Positions 1 through 64,000 of a stretch of DNA of 64,000 bases are shown here, piece after piece. Source of the stretch: Volutella citrinella. Its lineage: Eukaryota; Ascomycota; Sordariomycetes; Hypocreales; Nectriaceae. A model generated the notes under the pieces. It worked only from the letters and a program-made list of their open reading frames with translations. It was not told where the DNA came from and searched no databases. Position 1 is the first letter of the stretch. The number at the start of each line of letters is the position of its first letter. Position numbers and translations under genes: made by a program. The DNA is taken from NCBI GenBank assembly GCA_034401135.1, contig JAWZSP010000009.1:620001-684000 (forward strand), read 5' to 3'.

Positions 1-277
1 TTATTTTAAATACATTAGATACCGAAAAGGCTAAGCTAAGTGTGTGCCCGGTCTTTTGTAAGAGTGTGTCATAATTCGTTAGTATGTGCTGCCGTTATGT
101 TCGGTGGCCAAGTGTCACTGTGTCCCACAGCCGCTTGCTTTGGACGCTGCCTTTGGTCATTCAATTGGCTGGCGCTGATGCTGATGCTCCCTCATATGCT
201 GTTCGTGAAATGCTATCCGTGATCATGTCCCATAATGTCACACGCTTTTAGGATCCGTTTCTGCCTCTCCAGAAATT
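1..277. other. left-edge non-coding stretch
   Basis: AT-rich sequence downstream of the DLT1-like gene. A 60-codon open frame at 40-222 has no recognisable domain and low-complexity hydrophobic content, so I do not call it a gene. This is probably the 3' flank of the DLT1-like gene. Confidence 0.5.
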
Positions 278-1552
278 CTAACCCTGGAAGCTGGCCCCCG
301 TGTCCCGTAGACTGAGAACAAACGGCAAATCCGTCGAGTCATTACGCGTAGCCAGCCGGATAACAGACCCCGAGCTGCTCGACGCTTTGGACCGAAGGCT
401 AGACGAGGACGGTTGGCTGGCTGGGTATCGCCGGTTATTTGATGCTAGGCTGTTGTGGCTCGGTTTGTGTGACAGGTTGGCCCCGGTGTGGCCACTCCGC
501 ATGCTATTCGGTGCTGTCCGATAAACGTTCCACGTTGTCGTTGAGGCCTGCCGCGTGGCCTGCCGGCGAACCGAGCTACTGACGCTTGGTGCGTACGACG
601 GGGACACATTGCTGCCGTCACCCGGACCATCTTCGATGTAGCTTTCTGGTGATGACGTGTCTTCCTCCAACTCCAGCTCCTCGTCTAGCAGATCCGGGTC
701 GAATGGCTCCATGGCACGCAGGATGTGGGCAAAGAGATGCATAAGCTCCTTGAATCGGGCGTTCGTAATGGGTTTCGTGGAGAAGCGCGCATGTTCGTAG
801 TGCGACAGGAATTTTAAGACGGTGGCGTCCATCTCCAAGACCCCGAGGCCCGAAAGGTGGCTGATATAGTCGCGCAAGCTCATGTTGGCGTTGTGCTGTA
901 GCAAGCCGACGGCCTCGGGATCCAGCAGCGGCGGGTCTTCGTCGGAGGTCGGGTCGGGCGGCGCCAGGGTGAGGGCTTTGGCTTCGATCAGGTTGGGGAG
1001 CTCGGAAAGGACGGTGCTGTACTGCAGGTTGGGCAGATCAGCCGAGTTTGGCGACGACCAGCCGGGGTGCTCAATCTCGCCCCATACCGGCGGTCGCTCC
1101 ACGGGGACGGCCGGGACAGCGGCGGAGCGCTCCCAGAACTTGGCCTGCGTGGCCGTTGCGATGTTGTCGTTGCTGCGGTTGGTGCACTCCAGCCTCGGGC
1201 GGGCCTCGTATGCGATGGAGGCGCTGCGACCTAGCCCGGCGCTGATCATGCGGTAGACGGCGGAGCGCACGTCGCCCTTCTCGATGGGGACCCATCCCTT
1301 GGGAATCGAGCCAAGCTCTGTCTTGTTAATGTACAGGCGGGTGAAGTATACGAAGCCGACGAGCAAGACGGTGAAAAGGTAGGCGGCGGCGACGATCCAG
1401 ATGTTGTAGACCTGGCGGTTGGTCCAGGACCGGCTGATGGCGTCGCCAGGCGTGGCCACGAGAAGCGCGAACAGGATAAGGTAGAGGAGGAAGTAGAGGG
1501 AGCGGTAGATGACGGAGGCGACAAAGTGCCGGCGTGAGGTGGGAGAGGCCAT
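278..1552 (-). CDS. DLT1: DLT1-like (defect at low temperature) membrane protein
   Basis: A single-exon gene for 424 residues. Two strong membrane segments lie near the N-terminus (about residues 15-35 and 50-70). They are followed by the conserved stretch GSIPKGWVPIEKGDV and a motif ending in AYEARPR, which I recognise from fungal Dlt1 proteins, known in yeast for growth at low temperature. The C-terminal half (about 270-424) is hydrophilic, rich in Ser/Pro/Asp/Glu, and looks disordered. The start is an ATG placed just before the first membrane helix. The biochemical function of the family is not well defined. It is a housekeeping-type gene and probably marks the conserved flank of the accessory region to its right. 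The assignment rests on recalled motifs, not on a search. Confidence 0.8.
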   Translation of the reverse strand: MASPTSRRHFVASVIYRSLYFLLYLILFALLVATPGDAISRSWTNRQVYNIWIVAAAYLFTVLLVGFVYFTRLYINKTELGSIPKGWVPIEKGDVRSAVYRMISAGLGRSASIAYEARPRLECTNRSNDNIATATQAKFWERSAAVPAVPVERPPVWGEIEHPGWSSPNSADLPNLQYSTVLSELPNLIEAKALTLAPPDPTSDEDPPLLDPEAVGLLQHNANMSLRDYISHLSGLGVLEMDATVLKFLSHYEHARFSTKPITNARFKELMHLFAHILRAMEPFDPDLLDEELELEEDTSSPESYIEDGPGDGSNVSPSYAPSVSSSVRRQATRQASTTTWNVYRTAPNSMRSGHTGANLSHKPSHNSLASNNRRYPASQPSSSSLRSKASSSSGSVIRLATRNDSTDLPFVLSLRDTGASFQG

Positions 1553-2370
1553 GGCGGCGGCCGAGGCGGGAGAAATGTACGATGCAGAAAGGAGAGATTA
1601 AGCAACTCGGAGTTGGCGATGGCAGGAGAGACGACTAAGGAGAGGAGCGCATGGTCGGGGGCGGCAGCAGCGCAGAGCGGGACCCAACCCGTCGAGTCCA
1701 GGGAATAAATTGGAGGCTGGATCAGCGCATCGTTTGGCGGGCGACGGTTCCCAATCTGGCGGTGACGGGACAAGAAGCTGCGAGAGATGAGATGGGAGGT
1801 TGGTTTGCCGGCGATGCCTGTTTGGGTCGGGTGATCCTGGTCGCCGTGTACCGAGTAGTAGGCATTGTTTTTGACACTGTGTGAACATCGCGGCGATCTA
1901 AGGTAGAAGACTATAGGACGATGGGGTTGATGTGTAGATTGCGCCTAAAGAATGTCGGCTGTCTCTCAAAGCATATTCATAAATAATCTAGAGTGAGCGG
2001 CGGGACTGTTTTCTATTTCAGTCACTGAAACGTGTTGCGTCTCGGGTTGGTTCTCTTTCGGATGCCTCATTCTGAGCTTTTTCGTGCATGACATGACCCA
2101 ACCTTCCAGTGATGGGGGCTCTGACTTTTTACGATATCACACAGATTCATTCGCAATGCAGTTAAAAACTCTCTTCTAAGTTCGTTCCATCAGATTTTTC
2201 CTGCTTGCCATGGCCCCGTGCTCCGGCTCTCAAGTCTGTTGCTAGGTGTCCTCTCTCGACATGCTTAACACATTCCAAGTGCATTCATTTGACATCCCTG
2301 GGCACTCAATTGACACCAGCCCTGCCACTTCCTGGCCCCGGCCCTCGAACTACGCAATAACCCGCAAAAA
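1553..2370. promoter_or_regulatory. divergent intergenic region, DLT1-like / secreted protein
   Basis: An 818 bp spacer between the outward-facing DLT1-like gene (-) and the small secreted protein (+). It must hold both promoters. Pyrimidine-rich patches lie close to the secreted-protein start. The short open frames here show no domain. I see no RNA gene or repeat. Confidence 0.5.
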
Positions 2371-2853
2371 ATGGTCGCCCTTGGAAAAATTCTACCCCTC
2401 CTCCTCGCTGTGTTGCCGCTCAGTAGCTCAGTGTGTTACAACGCCGGTACCCCAAGGAAATGGGACTGGAGATTCAAGACCCCTTTGTACGTCCATTTCG
2501 CCAACCTCAACGGCCCAGGCGTGGATACGACAAGACCCGTGCTGGAAGATATCCAAAGCTTCTGCGAGAGGCATGCGGGCAAGACGCTCGCCGGCAAGGA
2601 GTACATCAAGTACTGCAGCAACTGGCCCATCTTCATCGGCCAGGGCGAGTACAACCGAGTCCTTTACGAGCTAAGGCGCCGCAACAACAATACCGCTCCA
2701 GCCACTATTACGCCCCGGGGATGCATGGCGGCGTTCAGCCGCGAGTATGGCAACTGCAAGGCCGGGGGCGAACGAGACCACGGGCCGTTTTGGTACCGAT
2801 TGGCATCCGTTTCTGGCCAGTGCGAGGACGAGGAGACAGGAGGAAAACTGTAG
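2371..2853 (+). CDS. small secreted protein, 160 aa, six cysteines
   Basis: An ATG at 2371 opens a 160-residue frame beginning with a classic signal peptide (Lys6, then a Leu-rich core to about residue 20). The mature part carries six cysteines, starting with Cys22 at the likely cleavage point and including Cys65 and Cys82. It is rich in Arg, Asn, Trp and Tyr, and one Asn-X-Thr glycosylation site lies in the NNNTAP stretch. No domain is recognised. Its size, signal peptide and even cysteine number fit a secreted effector-like or antimicrobial-type protein, but that is only an analogy. No intron is needed. Confidence 0.6.
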   Translation: MVALGKILPLLLAVLPLSSSVCYNAGTPRKWDWRFKTPLYVHFANLNGPGVDTTRPVLEDIQSFCERHAGKTLAGKEYIKYCSNWPIFIGQGEYNRVLYELRRRNNNTAPATITPRGCMAAFSREYGNCKAGGERDHGPFWYRLASVSGQCEDEETGGKL

Positions 2854-3015
2854 GCGTGGCTATTTTGGACAAGATAGCTAAGTCGATTGGGAGAGAGATG
2901 AGGGAGGTTGGGAAACGCGCCTACAAGTACATCTTGATCTGTCGGTTCCATTAAGCGCTCTGTATGGCATTTTGAGTTTGGTCAACGATGAATTCAATCT
3001 TTGCCCTGGATACAA

Positions 3016-5094
3016 TCATTTGGGAGGCGTGGACATGGACAACTCCCCCGTGGCCGGATCTTTTACGATATGCCTTGGCCGCTTCTCCACCATAAGGGCC
3101 AGTCCTAGCACCGAGACGACAGAGAAATACATGACAATCCTCATCTGCTGAGCATAGCCCTCGGCAAACACAGTCCTTGTCCTTTGCTGGAGGTCGTGCG
3201 GCAAAGATTTGATGTTTGTTGACGACAGCAGGATGCCGGCCAGCTGCTCCTTTGTTAGGAACGTCGAGGTTCGCTTCGTGATGTGGCTGACGAGGAGCGC
3301 ATGGCATCCGGCCAGGCCAATTGTGCCTCCAAGAACGCGGATTTGAGTCACTGATCCAATCGTTACGGCTAGGACACGTCAGTGTATATCTTGAAAAGAC
3401 GAGCCTGTAGACATTACCCAGATCTTTATCCTTGACAACCATTGGGGCCATCAGTAGAATGGTGCTCATATTCAGACCAAAGCCCAGGCCGAGAATAACC
3501 TGGTACCCATATTCGGCACCTGTGATTCGGTGATCGGTTGCGCTCATTGCACTGAACAAGCCCGCACCGATGGTCTGAAGCGATGTTCCTGCTACGAAAA
3601 CATAGATTGGGGGGATCATCATGCGAGATACCAATGCTCCTGATATGGCTACGGCAACAGAAGAGATAAGGAGAAGCGGCAGCAGTTTGATACCCGCGTC
3701 TGTTGCGGATGCGGAACTGACAGTCTGGAGTTTCTGTGGAATGTTGATGACTGACACCATGAACGGGAAGCCCGTGAGAAATCCGTTCCTTGTGACAGTT
3801 AGCTTGCAGTAGTGGTCGTTGCACTGGTGTACCTACAGTAACAATCCCAGGACAAATCTGTCCCTGGCGAGCCGCCACGGGAAGAGCGGCTCACAGACGA
3901 TGTTCCACAACGAGAGTTGTCTCTCCCATACAACAAAGCCAATCCACAGGACGCCAGCAATCGCCAGACTGGAAACGATGGCGCCGCTGCCCCAAGGGTA
4001 GACTGTGCCGCCCTGTTCCAAACCGAAGATTATGAGGATCGACGCGGCCAAGGACAAGAAAGCACCCAGAAAGTCGATGCGTTTCCACGCCTTTTCGGCC
4101 ACCTTGGAGCGGAGGAAGTTGGACGACTTCCCGTACGGGAAGCCGAACGGGATGGAAAAGAAGATGAGAGCTGCTGCTATTACTCCTCCCGGCGCACTGC
4201 TCCATACGTTAGTAAGGAGTGAAGGAAGCCAGCTTGTGTGTTGGGGTACTGACTTGAGATAAAACACCCATCTCCAAGTAGAGTGGTCACTGATGGCGCC
4301 TCCCAGGACTGGCCCAAGGACACTGCTGATGGTGAAGACGGAGGATGTGATGGCGATGTAGTAGGCGTACTTCTCGGGCGGCACCATGATGGGCACGATT
4401 ATGACGGACAGGGAATAAATGCCAGAGCCACCCATTCCTTGGAACGCCCGGAAGATGATTCTGATGCTGGTCAGCGAGGACGAGCAACTGGGATGCCTTG
4501 ACTGGACGTACAGAGTTTCCATTGTGTTCGCAGCGCCACACACAATGGAGAAGACGACAAACAGTGAAAGTGCGCATAGTAGCATGAACTTGCAGCCAAA
4601 AATGTCGCTGAGCTTGGAGAAGATGATGAGGAACCCTGTCGTCGTTAGCATCTAGTCTTGGAGAGAGAGAGTGTGCGTGAGGGCCTGTGCGACTCGTCAA
4701 CATACCAGTGTATGTCAGCAGATACGACGTCACCACCCAGCTGCTCCTTTCGAAGCCCTCGAGGGAGTCCACAATGGACACGAGAGAGGTGCTCACGATG
4801 GTGGTTTCCAGCGTGGACAGCAGCAAGCCCATGCAGATGCTGCCAGACGGACCGACCAATTAGCTTGATTCCAAGTGACCAAAAGAGACCAGCGACATAC
4901 CCAGCCGTCAGGCCATGAAGCCTCCATCCGGTGTGAAAAACTTTTCCCCTGGGGCTGTCGGAGCCCGGTTCGACGACGCTGATGCTCGACTCGCCGCCGT
5001 CGTCCATCGGCTGCATGGGATGCAGCGCCTCGCGCGATTCTTGCTGTTTGGGGCCATTTGGCCCAGCGTCGCTTTTGGTGTCCGTCCGATGCAT
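3016..5094 (-). CDS. MFS multidrug exporter, DHA2 (14-TM) family
   Basis: Spliced minus-strand gene, ATG at 5092-5094, about 580-590 residues in roughly six or seven exons. Exon 1 is a soluble head rich in Ser/Asp/Glu. Helix 1 reads ICMGLLLSTLETTIVSTSL, the DHA2 motif with LETTIV. Then come SSWVVTSYLL, KLSDIFGCKFMLL (motif A), FRAFQGMGGSGIYSLSVII and LGPVLGGAISDHSTWRWVF (motif C and its follow-on). The later exons carry the C-terminal helices and a hydrophilic tail. Members of this family are proton-driven exporters of drugs or fungal metabolites in the plasma membrane. The gene is divergent from the ABM gene, about 1.3 kb apart. The first splice (GGCTGG|GTATGT to GGCAG|CATCTG) restores the frame. 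The substrate is unknown. Confidence 0.85.
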
Positions 5095-6369
5095 CTCTGT
5101 TCCCTTCGTCTCAACGAACCGAATATCGCGCTGCTGCTGCTGGCCGGGGGGATTTTTGTGGAATCATGCTGGCAGGGACAATTGTCCTCTGTTGAAGATG
5201 TGAGCTGGGACGGCGACACGGAAATAGGCGGACTTCCAGCGCGTGTTTGACAGGTTTAATTTTAGGTCGCGTGGTCCGTTTCGCACCCCTGGGGCCCGAG
5301 ATCTGACGCGTGGCAGATGGGTGCCAATGATGGGAGATTGGACGATTATTATGACGTGCACGTTGGCCGGTTGCTGCGTCGGGATTTAACATGTCAACCT
5401 GCGCGAAATCCCGATTTCCCGTCTGGCCCACTGGCGAGGGTCTGAGGGGCCATGACAACCCAACTCTACTGGGCAGAGCACTTGATGTGGGCTCTTTCCC
5501 CTAAAGTTTCATGCATTGTTATTGTAATAAGGGTGCCATTGTTTGTCTGTAATTACTTCCAGGCTCTTTAGATTCCAGGACCATTATATGAACTGGGGTG
5601 TCCTGTCATCTAAACATGCATCCAAGCGGCGGATACAGGCACATCCCGACGATGAAGATGAGTGAATATTAGAGTAACTGATAGAATACTTGGGAAACAA
5701 CCCGATTGAATGCGCGAGTCCATGTCTCCCGGCACCCGGCGGTCCATGATACCAAATTGGGCATTGATAGCATGGTGGGCAACCATCACATTCATTCGCC
5801 CCACTAGCTTTCTGACCATGGACGAACAAGGGGGCTTGAGATGTAGATACAAACAATCTGTAGCCGCGGTAGCTGAGCAGAAATCGTGTAACCATGACGT
5901 TGCATGGCGGACTGAAGAAATAGGCTTGGCAATTGAGTGCAACGCGTCATCTCACAAGGTTTGTGTTGTCACCGATTTCGTTCTTGACAGGAATCATCGC
6001 CAGAAGGGCAGCTCGCAGGCCATCAGCACATTAAATTGGGCAATGATGTGCAAAAGCAACTAAATCTCATGCTGAAATCGCCAAATGGAGCATTTAGTCA
6101 CCAACTTCGGGTGCAATTGCTGCCTGGTTCAACATGTTGCCACCAGGCTCCAATATAACTGCCTAGTGATAGCCTGCCATACGACAATCTATTCATCCAT
6201 ATTTCCTGCAATCTATGCGACAGGGTAAAAGATTGATGCCTAGTAGCTATTGGTAGCTCACGTCGGGCAATTATGCTATTTAATGAGCCCAAACATCACA
6301 GCTACCCTCGGCTTGGCCAAACCTGACACCGAAATACTTTGAATCCGCTTCTACCCCAACAGAGAAACT
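5095..6369. promoter_or_regulatory. divergent intergenic region, DHA2 exporter / ABM protein
   Basis: A 1,275 bp spacer between two outward-facing genes. Overlapping 100-117 codon frames at 5584-6063 lie on both strands without a domain, and I treat them as chance. No transposon ends, RNA genes or arrays were seen. It should contain both promoters. Confidence 0.45.
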
Positions 6370-7092
6370 ATGGTCGTCACCGAGGTCGGATGTATGGGCG
6401 TCAAGCCAGGCCTGGATGTCATGGACTCGGCCACCCCAGAGGCAAATGTGTTGATCAAAGCCTGGGAAACCGTCCTAGAGAAGCCCGGGGGCCCCCAGCG
6501 AGTGTACTGGGGCCTCGAAGCCGACGATGCGTCCAAAGTCTGGGCCTTTTTCGACTGGGACACTGTCGAACAGCATGAGGAGTTTGCAAAGTCGTAAGTC
6601 GACGCAATGTCAAGTACCTTAGCACGTTCTGAGTTTTGCAGTCACGGCGAAGAGGCAGTAAAGGATATCCCCAAGATCTGCACCCATGGAGAATTCACCA
6701 AGCATCTCGAGATCAACCCTTCCTCGCATATTTTGCAGTCTCAATTGACAGAGGTGCTTTTGGTGTACCTTCCTCCCAATCTTGGCAGGGTGGAGATGGG
6801 GGAAGTCGCTGGGAGGGTTGACCAGTGTCTGGTAGGCTGCTTTACCAACTGTCCCGGTATCACAGAGCTTGCGCATGGCTGGAGCATGGAGAATGACTTT
6901 CCCGTTAGAGGAGAAGACGGAAAGTTCGGCTCGCTTTTCCTCAGTCTCATCGGCTGGTCCTCTGTCGAGGCTCAGGCCGAATTCTCGAGGACGGACTCCT
7001 ACAAGGAAGCCATGGCATCAGTCAAGGATGTCCAGGGTGTGCTAAGCTTCTATAACTTCAAGATGGTCTGTCGACATCTTGAAAGGGCTTGA
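6370..7092 (+). CDS. ABM-type dimeric alpha/beta-barrel protein
   Basis: Two exons (6370-6593 and 6642-7092, 48 bp intron, TC|GTAAGT to TTGCAG|TCAC) give 224 residues in frame. The protein looks like two tandem antibiotic-biosynthesis-monooxygenase-like barrels. The first has a VYWGLEADDASKVWAFFDW strand, then HEEFAKSHGEE. The second ends with SLIGWSSVEAQAEF and an SFYNFKMV strand. Such fungal proteins are small cofactor-free oxygenase-like or stress-linked proteins, and their substrates are mostly unknown. The gene is convergent with the ABCC transporter (256 bp between stops) and divergent from the DHA2 exporter. A decayed copy of its last exon and 3' flank lies at about 30,975-31,205. Confidence 0.7.
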
Positions 7093-7347
7093 AAATGAGC
7101 TGAGAAGGGTATTACAGCCGGACCAACCGTGCCTAGATGAATCTAAGATCGTTGCTCTTTGGGCAAGGATGATAGGGAATTATAGTAACTCGAGAGTTGT
7201 GGTAAAAGATGCTTTCAGGATATGGGTTATAGTAAAACTCTAGATTCGACCTTTGAAGCCCCCTGGTGATAGGAAGCAGCCAAGCTCAGCTTGTGTCTAA
7301 GATTGAGGCACTGGAGATGGAGGAGGGGTCAAGACTGTCGGGATTAA

Positions 7348-10300
7348 TCACATTTCAAGATCTGCTTTACTGCCCCTCCATGCGCTGGCTCCCACTGGTT
7401 CCAGTTTCACGCCATACTCTCTCGCGATGCTCGAGAAAGAGGAGTTAGCGTTGGCCAGCAGGGCAGCAGGAGAGTCGAACTCGACCACACGGCCGTGATC
7501 GAGAACGATAATCTTATCATAGTCCAACTAGTAAACAGAGTCAGCAAACGAGAAGACTGCAGTAGTTTGTGGCCAGTCTTACGATGGTGGTGAGCCGGTG
7601 GGCAATGGTGATGACAATCCTGCCGGCAAATTCTTCTTGAACTAATTTCTGAATCAGTCTTTCGATATCTGCGTCTACCATTGCGGTCACTACAACGGTC
7701 GTAGGTCAGTCAGCATCCAATGCTAATTTATATCAGTCATGGTTCGGGGACGCACCCTCGTCGAGTATCATGATGCTCCGCCGTGTGAGGATCGCCCTCG
7801 CCATCGCAAGCATCTGCTTCTGTCCGCCCGAGAGTGAAGATCTTCTCAATTCGGTCAGTATACCGCTAAGGGGCGACATCATTTTTCTGGTTGCAAGGAA
7901 CGTACCCTCCATCCTGAAAGACAAAGCCCAAGGGATCGGCTTCGTCTTGTAGATTTAGCAATTTGGCAAGCGCACAGCGTGACATGACCGATCTCAGCTC
8001 TTCCTCAGTCTTCTCATTCAGCGGATCAAGGTTCTCTCGTAGGGTACCAGAAAACAGAATCGGCTCCTGGGGAACCAGCGCCACCCGACGCCGTAGGTCA
8101 GACGGGCCCACTAGGGAGATGTCTCTGCCGTCGATCTCTATTTGGCCGGCGACGACAGCCTCACCGTCCAGGCCATGGAGGAGCGCCAGGGCGAATGACG
8201 ATTTGCCTGCTCCGGTCCGACCCACAACTCCAACGCGCTCGCCCGGATTGATGTCCAAGGTCACGTTGCGCAGGCAGAGCTTGGCACCAGGTCGATGTCC
8301 CGCAGTGAAGGAGCGGAACTTGATCGCCGGGTTAGACATGGCCCAGTCGGCAGGGGGCAAGCACCCGGTAGGGTCTGGATCCTCCTCGGAGGGATTCGAA
8401 GCGTAGGCCAGGATGCGCTCGAGTGAGACCATGTCCGCTTCTAACATGGCGCGGGCCTGCACAAACTGGTTCATGACGGCCGTGATTTGCAGAGTGAAGG
8501 ATACGACCATGCCGATGGTGCTTGTAGGGCTCTCGAGCCATACCAACAGGCTTGCTGTGCAGAGTTGAATAAGGCTACGCATGGTTAGCGATGAGATAAC
8601 ATGGTGGGAAGTGAAAGAGGGTGTTTCCTACCATGCCAAAAGCCCAAGGCGCAGCGACAGCCAGATATCCAGGCACAGGAACGGGATCCAGACGCGCAGG
8701 TGGCGATCGATGGCTTTCCGTGCTTTATGTCTGAAGAATCGTGTCTGGCCATACAAGTCAATGACTGCACGTCCACCACGCGTTTCAATGACGCAGGTGA
8801 GGATAGGTCCTCTTGCTTCTATTTCTAGGTGCCTCAGCTGCCGGCAGGTAGGCAGATAAAAAGACTGCATTGCGCCGAACACGAACCCAAGGGGCACCAG
8901 ATAGAATAGACTGGCGGGGGAAGCGGTGACGAGCACGCTGATGGAGGCCACCCCCGTGCTGGCGAGGATGGCGATCCGGAGAATGCCGTTGGCGACGGGG
9001 CCGTCGACTTTGGTCATGTCGTTTGTGAACCGGTTCAGGATCTGGCCCAAGGGCGTCTCGTCGAAGAAGGCGAATTTGCTGCCCAGCACGCCCTTGGTTA
9101 GCCTGGCGTGGATGGCCTTGCCTGCAGGCAGCAGACAGAGGAAGAAGACGGCGATGACAAAAGAATAGCTCAGCACGGCGCCGACCAAGCCGCAGACGAT
9201 GTAGTAGGCGAGCCTGGTCGAGGTGCCAGATTCAGAGAACTCCTCGGCACCCAGCTTGAGGTAGTAGACTCCCAGGGCGTCGAGCAACTTAGGGCCGGCG
9301 GCCGTGGCCAAGACGACGGGCCAACCCCATCTCTGGGCCAGTGAGAAGAATGTGATATACGTGCTCAGCTGAACCGTTCGAAGAGGTGCGGCTATCGTCT
9401 TGCCACCCCCAGAGACGAGCAGAGACGCCCTTTCAGGATCCCTACCACTGCTGCCAAGGTCCACTGATTTCACAACCACCTGGTTATGCTTCTTCGGCGG
9501 CCTATCGTCGCTCATGGAACCAAACGTCCCGTACTGGCCGGCCCCCATGCTTCCGATGGGGGAAGAAGCCTCGTCGCTGGCATCATCCTCGGCACCTTGT
9601 TCAATAACACCCGAACAGGCCGGCGACTCAAACATGACCTCCATGCGGAGATCGGTTATATTATACAGAACGTCGGAGACCTGCATGAGTGCCTTGCTGG
9701 TCGTGGTAACAATGCGGACGCTGTAGCTAAGGATGCCGTTCGGTCCCAGCACGTTGTCGATGATGTGCCTTGATACCTTGCTGTCGAGACCAGCGAGGGG
9801 ATCATCCAGAATAGCCACCTTTGGTTCGCAGTACACGGCACGAGCAAGGGCGATCCGAGTCTTCTGTCCGCCTGAGAGGGCCACGGATGCCCCTCCAAGG
9901 TGGGTGGCATCGCCCTGCGGCAGTTGCTTGAAGTCCAGGGCGAGGGCACATGCATCGATGACCCTCTTGTAGACAGTCCCGTTGAATGGTAAGCCGAAGA
10001 GAATGTTCTCGCGGATGGTCCCCTCGATAAGAAAAGGGACTTGCGGCGAGTAGGCGATGCGTCCCGTAACCTGGATCTCTCCGTTGGATGGGGCGACGTC
10101 ACCAATGATGGCTCGCAGCAGTGTACTTTTCCCAGAGCCCACAGGTCCGCTGACGGTGACCAATTGACCGGCAAGAGTACGCATGTTGCAGTCTCGCAGC
10201 AATGGCTTCTCGGTCAGGCTGCCCGACCCGGGGGCATCGAGGTCGACATGGCAAACATTTACACTTCCCGGCTCGTCCCAAGGTACATCCGCTGCAGCAA

Positions 10301-12119
10301 GCTGTCTCGATTCGACGGTCGGGGCAAGTAGGAAGTCTCGCATGCGGCGATAAGATACCCCCGCTCCCTGGAGAAGCATCATGATGGCGGGGATCATGGA
10401 CAGCGCGCGGGTGATGCCGGCAAAGAAAGCCAGAGCCGGAAAAACGACTTCACTGGTCAAGACGCCGCCAGAAGCAATGTGCATACCGAGAGATACGGAA
10501 ATCAGCGCTCCCGGTAGCAGCGAAGAGACGAAAACAGCGAACCCGTTGACAACTGCGACCTGCTTCATGGCGTTGAGCTCGTTGACACGGGTGGCTCCTA
10601 TCTTGTCGCCAAAGAGGCCTTGCCAGCCGTAGAGCTTGATCGACTTGACCCTCTCCAACACCTCTTGGACCAGCCGGACGCGAGAGTCTTTGGCGACCAT
10701 GACCCGTGCCATGCCCCGAGTCATGGAGTTGAGACTGAAGGAGAAGACGGGAGCTATGATGGCCTGCGGAAGCGAGTGAGCACACGTCCGTTCAGTGCCA
10801 CTATCAAGTAAGAGGGATGTCTGGACTTACAGCAGCGACAAACCCTGCCAACACGCTCTTCCAGTTCAGTATCCATGCCAATGCGCAGCTAGTAATCACC
10901 ACCTGGAAGGGGATCAGCCAAAGACCGTGGAACATCTCGATCAGGGTGAAGATGCTGTGAAGATCGGCCTCAAGAAGCACGGAAGGTTGCACCTGGCTCC
11001 CGACTGACCCGGGTGCTGTCTGAGCGAGGCTTCGCTCGTAGATCTCAGCCGCCATGATGGAACGCAGCCGCATGCCAATCATCCGGAGGCGGTAAAGCGC
11101 ATGGGCTTGACAGGACCCGCCCGTGACTCCGGCCGCAAACATGGCCGCGATGATGCAGGGACTACCGCCCGTCTGGAGGAGTGCGCGGAGCAGAAATGGC
11201 TGTAAGAAGGTCATTACCACGTCCACCGCCGACAGAATACCGCTAGAGAGCAGCTCGCACGGGAAATGGCGGGTCAGGAAGACAATGACCGTCTGGGGGT
11301 ACAGGATGCGTTGATCTATGGCGGAGTTGGCACCCCATCCGTCTGCCGAGACGTGGGCGGAGAGGTGCCTGTCCAGTTCCCACAGAGACTCTTCCTCGAT
11401 AGGTCCCCGGGAGCCGATCCATAGAACGGAGTTGAGCCAGCCAAGGGTGATTGAATTGAGAAGAGAGCTCCTGGTGACGGGGTGCGGCCTTTCGCCGTTT
11501 CCAACGTCGAGCTCGTCTGTCCGGCAAAGTTGGGCGACAACCTGGAGCAAGAGCGCTACTGGAATCGCAACAGCAGGCTGGCGGAATTCTTCCGTGGTCG
11601 TATAGACACCAAGGGACCAGAAGGCGCCGTAAAGAAGGGCATATATGGCCTGCAACCCCGAGGAGCCTCCTGCTGCGGTGATGGCTGCCGACACGAGCGA
11701 ATACAAGCCAGTGCAGATGAGGAGCGCAATTCCATGCTGGGCAGGATACTTGGAGGCCCCGGCAAACCAGATGCAATACATCAGTTGCAGAAAAGATAAT
11801 CGCTGCAGGAACCGTGTTAACCCGCGATGCTGCTGGGGCAACCCGTCACCATTCATTCACCAAGCGGACTCACCCAAGCGATCATGTAGCTCTTTCCGTG
11901 ACGTGCCTCTAGTGCGCCATGTTTGGCCACGGCATGAGCCAGCTGGGCAGTGGAAAGAAGTGCATGGCTCGTAGACAAAATGACAGGCAGTGTTATTCTG
12001 TGGATAGGTCGATGCCGGTATCAGCTCCCCAGCATCTTAACAGGTCTGTGGTGTCGGCATGAGATCACTCACCGCATAAATGTGCCCTTGAGCAGTTCTG
12101 AGACCTGATCGGAGCTCAT
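7348..12119 (-). CDS. ABC transporter, ABCC/MRP subfamily
   Basis: A full-size exporter of about 1,440 residues with TMD0-TMD1-NBD1-TMD2-NBD2. The first open block starts in the middle of TMD0. Upstream I find two small exons, 12119-12073 and 11997-11874, that splice in frame into the exon starting at 11802, giving the start MSSDQVSELLKGTF. Further introns lie at 10830-10764 and near 8631-8583, with several more in NBD2. NBD1 has Walker A GPVGSGKST, signature LSGGQ and Walker B VAILDDP (Asp for Glu, as usual in MRPs). Its H-loop histidine is missing (IVTTTSKAL). NBD2 has GRTGAGKSS, LSGGQ, IMILDE and an H-loop IAHRL, but an unusual D-loop region (VTAMVD). The stop is TGA at 7348-7350. It probably exports organic anions or conjugates across the plasma or vacuolar membrane. 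Divergent from the large amidohydrolase. Confidence 0.88.
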
Positions 12120-12821
12120 GTTGGGAGGCAAGTGGTCCTCCGGGGAAGACTTGGGACCGCACCTGTTACCTCAGGATGAGAAACTCATGAACAGGTCATG
12201 TGCGCCGGCAAGGATGTGAGGACACTTGAGGTCACTGACAGGAGGCTGTCATGCAAAAGAACCAACTTGTATTCGATGTGCTTCTTGCGCCTTCAAGTTA
12301 TCAGCTAACAACCCCATGGGCGCGAAGCTGGCCGGCGCGTCGTATCGTCGCTGCTGCTCCTCACTGGTCAGGTCCTCACCCACCTGCTAACAGATTCGCT
12401 TCTGGCGGAGATCGTGTGAGCGACCCCTGTGGGCTTGTGAGAAGGCGACTAGAGTTAGTTCGTGTTCGTGAGATGCCTGAACGAGTATGTGGGGGCCCTC
12501 AAGCCTGCATGGAGATGGATTATTACCGGATCTGGTGCGCGAATCCGGGTGGGTCCGAGCGGCCGTGAAGTCCGAGAACCGGCTCGAGGTTGCCAATGTC
12601 TCCGATGCAGGGATCATGCCTCCAGGCGACTGCATGGAGTCTAGGGCTCCCAAGCTGCATGGCTCCAGCATTTGCAGAAGATGATTTGCGACTGATATCA
12701 GCAAGCGTTTCCATCCTTTCGGCAGACACACTCCAAAGCGGAACAGCATAGCAGAGTTAGCTGCCTTTCAACAGACCTCAGGCTAGACAACCCATCACTT
12801 GCAGTTTTGACCCTCGCTGCC
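12120..12821. promoter_or_regulatory. divergent intergenic region, ABCC transporter / large amidohydrolase
   Basis: About 700 bp between two divergent genes. Overlapping frames of 60-120 codons on both strands show no domain. In the ABCC frame the DNA stays open for some codons above the chosen ATG, so a further upstream start or exon for that gene is possible. Confidence 0.45.
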
Positions 12822-15800
12822 ATGCCTAAGGTCTCTGGAGCAGACGGCTCGCCGTCGGCCTCTCACATGTTCACATACCGGCAATGGCCTGCTCCCCATG
12901 ACCGACGCTTGCGGCTTGCTCTCGTCATAACCACTACGCTGCTGGGCATTTTCTTTGCTCGTACAACGTGGAATCTGGTGGATTGGGGCTTCCAAAGCGG
13001 CCAAGACTCGGCTTTGGCGCACCTCATATCGACTCAATCTCGGGACAAGTTCCAGCAATCGCTCGCTCGCTGTCAACGCACCCTCAACAGCCGGGCTGAG
13101 TACGTTGACCCCTCGGAACGCACAGTCAACCCTCGATGGCAGGCCTTGGGGCGAGACACACGGCCCGTCCTGTTGCGGAACGCAACCCTCTTTGACGGGG
13201 AGACGTTTCTGTCCAGCCCGGTTGACATTTTGCTCGAACGGGGCTTGATAACTTCCGTGGTCAAAACACCACCGTCACTGTCACTGCTCGACAAGGCCCC
13301 CGAGCACGTTGATGTGTACGACGCTCAGGGGCGAGTCGTCACCCCAGGCCTGGTCGATATGCACTCCCATCACCAGCTTGGCCCGTGGCCGCTAGTGGAG
13401 ATGAACGAGGACGCCAACGAGATCAGCCCCGAATTTGGCCCTCTAACCCCGTTCCTCCGCGTCCTGGACGGGCTCAAAGCTCGGGATGAAGCGACGCGGA
13501 TGATCATGAGCGGAGGGGTCACGTCCTCGCTCATCATCCCCGGTTCCGCCAATATCATGGGCGGCGAGGGGACCGTGGTGAAAAACGTGCCTACCCCGGG
13601 TGCATCGGGAGAGCAGACTGTCGAGCACATTTTGCTTGAGTACGGCGTGCCTGAGCAGCAACGACACCGCTACTTGAAGGTCGCGAGCGGAGAGAACCCG
13701 AAGCTGGCGCACAAGCATACTCGCATGGGCCTCACATGGCTGTTCCGCGACCATCTGACTCGAGCCAGCAAGCTGCGGAAGCAGCAGGACGAATACTGCG
13801 CCGTGGCCGCCGCCTTGAGCTCTTCCACTGAGACACTGAGCCCGAGGGCCGCAGCCTCGCAAATGGCTTCTTTCCTGGCTGACCGAGGCGAGTTTCCCGA
13901 GCAGCCGAGTCTCGAAAGTACCATTGCCATGCTCCGAGGTCGGGTGGCGATGCACAACCACAACTACCTCCCTGGCGATATGGAGGCTATGATCAGGAAC
14001 AGCCACGAGTTTGGATTCCGCATCCGAGCCTTCCACCATGCCACCTCTGCGTGGATGATTCCCGAAATGCTGAAGGAATATGGCCAGTAAGTCCTGGAAC
14101 GCTCTTGCGCGTCTTCGGGTGCTGATCCGAGGTCCAAGGAACTTGACGATTGCCATGTTTGCAGAGACGAGTCTGTACAAGCACGAGTCTAGCGATGGAA
14201 ACCTCTTCGCCAGCAAGATATTGACCGACCACGGCATCCCTGTCGCTCTCAAATCTGTCAGTAGATCCAGGCCGGACTTGATGCACAATGAATGTGCGCG
14301 CAGGTGGCTGACACTCTTCTCAGGATCATTTCGAGGGCGAGACCAACGCAAAATATATCATGTAAGCCACTATCTCCAAGCGGATGCTGGGCACGCCTGG
14401 ATGCCTTCATCGCTCGAGCTTGCAAGAGTCAGTCTAACACGCCCGTCACACAGGTCCCAGGCCGGCGTCGCCCACTCGTTCCATCTCCCCGCAGACAAAG
14501 CCCTGCAGGCGGTGACCTCGGTGCCTGCGAGGGCATTGGACCTAGACTATAGGATTGGCTACGCGCGAGAAGGCTATGACGCTGACCTCGTCGTTTGGGA
14601 CGTCCATCCGCTCCGTGCCGGCGCAACGCCTCTCCAGATCTTCATCGATGGCGCTCCCCAGTTAGACGTCAAGACTGCCAAAGGCGCTTCGGGCCGAGAA
14701 CAGCCACCACTCGCGGGCTCTGCTCCTCCGACCAGGAAGTTCCCATCCGCAGAAGCTAGGGGGAATATCTGCGAGAAGACAGCCGCGCGGTCCTCGGGTC
14801 GCCGCGTGATACAAGTAGTCACCGGCATCCGCAAGTCATATGTGGGCTCACTTGCGCCACCACAGCAGCTTGGCGATGATGGGACGGCTCAGAACCTGAC
14901 GTTGGTGGTTGGCGATGGCAAGGTCGCCTGTTTCGACACACACGACAAATGCGTCCGAAGCGTCCCGGAGCTGTCTGCCTCGGAAGACAGCTCCAACAGC
15001 GACGACCTTGTCATTGCGGCTTTCCAACTTTCCAACGGCCATCTGCTCCCTGGGCTTACGACCGCCGGTTCTACAATCGGTATGCTCGAGCTCATGACTG
15101 ACCCCTCTACAGGCGATGGCACCCCGGACATCAAGGCAGACCTCTCCTTGCCCGAGACCGTCCCCTTTGCCAAGTACGGCGTCTTTCTACCACGACGCAA
15201 AGGTCCGCTGCAGCAGAGCTTCAACCGTGGAAGCATGGGCGGCGTCACCAGAGCCGTCGTCGCGCCGCTTACGGCGGGAGGTTTGATCCAGGGCGTCAGC
15301 GTTGGGTTTTCCACCGGTGGCGACAGGGATCTGCTCCAGAATGACACGATTTTCCAACAAGACGTTGCGCTGCACGTTTCGCTCAAGGGCTCTTCGGTCC
15401 GATCAAGCGAGGGAACCGTAAGCCAGGCGGTTCATAAGCTAAGACGGATGCTTGCAGAGCATCAAGGTAAGGGAGGCGCCGGCGGCAATGTCTTTGGCCG
15501 GGCGGCCGACGGCGAGATGCCTCTTGTTGTGGACGTCGAGGATCTTGTGAGTCTCTTCTCTTGAAATTGCTCTTTCTTCCGCTGTTTACGACTACAGTTG
15601 CGGCCTGTAAGTACATGACGAACTGACGTTGCTCATTCCACAGCACTCGACTCAGCAGGCCATCCTCCTCAAGAGAGGGTTTCCAGACGTCCAGGTCGTG
15701 CTCCGAGGCGGTCGGGCACTCCATCTGGTGAGTCTCTTGCCTTCCCTCCCTCGACATGGAGGATGACTGCTGCTGTGGCTGACCGTCTCCTTGCTAGGTT

Positions 15801-16311
15801 GCCAACGAGATCGCAGAAGCGGGCATTCCCGTCATCCTGCATACCAACTTTGACGGCCCAGAGTCTTGGGAGGCCAAGGACGCATTGATAGGACCCCCGC
15901 TCACACGAAGCACCGCCAGTGTCCTCCATGAGGCGGGCGTTCTATTCGCAATTGCTCTCGAAAGTGCCAGTAAGACTCCTCTCCTCGTTCCTTGACGTGA
16001 CATTCTGGATGTAGCATGTAAATAACTTGGCCATCTTCATGGCGTCACTGATAGGTCAGTCTAAGCTACACAACCTGATGCTGCAATCCGGGCAGACAGC
16101 CAAGAACGCTGGAATGAACGAGTTGGATGCTATGCGGCTGGTCTCGACGAACCTGGAACGCATACTCGCTCTTCCTGCATCTGAGGATTTTGTTGTTTGG
16201 GAGAACAATCCCTTCGAGTATGGAGGTACCGTGGTGCTCTCCTACTCTGCATCTCCTGCTGGCAAATTGCACGTCGACAGCTGCTGGCCGAATGAAATGG
16301 CGCATAGATGA
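12822..16311 (+). CDS. large membrane-anchored fungal amidohydrolase (imidazolonepropionase-like)
   Basis: About 1,000 residues in seven or eight exons. The start is the ATG at 12822; the frame opens a little earlier at a TTG. One membrane helix follows (LALVITTTLLGIFFA), suggesting a type II anchored enzyme. Then comes the amidohydrolase start VVTPGLVDMHSHHQLG with the metal-binding His-X-His. Exon 1 ends at 14086 and joins 14139, restoring a NLTIAMFAE strand. Small exons lead to VAHSFHLPADKALQAVTS and GYAREGYDADLVVWDVHPL, the classic C-terminal amidohydrolase motif. A second, less conserved half follows and ends with ILALPASEDFVVWENNPFEY and CWPNE. Fungal proteins with this plan hydrolyse C-N bonds, but the substrate is unknown. 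It may act with the peptidases downstream. Confidence 0.75.
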
Positions 16312-16485
16312 ATGAAATCAGGCGGCATTCGTGGCTAGACGCCGAGCTGAGCGCCTGAATTCTGTGACACGAAGTGAGCGAACCCCTTGGGGGCAGCGAT
16401 CATGCACCGAATACATTGGATGGACAGCAAGCAGAACTAAAGGAGGCTGTGGTTGAATTGATGGAACCGGCAGACCAGATATATA

Positions 16486-18860
16486 TCAAGACACGTCGCA
16501 TATAGATAAATAATCCTGGAAGAATCTTCCATCCGCCTCCCGCCCGTGGACGATGATATACCCCTTCCCTTCATCCGGAGACATGCCGTAGTCGCGATCA
16601 TTCGACGACAGATGCAGTGAGTGTGCAAGGAAAAGAGCCCTGCCGTCGGCGATTTCGCGCCGGAGCGCCCTGTTTGCCTGCCAACACAGCCGCAGTGGTG
16701 CGTGAGGTCCTTCGAAATGCGCCCCAAGATCGAGCATCGCCGACACCAGGTAGTCTATGAAGTCGAACGCGGCAATATCGTTGCAGCGCAAGGCTGCGCA
16801 GTGGAGGAGGCTGACGACGCCGAGCCGGAAGTTGTTGCGGCTGGCGCACGTCGCAGGGTTCATGCCCGCAGCGACGCGGATGAGAAGACTTAGCCATGGA
16901 TTCCGATTCCGGGACCGAGTTCCCTCAGGAGTAACTGGTGACCGCCAAAGATGAATCGGCCGCATCAAGTTTGCCAGGAGAGACTCGTCGCAACAGATCT
17001 GCGCAAAGGCATACATGGCGGCGTCCATTGCTTCCTCGTGGCTGGGGAAGTGGATGGGCTCAATCTCGTCTCCGTCTTCGTCGTCCAGGGACTCTGGCGT
17101 CATGCTCTGGGCGGCTTGGGAAAGCTGAAAGGGCATGTTGCAGTGGTCCAGCCGGCGTCGCAGTGCCCGGAGCTCTTCCAACGCCTCCTCCTGGTCCAGG
17201 GTGTGATCGAATTCATCCCCCCCATGAACGCTGGAGCTGTCCGCACAGCCAATGCCTTCATGTTGGAACCTGTCTCCCGCATCTACCCGCTCGGGCTCAT
17301 CTCTGATGGTGGCCCACCAGGTTTTGAGCCGGTTAAAACCATCCGAAGCATTATGTTGACCGGGACGCTCCATGCTGCGGGACATCAGGATCCGCATCCC
17401 CAGGACAGCGGCATGGGCGGCCACGAGTTGGACCATGTCACTCGATGACGCCACCTCGGATTCTAATCTCACCAGATCTTTCTGACGACGAGACTCAATG
17501 GAGCAGGGCCGCTGCGGGCCGCGCATGATTCTACAGCGAGCACGCAGGCGCAGCCAGGCGCGGAGCAACAGCATCCCGTCCGGGAGGGCTAGAAGCTCGT
17601 CCTTGCCGTTGATAATGGCCACCTCGATACAATCCAAGGCCCGCCACATGGCCTGGACAGACCCGACCTCCAGCTCAAAGTATGCGAGAAGCAGCAGCGT
17701 GGCAAGCCGAGAATCGAGGGGTAAGCACGGGTCCGATTTGGCCATGGACAGGGCTCGCACCGCGTATCTAAACGACCTTTTGAAATGCGAGCGTTTAGGC
17801 ACCCATTTGACATGGGGATTGGAATCGTAGGATGCGGTGGACGACGAGGAGGGGGATGACGGCCTGCCTGGCCGGACCTGGTCGCCACGGTTTGATGTCC
17901 CCAGATGGCCATGAGATACCGCCATGCTGGCAGCTGCGAGGGCAAGAGCTGCGTAATGCACGGGACTGCTGGCTTTTGCGGTCTGATGTCGCATCCACTG
18001 ATAATCGCAGCCCGGCAGGAGGTCACACACATTGGCAGCGAAATGAGCCATGTAGAGGCGGTCTACGACGACGGAATCAGCTTCAACGTCAGGGGACTGC
18101 GAGACGGCCGTGTACGTATCCCTCCGCATAGGAGTAGACGACGATTCTGAGGCGGTGGTAATCGACGAGCCTGTTTCGATGTTCATGTTCGCACCAGAGC
18201 CGTGACCGTCCGGGACAGGGACAGACGAGGCAACCGGATCCGTGTCGCTGGAGCGGCCATCCGTGCTTCTCGAGGGTGACAACCCGCAGAAGACGTCCAA
18301 GGCGTCCGGTTCCAAGCGCGACAAGTCCGGCCATGGGGATAGGAAGAAAGGATCAGCCCCTTCAGGTTCAGGGGTACGGACAGAGGAAAGCAGGGGCTCA
18401 TAGTGAGGCGGACTCCAGAGCGTCAGAAGGTTGGCGTTGGCCCCATCCTGAGATAATTCGTGAGCCGCACCCTCATCAGACAAATCCACAAGGTTTGGAG
18501 GGTCAATTGTCGCCGGAGCGGGTCGAGATGGGGCCGGGTTATGACATTTCCGCGCCCGTTTCGAACGCTGCTTGGCCTGCTGAACCCGCTCGGCAGCCCA
18601 GCTTGTGGCATCGCGGAATTCGATGACCACGGCATAGTCACATTCTTGGCCGATTCTCAAGCAGAGCCGGCAGCTAGGCTTTGCCTCGTCACACTGCGAC
18701 CATCAGCATCACTATTCTTTCCGCTTCTTGCGCCTTCAAGGGGCAGGGTTGCTTCCACGATGGCGCGTACTTTGACCCTCTTCCGGCGACACGGTTGGCA
18801 GCCGGTCCGAGCCCGGGTGATGGAGGTCTTCTTGGTTCGGACGGGTGCCGGGTTATACAT
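16486..18860 (-). CDS. Zn2Cys6 transcription factor between two amidohydrolase genes
   Basis: Two exons (18860-18771 and 18693-16486) give about 765 residues. The intron falls inside the zinc cluster. Exon 1 ends with CQPCRRKRVK and exon 2 starts with CDEAKPSCRLC, followed by LRIGQEC, rebuilding a complete binuclear cluster with six cysteines. A basic linker (QAKQRSKRARK) follows, then a long Ser/Pro/Asp-rich region, then a helical middle region (about 290-400) typical of fungal-specific regulators. It lies tail to tail with the large amidohydrolase and is divergent, 519 bp apart, from the ochratoxinase-like gene. By position it is a candidate local regulator of these hydrolases. Confidence 0.85.
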
Positions 18861-19379
18861 TGAGCTGCCAGAATGGTCCTGTTGTGGGCGTCGAGGCTGG
18901 CTGGTGAAGGGAGGACTGGATGGACGGGGGCGAAGAATAAGGATGAGGGGGACCTCGAGGATGCGGATCAGACTAGAGGGGCGCGCGCGCCGCGTGGGGA
19001 AGACGACTACCCCGCAATTCGACCAAGATAAGGGGCCTGGAATATGGGATCACTTTCATTAGCCCCCTATCAGCTATCTACAGCGGTGCCAGGCGCTCGA
19101 ACCAGACTACTTTCGGCTGGTATAGCGGGGTGATGCCCCCCGTAAGATCGGTTCGCACAGAAGGCCCCCTCTAACCCATATCGGCCGAGCAGACATCCCC
19201 CCTTGGCCACATATGCTGGCCTGGTGGGATCAAGCCTACACATTAGATGTGTATAAGTATCCAAGTTGCCATGGAAGGGATTGCAAAAGTCCCCCTCTCA
19301 CTGGTCTCTCGCAAATGCCAGCCATTTGTCGGCCACATCCTTTGACAGTCTTCTCCCCGACCCCGTCGCAGCTCACACA
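18861..19379. promoter_or_regulatory. divergent promoter, Zn2Cys6 regulator / ochratoxinase-like gene
   Basis: A 519 bp shared upstream region. A TATA-like box (GTATAAGTAT, 19251-19260) lies about 120 bp before the ATG at 19380. Several CGG/CCG triplets, the half-sites used by Zn2Cys6 proteins, are present, but no clear symmetric pair was fixed by eye. Confidence 0.5.
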
Positions 19380-20696
19380 ATGCAGATTCCTATCTTGCCA
19401 GCAGACTCAGAGCCCACGGTGGTCACCCCAGAAGAGCCTGGCTCCTTTGGCATCGTCGCCGATCTTGTCATACCAGGCCGAGGCCCACCGATTCCTCATG
19501 GAATGGTCGTCGTCATGGGTCAGCGGATAGTCTGGGTCGGTCCAAGGGCCGACCTCCCTGCTGCAACAAGATCACGGATCCGGCAACCATTCACACGCGT
19601 ACCGGTTCTCCTCCCCGGCCTCTGGGACTGCCACGTTCACTACGAAGGCGCTCACGCGGTTGAACTCCTGAACACCACAAGCAGCGGCTATCTTCCCGGC
19701 GCCGCCTCCCTCATCGGTGCTCTCACCGTGGACGATCTTCGCCAGACCCTGATGGCCGGTTTCACCTCGGTGCGGGAGCTATGTGGCTATGCGGGCGAGA
19801 TCCGGCCTGCGGTTGATGCCGGGCTCATCGTCGGACCTACCGTCTACTCGTCCATCACCGCTCTCTCCATCATAGGCGGCCATGGCGACGACCACCTCCT
19901 GCCCCTCCACACGGTCGTCTGCCGACACGGCGGGCCCACCGCCATCTGCAGCGGCCCCGTCGAGTGCACCATGAGGGTCCGGGAGGCCGTCCGGCGCGGC
20001 GCGCGCGTCATCAAGGTCTGCTCGTCCGGCGGCGTGCTGAGCCTGTTTGATCAGCCGGAGAAGCAGCAGTTTTCATCGGAAGAGCTGTCCGCCATTGTCC
20101 AGGAGGCCGACCGCCACGGCCTCGTCGTCGCCTCTCACGCGATCGGCAAGCCGGGAATCATGGCAGCCCTCGAGGCCGGCGTCAAGACCATCGAGCACGG
20201 CTTCTACCTGGACGACGAGGTAGCCGAGTTGATGAAGAAAAAGGACGCCATTCTCGTGCCCACGCGACATGTTATGGAATCCATCATGCTGGAACCAGAT
20301 GCCTTGTCGCCCGTACAGCTAGAAAAGGCCACGCGGCTGTTGCAGCTCTCCCGCGACTCGCTCCGCCTGGCTGTTGATGCAAAGGTAAAGATCGCCCTGG
20401 GGACAGATACACTGAGCAGTAGCCGCACGCATCCTCTCTCGCACGGGAACAATGCTAGAGAGCTGCACTGGGCCACCGTGGCGGGCATGTCACCCCTTGA
20501 GGCTATCGAGGCGTGCACCGCCATCGCGCCCGAGACGCTGGGCGCTCAGGCGCCGTTGAGTGGGCAGCTGAAGGAGGGTTATGACGCAGATATTATTGCG
20601 GTATCGTCGAATCCACTGCACGATATCAAAGTCTTGGAGAACGCGGTCAACATCACACACGTCTGGAAAGATGGAAGGCTGTATAAAAGCCCCTGA
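19380..20696 (+). CDS. ochratoxinase/prolidase-like metal amidohydrolase
   Basis: An intronless gene for 438 residues from the ATG at 19380. The open frame extends upstream to 19266, but from a TTG, and a TATA-like box lies at 19251. Motifs follow the binuclear amidohydrolase order: LLPGLWDCHVHYEG (His-X-His), GFTSVRELCG, ARVIKVCSSGGV (the likely carboxylated lysine), VVASHAIG and TIEHGFYLDDE (two His ligands), KIALGTDT (catalytic Asp) and EGYDADIIAVSSNPL. This is the family that includes fungal ochratoxinase and bacterial Xaa-Pro/Xaa-Arg carboxypeptidase-type amidohydrolases, which cut amide bonds at a C-terminal residue. No signal peptide is evident, so it is probably cytosolic. The exact substrate cannot be read from sequence. 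Confidence 0.85.
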   Translation: MQIPILPADSEPTVVTPEEPGSFGIVADLVIPGRGPPIPHGMVVVMGQRIVWVGPRADLPAATRSRIRQPFTRVPVLLPGLWDCHVHYEGAHAVELLNTTSSGYLPGAASLIGALTVDDLRQTLMAGFTSVRELCGYAGEIRPAVDAGLIVGPTVYSSITALSIIGGHGDDHLLPLHTVVCRHGGPTAICSGPVECTMRVREAVRRGARVIKVCSSGGVLSLFDQPEKQQFSSEELSAIVQEADRHGLVVASHAIGKPGIMAALEAGVKTIEHGFYLDDEVAELMKKKDAILVPTRHVMESIMLEPDALSPVQLEKATRLLQLSRDSLRLAVDAKVKIALGTDTLSSSRTHPLSHGNNARELHWATVAGMSPLEAIEACTAIAPETLGAQAPLSGQLKEGYDADIIAVSSNPLHDIKVLENAVNITHVWKDGRLYKSP

Positions 20697-21644
20697 AGCT
20701 ACTGTCCACGACGATACCAAAGCACATAGCGTCCCGTATCTTGCTATGTCAATATTTCGAGTCATTTTAATGCCCAAAGCAGTGAGTTAAATGAATAGAT
20801 ATGCAGCTGTTTTTGATGACGTGTGGCTTCCCAAGCATGGCGTCTCAGTCCTCACAATTGATGTTGAACAGTCTAGGATCAAGCAAACCTGGTCCTGGGG
20901 TAAAGGTGCTGCAGGGAACTAATTTGCTGGGGCTGTGCTTGTTCATGTGGGAACCACGACAAAGCTGGAGAAGGTCTGCAGCTTGAAAGACCCTAAGATG
21001 GACTACGAAAGAGAGAGAACCAAGTCCAACATCAAGGCCAGCCCGGCCAGGTCAGCCGTGGGGTAGGTTTGGCGCGTACAGGGAGATGATCAAGCCAAAC
21101 CCAATACGGCAACCTAGGAATAACGCACGTTAATTGTGGATGACATTGACATCGACTGATGATGACTCGAAGATCCCATTCGAGACCGAGTCCATCCTGC
21201 CACGGAAGAGGTTTCGATTGCCGACGGTACCCTTATCCGTCCCAATCTCGACTTCCTGCAAAGATACAGATTAGATGGTCAGGTTTCTGAATTCGTGCTG
21301 GTGGCAGTGGAGAGATGGGTCCCAGTGGCTAATTTCCTATTCGGGTCGATGAGAACGATTGGTCGTGCGGTTTCAGCAAGAAAAAGGGTCCACCATTGCT
21401 AACATGGACATAGCCACCGGCGTGCCCCATGTCAGGCTAGGTGTAAACCGTTAATTCTGATGATGGTAGCTGTAGAGGCTCATTGGAAGTCGATTGATGA
21501 GCCAAAAGATAATGATATCAGTCTGGTCTGCCACCGACTCCGGTCTCGCTGCAGACGTCATTGAGCCTCAGCTGGCAGGATATCCCAAAAAGTCAACTTG
21601 CATTGCGGCCAGACGTTGAGTGAACATTAGGGACGCCGGTGATT
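20697..21644. other. intergenic region between the amidohydrolase and S28 peptidase
   Basis: A 948 bp spacer between two co-directional genes. I see no domain-bearing frame, RNA gene or repeat. The right part holds the peptidase promoter. Confidence 0.45.
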
Positions 21645-23555
21645 ATGCTGTCGCGATTATTTTCCACGGTTCTGTTGGCGGCCCAGGGCGGCATGTCGCT
21701 GAGGACATCGCTGTCCATCTCTGAACTGCGAGAAATTGCGGTACGTTTTGCCACTTTTGGGACGATCGAGCAGCCGACCTATCTTTCTGTTTTATAAAAG
21801 ATGCAGTTCTAACAAGACTCTGTAGGCTCCCCGTCTGCACGCCAGGGCCGAGACACCGAACGACCTCACGACGGTCTTTCCGGAGCACTACCTTGACGTG
21901 CCGGTCGACCACTTCCATAACGACACCGAGTATGAGCCGCACAGCAACGAGACGTTCAAGCTGAGGTACTGGTTCGACCCGACCTACTACCGTGACGGAG
22001 GCCCGGTCTATGTCATCTCTGCCGGCGAGCTTGACGGAGAGGACCGCCTCCCGTTCCTGCAAAAGGGCATCGGCCATCAGCTGGCCAAAGCCACGGGAGG
22101 AATTGCCGTGATCCTCGAGCACCGCTACTACGGTAAATCCTGGCCGGTCGCCGATCTGAGCACAGAGAACCTCCGGTTCTGCAGTACCGACCAGGCCCTA
22201 GCCGATACGGCATACTTTGCGCAGAATGTCGTCTTCCCTTCCCTCGAGCACCTGGATCTCACCTCCCCGTCAACCCCGTATATAGCCTATGGTGGATCCT
22301 ACGCCGGCGCCTTTGTGGCGTTCCTCCGCAAGCTCTATCCTGACGTCTACTGGGCCGCCATCTCCTCCTCCGGCGTCACGGCCGCCGTGTGGGATTACTG
22401 GCAATACTACGAGGCTGCTCGCTTGTACGGGCCCCAGGACTGCGTGGATGCGACACAAAAGATTATCCACATTGTCGACAACATCCTCCGCGACAACCGT
22501 GGCTATGCCAGCCAGCTGAAGAGCGTCTTTGGCCTGCCAAATGTCACCCACGACAACGATTTCGCCAAGGTGCTCGCCAAGGGCATCTCTGGACTCCAAG
22601 ACACCAACTGGGACCCCAACGTCAACTTGCTGACCTTTTCCAACTACTGCGGAAACGTCTCTTCGCCGTCGGTAATCTACCCCTGGACGAGGAGCAGCGA
22701 GACGTTGGTGCGCGAGCTCATTGAGGCCGGTGGATATGGGCACCAGGTTGATGCGCTGGTCGGCCATTTCCTCAACTATATCGGTTACGTCGGCGTCACT
22801 GCCGTTGCGGATTGCAAAAACCAGGCACAGACCCAGAATGAGTGCTTCTCCCATCACAATTCGACCTTTTACACCCAGACCGATCTTGGGCAGGTCTGGA
22901 GGTCGTGGCCATACCAGTATTGCAAGCAGTAAGTTGCCACACCACCCCACTCGTCGAGGGCCACGATGATGTTCCTCGTTTCCCTGGAACAACAGCACAT
23001 GTCTAACACAAAAGCCTGGTAGATGGGGATACATGCAGGGTGGCAGCGGGGTTCCAGAGGGTCAGCTTCCCCTCGTGTCGCGCCTGTTGGATCTCGAATA
23101 CAACAGTCTCATTTGTCGCGAGGCCTTCAACATCACCGAGCCCGCCGATGTCGAGTCCATCAACAAGCACGGCGGCTTCAATTTCAGCTATCCCCGCGTC
23201 GCTTTGCTAGACGGCGAGGAGGACCCCTGGCGCGGTGCGACGCCGCATGCAATCGGGATGCCCGACCGCGCGCACACAGTAAACGAGCCATTCTGGATGA
23301 TCCGGGGTGCTGTCCACCACTGGGATGAGAACGGCCTCTTCGACTATGAAGCTGGCCCCAACATGCCCCCGAAGCCAGTGGAGGCGGCCCAGAAGGCCGA
23401 GCTAGAATGGGTACGGGAATGGCTGAACGAGTGGAAAGTCACTCGAGGATCGGCGCCATATGCCGGCGATGGTAAGTCTTCCCTAGCACTAGACTCTTTG
23501 TGTAATTGAAATCATGGACTGACCAGATCGCCTCCGCAGACCAGGAGATCAGTGA
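21645..23555 (+). CDS. secreted serine carboxypeptidase, family S28
   Basis: Starts at ATG 21645 with a hydrophobic leader (SRLFSTVLLAAQ). Exon 1 ends at 21737-21740 and joins GCTCCCCGTCTG near 21826. The protein has the S28 landmarks: GGPVYVISAGELDGEDR, GIAVILEHRYYGKS, the nucleophile Ser in YGGSYAG, a late Asp (LLDGEEDPWRGA) and His (RGAVHHWDENG). There are several Asn-X-Ser/Thr sites. A later intron near 22930-23022 separates SWPYQYCKQ from WGYMQGG. The last exon probably starts at 23527 (GATG|GTAAGT to GACCAG|ATCG) and ends at 23555; without that splice the frame stops at 23509. S28 enzymes remove residues after proline or act as prolyl tri- or aminopeptidases, usually secreted or vacuolar. 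It fits an extracellular peptide-degrading role together with the TAP-like hydrolase and OPT importer. Confidence 0.85.
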
Positions 23556-24255
23556 ACTCTGAGACATTGGATGGACAGACGACTGTGTCTTCACAGCAAC
23601 TGCTCCCCGGGTAGGCGTATGGATGGTCGTGCGAATGTCGCCAAAAGTTGGGGCAGTGGCAAGGAGGGAAATAGATGTACTTTAGTCCATAGACGTACCA
23701 AACGTGATCTTTGCTGTTCCTTTGCTCCAAGAAATCAACCCAGTACGGCCCATGCTTTTGGCAGGTAACATTAAGTCATGATGATATGCCACCAGAACGA
23801 ACTTCGTTCATGGCCTCAGGCTGCCCTCGCAAGGTGACTTTCCACAGCCCGTGTGGTAATTGGGACATGCTGAGGAGAATGTGCTCCTCCCGTTGTCCCG
23901 CATCCAAGGGAATTGGGATATTGCGTTTGGCGGGCCAGGATGTGGTGTGCTTGCGGGCTGCTGTCAGAAGTAGCTGCTGCTGATGTGGCCATGTTCCGAT
24001 AGGTTCGGGGCAAGGGGGGGGGGGGGATACTCGACCCTGTTGGCACGTAGTTACTTACCCAAAAGAGCAAGCCGGAACGTGGCGGGGCAGCACAAACACA
24101 GGCTCTCCATGGCTCAAGGAGCCGGCCAGCCGGTTCGGGGATGGCAACGGTGGAAACGTATAAGTGCCAGCCGTCAGCTCTCCTACACACACACCCACCA
24201 ACGAGAATAACGAGCACACTCGAACCTGGCGCTTTTCACCGAGCCATTGTCAAAT
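23556..24255. other. intergenic region with a poly-G tract
   Basis: A 700 bp spacer. It has a run of 13 G at 24014-24026 and a TATA-like ACGTATAAGT about 95 bp before the next ATG, so the right end is the promoter of the TAP-like gene. Frames in it look accidental. Confidence 0.5.
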
Positions 24256-26532
24256 ATGCAGAACAAGTCGCTCCCGTCGGCCATGTATCCGGACGGGCAT
24301 CTCCCCGTCAGGACCTCATGTGGCCAGAAAATCAGGACTGCCGTGCTATATGCATCGTTGGCGGGTACCTTAGTTGCGGTCGTGGGATTTGGGCATCTGA
24401 ATGTCCTCCGTCCTTTTGCCATGGGCTCCCACGCGGAGGAGCCACCGACTTCGCCAGCAGAAAAGCCATGGGACTGGTCGCAGGTGAGAGATTGATCCAA
24501 TCCTGTGTCCTAGGCATGCGGGGCTTGACGTCGTGCAACACAGGTCAAGGCAAGCAGAACGTTGGACTGGCAGAAGTGCTTCGACTCCAACTATGAGTGC
24601 GCCAAGTTAGATGTGGGTATGCCACCTTCAATTGCCGCCCGTCGGAGTACTGACGCTGGAAGATGCCGATGGACTGGCTCAGCCCGTCCGAAGACGCTCG
24701 CGTCGAGATTGCCGTTCTCAGACTGCCCGCCAAGTCCGTTGACGACTATCGCGGGCCCATCTTCGTCAACCCGGGGGTGAGTGGCCGGGAGAAGCCCAAC
24801 ACGGAAGAGGAGAAGTCTCAACTAATCTTCCACAGGGTCCAGGAGGACCGGGAACCAGCTTCGTCCTTGACCGCGGTCATCTGGTGCAGGACATTGTCGG
24901 CGACAACCATGTACGCGCACCCGGGGCTTCAGTGTCACGTTGCTAATCACCACTAGGACATCGTCAGCTTCGACCCTCGCGGTGGTAACTCCCCAAATTT
25001 CCCGCCTCCCAATGCCCCAGATGGACAAGAGGATGCTAACGACGCTCATTAGTGGGGGAATCGACTCCAAAGATCGACTGCTGGGGCTCTCCCCAGAGGA
25101 GATTCCTCTGGGCATCGAAAGAGGTCGACCTCATCGACTCCCATCCCGGCATGATCTACGACGCGTATGCCCACTACAGCGTTTTCTCTCAGGAATGCGA
25201 GCGGGCCATGAAGGACACGCAGCTTCTCTCGCACATCAGCACAGCATCCCACGCCAGGGACATGCTCGGCATCTCAGAGGCCATGGGCTACGACAAGCTC
25301 AAGTATTGGGGATTCAGCTACGGCACTTTGCTCGGAGGCACATTTGCCGCCATGTTTCCGGACCGGATCGACCGGCTCATCAGCGATGGCAACGTCGACT
25401 ACGAGGAGTGGTACAATGGAACTCGTGTCGGCTCCAACAAGGACGCTGACATCGTCTTCGGCGCCTTTGCACGGCTGTGTCACCAAGCCGGCCCCGAGCG
25501 GTGTGCGATGCACGATTCCACCGAGGAAGCAATCTCAACCAGGCTGCAAAACATCATTCAAGGATCTAAGGTGCACCCTGTCATTGTGCCGGCGTCAGCC
25601 GACGGGCCAGCAACTGCCGAGATTGTGACTTTCTCCAGGATCAAGCACTTGATCTTTGACATTATGTACAAGCCGCTCGCAACCTTTCCCAGCTTTGCCA
25701 CTGTCATGGCAGGGCTTGAGGCTGGGGACGGTATGCCGTACTGGAAGTTCAAGAACCCGCAGGGTGAGGCGTCAGACCCGGACGCCCTGTGCTCCTTGGA
25801 TGGCCCGTCAAAGCCCCCCGGCCGTGAGCCCTGGGACGATGCCTTCGGGGCCATCATGTGCGCTGACGGTGGACCAGTTACTTCGGTGGAAGAGATCGCA
25901 TACTACGCTAATGAGTTCGGCAAATACAGTAATGTTACTGCGACCATCAACCTTGGGTACAAGCTTAACTGCATTGGGAGACAGATCATTCCCAAGTGGA
26001 GGTTCACTGGTGAGTCTCCATCGCGGTGCAAGAGGAAGCTTCGGTTGCCGGCAACTTCGTCGTGATATCACGGATATGGCCCAGCTGAGGACAAAATAAC
26101 ACAGGGCCGTTCGAGACCAACACGAGCTTCCCCATCATGTTCATCGGCAACACTGCGGATAACGTCACGCCTCTAGCCAGTGCCATCCTCAACTCACAGA
26201 AGTTCACTGATTCTGTGGTTTTGACTCAGAAATCGTACGGTGTATGTGCTTCCCCCTCTGGCCAAGGCCTCCTTCTCTTTTCAGATCATCATCCTCAGTC
26301 TCATCTCACACTACTTCAGCACACAAGCTTGACTGCGCCATCGGTTTGCAAGGGGAAACATGTTCGTGCGTATTTCCAGGATGGTGTTGTCCCGCCTCCA
26401 AACACTGTGTGCGAGGCGGACCAGCAGCCGTTCGACGATCCCGCTGTGTTCCAGGCACGGGAGACGGATTCAATGGCAGCAGCATTATACGCGCTGTCTA
26501 TGGACAGCAAGTGGTTCAAAGGTGCCTTTTAG
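24256..26532 (+). CDS. TAP-like alpha/beta-hydrolase with N-terminal membrane anchor
   Basis: About 620-640 residues in seven or so exons, ATG at 24256. An N-terminal cytosolic head is followed by one membrane helix (AVLYASLAGTLVAVVGF), so it is probably type II anchored. After splicing come WQKCFDSNYECAKLDVPMDW, then IFVNPGGPGGPGTSFV with an oxyanion-hole-like Gly-Pro repeat, DIVSFDPRGVGESTP, the nucleophile elbow WGFSYGT, and a late MFIGNTADNVTPL carrying the acid residue. The final exon (HTSLTAPSVC...) supplies the catalytic His and the TAP-like C-terminal domain ending in YFQDGVVPPPNTVCEAD. The family includes Streptomyces tripeptidyl aminopeptidase and many fungal hydrolases. It probably trims peptides at the cell surface, next to S28 and the OPT importer. 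Confidence 0.82.
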
Positions 26533-27670
26533 TGGATATTCTAGACGGTCAGATGGGATGCTGCGGTAGATGTAGGCCCTCCCTGGTTCTAGCTTGTCCT
26601 GTCATGGTGTTACAGCCAAAGCGGCAAGCCAGGACGCGCGAGTTTTGTTCTAGTAAATAAAGCCAATCTAAAAATCTATTGCAGAGAGAGATAAACTGAA
26701 TCCTTGTAGTTAAGTGTCCATTGTCCGATGACATCTCTTGTACAGTTAGTCCAGGGTAGCCAAGTCCTACGCATTGCCATCAACCGGCCCTGGTACAATC
26801 GAGACCAATCTTTTCTCCGTGGCTGCCACAAACCTGTTCGCCTCGTCCACTCTGGATAACAAGTCCATGTGTTTTCCCGGTTCAATTTCGACGTTAGAAA
26901 CGTGTCGTTGTCGTCGGAATCTTCCCATAATGGTGACAACGTTTGATAGACATAAGCACCACATACGGCTATTTCTTAGAGCGCCCCCCCTCAACCACAA
27001 GTAACTTCCCCTACACCTGGTTATTTCTAACGGCTGGGATGATGATAAGGCAGGGGTTAGACCCCGATCTCGGTGTCCAACCAGCCACGATGGCCGACGT
27101 TGCCGAATCGGGACTTGGTCGCTCTCTGCACTTGCATATCTGTGGGGACGTTTTCGCGGACCACATTCGGACTAGACTGCACTAACTAGCAAGCGGAGGG
27201 GCTCTCATCAGACGACATTGCAAAGCTGAGCATGTGCCGAGTTAGCATACACCCTCTCGAGATACCCCTCCTTTTGGTGCCATGGTCTAACGGCATACTT
27301 CTCGGATATGCCCTGTTAGCCACAGCTCGGCTTGTTATCTCAGGGCCTTGTCAAACCCCTCCTTCGCTACGAGGTTGATCGATGTAAACCGCCACAGATA
27401 GCAAGCTTGATCCAGACTATCCATGCCCTTGATCACCTGGACACTTGCTGCTTCGCTATCGCGGCTAGCTCCAGCCGCCTTCCGTTACGGGGAAGCCAAA
27501 TCGCGGGGTTATCGCTTCACGGGGCTCTGCAGCGGCAATTCCACCATGGTTATATACTTGTGATATCCGAGGAGGAACTATCAGAGACTGCAGCCATCGC
27601 ATCTCCCGGTACAAACACAAACTATCGCACGAACAAACAGCTCCCGCCAGTTCCATCATAAGCCAGCGCA
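26533..27670. promoter_or_regulatory. intergenic region upstream of the OPT transporter
   Basis: An AT-richer 1.1 kb spacer. Several sub-90-codon frames carry no domain. A TATA-like GGTTATATACTT at about 27549 lies about 120 bp before the OPT ATG. A tRNA A-box-like string near 27280 lacks a matching B-box. Confidence 0.5.
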
Positions 27671-30600
27671 ATGGGCGGCGAGCAAAAGGACCCCTCTACG
27701 GGAGGCAACGAGCCAACCGTGGATGTCATTGCCGCACGGACGGTGCGCCCCGGCCTGGCCATTGCTCAAATGTGGAGAATACTGACGTTATCCAGCCGTC
27801 ATTTGACGTTGGCAATTCATATCCGGAGGGAGAGGAGGATGCCAAATCCCTCTACCGCACGCTGGGCTATACGCAGCAAGAGGTCCAGGACGTGGCCGAG
27901 GCGGCCCAGCAGATCAGCCAAGGCGAGGCTTTCGAAACCCTGAAGCGTTTCATTAGCGAGCATGAGTAAATTGCAGTGCGTTCTCGCCCCCGTAGGAACA
28001 CTGACTGATCACGTTACCTGCCTCCAGCAACGACATGTTGATCCCGGCCGTCAAGATTGAGGCTGTTCAGGGACTTCTGGAACCATCCACCGACAAGCTT
28101 GACCCGGTCATTGAGGAGCAGATCCGGACTGTGGCGGCCCTCATCAACAATAACTCGGTCTATCAAGAGATCCGCACCGTCATCGAACCCCATGACGACC
28201 CCAGCGTGCCCTGCGCCACCGTCCGGGCGTGGGCCATTGGTAGGTTGCCTGATGAAGCTGTGCCTGGACCCCTGAACTTTTCTGCTGACAATGGTCGAAT
28301 CGGAATTTCAGGCCTCATAGCTGCGGCCGGACTGGCCGCCATCAATCAGTTCTTCTCCCCCCGCCAGCCGGCCATCGTTATCACGGCCTATGTCGCGCAG
28401 CTGTTCGCCTTCCTCGCGGGAAAGTCCGCCGCCGCCGTCCTGCCGACCAAAGTCTGGTTTGCTGGCACGCGCATGGCCTTCACCCTGAACCCGGGGCCCT
28501 ACAGCATCAAGGAACAGACGCTGGTTTCCGCCATGGCAAACGTCAGCTATGGTAAGGTCTTCTGAGAAAGCGCGGATGGGATGAACAAAGTCTAATCTAC
28601 GTCGTGATAACATAGTAAGCCCTCGGGTTACGTCGCTGTTCTTCATGCAGCGACTGCCCAACTACCTCGGCCTGGAGTGGGCCGGTAGCTACGTGAGAAC
28701 CGCAAAACACTGCCAAAACACTCTGTGTACCTGCTAACAGCTGGTAGGCATACGGACTGTGCATGATGCTGTCGACTCAGCTGCTCGGTTTCGGCCTTGC
28801 TGGCATCTGTCGCCGTTTCCTTGTCTACCCGCCCAACATGATCTGGTTCTACATCCTGTCCCAGGTATCCATGAATAAGGCGCTCTTCAACGAAGGCAAC
28901 GCCGTCGTCAACGAGTGGAAGATTACGAGGCTCAAGTACTTCTCCATCGTCTGCTTCGGCTCCTTCTGGTGCGTCGGTCCCCCGTCCCAGGGCATTTCGC
29001 TCATTGGCATACACAACTAACTCAGCTGAACTGATGCAACAGCTACTACTGGATCCCCAATACAATCGCTCCCACGCTCACCTTCTTTAACTGGATGACT
29101 TGGATCAAGCCCGCCAGTTCCGTTCTCGCTATTGTTACCGGCACCTACTACTTCAACTTGGGTTTCAACCCCCTTGCGACGTGGGACTACAATTGGATCA
29201 GCACCATGGAGCCCCTTGTGGTTCCCTTCTTCCTCGTCCTCCAGATCATCCTAGCCGCCGCCTTCTGGGGCCTCTGCGTCATCCTGCCCGTGTTCTTCTC
29301 CAACACTTGGTACACCGGATATCTCCCCATCAACTCGTGGCTCCCGTACGACAACACCGGCAAGGTGTACAAGACGTCCCGCATCCTGGACGCGAACCAG
29401 AAATTGAACCAGACGGCCTATGACGCGTATTCGCCCGTATACATCCCCGCCGCCATGATGCTCAAGTATGCTGCCATGATGGGGGTGCTACCCGCTCTCG
29501 TCGTCTTCACGATCCTATGGCACGGAGCTAGCCTGAAGCCTCTGTTCATGGACCTCTTCAAGCGTAGACCCCAGTACAGCGGGAGGCGTGATATCCACAG
29601 CAAGCTCATGAGCAACTACAAGGAAATCCCCGAGGTGAGTCGAGGGCTGCCCCGACCTGCGGAACCTGGTAATCATGTTTGTTTCGGGGGGTGCTGATCA
29701 CTGCCACAGTGGGTTTACGGTATTATTGGCCTCGTCGCGATGGGCCTGGGCTTCATTGGCGTCTATGCCTGGCCGACAAATATCCCGGGATGTCAGTGCA
29801 TGAACTCACAACCACTCCCTCCGCTTGCTGATAATGACTGACCGGTGTGCCCAGGGCTTTTTCCACTCGCGTTTGTTTGCGGAGGTCTGCTGATCATCCC
29901 CATCGGCATCGTCGTCGCCGTGTCCAACTTCGAGGCTGACTTGGAAATTCTTTTCAACATTGTAAGTGCAAACTCTCCGAGGGCGACGACATGTTTCCAA
30001 GATGCAGCACGCTGACCGCTCCTGGCTTTCCCCTCAAGATCGCGGGTGCCGCCGTCCCAGGAGATCCAGTCGGCGCCTTCATGTTCAAGGTGGTTGGCAA
30101 ATCCATCATCCACCAGGGCATCTTCTTCTCTGGGGACATGAAGATGGGCCACTACATGAAGGTTCCTCCGTGGGAAATGATGATCGCCCAGGTCGCCGCC
30201 ACCATCGTCGCCGCCTTTGCGTCGCTCGGCGTCATCGAGTACCAGATTACCGGCATCCCCGGCATCTGCGATCCCGCCAAGGAGAAGAGGTTCGTGTGCA
30301 GTCAAGTTGCCTCCAACTGGACCGGAGCCATCGTCTGGGGTGTCATCGGCCCCAAGAAGCTGTTTGGGTGGGGCTCTATGTACAACAAGATCCCCCTGGC
30401 CGTTCTGGCCGGCGTCCTGTGGCCCATCCCGTGGTATCTGGCCCGCAAGAGGTGGCCGCACAGCTTCGTCAGGCACTGTCATCCCATTGCCATGCGTATG
30501 TTTAGCCTCTCTCTCCATCAGGGGGGACCCATTTTCCGATCTTTGAGCATAGTGGCTGATGCACCTCTCTCTCTCTCTCTCTAGTCTTCGGGTGCCTCGT

Positions 30601-30963
30601 CTGGTCTGCCATGAACTTCTCCAACCTCTTCGGCGCGCTGCCCATCGCCTGGGTGTTCGGTTCCTACATCAAGACGCGATATCCCGACTGGTGGGGAAAG
30701 TACACCTACGTAAGCTCGGCGGCCATCGTCGCCGGCATCGCCCTTTCGACCTTGATCCAGTTCTTCGCTGTTGGATTTTATGGCTCTCAGGTACGTGAAC
30801 CATAGCCCTGGCACTCCGCCTTTCACTGTCGTCTGGTCAGATACTCATTCACTCGCAGATGCCAGCATGGTGGGGGACCAAGCAGTATTTGTCGACATGT
30901 GATCTCAAGGACTGCAGATGGTTGCAGCTTGCGCCGGGTGAAAAGTTCGGGCCAGTCGCTTGA
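27671..30963 (+). CDS. oligopeptide transporter, OPT family
   Basis: ATG at 27671; about ten exons; stop TGA at 30961-30963; roughly 800 residues. The first intron (27743-27795) is about 53 bp and in frame (ACG|GTGCGC to ATCCAG|CCGTCA). The soluble head carries SLYRTLGYTQQEVQDVAEAAQ and IRTVIEPHDDPSVPCATVRAW, just before the first helix, as in other fungal OPTs. Many helices follow, with IVITAYVAQLFAFLAGK, PNYLGLEWAGSY and a GDMKMGHYMKVPPWEM loop, then a C-terminal WWGTKQYLSTCDL. The last intron has a (CT)n polypyrimidine tract at 30565-30582. OPT proteins import tetra- and pentapeptides, or metal chelates, with protons across the plasma membrane. The secreted exopeptidases upstream could supply its substrates. 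Its 3' flank is the ABM relic. Confidence 0.9.
30565..30582 (+). repeat. (CT)9 tract at an OPT intron acceptor
   Basis: A perfect CT dinucleotide run directly before the AG acceptor of the last but one OPT exon. It acts as the polypyrimidine tract and may vary in length. Confidence 0.8.
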
Positions 30964-30974
30964 GCCTATGATCT

Positions 30975-31205
30975 AGAAGAGGCATCAATCAAAGATATCT
31001 AGGGTGTGCTCAGCTTCTACGGCTTCAATATGACTTCTCAGTATCTTGAAAGAGCTTTGGTATATTAGCTAGGAAGGGTATTACAGCCGAAGAGGTGCGG
31101 TCACAAGGTTCATCTTACGTCCAGTTGGTTCAGCAAGCATGACAAGGAAGTGCAGTAACTAGAGAGTTGTACTACAAAATGCTTTCGGGATATGGTTTAT
31201 TCTTC
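30975..31205 (+). pseudogene. decayed copy of the ABM gene 3' end
   Basis: This stretch aligns by eye with about 7,000-7,230, the last 30 codons and 3' flank of the ABM gene. Shared runs include AGGGTGTGCT, AAGGGTATTACAGCCG, AGAGTTGT and ATGCTTTC. In the old reading frame it still spells GVLSFYGFNM and YLERA, but the codon before GVL is TAG where the intact gene has CAG, so it is not coding. Several differences are C-to-T or G-to-A, including CpA-to-TpA and TpG-to-TpA, as repeat-induced point mutation makes. It begins about 12 bp after the OPT stop and fills nearly the whole gap to the flavin-reductase-like gene, so it probably supplies that 3' UTR. Confidence 0.75.
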
Positions 31206-31247
31206 TGTTTTATATGATGTGCGGCCGTGGCTCGTCAGACGACTGTG

Positions 31248-32246
31248 TCATTGTGCCGTTTCCTTTTCCAAGCGGCTCAAAAGGTCACTCCCGGGCTGCT
31301 CATCTTGCCATCGTGTACGCGGTAGTTCAAACGTAGACGTGATTCTGCCATATGACATGCCTCCCAGCTGCGCTATGGGGCGAAGCTTGTCAATCTCAAT
31401 GTGGCTAAAGTCTTTGTTGGCCGCGTCTTCCCGAACCCAGAACCTGGTGGCTTTTATTAGCACCAACGCCGGCGCGCTCATGCCCTCGTGGTGAAGGTCA
31501 AACTCCTTGATGTCGACGACCTTGCCCTCGATGGAGAAGATGGATTCCTGCACTCTCGACGGCTTGACGGTGGTTGTGGCGGCTTCGTGGAGGCCGGTGA
31601 TGTCCCACTCTGAGAGCCCATAGGGTGCGTCGATTGAGGATGCGCTGACTGCTTCAATCATGTGCTCCGAGACTGTGTTGATGACGCATTCCCCTGTTTC
31701 TTTGAGATTGCGGTACGTGTCCTTGACGGGGCCCTGTCTGGAGGAGAAGCTGACGATGAACATGGGCGGAGCGTGGTCAACGACCTGGAAGTAGCTGAAG
31801 GGGGCCAAGTTCTTGGTCTTTCCATCCGCAGACACGGTGCTGATGAAACCAATTGGTCGTGGGGCGATGCCGGATACCAGCAGCTTGTAGTTCTGGTAGA
31901 TGGAGCGCTCTGGTGAGTAGGGATCAATCTCGCGGTGTGAAGCGTCTTGACTCTGCGATGAGGATGTTTCCTTTGCAGTAGTGCGTGCGCCAGCGCCGTA
32001 TTTCCACTCGGGGTTTGGTGATTTTGTAACTGGGAGGGGAGAGTTGGAATGGTCAAAGTCGGGCAACGCGGCTTGACGTTGTTTCCAGTCGCCCGCACTC
32101 TGCACGATAGAGTAACCCTTACCCGATTTCGGGCTGGAGGACATTTTGCGAGCGCTTATCAGGGTTGTGTGATCCGGTGAGCGTCGTAGGAGCCCTTTTG
32201 ATAGTCCTATTCGCTGAACTCTAGCTTGCACCAGGCTGTGAGGCAT
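31248..32246 (-). CDS. flavin-reductase-like FMN-binding split-barrel protein
   Basis: An intronless gene for 332 residues. The N-terminal 105 residues are Arg/Ser-rich and may include a mitochondrial-type leader; a second ATG at 32144 would remove it. The domain proper begins at IYQNYKLLVSGIAPRPIGFI, continues through NLAPFSYFQVVDHAPPMFI and FSSRQGPVKDTYRNL, and ends in GMSYGRI, the pattern of the flavoprotein oxygenase / flavin reductase family (DIM6/NTAB type). Such proteins bind FMN and can supply reduced flavin to oxygenases. Here they sit near flavin-dependent monooxygenases, but a link is only inferred. It shares strand and order with the AflR-like regulator above it. Start choice is uncertain. 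Confidence 0.8.
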   Translation of the reverse strand: MPHSLVQARVQRIGLSKGLLRRSPDHTTLISARKMSSSPKSGKGYSIVQSAGDWKQRQAALPDFDHSNSPLPVTKSPNPEWKYGAGARTTAKETSSSQSQDASHREIDPYSPERSIYQNYKLLVSGIAPRPIGFISTVSADGKTKNLAPFSYFQVVDHAPPMFIVSFSSRQGPVKDTYRNLKETGECVINTVSEHMIEAVSASSIDAPYGLSEWDITGLHEAATTTVKPSRVQESIFSIEGKVVDIKEFDLHHEGMSAPALVLIKATRFWVREDAANKDFSHIEIDKLRPIAQLGGMSYGRITSTFELPRTRWQDEQPGSDLLSRLEKETAQ

Positions 32247-32635
32247 CGTCAGAACTGGTGAGGCCGTGACAATGATTGATAGACTTACGAGCTTTTTGCG
32301 AGCCAGTGTAATGATCGAGCAATGGTAAACATGGTGAAGAGACGCTGAGCAAGTTTAGAAACAAAAAGCCATTTGGAGAAATAAATGTTGACTTTGCATT
32401 TATCAGCACCGGAAAACAACAGTTCCGACGATAGCCATCCGTGCGTGTTCTGATTGGACGCGCTGTCCGAAAGCTGCACCAAGGAGTACCATGATTGGCC
32501 TAAACTTCCGGCAGACAATTCTCCGCACCCTACACTGTCCCACTTGCCGTACTTGGTTGTTGTCGCTACATCATCTTTCTGATGATGCATGTCCCTCCTT
32601 TGAGCGACAGCCTTTCCCGTCACCATAACATGAAA
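32247..32635. other. intergenic region upstream of the flavin-reductase-like gene
   Basis: A 389 bp AT-rich spacer between two co-directional minus-strand genes. I see no coding or RNA feature. It should hold the promoter of the flavin-reductase-like gene. Confidence 0.45.
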
Positions 32636-33913
32636 TCATGCACACCCGGACATTGAGAGATCCGTCACAAGTTCCCTACACTTGTCAATCATCTCAATCA
32701 ACTTGGCAGGCCTGTTGCTCCATTCGCCCTCAACACAGCCCAGCTCATTGTTCAGCATCTCGCGGTATTTCTTCTCCTTCAACAATCCTGTCCACGATGT
32801 CTTGCCCGACCACCACGATCCGGCCGGGAAGCCGAGGACAAGGGTAATCTGGCCGAAGCAATTGCGGAGCAGCTCCACAATGACGGCTGCCTGCGTAAAG
32901 AGCTCCAAGATGGCCACCCCGGACCACCACCTGACGGACATGGCCACGAACTCGTTTGTCGCTCCAATGAGCCGAGCGCGCGAGATGAGCATAAAGGTCT
33001 CTAGGTGCTGCAGGATTTGCGAAAAGCAAGATATGACCAGCAAAGCCGTCGGCGAATCCAAGATGACGTGATTCCTCGATTCGGGTGAAGATTTGGCGGA
33101 CAGGTCCGACAGAAATTGCGAGTCGGGCGCGAGAACTTCTGATGTTTCGCAGGGTTGCTTGGAATCTAGTGATCGGTGGAGCGACTTGATTACAACCAGA
33201 AACTCCTGCGACGTCTTCATGAGGTAGTCGCAGGGCTTCATCGACATCGACTGCGGCCCGCTCGGCTCAGAGATGTTGAGGAAGAAGGGCTCGAGCGTCC
33301 CTTGCTCCACGCGCAAGCTGACGGCTTCTGTAAATTTGTGCAGCTCCTTGTTGATCTTTGAGAGCGAGGAGAAGTGGCTCTCTGACGTGATGCGAATGAT
33401 GGGCGACGACTGGAAATACGACAGCTTTGGATCCAGGCAGCCCAGCGGGGTGATGCGGACTGTTGACTGGGACGCGTCAAGACCTATCGAACTATCGAAC
33501 AGAAACTCTGGCTCCTGGGATAGGATCCAGTCCATCGAGTCCATGACATAGTCATGATAGGTGCCCTCTTCCAGCTGCGTGACCGTTGGCGACTCAATGA
33601 TCTCGCTGATTTCTGTGACCAATCCCGGGTCACATGTGTCGGCGGCTACTGGAAGCACCTGTTCGGCACTTGAAACTGCCGCTGGTGATTTATGTGCTTC
33701 CGGCCTCCTGCTCGGGCGCCCGACCTTGCGCTGGGCTCCCATGGCGCAGGTCAGGCCGAACCTCTCGCAGCGGTGGCATGATGGTGCCAGGACTGACGAC
33801 CGGGAGCACTTGAGTTTCTGCCGACGGCATCGCTCGCAGGCAGAGCGCGTTTGGCTTGGATGAGGCGGAGGTTGAAGCATCTTGGGCGTTTGGATGATTC
33901 TCTGTGCCGGCAT
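32636..33913 (-). CDS. AflR-like Zn2Cys6 pathway regulator
   Basis: An intronless gene for 425 residues, ATG at 33911-33913. Zinc cluster at about residues 25-56: SACERCRRQKLKCSR, then CHRCERFGLTC, with all six cysteines. It is followed by the basic GAQRKVGRPSRR linker that is common in AflR-type regulators of secondary-metabolite clusters. The rest is an acidic/Ser-rich activation region and a helical C-terminal part (ALLVISCFSQILQHLETF) that matches the position of the AflR C-terminal domain. Proteins of this kind switch on adjacent biosynthetic genes. It lies next to a DHA2 exporter on the same strand, 374 bp away, and could serve the 31-60 kb block. Target genes are not proven. Confidence 0.8.
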   Translation of the reverse strand: MPAQRIIQTPKMLQPPPHPSQTRSACERCRRQKLKCSRSSVLAPSCHRCERFGLTCAMGAQRKVGRPSRRPEAHKSPAAVSSAEQVLPVAADTCDPGLVTEISEIIESPTVTQLEEGTYHDYVMDSMDWILSQEPEFLFDSSIGLDASQSTVRITPLGCLDPKLSYFQSSPIIRITSESHFSSLSKINKELHKFTEAVSLRVEQGTLEPFFLNISEPSGPQSMSMKPCDYLMKTSQEFLVVIKSLHRSLDSKQPCETSEVLAPDSQFLSDLSAKSSPESRNHVILDSPTALLVISCFSQILQHLETFMLISRARLIGATNEFVAMSVRWWSGVAILELFTQAAVIVELLRNCFGQITLVLGFPAGSWWSGKTSWTGLLKEKKYREMLNNELGCVEGEWSNRPAKLIEMIDKCRELVTDLSMSGCA

Positions 33914-34287
33914 GGGGAAGATGGAATGAGTAAATGTGCTTGTCGTTGTCGGATGACGGGGTCCAGGGCGATAAAGAATGGGGCGTTCGGAGCCTTTTGA
34001 GAAGTGGCGTGGCCGTGCCCTGCTGTAGCTTCGGGGGGTTTTGCTGTGACAGGGGTCATCACATCATGCGGCCTGACAGGCTGACAAGGACCAGCTTCGG
34101 GGCCTTTGCTTACAAGAGTTGCGGAGTTGCGAGGAGACGTCGATCAAGTATTGGCACATAGTCGGTGGTTGGCGAAGTGGGTTACGGAATGGGGATTTGT
34201 AAATTGTGCTTATACTGGCTAAATATGGACGGCTCCTTAACAGTAAATAGTAATTAATGGTAATCGAGACAAGGAATGTCTGTCCAT
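33914..34287. other. spacer between the AflR-like regulator and the second DHA2 exporter
   Basis: A 374 bp region, promoter of the minus-strand regulator and 3' flank of the exporter. It has an AT-rich end near 34230-34260. No gene seen. Confidence 0.45.
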
Positions 34288-36223
34288 CTACGCCTTTGTG
34301 ACCTCCACCTTGGTCCTCTCCTCGAGGCCATACTCTGTTTCGAGACCCGTCCTGAGCGGAATATCCTTCGTAAACAGGGCCATGAGAAAGCCTAGACCGC
34401 TAAAGATGGCGAGAAAAGTAAACACGCGGTGCAGCGCCAGCGCAAAGACGTCGCGGATCTGGTTTTGGATTGGCTCTGGGAAGGCCGTGACGAAGGCCCT
34501 GGTCGCACTGCCATAGGCATCGCCTTGGCTGAGGTGGCTTCGGATGGCTTCATCGTCGATCATGTAGGCATACCGCCTGGTGTAGGTGTTCATGATGGTG
34601 CCCGCGATGGCGACGCCCCAGACACTGCCAAACGCACGAATGAAGCTCCACGTCGAGGTCGCCGCTGCTTGGTCCTTCTCGGCGAGGGACGCTTGGAACG
34701 CCGGCAGCAGTGTTGGGAGCAGCATTCCAATGCCAATGGCGGGCACGAGCTGGACGCAGATTGTCATGGCAAGGGAGCTGTGCCTGTCCATCAACACCAG
34801 GCCCGGAAGACCCACCGTCATGAGTAGTAGGCCGAGGGCGTTGTTGACCCTGTACTTGCCAAACTTGGCGAGCGCAATCGACGTCAGCGCAGCCCCGGGG
34901 AGGCAAATGAGCGAAATGGGAAGGATCTGGATGCCCGAGATGGACGGCTTCGAGAGCATGACTCCCTGGAAGAAGACGGGGACGAACATGAGCGTCCAGA
35001 AGCCATACATGTTGACGAAGAAGGTGGTGATATAGATGAGAATGGATGTTGGGCTCGGGAACAGGCGCAGCGGGACCACGGGCCTCGCTGGGATGCCCGA
35101 GCCTTCGAACAGGACGAAGGCGACGAAGCCGGCGAGTCCGATGATCAGTGGGCAGAGCACGCGAGCGTCGGACCATTCGTAGACGGGACCGGCCCATGTC
35201 AGCGCAATGAGGACGGAGACGGACGAGCCGATGAGCATGACGTTTCCAATGTAGTCAATCTGCTTGACCTTGTCCCAAGTCCTCTGACTCTTGTTGTAGC
35301 GCAAGTTGAGGAAGAAGTATGTCATAACCAGAGCGACGCCTGCGATGGGGAGGTTGAGGAAGAAGACCTAGCGACATTGAAGTGAGCAGTCTGTTCATGT
35401 ACAGCGTAGTCATGGTCCAGAGCAGCTTACCCATCGCCACGATGTTTTCTCGACAATGATGCCGCCAATAAAGGGCCCAATAGCGAAGCCAATGGCCGAG
35501 ATGCCATGCAGAATCGACATGTAGTAGCCGCGGTACCGCATCGGGACCAGATCACATACGATGACCTCGATCGACATCTGCAGCCCTCCGCCCCCAATGC
35601 CCTGGATAGCGCGACCGGCGATGAGCATAGTCCCGCTCGAGGCGCCGCCACTGATGCCGCTTCCGAGGAGGTAGGCGCCAATGACAAAGAGGAGGACAGA
35701 CTTGCGCCCAAACAGATCGCAGAGCTGGCCAAACATGGGCTGGACGGAGGAGCTATGACCAACGGTTGTTAGCTAGACAAGAAGAAGCCAGGTCAGATCT
35801 TTCCGACGTGCGCGCGTGGCTCACTCACCTGGCCAGCAAGTAGACGTTGGTGACCCAGATGTAGTTGCTGCCGAGCTTGAGCTCGGACGCGATGAATGCG
35901 AGGGACGTAGCGACGACTGTGCCTTCGAGGCAGACGAGGAGAATGCAGAGGCCGAGGATTGACATGATGAGCCAGAATCTGTAGTCGCGCTGGAAGGCTG
36001 GGGGTTTGGCCTCGTTGTCTAGGCTTGACGTGTCGGTCACGTCTCGATGAGAGGTTTCTATGACTGGAGATGAGGGCATCGAGTCTCCATCGAGATGAGT
36101 GGTTTCTATGATTGGGGACGAGGGCTTCGAGTCCTCATCGGAGGCGGATCCGGTTTCCGTGACCGGGGACGAGGGCTTCGAGTCTCCATCGTAGTCGGAT
36201 TGGTGCTCCGGAGGGGTCTCCAT
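34288..36223 (-). CDS. MFS exporter, DHA2 family, with repeated N-terminal tail
   Basis: Three exons, about 600 residues, ATG at 36221-36223. The first 50 residues hold three copies of a 16-17 residue unit with core DSKPSSP and ETxH. The transporter starts at FWLIMSILGLCILLVCLEGT (helix 1 with the DHA2 motif LEGTVVATSL), then NYIWVTNVYLL. Exon 2 carries GQLCDLFGRKSVLL (motif A), GRAIQGIGGGGLQM and IGFAIGPFIGGIIVEKTSWRW (motif C and exit loop). Exon 3 has the remaining helices (FVNMYGFWTLMFVPVFFQGV; LLPTLLPAFQASL). It is an antiporter of the drug/metabolite export type, probably in the plasma membrane. Between two Zn2Cys6 genes, it looks like the export part of a biosynthetic locus. Substrate unknown. 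Confidence 0.87.
36030..36205 (-). repeat. three-copy tandem repeat in the DHA2 exporter N-terminus
   Basis: About 51 bp units of imperfect direct repeat, coding for DSKPSSPVTET, DSKPSSPIIET and DSMPSSPVIET. The frame is kept. The unit is acidic with Ser-Pro sites that could be phosphorylated. Copy number may differ between strains. Confidence 0.7.
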
Positions 36224-36977
36224 TGATGAGTGGTTTGATTAGAGCTGAAAAGACGCGATGTGATCAGAGAGAGGAGCTAGTCGATTGAGCGCGCGCTTTA
36301 AGGGCGTTGCGTATCGTCATGTACTGTGCATCTGGAGTGCCTGTGTTGCACGCTGGATTTCAGGGGATATATGAAGCTGCATCAAGAGAGAAAGAGACGG
36401 AGCCTGTGGGAAATGTCCTGCTTGACCCTCCGAAGCCGAAACAGCTCCCAGATACGTTGCAACCTTCCGAAACCCATGATTGATGACTGATGGCCGGGGT
36501 TGTCAACGGACGGTTCTCTAATGGCACCGGCCCCCAACACTCGTGGCGCAAACAAGGCGCTGTTATTGCAGGTGGGCGGTAGGAAGGATTGGCCGTGCAA
36601 ATGGCCTTGTGGGGTTTGGGCCTAGCGCTGGGTTTGGTGGGATTTCCACGAGTCAGACACGAGGACTATCACTACTATCTGCTTGCAAATCTGCTGACAA
36701 TGAACCTTGACGGGGGTGTGGGGATTGCTGCTAACCCTCCGAATCCGAACGACCGATGATTTGATGACGAGTCCCAAGACGATTGATGAACCCATATTCG
36801 ATATACCTATTCACAGTATTTTGCAAGATTGACAACGTGTGTAGCTTCGGAGAATAACGCCTCGTTCGATACGGCGTATTATTCGGTGAATGCGCGAATA
36901 AGCCACGTCGCGTGCGCCCGAGTCGCCATCGCCGTCAAGCATCATGCAAGTCATTCCTGCTCTAGGCTACGCCACTT
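36224..36977. promoter_or_regulatory. spacer between the Zn2Cys6/MHR regulator and the DHA2 exporter
   Basis: A 754 bp promoter region for the exporter. Frames inside (63-72 codons) have no domain. CTCCGAA and its reverse recur (about 36428, 36469, 36738), but I cannot tell whether this is a binding site. Confidence 0.4.
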
Positions 36978-39573
36978 CTACGAAGGATCAAAAAGCCATT
37001 CGTCGGCTTGCATCATCTGGTCCATCCAAACCATCGGGTTCATAGCCCGACGCCTCTCCCTGTCGCCGTCAAATCCATCGCTCGCACCATGTGCGGCTGA
37101 CTGGTTCTGGTGGCCATCGGGTGGCTTTGGATCTGCAAAGCCCGCCACCGGCATACCTAAAAGAGAAAGGTACGACTCAATAGTATCCTCCATTTCGGTG
37201 CTGTCCTGCAGCGCTGCGGTGCGCGACTCGATGTGCTGCGCCGTCAACTTGGTCAGGATGTTGAACAGTCGCTGCATCTCCGATATGACCGTGGGGCCGT
37301 GAGTGAGTTGCTGCAGGGCATTGTTGAAATCCTCGATGCGCTTTGAATCAATTTGGTCGATAGTCTCGACGCTGTTGCAGACGAGTATGATGAAGGGAAT
37401 TGGGGCATAAAGAAGGTAGCTGTTGGTCAGTCAACAACGTACTTACACCAATGGTATGTTACGCTTACTTGTAAAGATAGTCTGGGTTATCTCCCGCTGT
37501 ATTTTCTAACAGAATGAAGTAGGAATGGATCTGGTCTAGAGTGGTTCGGGCATGCGTCAAGCACTGTTCGCTAAATGTGAAGCATTGTTCGCGAGACGTC
37601 TTTGGTGGCTCGCCCGGCGACGGTGGAGCGGCTCGGTAGATCAAAGTGAGGAGCGAGGACCTCACAAAATCCTGCGAGTGGACGAGAAGACGGAGCGGGT
37701 AGGCAAATTCGCAGCCTGGTGGCAGACCGCTTACTTCAATCTGGATTCTCGTTGTCAGCATCCTTCGTCCTAGCTTGCTGCAGCAAGGTGGAACACTAAC
37801 TGAGAGGGTGTCTATTTCTGCCTTCATTTCGTCCAATTGCCCCTGCAGGGTCTCCACGTTTCTCTGTCGCACATGATCCGGTTGAGATAGGGAATGGAGG
37901 CTATACAAGAGCTCAAACATGTTGCCTTGGCAGGAAGCAGCCTTTACGAGCAACGGCAAGCAGAATTGATACGGCTGGTACAACAACTGCCCTGGGAGCC
38001 TCTGCGGCAGAGGCGTCGTCAGATCCCAGTCTGGAAGCGTGGTAGGTCGCCCAAGTCGTAGGGACAGGCTCTTATCGGCGATGTACAGTGACCAGAAAAT
38101 GAGCTGTCGTTGGGTTGTTTCGTTTGACGCATTCTCTGGGGCGGCACTGCAGTGGTGGTAGCCAAGGGTTTGGCATATCTCCGAGGCCTTGACCAACAGA
38201 GACCACGACAAACCTGGCTGGGAAATGCTCAGTGTGTAATTGATCTACCAACTAGGTTAGTTCATGGCCATTTGGATCCCATGGACCAGCACTTACTCCA
38301 CAGACCAGAGCAAGGGCGGTTTCACACGTCGGTGGTAGGTATAGTGGGAGGTTTGCAAGAGTCATGTCGGTGTTTCTGCGACACATGTTTGAATACTCCC
38401 GGTACTGATCCTTATTCTCTTCCTCTGCCGCTGCACAATGCGCTTGAAAGAGGTAGTAAAGACCGACGTTGACCGCCAGGAAGTCGGTCTCGGAGAATTG
38501 CTTCGGATAGTAAATACTGAGGCAGAGGTCTGGAAATCGGTAGGCCTTGAATAATCCAAATAACCAAACGGTTCCAAGGGTGCGTTGGTCTATGAGTTAA
38601 GTGGATAGGGTTAGTAATATTGATAAACTTCTATTGTGCGACGAGCTTTTGACTCACGGGCCGGATCATGAATCAGCCGCAGAACTATCTCTATCGGTGG
38701 TAATTCATAGGCTTGTAAGGGCTGGCGTTGCAGCTTCATCGTGTTGGGATAGTAGGTGGGGTATACTGGGGTGGGTGGCAACCGGGATGGCCCAGCAGCC
38801 TGCTCCAGGGCATTCAGGAGGTTGTCAACCTCCTCCGTTGTAGAGACAGGGTTTCTGGAGACGATTTGCCGGACATATTCGTTTGCAAAGGCGGCATGCG
38901 CAGAAATGGTAGAGTCAGGCTCGGTGGATGAGGCGGCATTGCCAGGTTCGGGTGCCTGGGTCGGGAGCTTGACAGTGTGTGGATGGCCCCCCGTGGCGGA
39001 TGTTGCGCTATGTGGTGCCGAATTAGGCGACATGGAACATTTAAGCTCCTCGAGTATTTTTGTTACGCCATCCAGTCGACGGTCAATGTGGTCAAACTTT
39101 CGCTCGCTGTGGGGATGTGTGAGACAGACACTGCAAGCGTTAAGTGGTCTCAGTCAGGCAACTTACTACTGTGGGGTGAGAAGGATCCTGGTGCGCTTTT
39201 CTCTGGGCTTGGATGACTCGAGGGTGCATTCTATACCAATTTTTGAGCAGTAGGCGCATGGGAATTCTCGGTTACATTGCCTCTTGACAGTCACGGCATG
39301 TTAGGGTAAGTTGGGCGGCTGTGTTGTGTTCCCTGAGTGTCTCATACCTTTCGGATCCTGCAGGCGTCGCACTGAAAAGTACCTTAGTAGACGATATGGA
39401 GACGGATGAAGAGACCAGAAGAGTAGGCAGCATCTGGCTAGTGGAACAAGGGGGAGACTTACGGCTCGCGGCAGTAGTGGTCCGGTCCGGGATCCTAGGA
39501 CGTCTTCGCCGCCGCTTGGATCTAGTGTCGCCTCATCCATTGAGATGTCAGGATTGACGAATAGCCGCGTCAT
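36978..39573 (-). CDS. Zn2Cys6 transcription factor with MHR region and a 24-nt zinc-finger microexon
   Basis: About 700 residues in at least eight exons. The best start is ATG 39571-39573. Exon 1 (39573-39463, 37 codons) joins a 24-nt exon (39371-39348) that codes only CDACRIRK, which then joins 39282 with RQCNREFPCAYC and SKIGIEC. Together they form a perfect six-Cys cluster (spacing 2-6-5-2-6). A coiled-coil helix (FDHIDRRLDGVTKILEELK) follows for dimerisation. The middle-homology region has TLGTVWLFGLFKAYR, GLYYLFQAHC, KASEICQTLGYHH and FWSLYIADKSLSLRLGRP, as in fungal_trans regulators. The C-terminal exon ends WMDQMMQADEWLFD. It is divergent, 426 bp apart, from the ABCB transporter, so that is its first candidate target. 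Confidence 0.83.
39348..39371 (-). other. 24-nt microexon coding CDACRIRK
   Basis: A 24-nt exon between the acceptor TTTTCAG and the donor GTATGAG. Both neighbours join in phase 0 and the result is a perfect zinc cluster. Part of the regulator at 36978-39573. Confidence 0.75.
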
Positions 39574-39999
39574 ACAGTCCTCGTCTGGAATCACTCCGTT
39601 GGGAGTAAGACGCACAAACGACTCTCCGGCGGCCGGGTGTAGGAGAAGTCGGCCCCGACAAAGTTCCCGCTGTAATTATAGGCAGGTTGTCTGACACATC
39701 ACGTGGCTTGAAGACTGTGGGTCAGCGAGTGCCTGTAGCGAATCAGAAGCAGGATCGTTGTGCGGCGGAGGCCGAAGTGACCGCCGTCCGCAGTACGTAC
39801 TCCACAACTGGATCATGGGTGTATAATGCATTGGAACTGCCCCGATGAAATAAAGTCGGCCTCACCTTGTTTCTTTCTTCTTGTCCCTGTTCTAACTCAT
39901 CCGCTCCCTTTTTCTACCCTTCCTTTAATTGTCCTTTATTACCCAGTCGACAACTTTGTTTTCGCCCACACGGACCGTCACCACAATTCGGGATTCAGG
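39574..39999. promoter_or_regulatory. divergent promoter, Zn2Cys6/MHR regulator / ABCB transporter
   Basis: A 426 bp shared upstream region. A TATA-like GTATAATG (about 39819) lies about 175 bp before the ABCB ATG, followed by a pyrimidine-rich leader (39865-39950). CGG triplets near 39762-39789 are candidate Zn2Cys6 half-sites. Confidence 0.55.
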
Positions 40000-42900
40000 A
40001 TGGGCGACCCCAACGGAAAGGAAAAAGTAGCAGAAGGTGCTCAAATTCAAAATGCTGGTGGTCAGGACCTATTAGTTCCCGCCAGTCAATTGGCACAGGA
40101 TGACTCGCAACCCATTCCCCTGTCTGGAGCTGAAGAGCCGCAACCAAAGGGGACATACAGAGTGAGCGTCGCCCAAAGACAACTTCAAGCAATGGTGGAG
40201 TCCCTAACCGCTGGCACCTACAGAGAATTTTCCAATACGGTTCTGGAGTAGACCGTCTTCTGCAAGGTATCGCTGCCGTAGCAGCTGTTGGATCCGGCGT
40301 CGGCATCGCTACGCAGACTCTCATCTTTGGCGGCTTCATCACAGTCATGAACGACTTTGCTGCAGCCAAATCAAGCCCTGAAAAGTTCCGCAGTGACGTC
40401 GGCCACTTCGCGTAAGTCAACACTGACCCAGTCTCGGGTCCAGCGGGTTCCCACTGCTATAGGCACCTCTACATCAACTGACGCTGCTCTTAGTCTCTAC
40501 TTCGTCTACCTCGGCATCGCTCGATTTGCGCTCGGCTACATCTACAACTTGTTCTTCACATTGGCGGCACATCGAATCACCCGCAACATTCAATTCGCGT
40601 TCCTCAGCGCCGCTCTTCGCCAAGAGATTGCATTCTACGACATTGGTTCCGCGGGATCAATAGCCACGCAGGCCACGTCAAACGGCAGTCTGATCCAGGT
40701 TGGAATATCCGAAAAGCTTGGCCTTGTTATTCAAGGCATCGCGGGCTTCATCGCTTGCTTCGCCGTGGCCCTTGCTGTCCAGTGGAAGCTCACCCTTATC
40801 TGCATCTGTATTGCACCTGTGGCCTTCATTATCCTTGGCATCGCCGGGACCGTCCAGTCCAAGCTGTTCATCAAGATTATGGATGTCTCCGTACAGGGAA
40901 ACTCGTTTGCTGAAAACGTCCTGAGTGGCGTGCGCGTCGTGCATGCCTTCGAAATGAGACGGGCTGTGGTTGAAAAGCTCGAAGTGTACCTCAAGGAAGG
41001 GCACAAGATTGGCAACAAGTTGTCCGTGTCACTAGGCGTCATGTTCTCGTCCCAATTCACCCTCGTACAGCTCGGATTTGCTCTTGCGATGTGGCAAGGT
41101 ATCCGCATGCTTGACCGAGGGGAAATCCGCGAGACTGGCACCATGTTCAGGTACGTGTCCTACATTCGGACGATTTTCTAGTACTGATGAGGGTTCTCGG
41201 AATACAGTGTGATCATGGCCGTTATCCTAGCGTCTACCAGCTTGACGTCGCTAGGGCCACACATTGTAGACTTCAACCAGGCTTCCTCCGCGGCAGCAAA
41301 ACTATTCGCAGTCATCGACCGCGCGTCCGATATTGACCCATTCGTCGACACTGGGGATAAGCCAGCCACGATACAGGGCAATTTGGAGCTGGAAAATGTT
41401 CGATTTGCTTATCCTACCCGTCCAGATACCACTGTGCTTCATGACTTGTCACTGATGATCCCGGCGGGCCAAGTGACGGCGTTCGTGGTGAGTGCCGCCG
41501 ACAAACACGAAGCCATTCAGACACTAACTCGACCAGGGTGCCTCTGGATCAGGCAAGAGCACAATTGTTGGACTGCTTGAGAGGTGGTACAACCCACTTG
41601 CTGGGTCTATCAAGCTTGATGGGAGACCGCTTGACCAGTACAACCTCCGTTGGCTTCGAACATCGATACGCCTTGTGCAACAGGTACCGACAAATACCCA
41701 CGCTCGATTTGAACTAATACTAATCATCATCAGGAGCCTGTACTGTTCTCAGGCACCGTTTTCGACAACATTGTACATGGCCTATCAGGGACCGAATGGG
41801 AGGACGCTTCACGAGAGATTCAGCTGGAGAAAGTTCAGGACGCTGCCAAACTTGCCTTTGCACACGATTTTATTAGCGAGCTCCCGAACGGATACGACAC
41901 CGAGGTTGGACAGCGCGGCGGCCTCCTGTCAGGCGGGCAGAAACAACGAATCGCCATTGCACGCAGCGTTGTCTCGAACCCCAAGATCTTCCTCCTCGAC
42001 GAGGCGACCAGTGCCCTCGATCCCCATGCCGAAGCTATTGTTCAAAAGGCACTGGACGGCGCATCCAAAGGCCGCACAACCATCGTCATTGCCCATAAGC
42101 TTTCTACCATCCGGTCTGCTGACAACATCGTTGTGCTGAACAAGGGGCGCATCGTGGAACAAGGAACACATGTGTCTCTGATTGCGAAGAATGGAGCCTA
42201 CGCTCGACTTGTGCAAGCTCAGGATCTCTCGGTCCAGGCCGATCTCGACCAGAACGACAGTGTCACTGATGAGGACACCAACGGGGATGTTGTCGTCCAG
42301 GAGAAGATTGAGCGTGTCGAGTCGTTGGCTCGTCATCCTACCTCCGTCCAGACGTGGATGGAGCAAGAAAGGGAGCGGTATAACTATGATAGCCATGAGC
42401 AAATTTCCATGCTACCGGCCATCTCTCGACTTATTAGAGAAAATAAGTCCCTTGGTTGGGCGTATGCCTTTGCCTTCCTTGGCATCCTCGGAGCAGGTAA
42501 GTTGACAACCACACGACCACGGTTTCAGTCACCCTCTAACCCAGTACAGCTGCTGTTTATCCTGCCCAAACAATTGTCATGTCCAAGACTGTCAACTCGC
42601 TGAACCTCCCCAAGCCGCAGCTCACAGAGCGTGGAGACTTTTATTCATCCATGTTCGTCGTGCTTGGCGCAGGCTGCCTCGTGTCCTACTTCACGCTCGG
42701 ATATTCTTCCAACACCATCGCCCAAGAGCTCAGCCACAAGTATCGAAGGCAGATATTCAATGATATCCTGCGCCAGGACCTGCAGTTTTTTGACCGCCCT
42801 GAGTGCAGCATCGGCGCCCTAGCCAGCAGAGCGGACTCTTCGGTCCAAAATATCCTGAACTTGATGGGATTCAACATTGCCTTGATTGGCGTGGCAGTGG

Positions 42901-44413
42901 TCAACATCTTGGCTAGTAGTATCTTGTCTCTTGCGTACAGCTGGAGACTTGGTCTTGTTGTCATCCTGGCAGGCCTTCCGCCTCTTGTCGGTGCCGGCTT
43001 GCTCAAAGTCTGGTCAGACTCCAAGCTCGACCGACACTTTTCGGAGAGATACTCGGCTAGTGCTGCCATTGCTTCAGAAGCTGTAACTGCTATCCGCACC
43101 GTATCATCGCTGGCGGTGGAAAAGAAGATGCTGAAACGCTACGGCGCTGAACTGGATCAGGCTATTGTCGGGTCTCGGTCCTCCTTGTGTAGGCTGATGA
43201 TTTGGTTTGGCTTGATGCAGGCCATGGAGTACTGGTTTCAAGCTCTGGGCTTCTGGTAAGTGGCGCAACTAGACCCTGGCCATCTCTACTCACTTCTTAC
43301 CACAGGTATGGATGTCGATTGCTGTCTCTTGGCCAAGCAGAGCTAGAGTCGTTCCTTGTTGCCTTTTTGGCAGTCTTTTTCGCAGGACAAGCCGCGTCTG
43401 GCTTGTTCCAGTTCTCTACCAGTAAGTCTCGGAAGCTTGAATCGCATACTTGACGTTGGGAGCTGAACTGTTCAATCAGGTCTCACCAAGGGCTTGAACG
43501 GGGCCAACTATGTCTTTTGGCTCAATGGCCTTCAACCCACGATCCAACCCACTCCGGATAATAGCTCAAAGGGGCCGGAATCTGTTGATTCTCTTGCCCT
43601 GAACGATGTCCGCTTCTCTTATCTCCTTAGGCCGGATCACTCCGTTCTCAAAGGCGTGAGCATCGATGTGAGTAATGACTGATGAAGCATGCTAGCTCGC
43701 TCTGAGACTAAGTCGAATCGCTACAGGCAAAGAAAGGGCAGTTCCTCGCCCTAGTTGGGGCTTCAGGATGTGGTAAATCAACCATCATATCGCTGCTGGC
43801 ACGGTTCTATGACGTTTCCAGTGGCTCCATTACGGTCAACGGGTCGCCTTTACCCTCCCTCAACCCACAGCTCTATCGCCATCACGTCGCTCTCGTCCCA
43901 CAGGAACCGATACTGTTTGAAGGCTCTGTTCGTGACAATGTTGCCCTCGGCATTGACGATCCGGCGATTTGCAGCGACGACGCCCTTGAAGTTACCGATG
44001 CCACGATAGAATCAGCATTGCGTTCGGCAAATGCATGGGACTTCGTTTCCTCTCTTCCCGAAGGACTGGATACCAAGGTCGGCACAATGGGCTCCCAATT
44101 CTCTGGTGGGCAGCGACAGCGAATTGCCATTGCCCGCGCCCTCGCCCGCAATCCCAAGATCCTACTCTTGGATGAGGCCACCAGCGCCCTGGACACGGAA
44201 AGCGAAAGGATCGTCCAAAATGCAATCGATCGGGCTTCCAAGGATGGCCACAGGATCACTGTTGCCGTCGCACATCGTCTCAGCACGATCAAGGACGCGG
44301 ATGTCATCTTTGTGTTCCACGGGGGTCGCATAGTCGAGGCTGGCTCACACGCCGATCTTGTCGCACAAGGCGGCATGTATCTCAAGATGTGTGAGGCGCA
44401 AGCACTGTCTTGA
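40000..44413 (+). CDS. full-size ABC transporter, ABCB/MDR (P-glycoprotein-like)
   Basis: About 1,270 residues in roughly eleven exons; ATG at 40000-40002. TMD1-NBD1-TMD2-NBD2. The first splice (ATACAGA|GTGAGC to CTACAG|AGAATT) restores [17 protein letters not shown]1: [35 protein letters not shown] and IAHKLS. NBD2: [47 protein letters not shown] and VAHRLS. Both sites look intact and catalytic, unlike the ABCC protein above. The linker (about 600-680) is acidic and contains the degenerate tail of the first half. Fungal ABCB proteins pump hydrophobic compounds, a-factor-like lipopeptides or toxins out of the cell. It may protect the producer or export the product of the neighbouring cluster. 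Confidence 0.92.
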
Positions 44414-45101
44414 GGTGAGCAAAGCGGTATTGCTAAGATGCAAAGGCATATTTAATTCATTAAACCCTCGACTTGCTCGAAGTTGGTGGCACAAACTCAT
44501 TCCCATGTATTTCATAATAATTGATAGAGTCTATACTGACACATTTCAACAACAAGGCGGAACGTACATGCACGTACTCAATCCAACGCTCACTGACGAC
44601 GCAGTTACCCTCGCTTCCGGCTAGTGGAGCAGTTGCGCACATTCCCAGACCTGAATTAAACCACGACGCATTATTTTCTTCGTAGAATGCGTATTAAAAT
44701 CGATTAAAATTGGAGACTTGGAGGGTGCCTTCCTTTTATCCCCTGTTGTGTGATCTTGTGACAAGCCTCGTGTGAGAGCTGCGAGGTAATAAAAGTGCAA
44801 TCTTCTGGCCCATTTGGCGAGTCAGAACATGGACATTGGGCTACAACATCACGGAAGAGTGAAAAATGAATATTCAAATCCAAGCATACGACCTGGATGG
44901 AAACATCTTCTTGGTTCCGTTATTTCTATGTGGGCGCATCTCAACTAAACCAGCCCGCCCTACGGTAAGGATGTAGACGAAAAACGAACATTGCTCAATT
45001 CCTGGAAAGGGTTTTGCCTTGTTTTTAATCGAGATTTTCACATTTTAGTCAAAACATAGTCAATTGTCGGGGAAATGTGTTGATTCAACGCAGAGGCCTA
45101 T
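44414..45101. other. spacer between convergent ABCB and MCT-like genes
   Basis: A 688 bp region between two genes that point at each other. AT-rich 3' flanks. No coding or RNA feature seen. Confidence 0.5.
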
Positions 45102-46614
45102 TTACTTGCTCTGTTCCGTCCGACTCCTAAAACCCCAACCATCCTTCGCAACTCTGGATGCCCCGTGAATGAAGGATCCAACCAACATAACGATACCAGC
45201 CCAGATCCAGGCTGCTTTGTAACCAAATCGATTCAATAGTGCCCCTGCAATAGGTGGCCCAAACAGGAATGCGACTGAGAATACCGCAAAAGCCATTCCA
45301 AAACGCGTCCCAACCCATGCCATATTCTTTGTTGAGCGGGCAACGACGGTGGGTAGCAACGCAAAAAAGGTGCCAGTTCCGAATCCGTAGACGATAACGG
45401 CAACAAGAATGCGAGGAACTGACGTAGCTGTAGTCATACACAGGCTAGTGATCCCGAGTAGGGCTCCCGTCACCACAATCATGTTCATGGGCCCCAGCTG
45501 CTGGGCTAGAAGGATCGGAAGGATACGGCCGAAAATAGAGCTAGAGTTCAGAATCGCGAGCATGTAAAATGTCAGATCCGCGCTCGCTATTTTGTTCTTG
45601 AGTGCGTAGCTCTGGACGTAGTTGAATGGCGTGTATAGGCCGAGGAAAAGGACAAAGCATCCAAGCACCAGCAACAAGAATGGCAAGTCCTTGAAAGCTG
45701 CTTTGTCCACCAGAGCGCGCCTTTTCTGTCCTGGCCTGGAGCGGGGTTTCAACGTTACGTTTGCCAGGATCAGCAAAACGAAGAGTAGCAAGGTGACGGC
45801 TCTGATTGCCCAACCGAGCCCTACCTGGGCCTCGAGGCGCTTGATCATGATGGGAAGGACAAGTCTTTGCTAATTAGCAGTGATTTGGAAATCGGAGATG
45901 AGAACTTACCCCCCCAACCCACTCCCTGATGCCGCGATGCCATTGGCAATAGGCAATTTGGTAGTGAACCATTGTGCTGGAACGGCAACAGATGGAATGG
46001 AGAGACACCCGGCGCCTATTCCGACTACCAAACCTTGGGTGAGAAGGAAATGCCAGTATCTTGTGCAGAAGCTCTGTATAAGAGTCCCCGCAAAGATGAG
46101 AATGGACCCAAAGCCCACAAGATGCCGAGCGTATCCTGAATCGAATATTGGCCCGGTCACAAATCCGAGGAACACCATGAGAAATATCTGAAGTGAACCG
46201 ATAATGGAGATGTGGAAGGAATTGCGGCTAATCAGGATTCCAGTCTCATAGATGGCCTGGTAGGTCCCGAAGCTTGAGACCAGGCCTGGAGATGGAGTCA
46301 GTAAGAAGCCTGCACGGAAGTAAAGTCTCGTAGATGAACCTACCCCAAGTGTTGAAATAGATGCAAAATGCAGCGACAATTTGCAACCATGCCTGAAGCC
46401 CGCCATTTGGCGGAGGCGGAGGAGTAGCAACCGGGGTGCTTGGCGCAGATGCAGGCTCTGAGCCTTCAGGGTCTGAGGCTGCGATTTTCTCTTCATCCCC
46501 CCGTGGTTGTTGTCCTTGTGTGCTCAGGGGAAGCTGGCCGGAATTGTGGTCAATTGGATTTGGCGGCGACATGACGAACATGTTGTGCTCCTTGCGCTCG
46601 TCTTGATGTGCCAT
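45102..46614 (-). CDS. MFS transporter, monocarboxylate-transporter-like (MCT)
   Basis: Three exons, about 460 residues; the real start is ATG 46612-46614. The cytosolic head ends in the Pro-rich STPVATPPPPPNGGLQAW, typical just before helix 1 of fungal MCT-like proteins. Then come LQIVAAFCIYFNTWG, VSSFGTYQAIYETGI, GSLQIFLMVFLGFVTGPIFD and QGLVVGIGAGCLSIPSVAVP, and a second half ending in GAALLNRFGYKAAWIWAG-like helices. Members move monocarboxylates, riboflavin or metabolites across membranes, and they are frequent in fungal metabolite clusters. It lies 1.7 kb from the isocyanide synthase on the same strand. The substrate is not known. Confidence 0.82.
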
Positions 46615-48306
46615 GGTGAAGTTGTGTACCACAGGCTCACAGATCCCAGAGTCCTTGGCTGCTGGAGGTTTCGCCTACCAGAGTTGGGATTCCAGACAAC
46701 GTGACTCGGCAACTACCTGGAGTCTGGCAGGGCACCCGGCTGAGACAGACTATGCCTTCCCCTCGTTGCTTCTTTTGGGTCGGCTACCTCCGAAAACTGA
46801 CAATCGTGGCTGACATGAGAAAGCAGATGGGCTGGGTCGGTGGAGAGTGGGATAGCGAGTTATAGCAGAGCGGAGGATTGATAATCAGAGGCTAATGCGG
46901 CAGATGAACCGATGCGAGCAGGGTTCAGGGCATTTAGCCGAGGGTGTGTGTATATGACTGCGTGCAATCGAGCTGCCTCTTGTGGGCCCCGCATCGGCCC
47001 AGCTGCCGCAATGGAGCATTGCGTTGCGTGGCATCTGGGGACATGCAGGAACCTGGAAGCCTGAAACTTGGGCCGGCGCGGTTAATCCATGGCTGCCATC
47101 ATCACTACCATGTCGATTTTTTGCGGTGTGGATCTCACTCCCCCACAGGGCTATACGGTAGGGCCACGATTGATGCTCTTGAGGCTTGAGTAGGGCCGTC
47201 TTGGCAGGAGGCTGATGACGCCTTGGCTCCATCTACGGAGAAGTTGACTCAATGGCGCGTTACGTATGTGTGGCCTGGATACCTCGAACACCTAGTATAT
47301 TGTTTCACGGTGGCAAAACTCGTGCATAGCAGGCTCGAACACCCTGACACGAACATCTCCTTTCTCCATAATAATGCTGGACGTGCGGGTCTTTGCCGCG
47401 CGGGACGGGAATCGGTTCGGCTCATAACATGCCATGGAAAAAACGGAAAAATTGCACCTTTTACGTAGCCGAGGCTTCGATAGAGCGGTGACGTATATGC
47501 TATCCCTCCAGTAGCCTGCAGATGCGGCATCAGTCTGGCCAGGTTAATGTACCTTGTCATTGATGTTAGGTGAAATGCCACATCTCAATGCTAAGCACTA
47601 GCAGTCTATATTGTATATACTATTTCGGGCACATCATTGACTGTCTGAGGCGATTGTACTGTCGTGTATGGCGGGCAATCAACCTGTCCCCCCTTGCCAT
47701 GCAACCCAGCGCCTGAAAAGTGTTATTGTTACGGCATTGGGGCTGTATCCCACCAGACGGCCGAATTAGAGCCATTTCTGGTCGCATCAGAGCTTGCTTG
47801 AAGTCGACATGATGAATATGAGGTTGTGGTGTGACAAGATGAACCCCCGACTAGCGCCATCTGATAACAAGTAAGGCGATGGCAGGCTAACGGCTTTCAA
47901 ACTTTTTGGGTTTCGACCCGGGATAGGCGGTGTCTCCCGTCGGATCCCGCCTACCGGGCCTGAGACGATCTCGTACGAGGCTGGCGGCCGAAGCGGAGAA
48001 ACACCATGCCCCATTCGTTGGTTGAGCTCGGGCAGCTCGGATGTGAGTGGGAAATTGACTGCATTTTTTCGCAATGCACCCCAGTTTTTTATTTCCGGCA
48101 GGGCCTATCAACTTGAAGCGCGAGGAAAATAAACTCATCGAATGGATACACTAAACACTGCAATAATATGGAACTCCATCGTCACTATCTTCACACCCGT
48201 CGGGCTGTCATCCCGCGCCTTGCAGGCCTCTGCCCTGTCATACCACGCGCCGTCTTCACGTGCAAATCACTCTCTGTGCAGGGATGACATGCGGCAGTTG
48301 GTTCGT
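46615..48306. other. long intergenic region between the MCT-like gene and isocyanide synthase
   Basis: About 1.7 kb without a supported gene. Frames of 66-115 codons on both strands have no domain. The left part is the promoter of the MCT-like gene and the right end is the 3' flank of the isocyanide synthase. No transposon features were seen. Confidence 0.45.
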
Positions 48307-50431
48307 CTAGTCAAAGTGGATGCGCCAAAGCTCCCGATCGCATCCTGCAGTGAAGTCGCTGCGCGTGTGCATCGCCAAGATGTTGTCACTGACGATAATG
48401 TCACCCTTGTCCCACGCGTGATAGTAAGCCACGCGGCGGTCATGCATCGCCGAGGTAATCGCTTGGCATATGGCGGTGCTCTCAGCTTCGTTGAATCCGT
48501 CAATGGTGATGTTTGTGGCGTCAAACACGGTCTTGGACTGCGGCCACGGCTCGTGGAATCGCAGGCAGGGCTCGTTCGTGGTGGGATGAGACATGATCAG
48601 GGGTAGACCCGTCATCTTGGTGGCGTTGAAGGCTGTGGTGGACACGGACCAGGTAAACTGGGATAGCTTCTCGACGGGCAGCCACCGGGGTAGGTTTCGG
48701 AAGATGAGCGGCGAGGAGGAAAAGAGGGTGAATCCGGTGTCCTTGGGAGACGACGTGACACCTTCAAAGAACTGGAATCTATCGAGTCAAGTCAGCATCG
48801 TGTCGCAGATTCATTGTAGACGCCATGGCCGCATACCGGGGAGGGTTTGGAAGCAGGCGCTCAGTCCCGTCTTCACCCTTGACTGTCATGGTCTTGAACA
48901 AGCCATCAAAGTGAAACGGCATCCACTCAGCCGAGAGCACATTGTTGAGCCCCCGCGTGTCGGTTCCCTGGTCCTTGACCTCGAGCACTAGGCCAAACTT
49001 CCACGGCAGAGGGGTGCCAAACTCGTCTGCCTTCTTGAGGAAGAGGTCGCGATCCGGCACCTTTCCAAAGCCGCGCAGCACGACGGGCGAGTTGATCTCG
49101 GACAGGGCACGGACCTTGGGAGCATCCACGTCCTCGATCGTCAGGGCGCCCTTGCCGGCAGTGGGCCGGATGATGAGGCCGCATGGGTAGACGGGTTCCA
49201 CCGTGATGCCGCCCTTGTCCTCTGCCCAAGTGAGCAGGGGCGACTTCTCGCGGAAGTAGCTGGGGCGGCCGTCTTCGTGGACGAGCTCGAGGCGCTCATC
49301 CTTCTCAAAGTCGGCGCGCATGGCGCTGAGCACGGTGCCGTCGAGCATGTAGGCGACGCTGCAGTGCCATGGTGTGGTGTAGATGGTTGTGGTCGGGAGG
49401 AGGCTGACGGAAAGCTTGAAAGCCCCCGTCGAGGGATGGATGGACAGGCGGATGTGGTCCCCGTACACTTGTTTGACAGCATTGGCAAATGCCTAGATCA
49501 ATTAGCCGAGTATTGATAGCAGGGAATCAGGAGTCGTTGCGTACATCACCACGGGAAAGCATCTGCTTGGCAATGTACTCGATGCCCTTCTTGTACTTGC
49601 TCTTGGAGCGATTCTCGCCTTGCGGATACACGTCTTCCAGGTCCGTCTCGAGGAACTTGATGTAGCCGCGATATGTCATGCACACGTCCTCGCTCTGGAT
49701 GAGCTTCTTGTAGTCCCAGTCCGGGTTGCTGAAAGTGTTGAGCAATGCCCGTCGGAAGTTGGACGCATTGGCTGTGTACGTCATCTCGTCGAGCTCATCG
49801 GGAAGCGGGATGGACACAAGGTCTCGAAGTCGGGAGAAGGATATCCGGTCGAGACCTTTTGCCTTGGCGAGGGCTCTGAGGGCTTCACCATATGCCCACA
49901 CATCCTTGTCTGAGACCCCGAGGAGATCTTGAAGAGATTAGAGAACGTCTCGGCATGATTTGAATGCATAGACTCACCATTGTAAACGAGTCCATCGGAA
50001 ATAATTGTCAGCTTGGCTCCAGGGGGATACACATCCTGGATGGCTAGGCAAAGGCCGTCAAGAACCGAAAGTGCCAGCGCTTCGGCCCTGTCTGGTAGTT
50101 TGCCCAGGACCTTTGTCCTCGAGTTTGGGGACTTGAAGGGGAATGCCGGCAGACACATGGGAATCGGGCTTTGGGTCTTGACATGGTTGTAGATGATGGC
50201 GAGGAACTTGAGAGCACCTTCGTCGGCCTTTGAGGGTGCATTGGTGGACTTGTTGAGACGATATCGATCAATGATGTGAAGGATCTTGGAGGAGAGCTCC
50301 AGGGCTGGCGTATCGATCGTGCCGGTCAAAGCACCCGTCGGCACCACCAGCACTGGGGATGTTGGAGGCTCAACTGCGTGCTTGGTGACGGGTGGCACCT
50401 GGACGGACTGGACTTCAACGGCAGAAGGCAT
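48307..50431 (-). CDS. isocyanide synthase fused to a TauD-type dioxygenase
   Basis: Four exons (50431-49978, 49927-49545, 49492-48837, 48778-48307) with introns of 50, 52 and 58 bp join to 1,965 nt, exactly 654 residues plus stop. The N-terminal half is of Dit1/PvcA type: FPFKSPNSRTKVLG, LPDRAEALAL, YPPGAKLTIISDGLVYND and LLGVSDKDVWAYGEALR. This enzyme family joins an amino acid nitrogen to a pentose-derived carbon to make an isonitrile. The C-terminal half is a TauD/TfdA-like Fe(II)/2-oxoglutarate dioxygenase: SEINSPVVLRGFG, the metal motif WMPFHFDG, and a late AMHTRSDF with LWRIHFD. The same order of domains is known from xanthocillin-type fungal isocyanide synthases. It shares a 1.35 kb upstream region with the flavin monooxygenase. 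The amino-acid substrate cannot be read. Confidence 0.9.
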
Positions 50432-51778
50432 CTTGCTTGTCCACAAACCTCAATGAGATTGAGCAGATTGGGATATGCGAAGATGAGTGATGGGGATATA
50501 TCAAAAGAGTCAGGATAGTGAAACGCCGAAAAGATGTCGTATGTGATCTCGACGATCCTTTTGATGGTGCAGGGAATGGTGCCAATTTGAATAGAAGCAA
50601 ATAGAGATCTCAATAGAGCAGGTGGAAGAAATATAAGTATATGCAAGTATGTATTCGAATGTGAAAAGGCTACGCACTGTCACACCTAGCAACCCATGGG
50701 CAGGGTATGTCTTGCGAACTCCGACCCTCTGTGGGTACCCAAGGTCATCACGTGACACCCATCATCGCAATCGCCAAGAGTCCTCCAATGAGATGATCCC
50801 TCTCGTAGCTGCTTAAAGGAGACGTTCCAAATGCCATAACGGATCTCCAAGTCTACAAAGGTTCCAGACATAGGGCCGAGCCACCGCAAGTTGACAATGG
50901 TGTACACACCCTCCCGGGCCACATGGTCGGAATTAGACGAAGCGTCCTTGGAAGATGTGCGTACCCCCAGTCCGACTGAAACTATTCATTTGCCACGCAT
51001 ACAGACTTGGAAGCTGCAAGTGGTCCGATGCAGCCTATAGCAGACGCATTGCATAATAGCGGACGAAAGTGCCCCGCCTAGGACCAAGGCGGCGACGCGG
51101 CAAAGCAACCACCGCCACCGTTGACGTGACTCGAGGTCAGCGGAATGAGCATGCCCGGGGCCGTTTTGGAAAAAATTATTTTATCACTCATGACCTGACC
51201 AGGGATGCTAAGCACTCATCAGTCGATGCAGTGAAACCGAGGTCCAAACGCGGCGTGGGTCCTGGCGCTTGGGGATTCGTCTCGTCTTTTTCGTTTGTCC
51301 AACCTCGCGCCAGGAATTGGGCCAAATCCTGGCTGATAAGGTGCTTACCAATTGCCAAATGTTATCCTAAATGGGCAGTCAAAGACCGGAAGCCCTCGGG
51401 ACGACTGCCGAGTAGCCTTGCCGGCGCGCGCGCGGCCGGGTTGACCCTCAGCTGAATACGATAACTGGGCAGGGCGGCAAATGCACACCCCCCCTCCCCG
51501 CCCCCCCTCTTCTTCCCCACAACCCTGACGCGGCTCCATGTCGGTGCCAGAGTGATGGACAAGGGCCCATAGAAACAAGGAAGGAGGTTTAGAGATTTGC
51601 AACGGCACTATCCGTGCTACGGCTTGTGTGTCGTTTATGGCATGAGCCGATTCAACGAGCCGGGCAGTGTGCCGGTCAATATGATGTTGATGACCGCCGG
51701 CTGTTGACGCAGTTCGAGCCGTGCCGAGGTCATCTTGCGTTCTTCTCAAGAAAAAAAAACATCCAATTCATTTTCAAA
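50432..51778. promoter_or_regulatory. divergent promoter, isocyanide synthase / flavin monooxygenase
   Basis: A 1,347 bp shared upstream region. On the isocyanide synthase side a TATA-like string (ATATAAGTATATG, about 50630-50642) lies about 200 bp upstream of its ATG. A C-rich tract (CCCCCCCTCCCC-like) lies at about 51486-51510. Small frames here have no domain. It is the best place to look for sites of the local Zn2Cys6 regulators or of a metal-responsive factor. Confidence 0.5.
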
Positions 51779-53540
51779 ATGGGCTCAATTGTGTCTAGCA
51801 GTACGGATAACGTCACCAAAACGGACATGGAAGTAGATGTGGCCATTATTGGTGGTATGTCCTTACCCGGATGAGAGTCAAAGCAATGTGCCGTGTTGAC
51901 TGAGTTTAGGTGGACCAACTGGTCTCTTTACCGGCCTTCTTCTACACCGTCTTGGTGTCTCAGTGTGCATCTTGGGTACGTTGAGAGGATTCAATTGACA
52001 AATTGGTGCTGAAGGGTCACAGATGCAAAGGAAAAGAGCCTTGACCTTGGTCGTGCCGATGCTCTCAACGCTCGAACGCAACAGTATCTTGAGGTTGCCG
52101 GGCTCTTGGACGAGCTCCTCGACCAAGGACTAAAATGCAACAGTAGGTGTCCATCTCAGAGTCATGAGAACCTTGCCTGACAAAAACAGCGAGCTCTACA
52201 TTCGGTGAAGGCGAGTTCAAGTCGCGCCAGAACAAATGGTGGGTTGGCCTGGAGCACACGCTGCACAAAAACTTCCTCATGATCGGCCAGCCGGTGGTCG
52301 AGGCCATGATGAGCAAGCGCCTGGAAGGCCAGGTCCACTACAGCCAGACTGTGGTCGATGTGTCCGAGACCGAATCGCACGTTGATGTCACTACATCTGG
52401 TGGGCTCAAGATCCGCAGCCGCTATGCCGTTGCAGCGGACGGAGCCCGTTCTGCCGTCCGGAGTGCGTTGGGCATCAGCTTCACTGGCACCAAGCCCGAG
52501 ATGCTGTGGGCTGTCATCGACACCTTCATCGAGACCGACTTCCCCAGATGCCCGGAAATCATCACATTTGAGGTCAACGGCCAGTCTCGAGTCTCGTGGA
52601 TTCCTCGAGAGCGTGGTATGGCCCGCTTCTACACTCTGCTGGAAGGCGAAGTCAGCCTTGAGCTCGCACAAGAGTCCATCAAGACACACATGGCGCCACA
52701 CAAGATCGAGTTCAAGGAAGTTGAGTGGTACAGTACCTTTGATGGTGAGAATCCCAGAAATACATTAAGTCTGTCGCATCGCGGTACTAACAAGTCGCAG
52801 TCAAGGAACGCATTGCTTCATCTTTTATCTCCAAGGACGGCAATGGTCGTATCCTTCTCGCGGGCGACGCCGCACACGTCCACAGTGTCAACGGCGGCCA
52901 GGGCCTGAACACTGGCCTGGCTGACGCATTCGCGCTTGCCTGGCGTCTGGCTATGGTAATCAAGGGCGACGTGCCAGTTGGCAGCGCCAAGATGCTCCTG
53001 TCCAGCTACGATCTAGAGCGTCGGACCACGGCCAAGGGTGTGATTGACGTGGCTGCAGCTTTGGTGAGAGACACGGTCCACGAAGCAAAGAAGTACGTGT
53101 CTACAATTGAGCGCAATGCTGGCTACATTACGGGCATGGGCGTGTCCTACGAGGGGTTCTCGTCGCCTTTTGTGGTTGAATCTACTCAGGGTATCTGGAA
53201 GGCGGGTGCCAGATGCCCCGACATGGTCATTACGACTGTAAAGTCGAATGAGCCCAAGCGGCTGTACTCCGTGGCTGAGTACGGCAAATTCATCCTTCTG
53301 TCTGTTGGCAAGCGTCAGAGCTACGACACGAAGTACGACAAGTTGGCGACTTCCATGACCATCTTGCCTGGAGGCGAGGGCGGGGAGAAGGAAAATAATG
53401 AAACAGATGAAACTGTTTTCAAGGCTGATTGGGTTGAGTCAGGCGATGACTTTGTTGTCGTTATCCGTCCTGACATGTATATTGGATATGCTGGGTCGTC
53501 AGAAGGATCGACCCAGTACTTGGACGGCTTGTTTTTCTAG
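51779..53540 (+). CDS. class A FAD monooxygenase (phenol hydroxylase-like)
   Basis: Five exons, about 500 residues; ATG at 51779-51781. The first three exons are small and rebuild the FAD site: DVAIIGGGPTGLFTGLLL, then GVSVCILD, then LGRADALNARTQQYLE. The GD motif is ILLAGDAAHVHSVNGGQGLN, followed by GLADAFALAWRLAMV. The C-terminal part ends in a thioredoxin-like region (FVVVIRPDMYIGYAG), as in the phenol 2-monooxygenase / PHOX group. It is an NAD(P)H-dependent hydroxylase or epoxidase of small, often aromatic, substrates. Divergent from the isocyanide synthase, so it is likely to be co-regulated and to tailor the same product. That role is inferred. Confidence 0.87.
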
Positions 53541-54280
53541 TTTGTTTTGTAGATTATTGTTAATAAATGTTGCAAGATGCGAGTAAATGGACCCGATGCT
53601 TTTTTTTGGAGCACAGAATAGGCCTAAACAAATGTAAGCGACTTGAAGCCAATGCTCCGTCACTAACCCTTTCATACGCGGGTTCAGAATCCCTAAATAA
53701 CCGAAATCTTCTTTTGATTGGTTAGGTACACATTGCAACCCAGCTGATAAGGGAAAGCGTTGAATCAAGTCAGATACAGGAGTTACGCGGATTCTGCTGA
53801 CGGTGATCATTGATGCGACGGTGAGACCTAAGTTAGTGCCCGCGTATCAACGTGGGGCAGGGAACTAAGGGATGACACCATCGCAAATGAAATCTCGCCC
53901 TGACTGCGGCCCTCATCGATGCAGAGGAATTGGGGTTGTCAGGGTGAATACGTGGATTGAAGAGGGCCGTTGTCCAATGCAGTTCTACCGATCGACCAGT
54001 TAAAAGACAAGCTGACATTCATCTCCTCCGCTGTATACGAGCATCTGCAACTGGCAATTGCAATTGGTGCAGGCTAAAATATGCTGACCACTTTGATTCA
54101 TCATTACCGGCTAGCTTTCCGAGTCCGCACGGCAACCTCCATGACAAGTCATTGCATTGAATTGCCAAACTATAAGAGGAGAGCTTGCTCAGTGTTGACC
54201 TTGGGTCCTCCCAAACTTGCACCCAACACCTGATGTATCCCTTGTTTTACTAGAATTTTCCACGATTGGCCCTTATCTCC
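53541..54280. other. spacer upstream of the enoyl-reductase-like gene
   Basis: A 740 bp intergenic region. A TATA-like AACTATAAGAGG (about 54168) lies about 110 bp before the next ATG. A GGTTCAGAATCCC string at about 53680 resembles a tRNA B-box but has no partner. No gene seen. Confidence 0.5.
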
Positions 54281-55300
54281 ATGTCTTTGAACGAAGCTGC
54301 CTGGCTTACAGCCATCAAGGCCAGACCCCTCCAAGTCAAGGAAGCCCCAATGCCGACACCAGGAGAAGATGAGATTCTCATCAAGAACCACGCCATTGCT
54401 GTCAATCCCGTTGACTGCATGCTTCAATCGTACGCAATAATGCCGCTCCAGTACCCGACCATCCTAGGCGAGGACGTTGCCGGTGAGGTCGTCAGCGTCG
54501 GCCCCAACGTGACTCGGTTCAAGGCGGGCGACCGTGTTCTTGGCGTTGCGCTGGGATGGGGAACAGGACGCAAGGAGGAAATGGCTTTCCAAAAGTATAC
54601 CATCCTCACCGTGGATACTGCCAGCGAGATTCCGGACCATGTCTCGTTTGAGAATGCAGTCGTTGTTCCGCTTGGCCTCTCGACTGCGGCCGTCGGTCTG
54701 TTCCTCTCCGACTACCTCGACTTGCAACCACCCACGGAACCCAGACAATGTTTTCACGGCAAGGTTGTTCTTGTTTGGGGCGGCTCCTCCAGTGTTGGCT
54801 GCAACGCCATCCAGCTCGCCGTCGCAGCTGGATATGAAGTCATGACGACTGCTTCGCCAAGGAACTTCTCGCTTGTGAAAGAACTGGGTGCCTCTCAAGT
54901 TTTTGATTATCATAGCCCGACCATCGTCTCGGACCTTGTCGCTGCGGTCCAAGGGAAGACTATTGCCGGTGCACTCGATGCCATCGGCCCCGGCGGTTAT
55001 GAGCACTGCGTTGAGGTTGTCGCGAGATGCGAGGGAGACAAGCGAGTTATCACGACGGTACCAAGCGATTACAAAACACCGCAGGGTGTAGTGACAAAGG
55101 TGATTTATGCACCAGCCATAGTGGGAACGCGAGTGGGCAATGAGCTGTTCCACACTTTTGTACCACAGGGTCTCAAGACTGGGTCCTTCGTTCTAGCGCC
55201 AGAACCTTTGGTTGTTGGAACCGGTCTGGAGAGCTTGCAAACCGCCATGGACACGCTACAAAAGGGAGTGTCGGCTCAGAAGGTCGTCGTCACATTGTGA
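54281..55300 (+). CDS. medium-chain reductase, trans-enoyl-reductase-like (ToxD type)
   Basis: An intronless gene for 339 residues, ATG at 54281 (the longer frame starts from TTG). The MDR fold is clear: PGEDEILIKNHAIAVNPVDC, QYPTILGEDVAGEVVSVG, FKAGDRVLGVALGW and the nucleotide site VVLVWGGSSSVGCNAIQLA, then GYEVMTTASPRNF and LGASQVFDY. The zinc-binding cysteines of alcohol dehydrogenases are absent, as in fungal enoyl reductases that act in trans with synthases. Here no PKS is nearby, so it probably reduces a double bond in another kind of intermediate, perhaps one made by the isocyanide synthase. It follows the flavin monooxygenase on the same strand. Confidence 0.85.
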   Translation: MSLNEAAWLTAIKARPLQVKEAPMPTPGEDEILIKNHAIAVNPVDCMLQSYAIMPLQYPTILGEDVAGEVVSVGPNVTRFKAGDRVLGVALGWGTGRKEEMAFQKYTILTVDTASEIPDHVSFENAVVVPLGLSTAAVGLFLSDYLDLQPPTEPRQCFHGKVVLVWGGSSSVGCNAIQLAVAAGYEVMTTASPRNFSLVKELGASQVFDYHSPTIVSDLVAAVQGKTIAGALDAIGPGGYEHCVEVVARCEGDKRVITTVPSDYKTPQGVVTKVIYAPAIVGTRVGNELFHTFVPQGLKTGSFVLAPEPLVVGTGLESLQTAMDTLQKGVSAQKVVVTL

Positions 55301-55615
55301 GGCCGATGTAGTACGGACAAGGCCGGGGTCAATCAGCGATGAGGCAAGATGTAAACGCAGAATACGCACAGTAATATTCGAATAAACGAATGAAATGCTC
55401 CTGACTGTGACCAGATGCTGTAACACCCTAGTGGAGCAGTGGAACACATGCGTCTAAGACGCAATCACAAACCCAGATGAAGCAATTGGTCAGTTCGATT
55501 AATAAGCAGTGGATCAGTCCCGTAATGATCGCCCTATTTTAGGCAGAAACTGACAACAATCAACATCACGACACTCTGTCATTCACAGCATCAACCTGGT
55601 GCTCCTACTGCCAAG
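55301..55615. other. short spacer, enoyl reductase to nucleotidyltransferase-like gene
   Basis: A 315 bp region with an AT-rich 3' flank and the promoter of the next gene. No other feature seen. Confidence 0.5.
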
Positions 55616-56251
55616 ATGAACCCAGCTCAACTCCCTCTCCACAAGCAATTATCACACCTCCAGTCGGTCCTTTCCACTAACGAGGCTCTCGTCACCGTTC
55701 TCAACCGCGCAGTAACTCTCAATTTGCCCCAATGGTACCTGGCTGCCGGCTCCCTATCCCAAACCATCTGGAACTCGGTGTCCTCGCTGCCTCCGCAGAC
55801 CGGAATCCACGATTACGATCTCGTCTACTACGACGATTCGGATCTTTCGTATGAAGCAGAGGACAAAGTCATCCAGACTGGCAAGTCTCTCTTTGCGGAT
55901 ATTCCGGTCGAGGTGGAGATCCGCAACCAGGCCCGAGTCCATCTGTGGTACGAAAAGAAGCACGGCGTGAAGTGCCCCGCGCACAAGAGTGTCGAGGATG
56001 GCATCGATTCGTGGATATCTACCAGCGCCATGATAGGCGTCCGCCTGGAAAAGGACAACGAGTGGACTGTGTACGCTCCACGGGGGCTTTCTGATTTCTT
56101 CAACATGGTGGTCCGGCCGAACACGGCTGTGGGAACTCGTGAGGCATATGATAAGAAGGCGAAGAGATGGAAGGAAATTTGGAGCAAGCTGACCATTGAG
56201 CCCTGGCCCGAGCATACGACCCTTCAAAGCAGACTACCAGAAAATAAATAG
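55616..56251 (+). CDS. DUF925-type nucleotidyltransferase-like protein
   Basis: An intronless gene for 211 residues, ATG at 55616. Motifs of the NTP_transf_6 (COG3575) family: LPQWYLAAGSLSQTIWN, then IHDYDLVYYDDSDLSYEAED carrying the paired Asp residues of a nucleotidyltransferase active site, then VEIRNQARVHLWYEKKHG, and APRGLSDFFNMVVRPN. The family is widespread in bacteria and fungi, and its substrate is not established. It is not a usual biosynthetic-cluster gene, so it may be a resident housekeeping gene or a neighbour with no role in the pathway. Confidence 0.82.
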   Translation: MNPAQLPLHKQLSHLQSVLSTNEALVTVLNRAVTLNLPQWYLAAGSLSQTIWNSVSSLPPQTGIHDYDLVYYDDSDLSYEAEDKVIQTGKSLFADIPVEVEIRNQARVHLWYEKKHGVKCPAHKSVEDGIDSWISTSAMIGVRLEKDNEWTVYAPRGLSDFFNMVVRPNTAVGTREAYDKKAKRWKEIWSKLTIEPWPEHTTLQSRLPENK

Positions 56252-56535
56252 TGGGGAAAAGTGGAAGGCATCTCTGTCCAGGCTTGCAGTAATAGACACG
56301 GCCAGGGCGATTTACACACCGTTACTCGGCTCACAATCTCCAAATATGTATTCCGAAGTACTGAATGAATAAAGACCGCTCATAAATCCTCTGAGTCGTC
56401 CCATAAATAATCGTTTTCAACGCCACCTCGCTCAAGCAAATCCTAGCTAGATGAGCCATGCCTCTCGAACCGCATGGTCACGTCCCATTGCACGCTCCCC
56501 TCCCTCAGATATCGTAGAACCCAGCCACCTCAGTG

Positions 56536-56883
56536 CTAGCATGAGATGCCGCCAAAATTGTTATGCGTTGCCTCCCACCAGGTAGAATGGACCATGCCCG
56601 AGTTGCAGGTTCCTCCGTGCTTGAATCCCCAGCTGAAATAGCCGCGCTTGTCGACGCCGCAATGGGTATCGTGGGGCGCAATGCAGTCTGAGAATCGTTT
56701 CAACATTTCCCATATCTTGCCGCATACTCCCGGTGGGTCTTGAACATAGCCAGCTTGAATGGTGTACTGGAATTGGCTCTTGTAGCACTCGGCCCATTTC
56801 TCCGTTGGCCTGTCAAATGTGAAGTCGCCCGCAGAGCAGGACGCGACGAGGAGAGCGGCAGTGGCCACGAGGGAGAGCTTCAT
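56536..56883 (-). CDS. small secreted Cys-rich protein, 115 aa
   Basis: An intronless gene. Signal peptide MKLSLVATAALLVASCSAG, then a mature part of about 96 residues with six cysteines (positions 33, 54, 67, 75, 93 and 115). The last residue is itself Cys, and Trp, Gly and His are frequent (SWGFKHGG, STWWEATHNN). No domain recognised. Size and pattern fit a disulfide-bonded secreted effector-like or antimicrobial-type protein. The 284 bp between it and the nucleotidyltransferase-like gene hold both 3' flanks. Confidence 0.6.
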   Translation of the reverse strand: MKLSLVATAALLVASCSAGDFTFDRPTEKWAECYKSQFQYTIQAGYVQDPPGVCGKIWEMLKRFSDCIAPHDTHCGVDKRGYFSWGFKHGGTCNSGMVHSTWWEATHNNFGGISC

Positions 56884-57733
56884 GTTGCTTCTTGTGAATA
56901 TTGTATTGATTGTTTCGTTTTGGTGAGCAAGTTGTATGGCACCAAGGCTTGTTTATCGCTGGCAAGCAGCGCCTTAAGTAACTCACTGTTCGCAGCCGGT
57001 TAGCCGAACGATCAGGACATTCCTCACCCTGCCGAACCAATCGACATGATTTGCTTTCGCTTAGGGGCCGCAGGAAGCAAAAGACCTAAATATACATGCA
57101 AATTGCCATTCGTCTGTATGCACAGCCTTGAATATTGTGGTTGAGGTTGGTATTCTTGGCATATTTACCCCAGCCGATGTGGGGGAAGGATCAGGCAACT
57201 GCGGGTCCTCCCACACGAGTGACTGCTACCAGCCCAGGCCCTGTCATCGTGGCCATTTTTAGAAGGACTATTTAGACGAATCTCCGAATCTTAGATGAAA
57301 CACTTGCAAACTCCACAAAATTCCGCTGCTTGCGACCCTTGCGGAAGGAACCAAATGCAACGTAATGGTGCTCCTCGTGGAGTATCATCGGAACACGCGG
57401 CTCTACCCATCCTAACGTCTCAAGCCGCTACCAATTGTTTCATTTGAATCCTACACATAATTATCAGGTGTGTTATGATGCCTACCTTCTGCGTTCAGCA
57501 ATCCTCGCCCAGGCTGGAGGTTCTCACACGGTGTCACAGCCGGGTCCCGTCACATAAATTCACGACGTTGCAATAGATTCCAGGCCAGCTTCCACCTCCA
57601 AACATACATTTCGATACTCTAATTCGCATCTGTGCCATCACATATTTAATACCACTTTGTGGACAGTTTTCTCGACCCGACCATGCCAAGTTGGCACTGG
57701 CCCTCCCACCACTGTATTATCCTCCTACTCCAT
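56884..57733. other. intergenic region upstream of the small secreted gene
   Basis: An 850 bp spacer. It holds the promoter of the secreted-protein gene and the 3' flank of the FMO fusion gene. No coding or RNA feature was supported. Confidence 0.5.
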
Positions 57734-60424
57734 TCATCGCACATGCATTGCCAAGACAGAATCCCTCCACCTACACACCTCGATCTGGGTAGCTGCGGGG
57801 CCAACTGCAACTTGGCCGAGTGCAATGTATAGACAAGCCTTCAGAGCCTGCGCTGTCGTGATGTACCCGTGACTGCGCAGATCCCACACGCGATAGATAT
57901 TTTGGACGAAGACAGATGCAACGTCGAAGATCAGGTCCCATTTGAAAAATGCAAACATGTCCTTGAGCGTAGAGAATAGTGTCGCGGAAGATGGGACAAA
58001 GACCTTGGCAATGGACAGGTTTGGCGTCTTCCAAATCTGGTACATGGACCAAAAGTGGAACAAGGTGGCGACTCCGAAGCTCGCTCTGTACACTGCTTGC
58101 ATGTGAGCCATTTCTTTTTTCGTGTGTGCCTTGAAGCTCTTATCGTTCGTGGTTCTCTTTCGCTTCTGACGCATCACGAGCACTGTGGTGAACAGCCCGA
58201 CCAGGGCAGGAAAGGGTTGCCATAGGGCTACAAACTTCTGCCACAAGTCCTTGTTCGTGATGGGGCGGAGCATTAGGATGCCGGGTATTACATATCCTAT
58301 GACCAAGCCCGGGAAGACCGATGCAGCGGCCTCCTTGGGAAGTGAGCTGCCAACGGTCGTTCCCAGCGTCCCCCATGTCATAGAGGTGAGGATGTTTGCC
58401 ATGTTGTACAGCGGCGCAATACGCCCGATGCCTTTTATTTGATACTGCATCTCGAAGATACTCGGCCTGCAGCATTGCACGATTGGTTAACGGCGCCGTA
58501 TTCTCGTGATTCTGTGAATGACATGCTGAAGAGAGTGTTTACTGACCATGCGACGGGTGACCACTGACTTCCCACTCGATAGGCTTCGTAGGCCCAATCA
58601 AGCACGGAAGAGTAAATTACAGGCATAAAGTAGACGAGTTGGACTCTTTCAGCGCGGTGGGAAGGGTCGAGCGAGCCCTCGAATGCAGAGACAAGTACGG
58701 CGAGGACGTTGTCGATGCCGGGCACTCCCACGTATTGCCTCCTGAGTGGGACATCGATGAAGCTGGTGGTTTTGATATGCGGGGGATTCATCAGCGCCCC
58801 GGAGAGGTAGTACAATGCTCCCTGCGACAACAGGCCGAGACACCGGTGCACCCATGGGTACCGCAACGGCTTTGCCGGCAACTCGTCGTGGAACGGGACG
58901 GTATGGGCGCGAGGAGGCACAGAGAGCATTTCGAGCCGCTTCGCCCCAACAATACTACCAGATATGGCCTGTAGCATGGTTTCGTGCGGGGTCAGACGAG
59001 GTACGATGCGCGCCACGATGGCAGCCACGGACGTCTCCAGAGCGGCCTGCTGCCGACGCCTGCCAGCCTCGTGGAGAAGAGTCATTACTCGGTCCGACTG
59101 GTCGTTCTGAGTGTTCTGTAGAACATCTTCAACTTCCTCGTTGCTCATCTGGCGGACCTGGGGGCCCATCTTGGCAACTAATTGGTTGACGAACGATGCG
59201 GCGGCCTCTATCGCAGAGCTTTCTCCATGGCCAGTTATAGGCCCCAGCTAGCAACTGTTAGTCGGGAACAATAGCGATACTTTCCCATCTCTTGGCTGTG
59301 TGCTGTAGAATGAAGGAGGATAGAAAGTAGTTACGTGCCTTGTGTGACGAGTCCCCGATGGTGATGATTCGCTTGTAGAACCACTTCGGAAAGCAATACT
59401 CTCGCAAGGGCGTGAGCTCGGAGCTAATTCTGCGCTCGTAAATGTCACCGAATTTCAGTGTCTTTGTGATTGGGTCCCTGTCGTGTTGCGCCACCAGCTC
59501 CCGCTCGTCGTCTACCGAGTACTCGGGGATGTCGCCTTCGTATCTCGCTACGGGCAGCTTTTCAACCAAAGACCAGTGAATGCGGCCGCCAGGGCCGGGG
59601 ACAATGATATAAGAATGCTCGTGGCCAACTTTGTAAATACCGCTACCTGGCCTCAAACTTTCACACGACTTGGAGATGCCAGACAAGCAGCGGTAGCGAC
59701 AAAGGACCACTGCGGGTAATATTGTCAGCAGACGCCCCATTCTCAGGCATGATTCACAAACGACGGAATCACAATCGCTGAAGGGGGGAGCTTACATGAC
59801 CATTTGTCTGCCGGAAACCAAGACGGCGATTGTTCCTTGGCAATACGCCACATTTCCTGGCGAACGATGCTGTTGATCCCATCGGCTCCGACGAGTATGT
59901 CGCCGCGGAAGGACTCGCCAGATCGAGTATTGACCCAGACATGATCATCCAGCGCATCGACAGTGGCGACCCTGAGGCCGGTAAGAACCCTGTCCTTGTG
60001 CTTCAGTCTGTTGTACAGGACCTGTAGCAGCATCTGGCTGTCAATGAACGCAGTGGGGTAGCCATGGCTAAAGTATCGTTAGCCAAACGTGTTGGATTGG
60101 GTTGCGGATGGGAACGGAGGCTCACCGCTCTATGAGGCTTTTAGAGACGTCCTTGATACATCGCATCACGGAACCATCGACATCATGGAAGGAAAGGTCC
60201 TGCAGAGGCGTGTCTGCGAAGGCCAGAATGTCTTCAGCGCACCCAATCTGGTCCAGGATACGCAGACCGCTGGCATTCAGCACGGCACCAGCAGCAGACT
60301 GCGATGCAATCTCATGCGATGCTTCCAGAACGAGGTAGTCAATGTCGAAGTGCTCGAGCATGTTGGCAATGGTGAGGCCAGCCACGCCGCCACCCACCAC
60401 AAGGACCCTGAACGAGCTAGGCAT
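57734..60424 (-). CDS. PaxM-like FAD monooxygenase fused to a multi-pass membrane domain
   Basis: About 770-790 residues in six or seven exons; ATG at 60422-60424. FAD site: FRVLVVGGGVAGLTIANML, then LEASHEIASQSAAG; DILVGADGINSIVR; a CRYRCLSGIS segment as in PaxM-type enzymes; GRIHWSLVEKLP; the GD motif IITIGDSSHK followed by GHGESSAIEAAA. The splice near 58556 (GCATG|GTCAGT to GCTGCAG|GCCGAG) restores WPSIFEMQYQ. After the FMO come about 340 residues with seven or eight hydrophobic helices, including QLVYFMPVIYSSVLDWAYEA, GLVIGYVIPGILML and FFKWDLIFDVASVFVQN. The FMO part is of the epoxidase kind that prepares prenylated substrates for cyclisation; the membrane part is of unknown function, and its layout recalls integral-membrane terpene cyclases. 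Confidence 0.78.
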
Positions 60425-61345
60425 TGCGACACGCTCAGCGGCAACCTCTTTGATCGGTGTCGTTTAGGAGACGAGGGAGGGAGCGGGGGTGAAATTGGCG
60501 ATGTCGCGAGGGTCGGGGCTGTCTTGAATGTGAGACAGGCATCCAAAGGGCGGGCTTAATCGCGTTGACGCGCTGCGACGAGCACCACTTCGATGCGATG
60601 GTGTTTGATTCAGACCCCAGGACCCTCGCAGCGTCGTCTCCTATGAAATTACGTAGGGGCCCCCGGGGTGCGGCACAGTTGAGGGGGCGGGGAGCCGAGG
60701 GCCCGAGGCTTGGTCGTTTCAGGAGCCCTCCCGAAGTTGAATCTCGATCCAATCAATTATTCCCACATCAACTAGTCCCCGATTTAGTCCCCGATATCTT
60801 GAGTGATGTAATACTCAATAACAGCTCGATTAAATTGTGTTGCTCTTGGAAAAATACTACTTTGCAGTTTCTCCATCGGTGTGGATACCTCAAGGCATTG
60901 TATGATTGAAGACGGGGAAACTGTGCTACCGCGGTGCTCGATCCTAAGGAATGACGCTGCGGAAGGATTGTAAATTACTCTTTACTTTATTACGGAGTAA
61001 CATAAAATGCTTCTTCCAACATATCGCGTGCAGCAGTGGGGATTTCTCAGGTCAATCCATGTTATAGGGTAAGCTCACGTCATGATCCATTGGAATCCCT
61101 GCTCATGGTCAAGGCAGCAGAAAGAGTCTCCACTTGGCCGAGAACCCGCCCCTGATGGTGAACGGTCTGACATCGGAAATTAAATTCTCGACGCCTCAAC
61201 CGCCCCGTCCTCATCATCATTCAAGCTCCGCTCCGCCATTCCAGCATCCAATCTTGTGGCATCCCGACGCCACTATTGAACTCCCGCTTCGGCATTGAGA
61301 CAAGCGCAGCCACCACACGACGCCAGACCCGCAGGGCTACCAACC
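60425..61345. promoter_or_regulatory. divergent intergenic region, FMO fusion / hypothetical protein
   Basis: A 921 bp spacer between divergent genes, AT-rich in 60750-61010. Frames within it overlap on both strands and have no domain. It may mark the right border of the cluster-like block. Confidence 0.5.
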
Positions 61346-63329
61346 ATGCCGGACTACTCCAACGCCCTCAGGGCCGACATGGCGCTGACCGAGAATGGCA
61401 CGCCGTGGACAGCCGCCTTCCAAGATGCAGCGGCAAGGCGAGGGAATATCCCAAGGCCCCTCGATCCTCTCATCTTCCAGTCCGGCCGTCCAGACAAGCC
61501 CCCCCGGCTATGGGTTACTGACCGCATGTTTGAGCCGCAGACCATCCCTCACTTCTTGCAGTTTCTCAGCGATGGCAAGCTGCCGGGTGGAGGGCAGGCT
61601 TCGTATGAGTTGCCCACATTTACGGAGCTCATCAACATCACCAAGCCACCGTCTGAATGGGCTCCCGCTCCGTTCAACGCGGAAACTCGTCCTACCAATG
61701 TATGGCTAGGCGTGCGGATAGGATCATATGAGGACGGTTCTAGGTTGTGGCCTATTGCCAAGGAGCTCCACGCGATGAAGTCGAGAATCTGGGAGGGTAT
61801 TCCTCCTGTTTCAGAGAGACGGTGGAAAGAGCTGGAGCTGGATGACCCCAAGAACTTCTCCAAGGCTTGCCAGTATATTGCTGCCGTTGTCAACGTCTTC
61901 CATTATCTAAACGCACCTAAGTCACGAGATATTTTGAGAAAGACGTATAATCTGATGTGGGACCATCTCAAGACATACGAATCAGCAGTCAACGCCAGCC
62001 GGAGAGCAGCGCCATCAGCGGCAGCAGAGAGCAGTGGTGGCCGGAGCGAGTTGAAGATTACGGCACTATGGCATGAGTTCGTCAAGGCAAAGTACACGTC
62101 AATCTGCGACAAGGCTCACAAATGGGTCATTGATCACATTGACCGTCTTCGCGACCCTCTGGTGATTCAGCTGGGCGAGCACCAGCCAACCGCACCATTC
62201 CGCGACATGCTGGACTCGGTGCAGTGGGACCTGGCTGACAAACTCCATGACCTCGGCATCAACGCATCGCATGCCGACTATGCTATCTTCCTGCCCACAG
62301 ACGGGTACAAAGGCGACGAGCTGCCCCTCGAGCCCGCACCAACAGATCTACGGGCAGGCTTCCGAGAAGACCCCATCGGCTGGTCAGCCCACCTCGACAA
62401 GCGGCACGTGGACTACATCTCGCGGTCCAGGTACCTCCAGCGCAAGGAACAGTACCTGGCATATGAGCGCTACGGGCCCCCGGGGGGCATTAACGACCCG
62501 CAAGGCTTGCTGATCGTGTCGCTGACCAAGATTGACGGCGAGATCCAGGCCCGAAGAGAGCTGCGTGGGGTCGAGAAGCCGCCGGGCCCGGTCGACTGGC
62601 TGACGCGCGCCCGCATGCACCCCCCTAGCGGCTTTGCGGCTTATCGGCTCTGTCACGATCATAGCACCGAAGACTGGGATGAGTTTAAGAAGAAGTTTGA
62701 GGCGGATGCGATGGATTGGGGCCGGGAGTTTGAGGACATCCAAGACATCCGTGACACGCTCCAGATTACTTGGTTTGACGGCCAGGAGCTTGAGATTACG
62801 GATGTCGAGGGGGCAAAGAAGTGAGTGTGAATATAACCCGCTCCTGGATTGAAACGAACTGACAATTCTTGGCAGACACTTCAATAAGATGAAGGAGTCA
62901 CCCGAGATGGCCAAGATGTTCACACAAGCGTTCCTCGTCGTTGACGAAGCATCCATCAAGTCGTACCTCGAACCAGTCAATGGCCGCGAAAAGTTCGTCT
63001 TGGCCGTCGACCCGCTCTTCGACGCCAGTAGCTCCGAGCACAACGAAGAGTCGCCAGGCTACGAGGGCCAGGTGCGGATCCTTGGCGGCCTCGTGTTTGA
63101 CGAGCTGGCGCCCCTGCTGGTGACCCAGAGTGGCTGGCTCGACGACCTGTGGCCCATGGTGATGGGTCACCCGTCTGCCGTGTACGAGGGTCCGAAGCCC
63201 GGCTTTATCCAAAAGTTTGCGAATCAAAAGGAGGCGCTGCAGTGGGAGATAGGTCGCGTCATTGTGCCGGCCATGGTTGTGTATAAAATTACAGAAGATT
63301 TGGCGGCCTTGGACATTTCGGGGCTATGA
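61346..63329 (+). CDS. hypothetical protein, 642 aa, fungal
   Basis: Two exons (61346-62820 and 62876-63329, 55 bp intron, AAAGAA|GTGAGT to TTGGCAG|ACACTT) give 642 residues in frame. The frame opens earlier, but the first ATG is at 61346. No signal peptide or membrane helix. Tryptophan and acidic residues are frequent, and there is a low-complexity Ala/Ser patch at about residues 214-232. Recognisable stretches are NVWLGVRIGSYEDGSRLWPI, WVIDHIDRLRDPLVIQLGE and RGPPGGINDP-like loops, but none belongs to a family I know. The long clean frame with correct splicing makes it a real gene. Function unknown. Confidence 0.65.
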
Positions 63330-63645
63330 GACGATGTATTGGGGGAGGCCTACTACTAAGCACCTGGTTGAAAGTGCAAGTCAATGTTGCAAGACGTCTT
63401 GTCGATGTTGGAAGTAACTGTTTGTTTTGGAGATGGCTCGGTGGTGGAGACACAATGATATTGTGTAATGTGTATTTTTATAAGAGTCTTGAATCTTTTG
63501 GGAATAGTATAGCAAAAATGCACCTACGCACAGCTTAACGTGGTTATCTCTGAATTTTCCATCTATTGAATAGGCTGGGGTAACCTTGAATAACAATGTT
63601 CGGCGGCCAACACCCAAGCTTCTCTGAGTCTACGCCACGTCTACA
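63330..63645. other. spacer between convergent genes at the right edge
   Basis: A 316 bp region between two stop codons, AT-rich, probably both 3' flanks. Nothing else seen. Confidence 0.5.
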
Positions 63646-64000
63646 TCATTGCTGACCATCAATCCACTCGAACGAATCATCGCAGTAGCGATGAGCTCTT
63701 ACATCCCCTGAACGAGCATGTCCCTCAAACCGCTCCGCACGGGCTGCTCGTCCACACAATTGACCCAGGTAGCCACTCTCCTTCTCCGACGTGACTTCTT
63801 GGTATGTGACAGTCTTCAGGTACTTTCCAACCCAGAGACCTCCAGTAAAGCGAGCAGCACCTTTTGTTGGCAGCACGTGGTTGGTTCCGATGCACTTCAG
63901 CGCAGCAATAGTTAGTAGTCGCCCTGAGACCCTTGCGATTGCACATCAGCTTACCTTGTCGCCGTATGACACACAAGTCTTGTCCCCCAGGAATAGAGCC
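63646..64000 (-). CDS. histidinol dehydrogenase family protein, 3' end only
   Basis: The C-terminal end of a minus-strand gene that runs off the right edge. The two visible exons (64000-63955 and 63894-63646, intron 63954-63895, GACAAG|GTAAGC to TGAAG|TGCATC, phase 0) give LGDKTCVSYGDKCIGTNHVL, then TKGAARFTGGLWVGKYLKT, RAARAERFEGHARSGDVRAH and a short tail. CIGTNHVLPT, the Thr-Gly-Gly-Leu stretch and FEGH (Glu and His ligands) are hallmarks of the HisD family. Many fungal copies outside His3/His4 oxidise other alcohols such as sulfopropanediol, and the wording YTGGLWVGKYLKT is of that kind rather than of true histidine synthesis. The exact substrate is uncertain from this piece. Confidence 0.85.

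Follow-up and report, generated by a model that had tools for sequence, protein, structure and literature searches.

Within the window, the 64,000-nucleotide stretch of the Volutella citrinella genome that we analysed (C9:620001-684000), a minus-strand gene at 48307..50431 encodes a fusion of an isocyanide synthase (ICS) with a TauD-type dioxygenase, hereafter ICS-TauD. A preliminary description of this DNA had placed the fusion in one frame of 654 residues; the length of 654 aa holds, but the gene has four exons and its frame is interrupted by three GT-AG introns (49977-49928, 49544-49493 and 48836-48779 in our splice model), and use of an alternative acceptor for the first intron would give a protein of 648 aa. 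The claim of a fused isocyanide synthase-dioxygenase is itself confirmed by Pfam matches of the spliced protein to DIT1_PvcA (residues 80-348, E = 1.1e-97) and TauD (residues 493-651, E = 9.2e-20), that is, by PF05141 followed by PF02668 in a single protein, the arrangement that defines the class. Alignment to PIsnB delimits the Fe/2OG desaturase domain as aa 376-653. AMP-binding matches are absent from the protein, so it does not have the crm-type ICS-NRPS-like architecture.

Database proteins P0001 (72% identity with 100% query coverage) and P0002 (74% with 94% coverage) are the top matches to ICS-TauD, both far beyond chance. By sequence, its nearest solved relatives are PvcA, PIsnA, PIsnB and PvcB, and its predicted fold (model pLDDT 82.8) matches 3e59 (3.8e-22), 9dhm (5.5e-21), 3eat (2.5e-16) and 7tcl (3.0e-16). 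We conclude that the protein is full length and that both of its domains are intact. The fusion as such is not a novelty, as both domains are present in all of the best 120 of 639 homologues (read by eye), and ICS-TauD proteins make up 36.2% of fungal ICS proteins according to passages of PMC10153163.

Divergent from this gene, on the plus strand at 51779..53540, lies a gene of five exons (four introns) for a group A flavin monooxygenase of the phenol hydroxylase/VibO-like type, 518 aa long, or 520 aa with another acceptor for the last intron. The protein matches FAD_binding_3 (6.6e-62), falls below the cut-off for Rng_hyd_C (24.8 vs 27.5 bits), and passes the whole-protein cut-off for the lycopene-cyclase Pfam family (28.3 vs 23.4 bits), with no single stretch passing. 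It retains the GXGXXG, DG and GD motifs together with the catalytic Asp, Tyr and Arg expected of the phenol hydroxylase branch of group A. The nearest solved relative is VibO (7yj0, E = 1.3e-46), the vibralactone oxepinone-forming flavin monooxygenase, which ring-expands a phenol (PMC10257657). VibO residues R97, D99, I279, R287 and Y289 are kept as R58, D60, I225, R233 and Y235, whereas the pocket residues F265 and A366 are replaced by I211 and G305, which argues that the substrate differs from that of VibO. VibO is also longer, at 653 aa, has a C-terminal peroxiredoxin-like domain and acts on a prenylated substrate.

Two further genes flank this pair. On the minus strand at 45102..46614, three exons (two introns) encode a monocarboxylate-transporter-like MFS protein of 469 aa (MFS_1, 2.6e-27), and on the plus strand at 54281..55300 a single exon encodes a CipB-like zinc-binding MDR oxidoreductase (ADH_N, 7.3e-15) that resembles enoyl reductases and has top homologues at 60-62%.

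Conservation of the synthase and flavin monooxygenase pair

To score linkage, we counted homologues of the two divergent genes as linked when they had the same species label and a contig of the same length, and read neighbour status from locus-tag numbers. Among the best-listed matches, ICS-TauD and flavin monooxygenase homologues share a contig in 43 of 59 checkable rows, which cover 28 named genera and a further two records whose names stop at order or subclass. Locus-tag numbers are adjacent in all 16 genomes legible in both lists (by eye), and three of the 16 rows without a shared contig also have adjacent tags. Distances among the synthases and among the monooxygenases are correlated (r = 0.889, a value reached in 0 of 2000 permutations), a correlation that also reflects shared species history. 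The flavin monooxygenase was thus correctly assigned to the synthase in the preliminary description. The pair occurs in many Sordariomycete genera and at least one Eurotiomycete, and we conclude that it is widespread, not peculiar to the V. citrinella genome, and that the core of the locus is a divergently transcribed ICS-TauD and flavin monooxygenase pair of a known, common kind. The 1347 bp between the two genes (50432..51778, coordinates from both splice models) are probably a bidirectional promoter.

This taxonomic spread resembles that of GCF 6 of Nickles et al., which passages of that survey treat as ICS-TauD and place in Eurotio-, Sordario-, Leotio- and Dothideomycetes and one Basidiomycete (PMC10153163). 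The same passages name 'lycopene cyclases' among the core genes of fungal ICS families, a term that may be compared with the lycopene-cyclase match of the flavin enzyme in the window. From spread and description, rather than gene content, the locus may correspond to GCF 6. Our literature search found no work joining an isocyanide synthase, a dioxygenase and a flavin-dependent monooxygenase.

The transporter proposed earlier as a member of the set is plausible on the strength of its Pfam match and of four database gene models in which an MFS protein like that of the window is fused to the synthase or the flavin monooxygenase. The window protein has 62% identity with the MFS portion of a Paramyrothecium gene model that also contains the ICS, and 50.5-51.4% with the MFS portions of three Fusarium flavin monooxygenase models. 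The joined partner is the synthase in Paramyrothecium and the flavin gene in Fusarium.

Membership of the enoyl-reductase-like gene, also claimed earlier, found no such backing. Comparison of the best 120 matches per list (13 named rows by script and the remaining named rows by eye, the latter sharing no species with the ICS list) gave three shared species, Stachybotrys elegans, Thozetella and Neoarthrinium, and the enoyl reductase and ICS homologues lie on different contigs in all three. Although three species make a weak test, this CipB-like gene probably lies outside the conserved set. Conserved linkage of the neighbours is thus supported for the flavin monooxygenase, with no sign of it for the enoyl-reductase-like gene in these three species, and the proposed cluster is trimmed to the synthase, the flavin enzyme and probably the MFS protein.

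Active-site residues and proposed pathway

The TauD domain of ICS-TauD carries H-X-D...H ligands and an arginine for the substrate carboxylate, residues whose roles are known from PIsnB (passages of PMC9467999). Among the 120 best-listed homologues, the Fe ligands H473, D475 and H635 are conserved in 120, 120 and 118, respectively; the carboxylate-binding R650 is kept in 117, as is W443. Vinyl-isonitrile-type desaturases have K/R at PIsnB position 107 and N/H at position 188, according to the same passages. The corresponding residues here, K479 (K/R in 117/120) and H573 (H in 120/120), are those of a PIsnB-type vinyl isonitrile desaturase, and with both published selectivity positions so occupied we predict a vinyl isonitrile product. 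The rule is correlative, because single substitutions at either position reportedly left the product unswitched (PMC9467999).

Two bacterial systems are instructive here. PIsnA and PIsnB of the rhabduscin pathway, with PvcA and PvcB the closest solved folds, have these ligands and vinyl-isonitrile selectivity residues in common with the window protein; the solved structures show the bacterial enzymes as two individual proteins, and in the window protein their counterparts are fused. The pvcABCD genes for paerucumarin in Pseudomonas likewise combine a synthase and an Fe/2OG enzyme with a flavin ring hydroxylase, PvcC. In PvcB, however, the two selectivity residues are L and C, against K and H in the window protein, and PvcC belongs to a different flavoenzyme class from the monooxygenase described here.

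We propose, with a probability of about 0.7, that the locus encodes a small isonitrile pathway leading from tyrosine through 4-(2-isocyanovinyl)phenol to flavin-dependent oxidation of the ring and export. The synthase domain would convert an aromatic amino acid and ribulose-5-phosphate to a 2-isocyano acid, in keeping with the Tyr/Trp and ribulose-5-phosphate chemistry given for this synthase type in passages of PMC7949033. L-tyrosine is the most likely substrate, judging from the relatives of the synthase and the phenol-type monooxygenase beside it; tryptophan or another amino acid is possible. The fused TauD-type domain would then remove the carboxylate and desaturate the side chain to give 4-(2-isocyanovinyl)phenol, and the group A flavin monooxygenase would oxygenate the aromatic ring of this phenol, forming a catechol or expanding the ring by Baeyer-Villiger oxygenation, before the product is exported, probably by the MFS protein. 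The suggestion in the preliminary description that the product may be a new isonitrile goes further than sequence alone can decide.

Relation to known isonitrile pathways

The pair could instead make the entry intermediates of the Trichoderma cyclopentyl isonitriles (dermadin, trichoviridin and the isonitrins), with flavin-driven opening of the aromatic ring of a decarboxylated tyrosine vinyl isonitrile followed by five-membered re-closure. We consider this assignment unlikely, though several observations agree with it: both genes are present in Trichoderma species, among them T. virens with homologues P0022 and P0135, and share one contig in T. citrinoviride (P0102/P0197), the C9 formula of dermadin is that of tyrosine after loss of CO2 and gain of the isonitrile carbon, and the solved enzyme nearest to the flavin monooxygenase ring-expands a phenol. 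A tyrosine origin of these compounds was also deduced in a labelling study that dates to 1981 (Baldwin 1981, cited in passages of PMC10834931). We found no gene assignment for them in the literature, of which our coverage was incomplete, and one may exist. However, the pair is linked across 28 named genera, and most of the genera that bear it are not known as makers of cyclopentyl isonitriles. It is similarly doubtful that the two-gene core serves generally as the first stage in making ring-opened isonitriles from tyrosine, with the Trichoderma compounds as the known example and the flavin enzyme opening or expanding the ring. Flavin-dependent opening or expansion of the aromatic ring of a vinyl isonitrile is not described for isonitrile pathways in the literature passages that we consulted. 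If the pathway proposed above is right, a single conserved pair would account for isonitrile formation in dozens of genera and would allow a direct genetic test of how Trichoderma makes its tyrosine-derived isonitriles.

Control of the locus by Mac1, with a copper-responsive chelator (chalkophore) as its product as in crm, appears improbable. Isocyanides bind copper, the A. fumigatus xan and crm clusters are copper-responsive (passages of PMC5974471), and the shared promoter contains two TGAGCA hexamers (the reverse of TGCTCA), but a uniform-base calculation predicts ~0.66 for the two strands of these 1347 bp. In F. oxysporum, which has a homologue of the flavin monooxygenase (P0208, P0216), Mac1 ChIP-seq yielded 12 regions corresponding to 16 genes, including the crm cluster, and the targets named in the passages of that report include no ICS-TauD and no flavin monooxygenase, some targets being given as numbers only (PMC11563359).

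XanB of the A. fumigatus xanthocillin pathway is, by its description rather than by alignment, an ICS-TauD with the same two domains, proposed to form the same kind of vinyl isonitrile (passages of PMC5974471). The fusion therefore does not distinguish the locus from xanthocillin clusters; the contrast drawn in the preliminary description, the missing P450 and hydratase, agrees with our search of the window. None of the 104 PF00067 matches (92 of 221 first-look candidates scored) and none of the 8 PF01965 matches of the isocyanide-hydratase type (DJ-1/PfpI) lies in the window, so counterparts of XanG and XanA were not found there. The xan cluster encodes this P450 and hydratase and the methyltransferase XanE (passages of PMC5974471), whereas the window has a flavin monooxygenase and an MFS protein. 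The XanC motif AGTCAGCA (passages of PMC8406171) is absent from the shared promoter and near expectation in the window (3 vs 2.48 expected; 3 reached by 45 of 100 shuffles). Least probable of all, then, is a xanthocillin-type cluster with its P450 and hydratase encoded elsewhere, even in a genome with at least 104 P450 matches, since the conserved partner of ICS-TauD is a flavin oxygenase instead.

The expectation that common cluster finders overlook such loci is true in part: ICS clusters were missed (PMC5974471, PMC9381783), yet an isocyanide cluster has been found by software (PMC11719821), and antiSMASH now appears together with 'isocyanide-nrp' in 11 papers. Elsewhere in the V. citrinella genome, an ICS domain is continuous with the N-terminus of a PDR-type ABC-transporter, and the C6 paralogue of the ICS has AMP-binding located downstream.

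The fused isocyanide synthase-dioxygenase

In the 45.1-Mb assembly (26 contigs) that carries the window as C9:620001-684000, a splice model with three GT-AG introns placed the isocyanide synthase (ICS)-TauD gene at 50431 to 48307 (-), encoding 654 aa, or 648 aa if the other first acceptor is used. The spliced protein was matched by both Pfam profiles, DIT1_PvcA at residues 80-348 (1.1e-97) and TauD at residues 493-651 (9.2e-20), so that the fused gene announced in the preliminary description is genuine and complete. The closest solved proteins by sequence are PvcA (8.3e-33), PIsnA (2.1e-31), PIsnB (5.4e-21) and PvcB (1.1e-19). In the AlphaFold model we used, which was built on a 36-sequence alignment (pLDDT 82.8, pTM 0.85), the predicted fold has these same four proteins as its eleven top PDB matches, with other 2-oxoglutarate enzymes ranking after them.

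This fusion is ordinary among fungal ICS proteins. Both domains, read by eye, are present in all of the best 120 of 639 homologues (E 0.001); ICS-TauD is one of three standard architectures in fungi, at 36.2% of ICS proteins (PMC10153163), and the same make-up is seen in A. fumigatus XanB and IcsB (PMC5974471). Among the top matches are proteins of Clonostachys rhizophaga, with 72% identity over 100% of the query, and of Stachybotrys elegans (Stachybotryaceae), with 74% over 94%, followed by more Hypocreales among the matches listed. Introns and relatives mark the genome as fungal, and these top matches make a hypocrealean host probable. Extra domains occur in two ICS-TauD models from the database: PF12706/PF23023 in Tolypocladium capitatum (P0012) and PF13577 in Fusarium longipes (P0072). 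They are probably joined adjacent genes and hint at further tailoring enzymes.

The metal ligands of PIsnB are H101, D103 and H250, and R265 with W74 anchors the carboxylate; makers of vinyl isonitriles have K/R at position 107 and N/H at 188, where isocyanoacrylate makers have L and C, and single changes at either selectivity position leave the product unaltered (PMC9467999). By alignment, PIsnB H101, D103, H250, R265, W74, 107 and 188 correspond to H473, D475, H635, R650, W443, K479 and H573 of the window protein. At the two selectivity positions, PvcB has L and C. Among the best 120 of 639 homologues, H473 and D475 are kept in 120, H635 in 118, and R650 and W443 in 117 each; K or R occupies position 479 in 117 and H573 is found in 120. 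From these residues, the TauD domain is predicted to catalyze a decarboxylative desaturation that yields a vinyl isonitrile.

Linkage to a divergent flavin monooxygenase

The neighboring gene at 51779..53540 (+) contains four introns and encodes a group A flavin monooxygenase of 518 aa (FAD_binding_3, 6.6e-62), or 520 aa with the other last acceptor. Linkage was assessed by comparing species labels and representative contigs between the synthase and flavin homologue lists (best 120 each; 118/120 flavin rows entered, two rows without species being omitted). A species label was common to both lists for 59 synthase rows. In 43 of these, both enzymes had a representative contig of the same length; the 43 rows represent 28 named genera plus two records with names at order or subclass level. 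Representative contigs were unlike in the other 16 rows, three of which have adjoining locus tags all the same (F. venenatum FVEN_g6517/g6516, Neoarthrinium JX265_012885/012886 and F. lateritium ACHAP8_007582/007581). By eye, tag numbers were consecutive in all 16 genomes legible in both lists (AK830, as in AK830_g6625/6626, NLG97, PWT90, HIM, QQS21, ACJ41O, FSARC, Fc.00g, F66182, F53441, IL306, ACHAP8, JX265, FVEN, FLONG3 and PRK78), and these counts bear out the earlier proposal of this enzyme as the partner. The tags of a second Hirsutella pair are seven apart on a 26,295-base contig, and a flavin partner for AK830_g7197, a second Neonectria synthase, was not found among the flavin matches listed. 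Pairwise distances of the two enzymes correlate (r = 0.889, 0/2000 permutations; 44 proteins each, the 43 rows plus the window), which is consistent with co-inheritance yet mirrors species history as well.

The top solved relative of the flavin enzyme is VibO (1.3e-46), ahead of 3-hydroxybenzoate, rifampin and phenol hydroxylases. VibO forms an oxepinone by oxygenation of a phenol, a reaction explained preferentially by Baeyer-Villiger chemistry in the original study, and also forms a catechol (PMC10257657). Counted along the alignment, VibO R97, D99, I279, R287 and Y289 are R58, D60, I225, R233 and Y235 here; R58 is nearly invariant and the other four are invariant among 31 aligned flavin enzyme sequences. 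In contrast, VibO pocket residues F265 and A366 are replaced by I211 and G305. The sequence would fit a phenol as substrate, and thus perhaps a compound derived from tyrosine, that differs from the substrate of VibO.

Neighboring genes and promoter sites

The MFS gene at 46614..45102 (-) is homologous to the MFS parts of joined gene models, with 62% identity to that of a Paramyrothecium model joining ICS-TauD and MFS and 50.5-51.4% to those of three Fusarium flavin gene models. We take the joined ICS-TauD/MFS and flavin/MFS models to be annotation fusions of adjacent genes. The enoyl-reductase-like gene at 54281..55300 (+), previously counted in the cluster, is CipB-like; its best homologues are 60-62% identical and those named are mostly from Eurotiomycetes, Leotiomycetes and lichen fungi. 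In none of the three species common to its list and that of the synthase do the two homologues share a contig, and we tentatively leave it out of the set. The reported absence of a P450 holds for the window span, where no match was found (92/221 candidates scored), nor was a DJ-1/PfpI match found within that span. Before the MFS gene, positions 31248-44413 contain a flavin reductase, Zn2Cys6 and fungal transcription-factor genes, a TRI12-like MFS and ABC transporter exons, possibly a separate small metabolic cluster; no tie was found between the genes at 31-44 kb and the synthase/flavin pair.

The site of XanC, from the A. fumigatus xanthocillin cluster, is not enriched in the window (3 vs 2.48 expected) and does not occur in the putative shared promoter at 50432..51778, which contains two Mac1-like hexamers (about 0.66 expected by arithmetic). 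The F. oxysporum Mac1 targets, some given by number only, include the ICS-NRPS-like crm system, and none is named as the pair (PMC11563359).

Proposed pathway and other ICS loci

From the observed genes, residues and linkage, we infer a pathway in which the ICS domain would convert tyrosine to a 2-isocyano acid with ribulose-5-phosphate, a carbon donor of ICS enzymes (PMC7949033). The TauD domain would then form 4-(2-isocyanovinyl)phenol, which the flavin enzyme would convert to a ring-oxygenated isonitrile for export by the MFS transporter. In the Pseudomonas pvc system, a catechol is made by a flavin enzyme; the pair would be functionally alike in this respect, whereas its predicted desaturation is of the other type.

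Nickles et al. describe GCF 6 as an ICS-TauD family in four Ascomycete classes and one Basidiomycete (PMC10153163), and by this description the pair may correspond to it. The "lycopene cyclase" that these authors give as a core gene may be the type of flavin enzyme found here; this enzyme passes the whole-protein Pfam lycopene-cyclase cut-off. That the pair serves the cyclopentyl isonitriles of Trichoderma seems unlikely; these compounds have been deduced to be tyrosine-derived (PMC10834931), and a gene assignment for them was not found in titles and abstract openings, subscription journals lying mostly outside the search.

Profile matches placed a second ICS domain and an ABC transporter on another contig at about G000:C5:148835-155613, with a joint exon at L011:1858-2847 (also L010:5385-6347). 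A single ORF holds PF05141 (residues 4-72) and PF14510 (residues 136-220) in uninterrupted frame, and the ICS domain is thus predicted to be continuous with the N-terminal domain of a PDR-type ABC transporter. Downstream frames match ABC_tran and ABC2_membrane_7 above cut-off and ABC2_membrane and PDR_CDR slightly below. ICS-ABC is not among the three architectures named in PMC10153163; a transporter domain is reported as an addition to Dothideomycete CrmA, and alpha/beta hydrolases have been described beside CrmA homologues (PMC9381783). On either side of the ICS-ABC gene lie an MFS transporter that matches TRI12 (L010:297-2102, -) and an alpha/beta hydrolase (L011:7763-8947, -). A third ICS locus, at G000:C6:2616107-2617064 (L009:4667-7247), looks like a CrmA-type ICS-NRPS-like gene because an AMP-binding match (PF00501) lies downstream, and the genome therefore seems to hold three ICS genes, each of different architecture.
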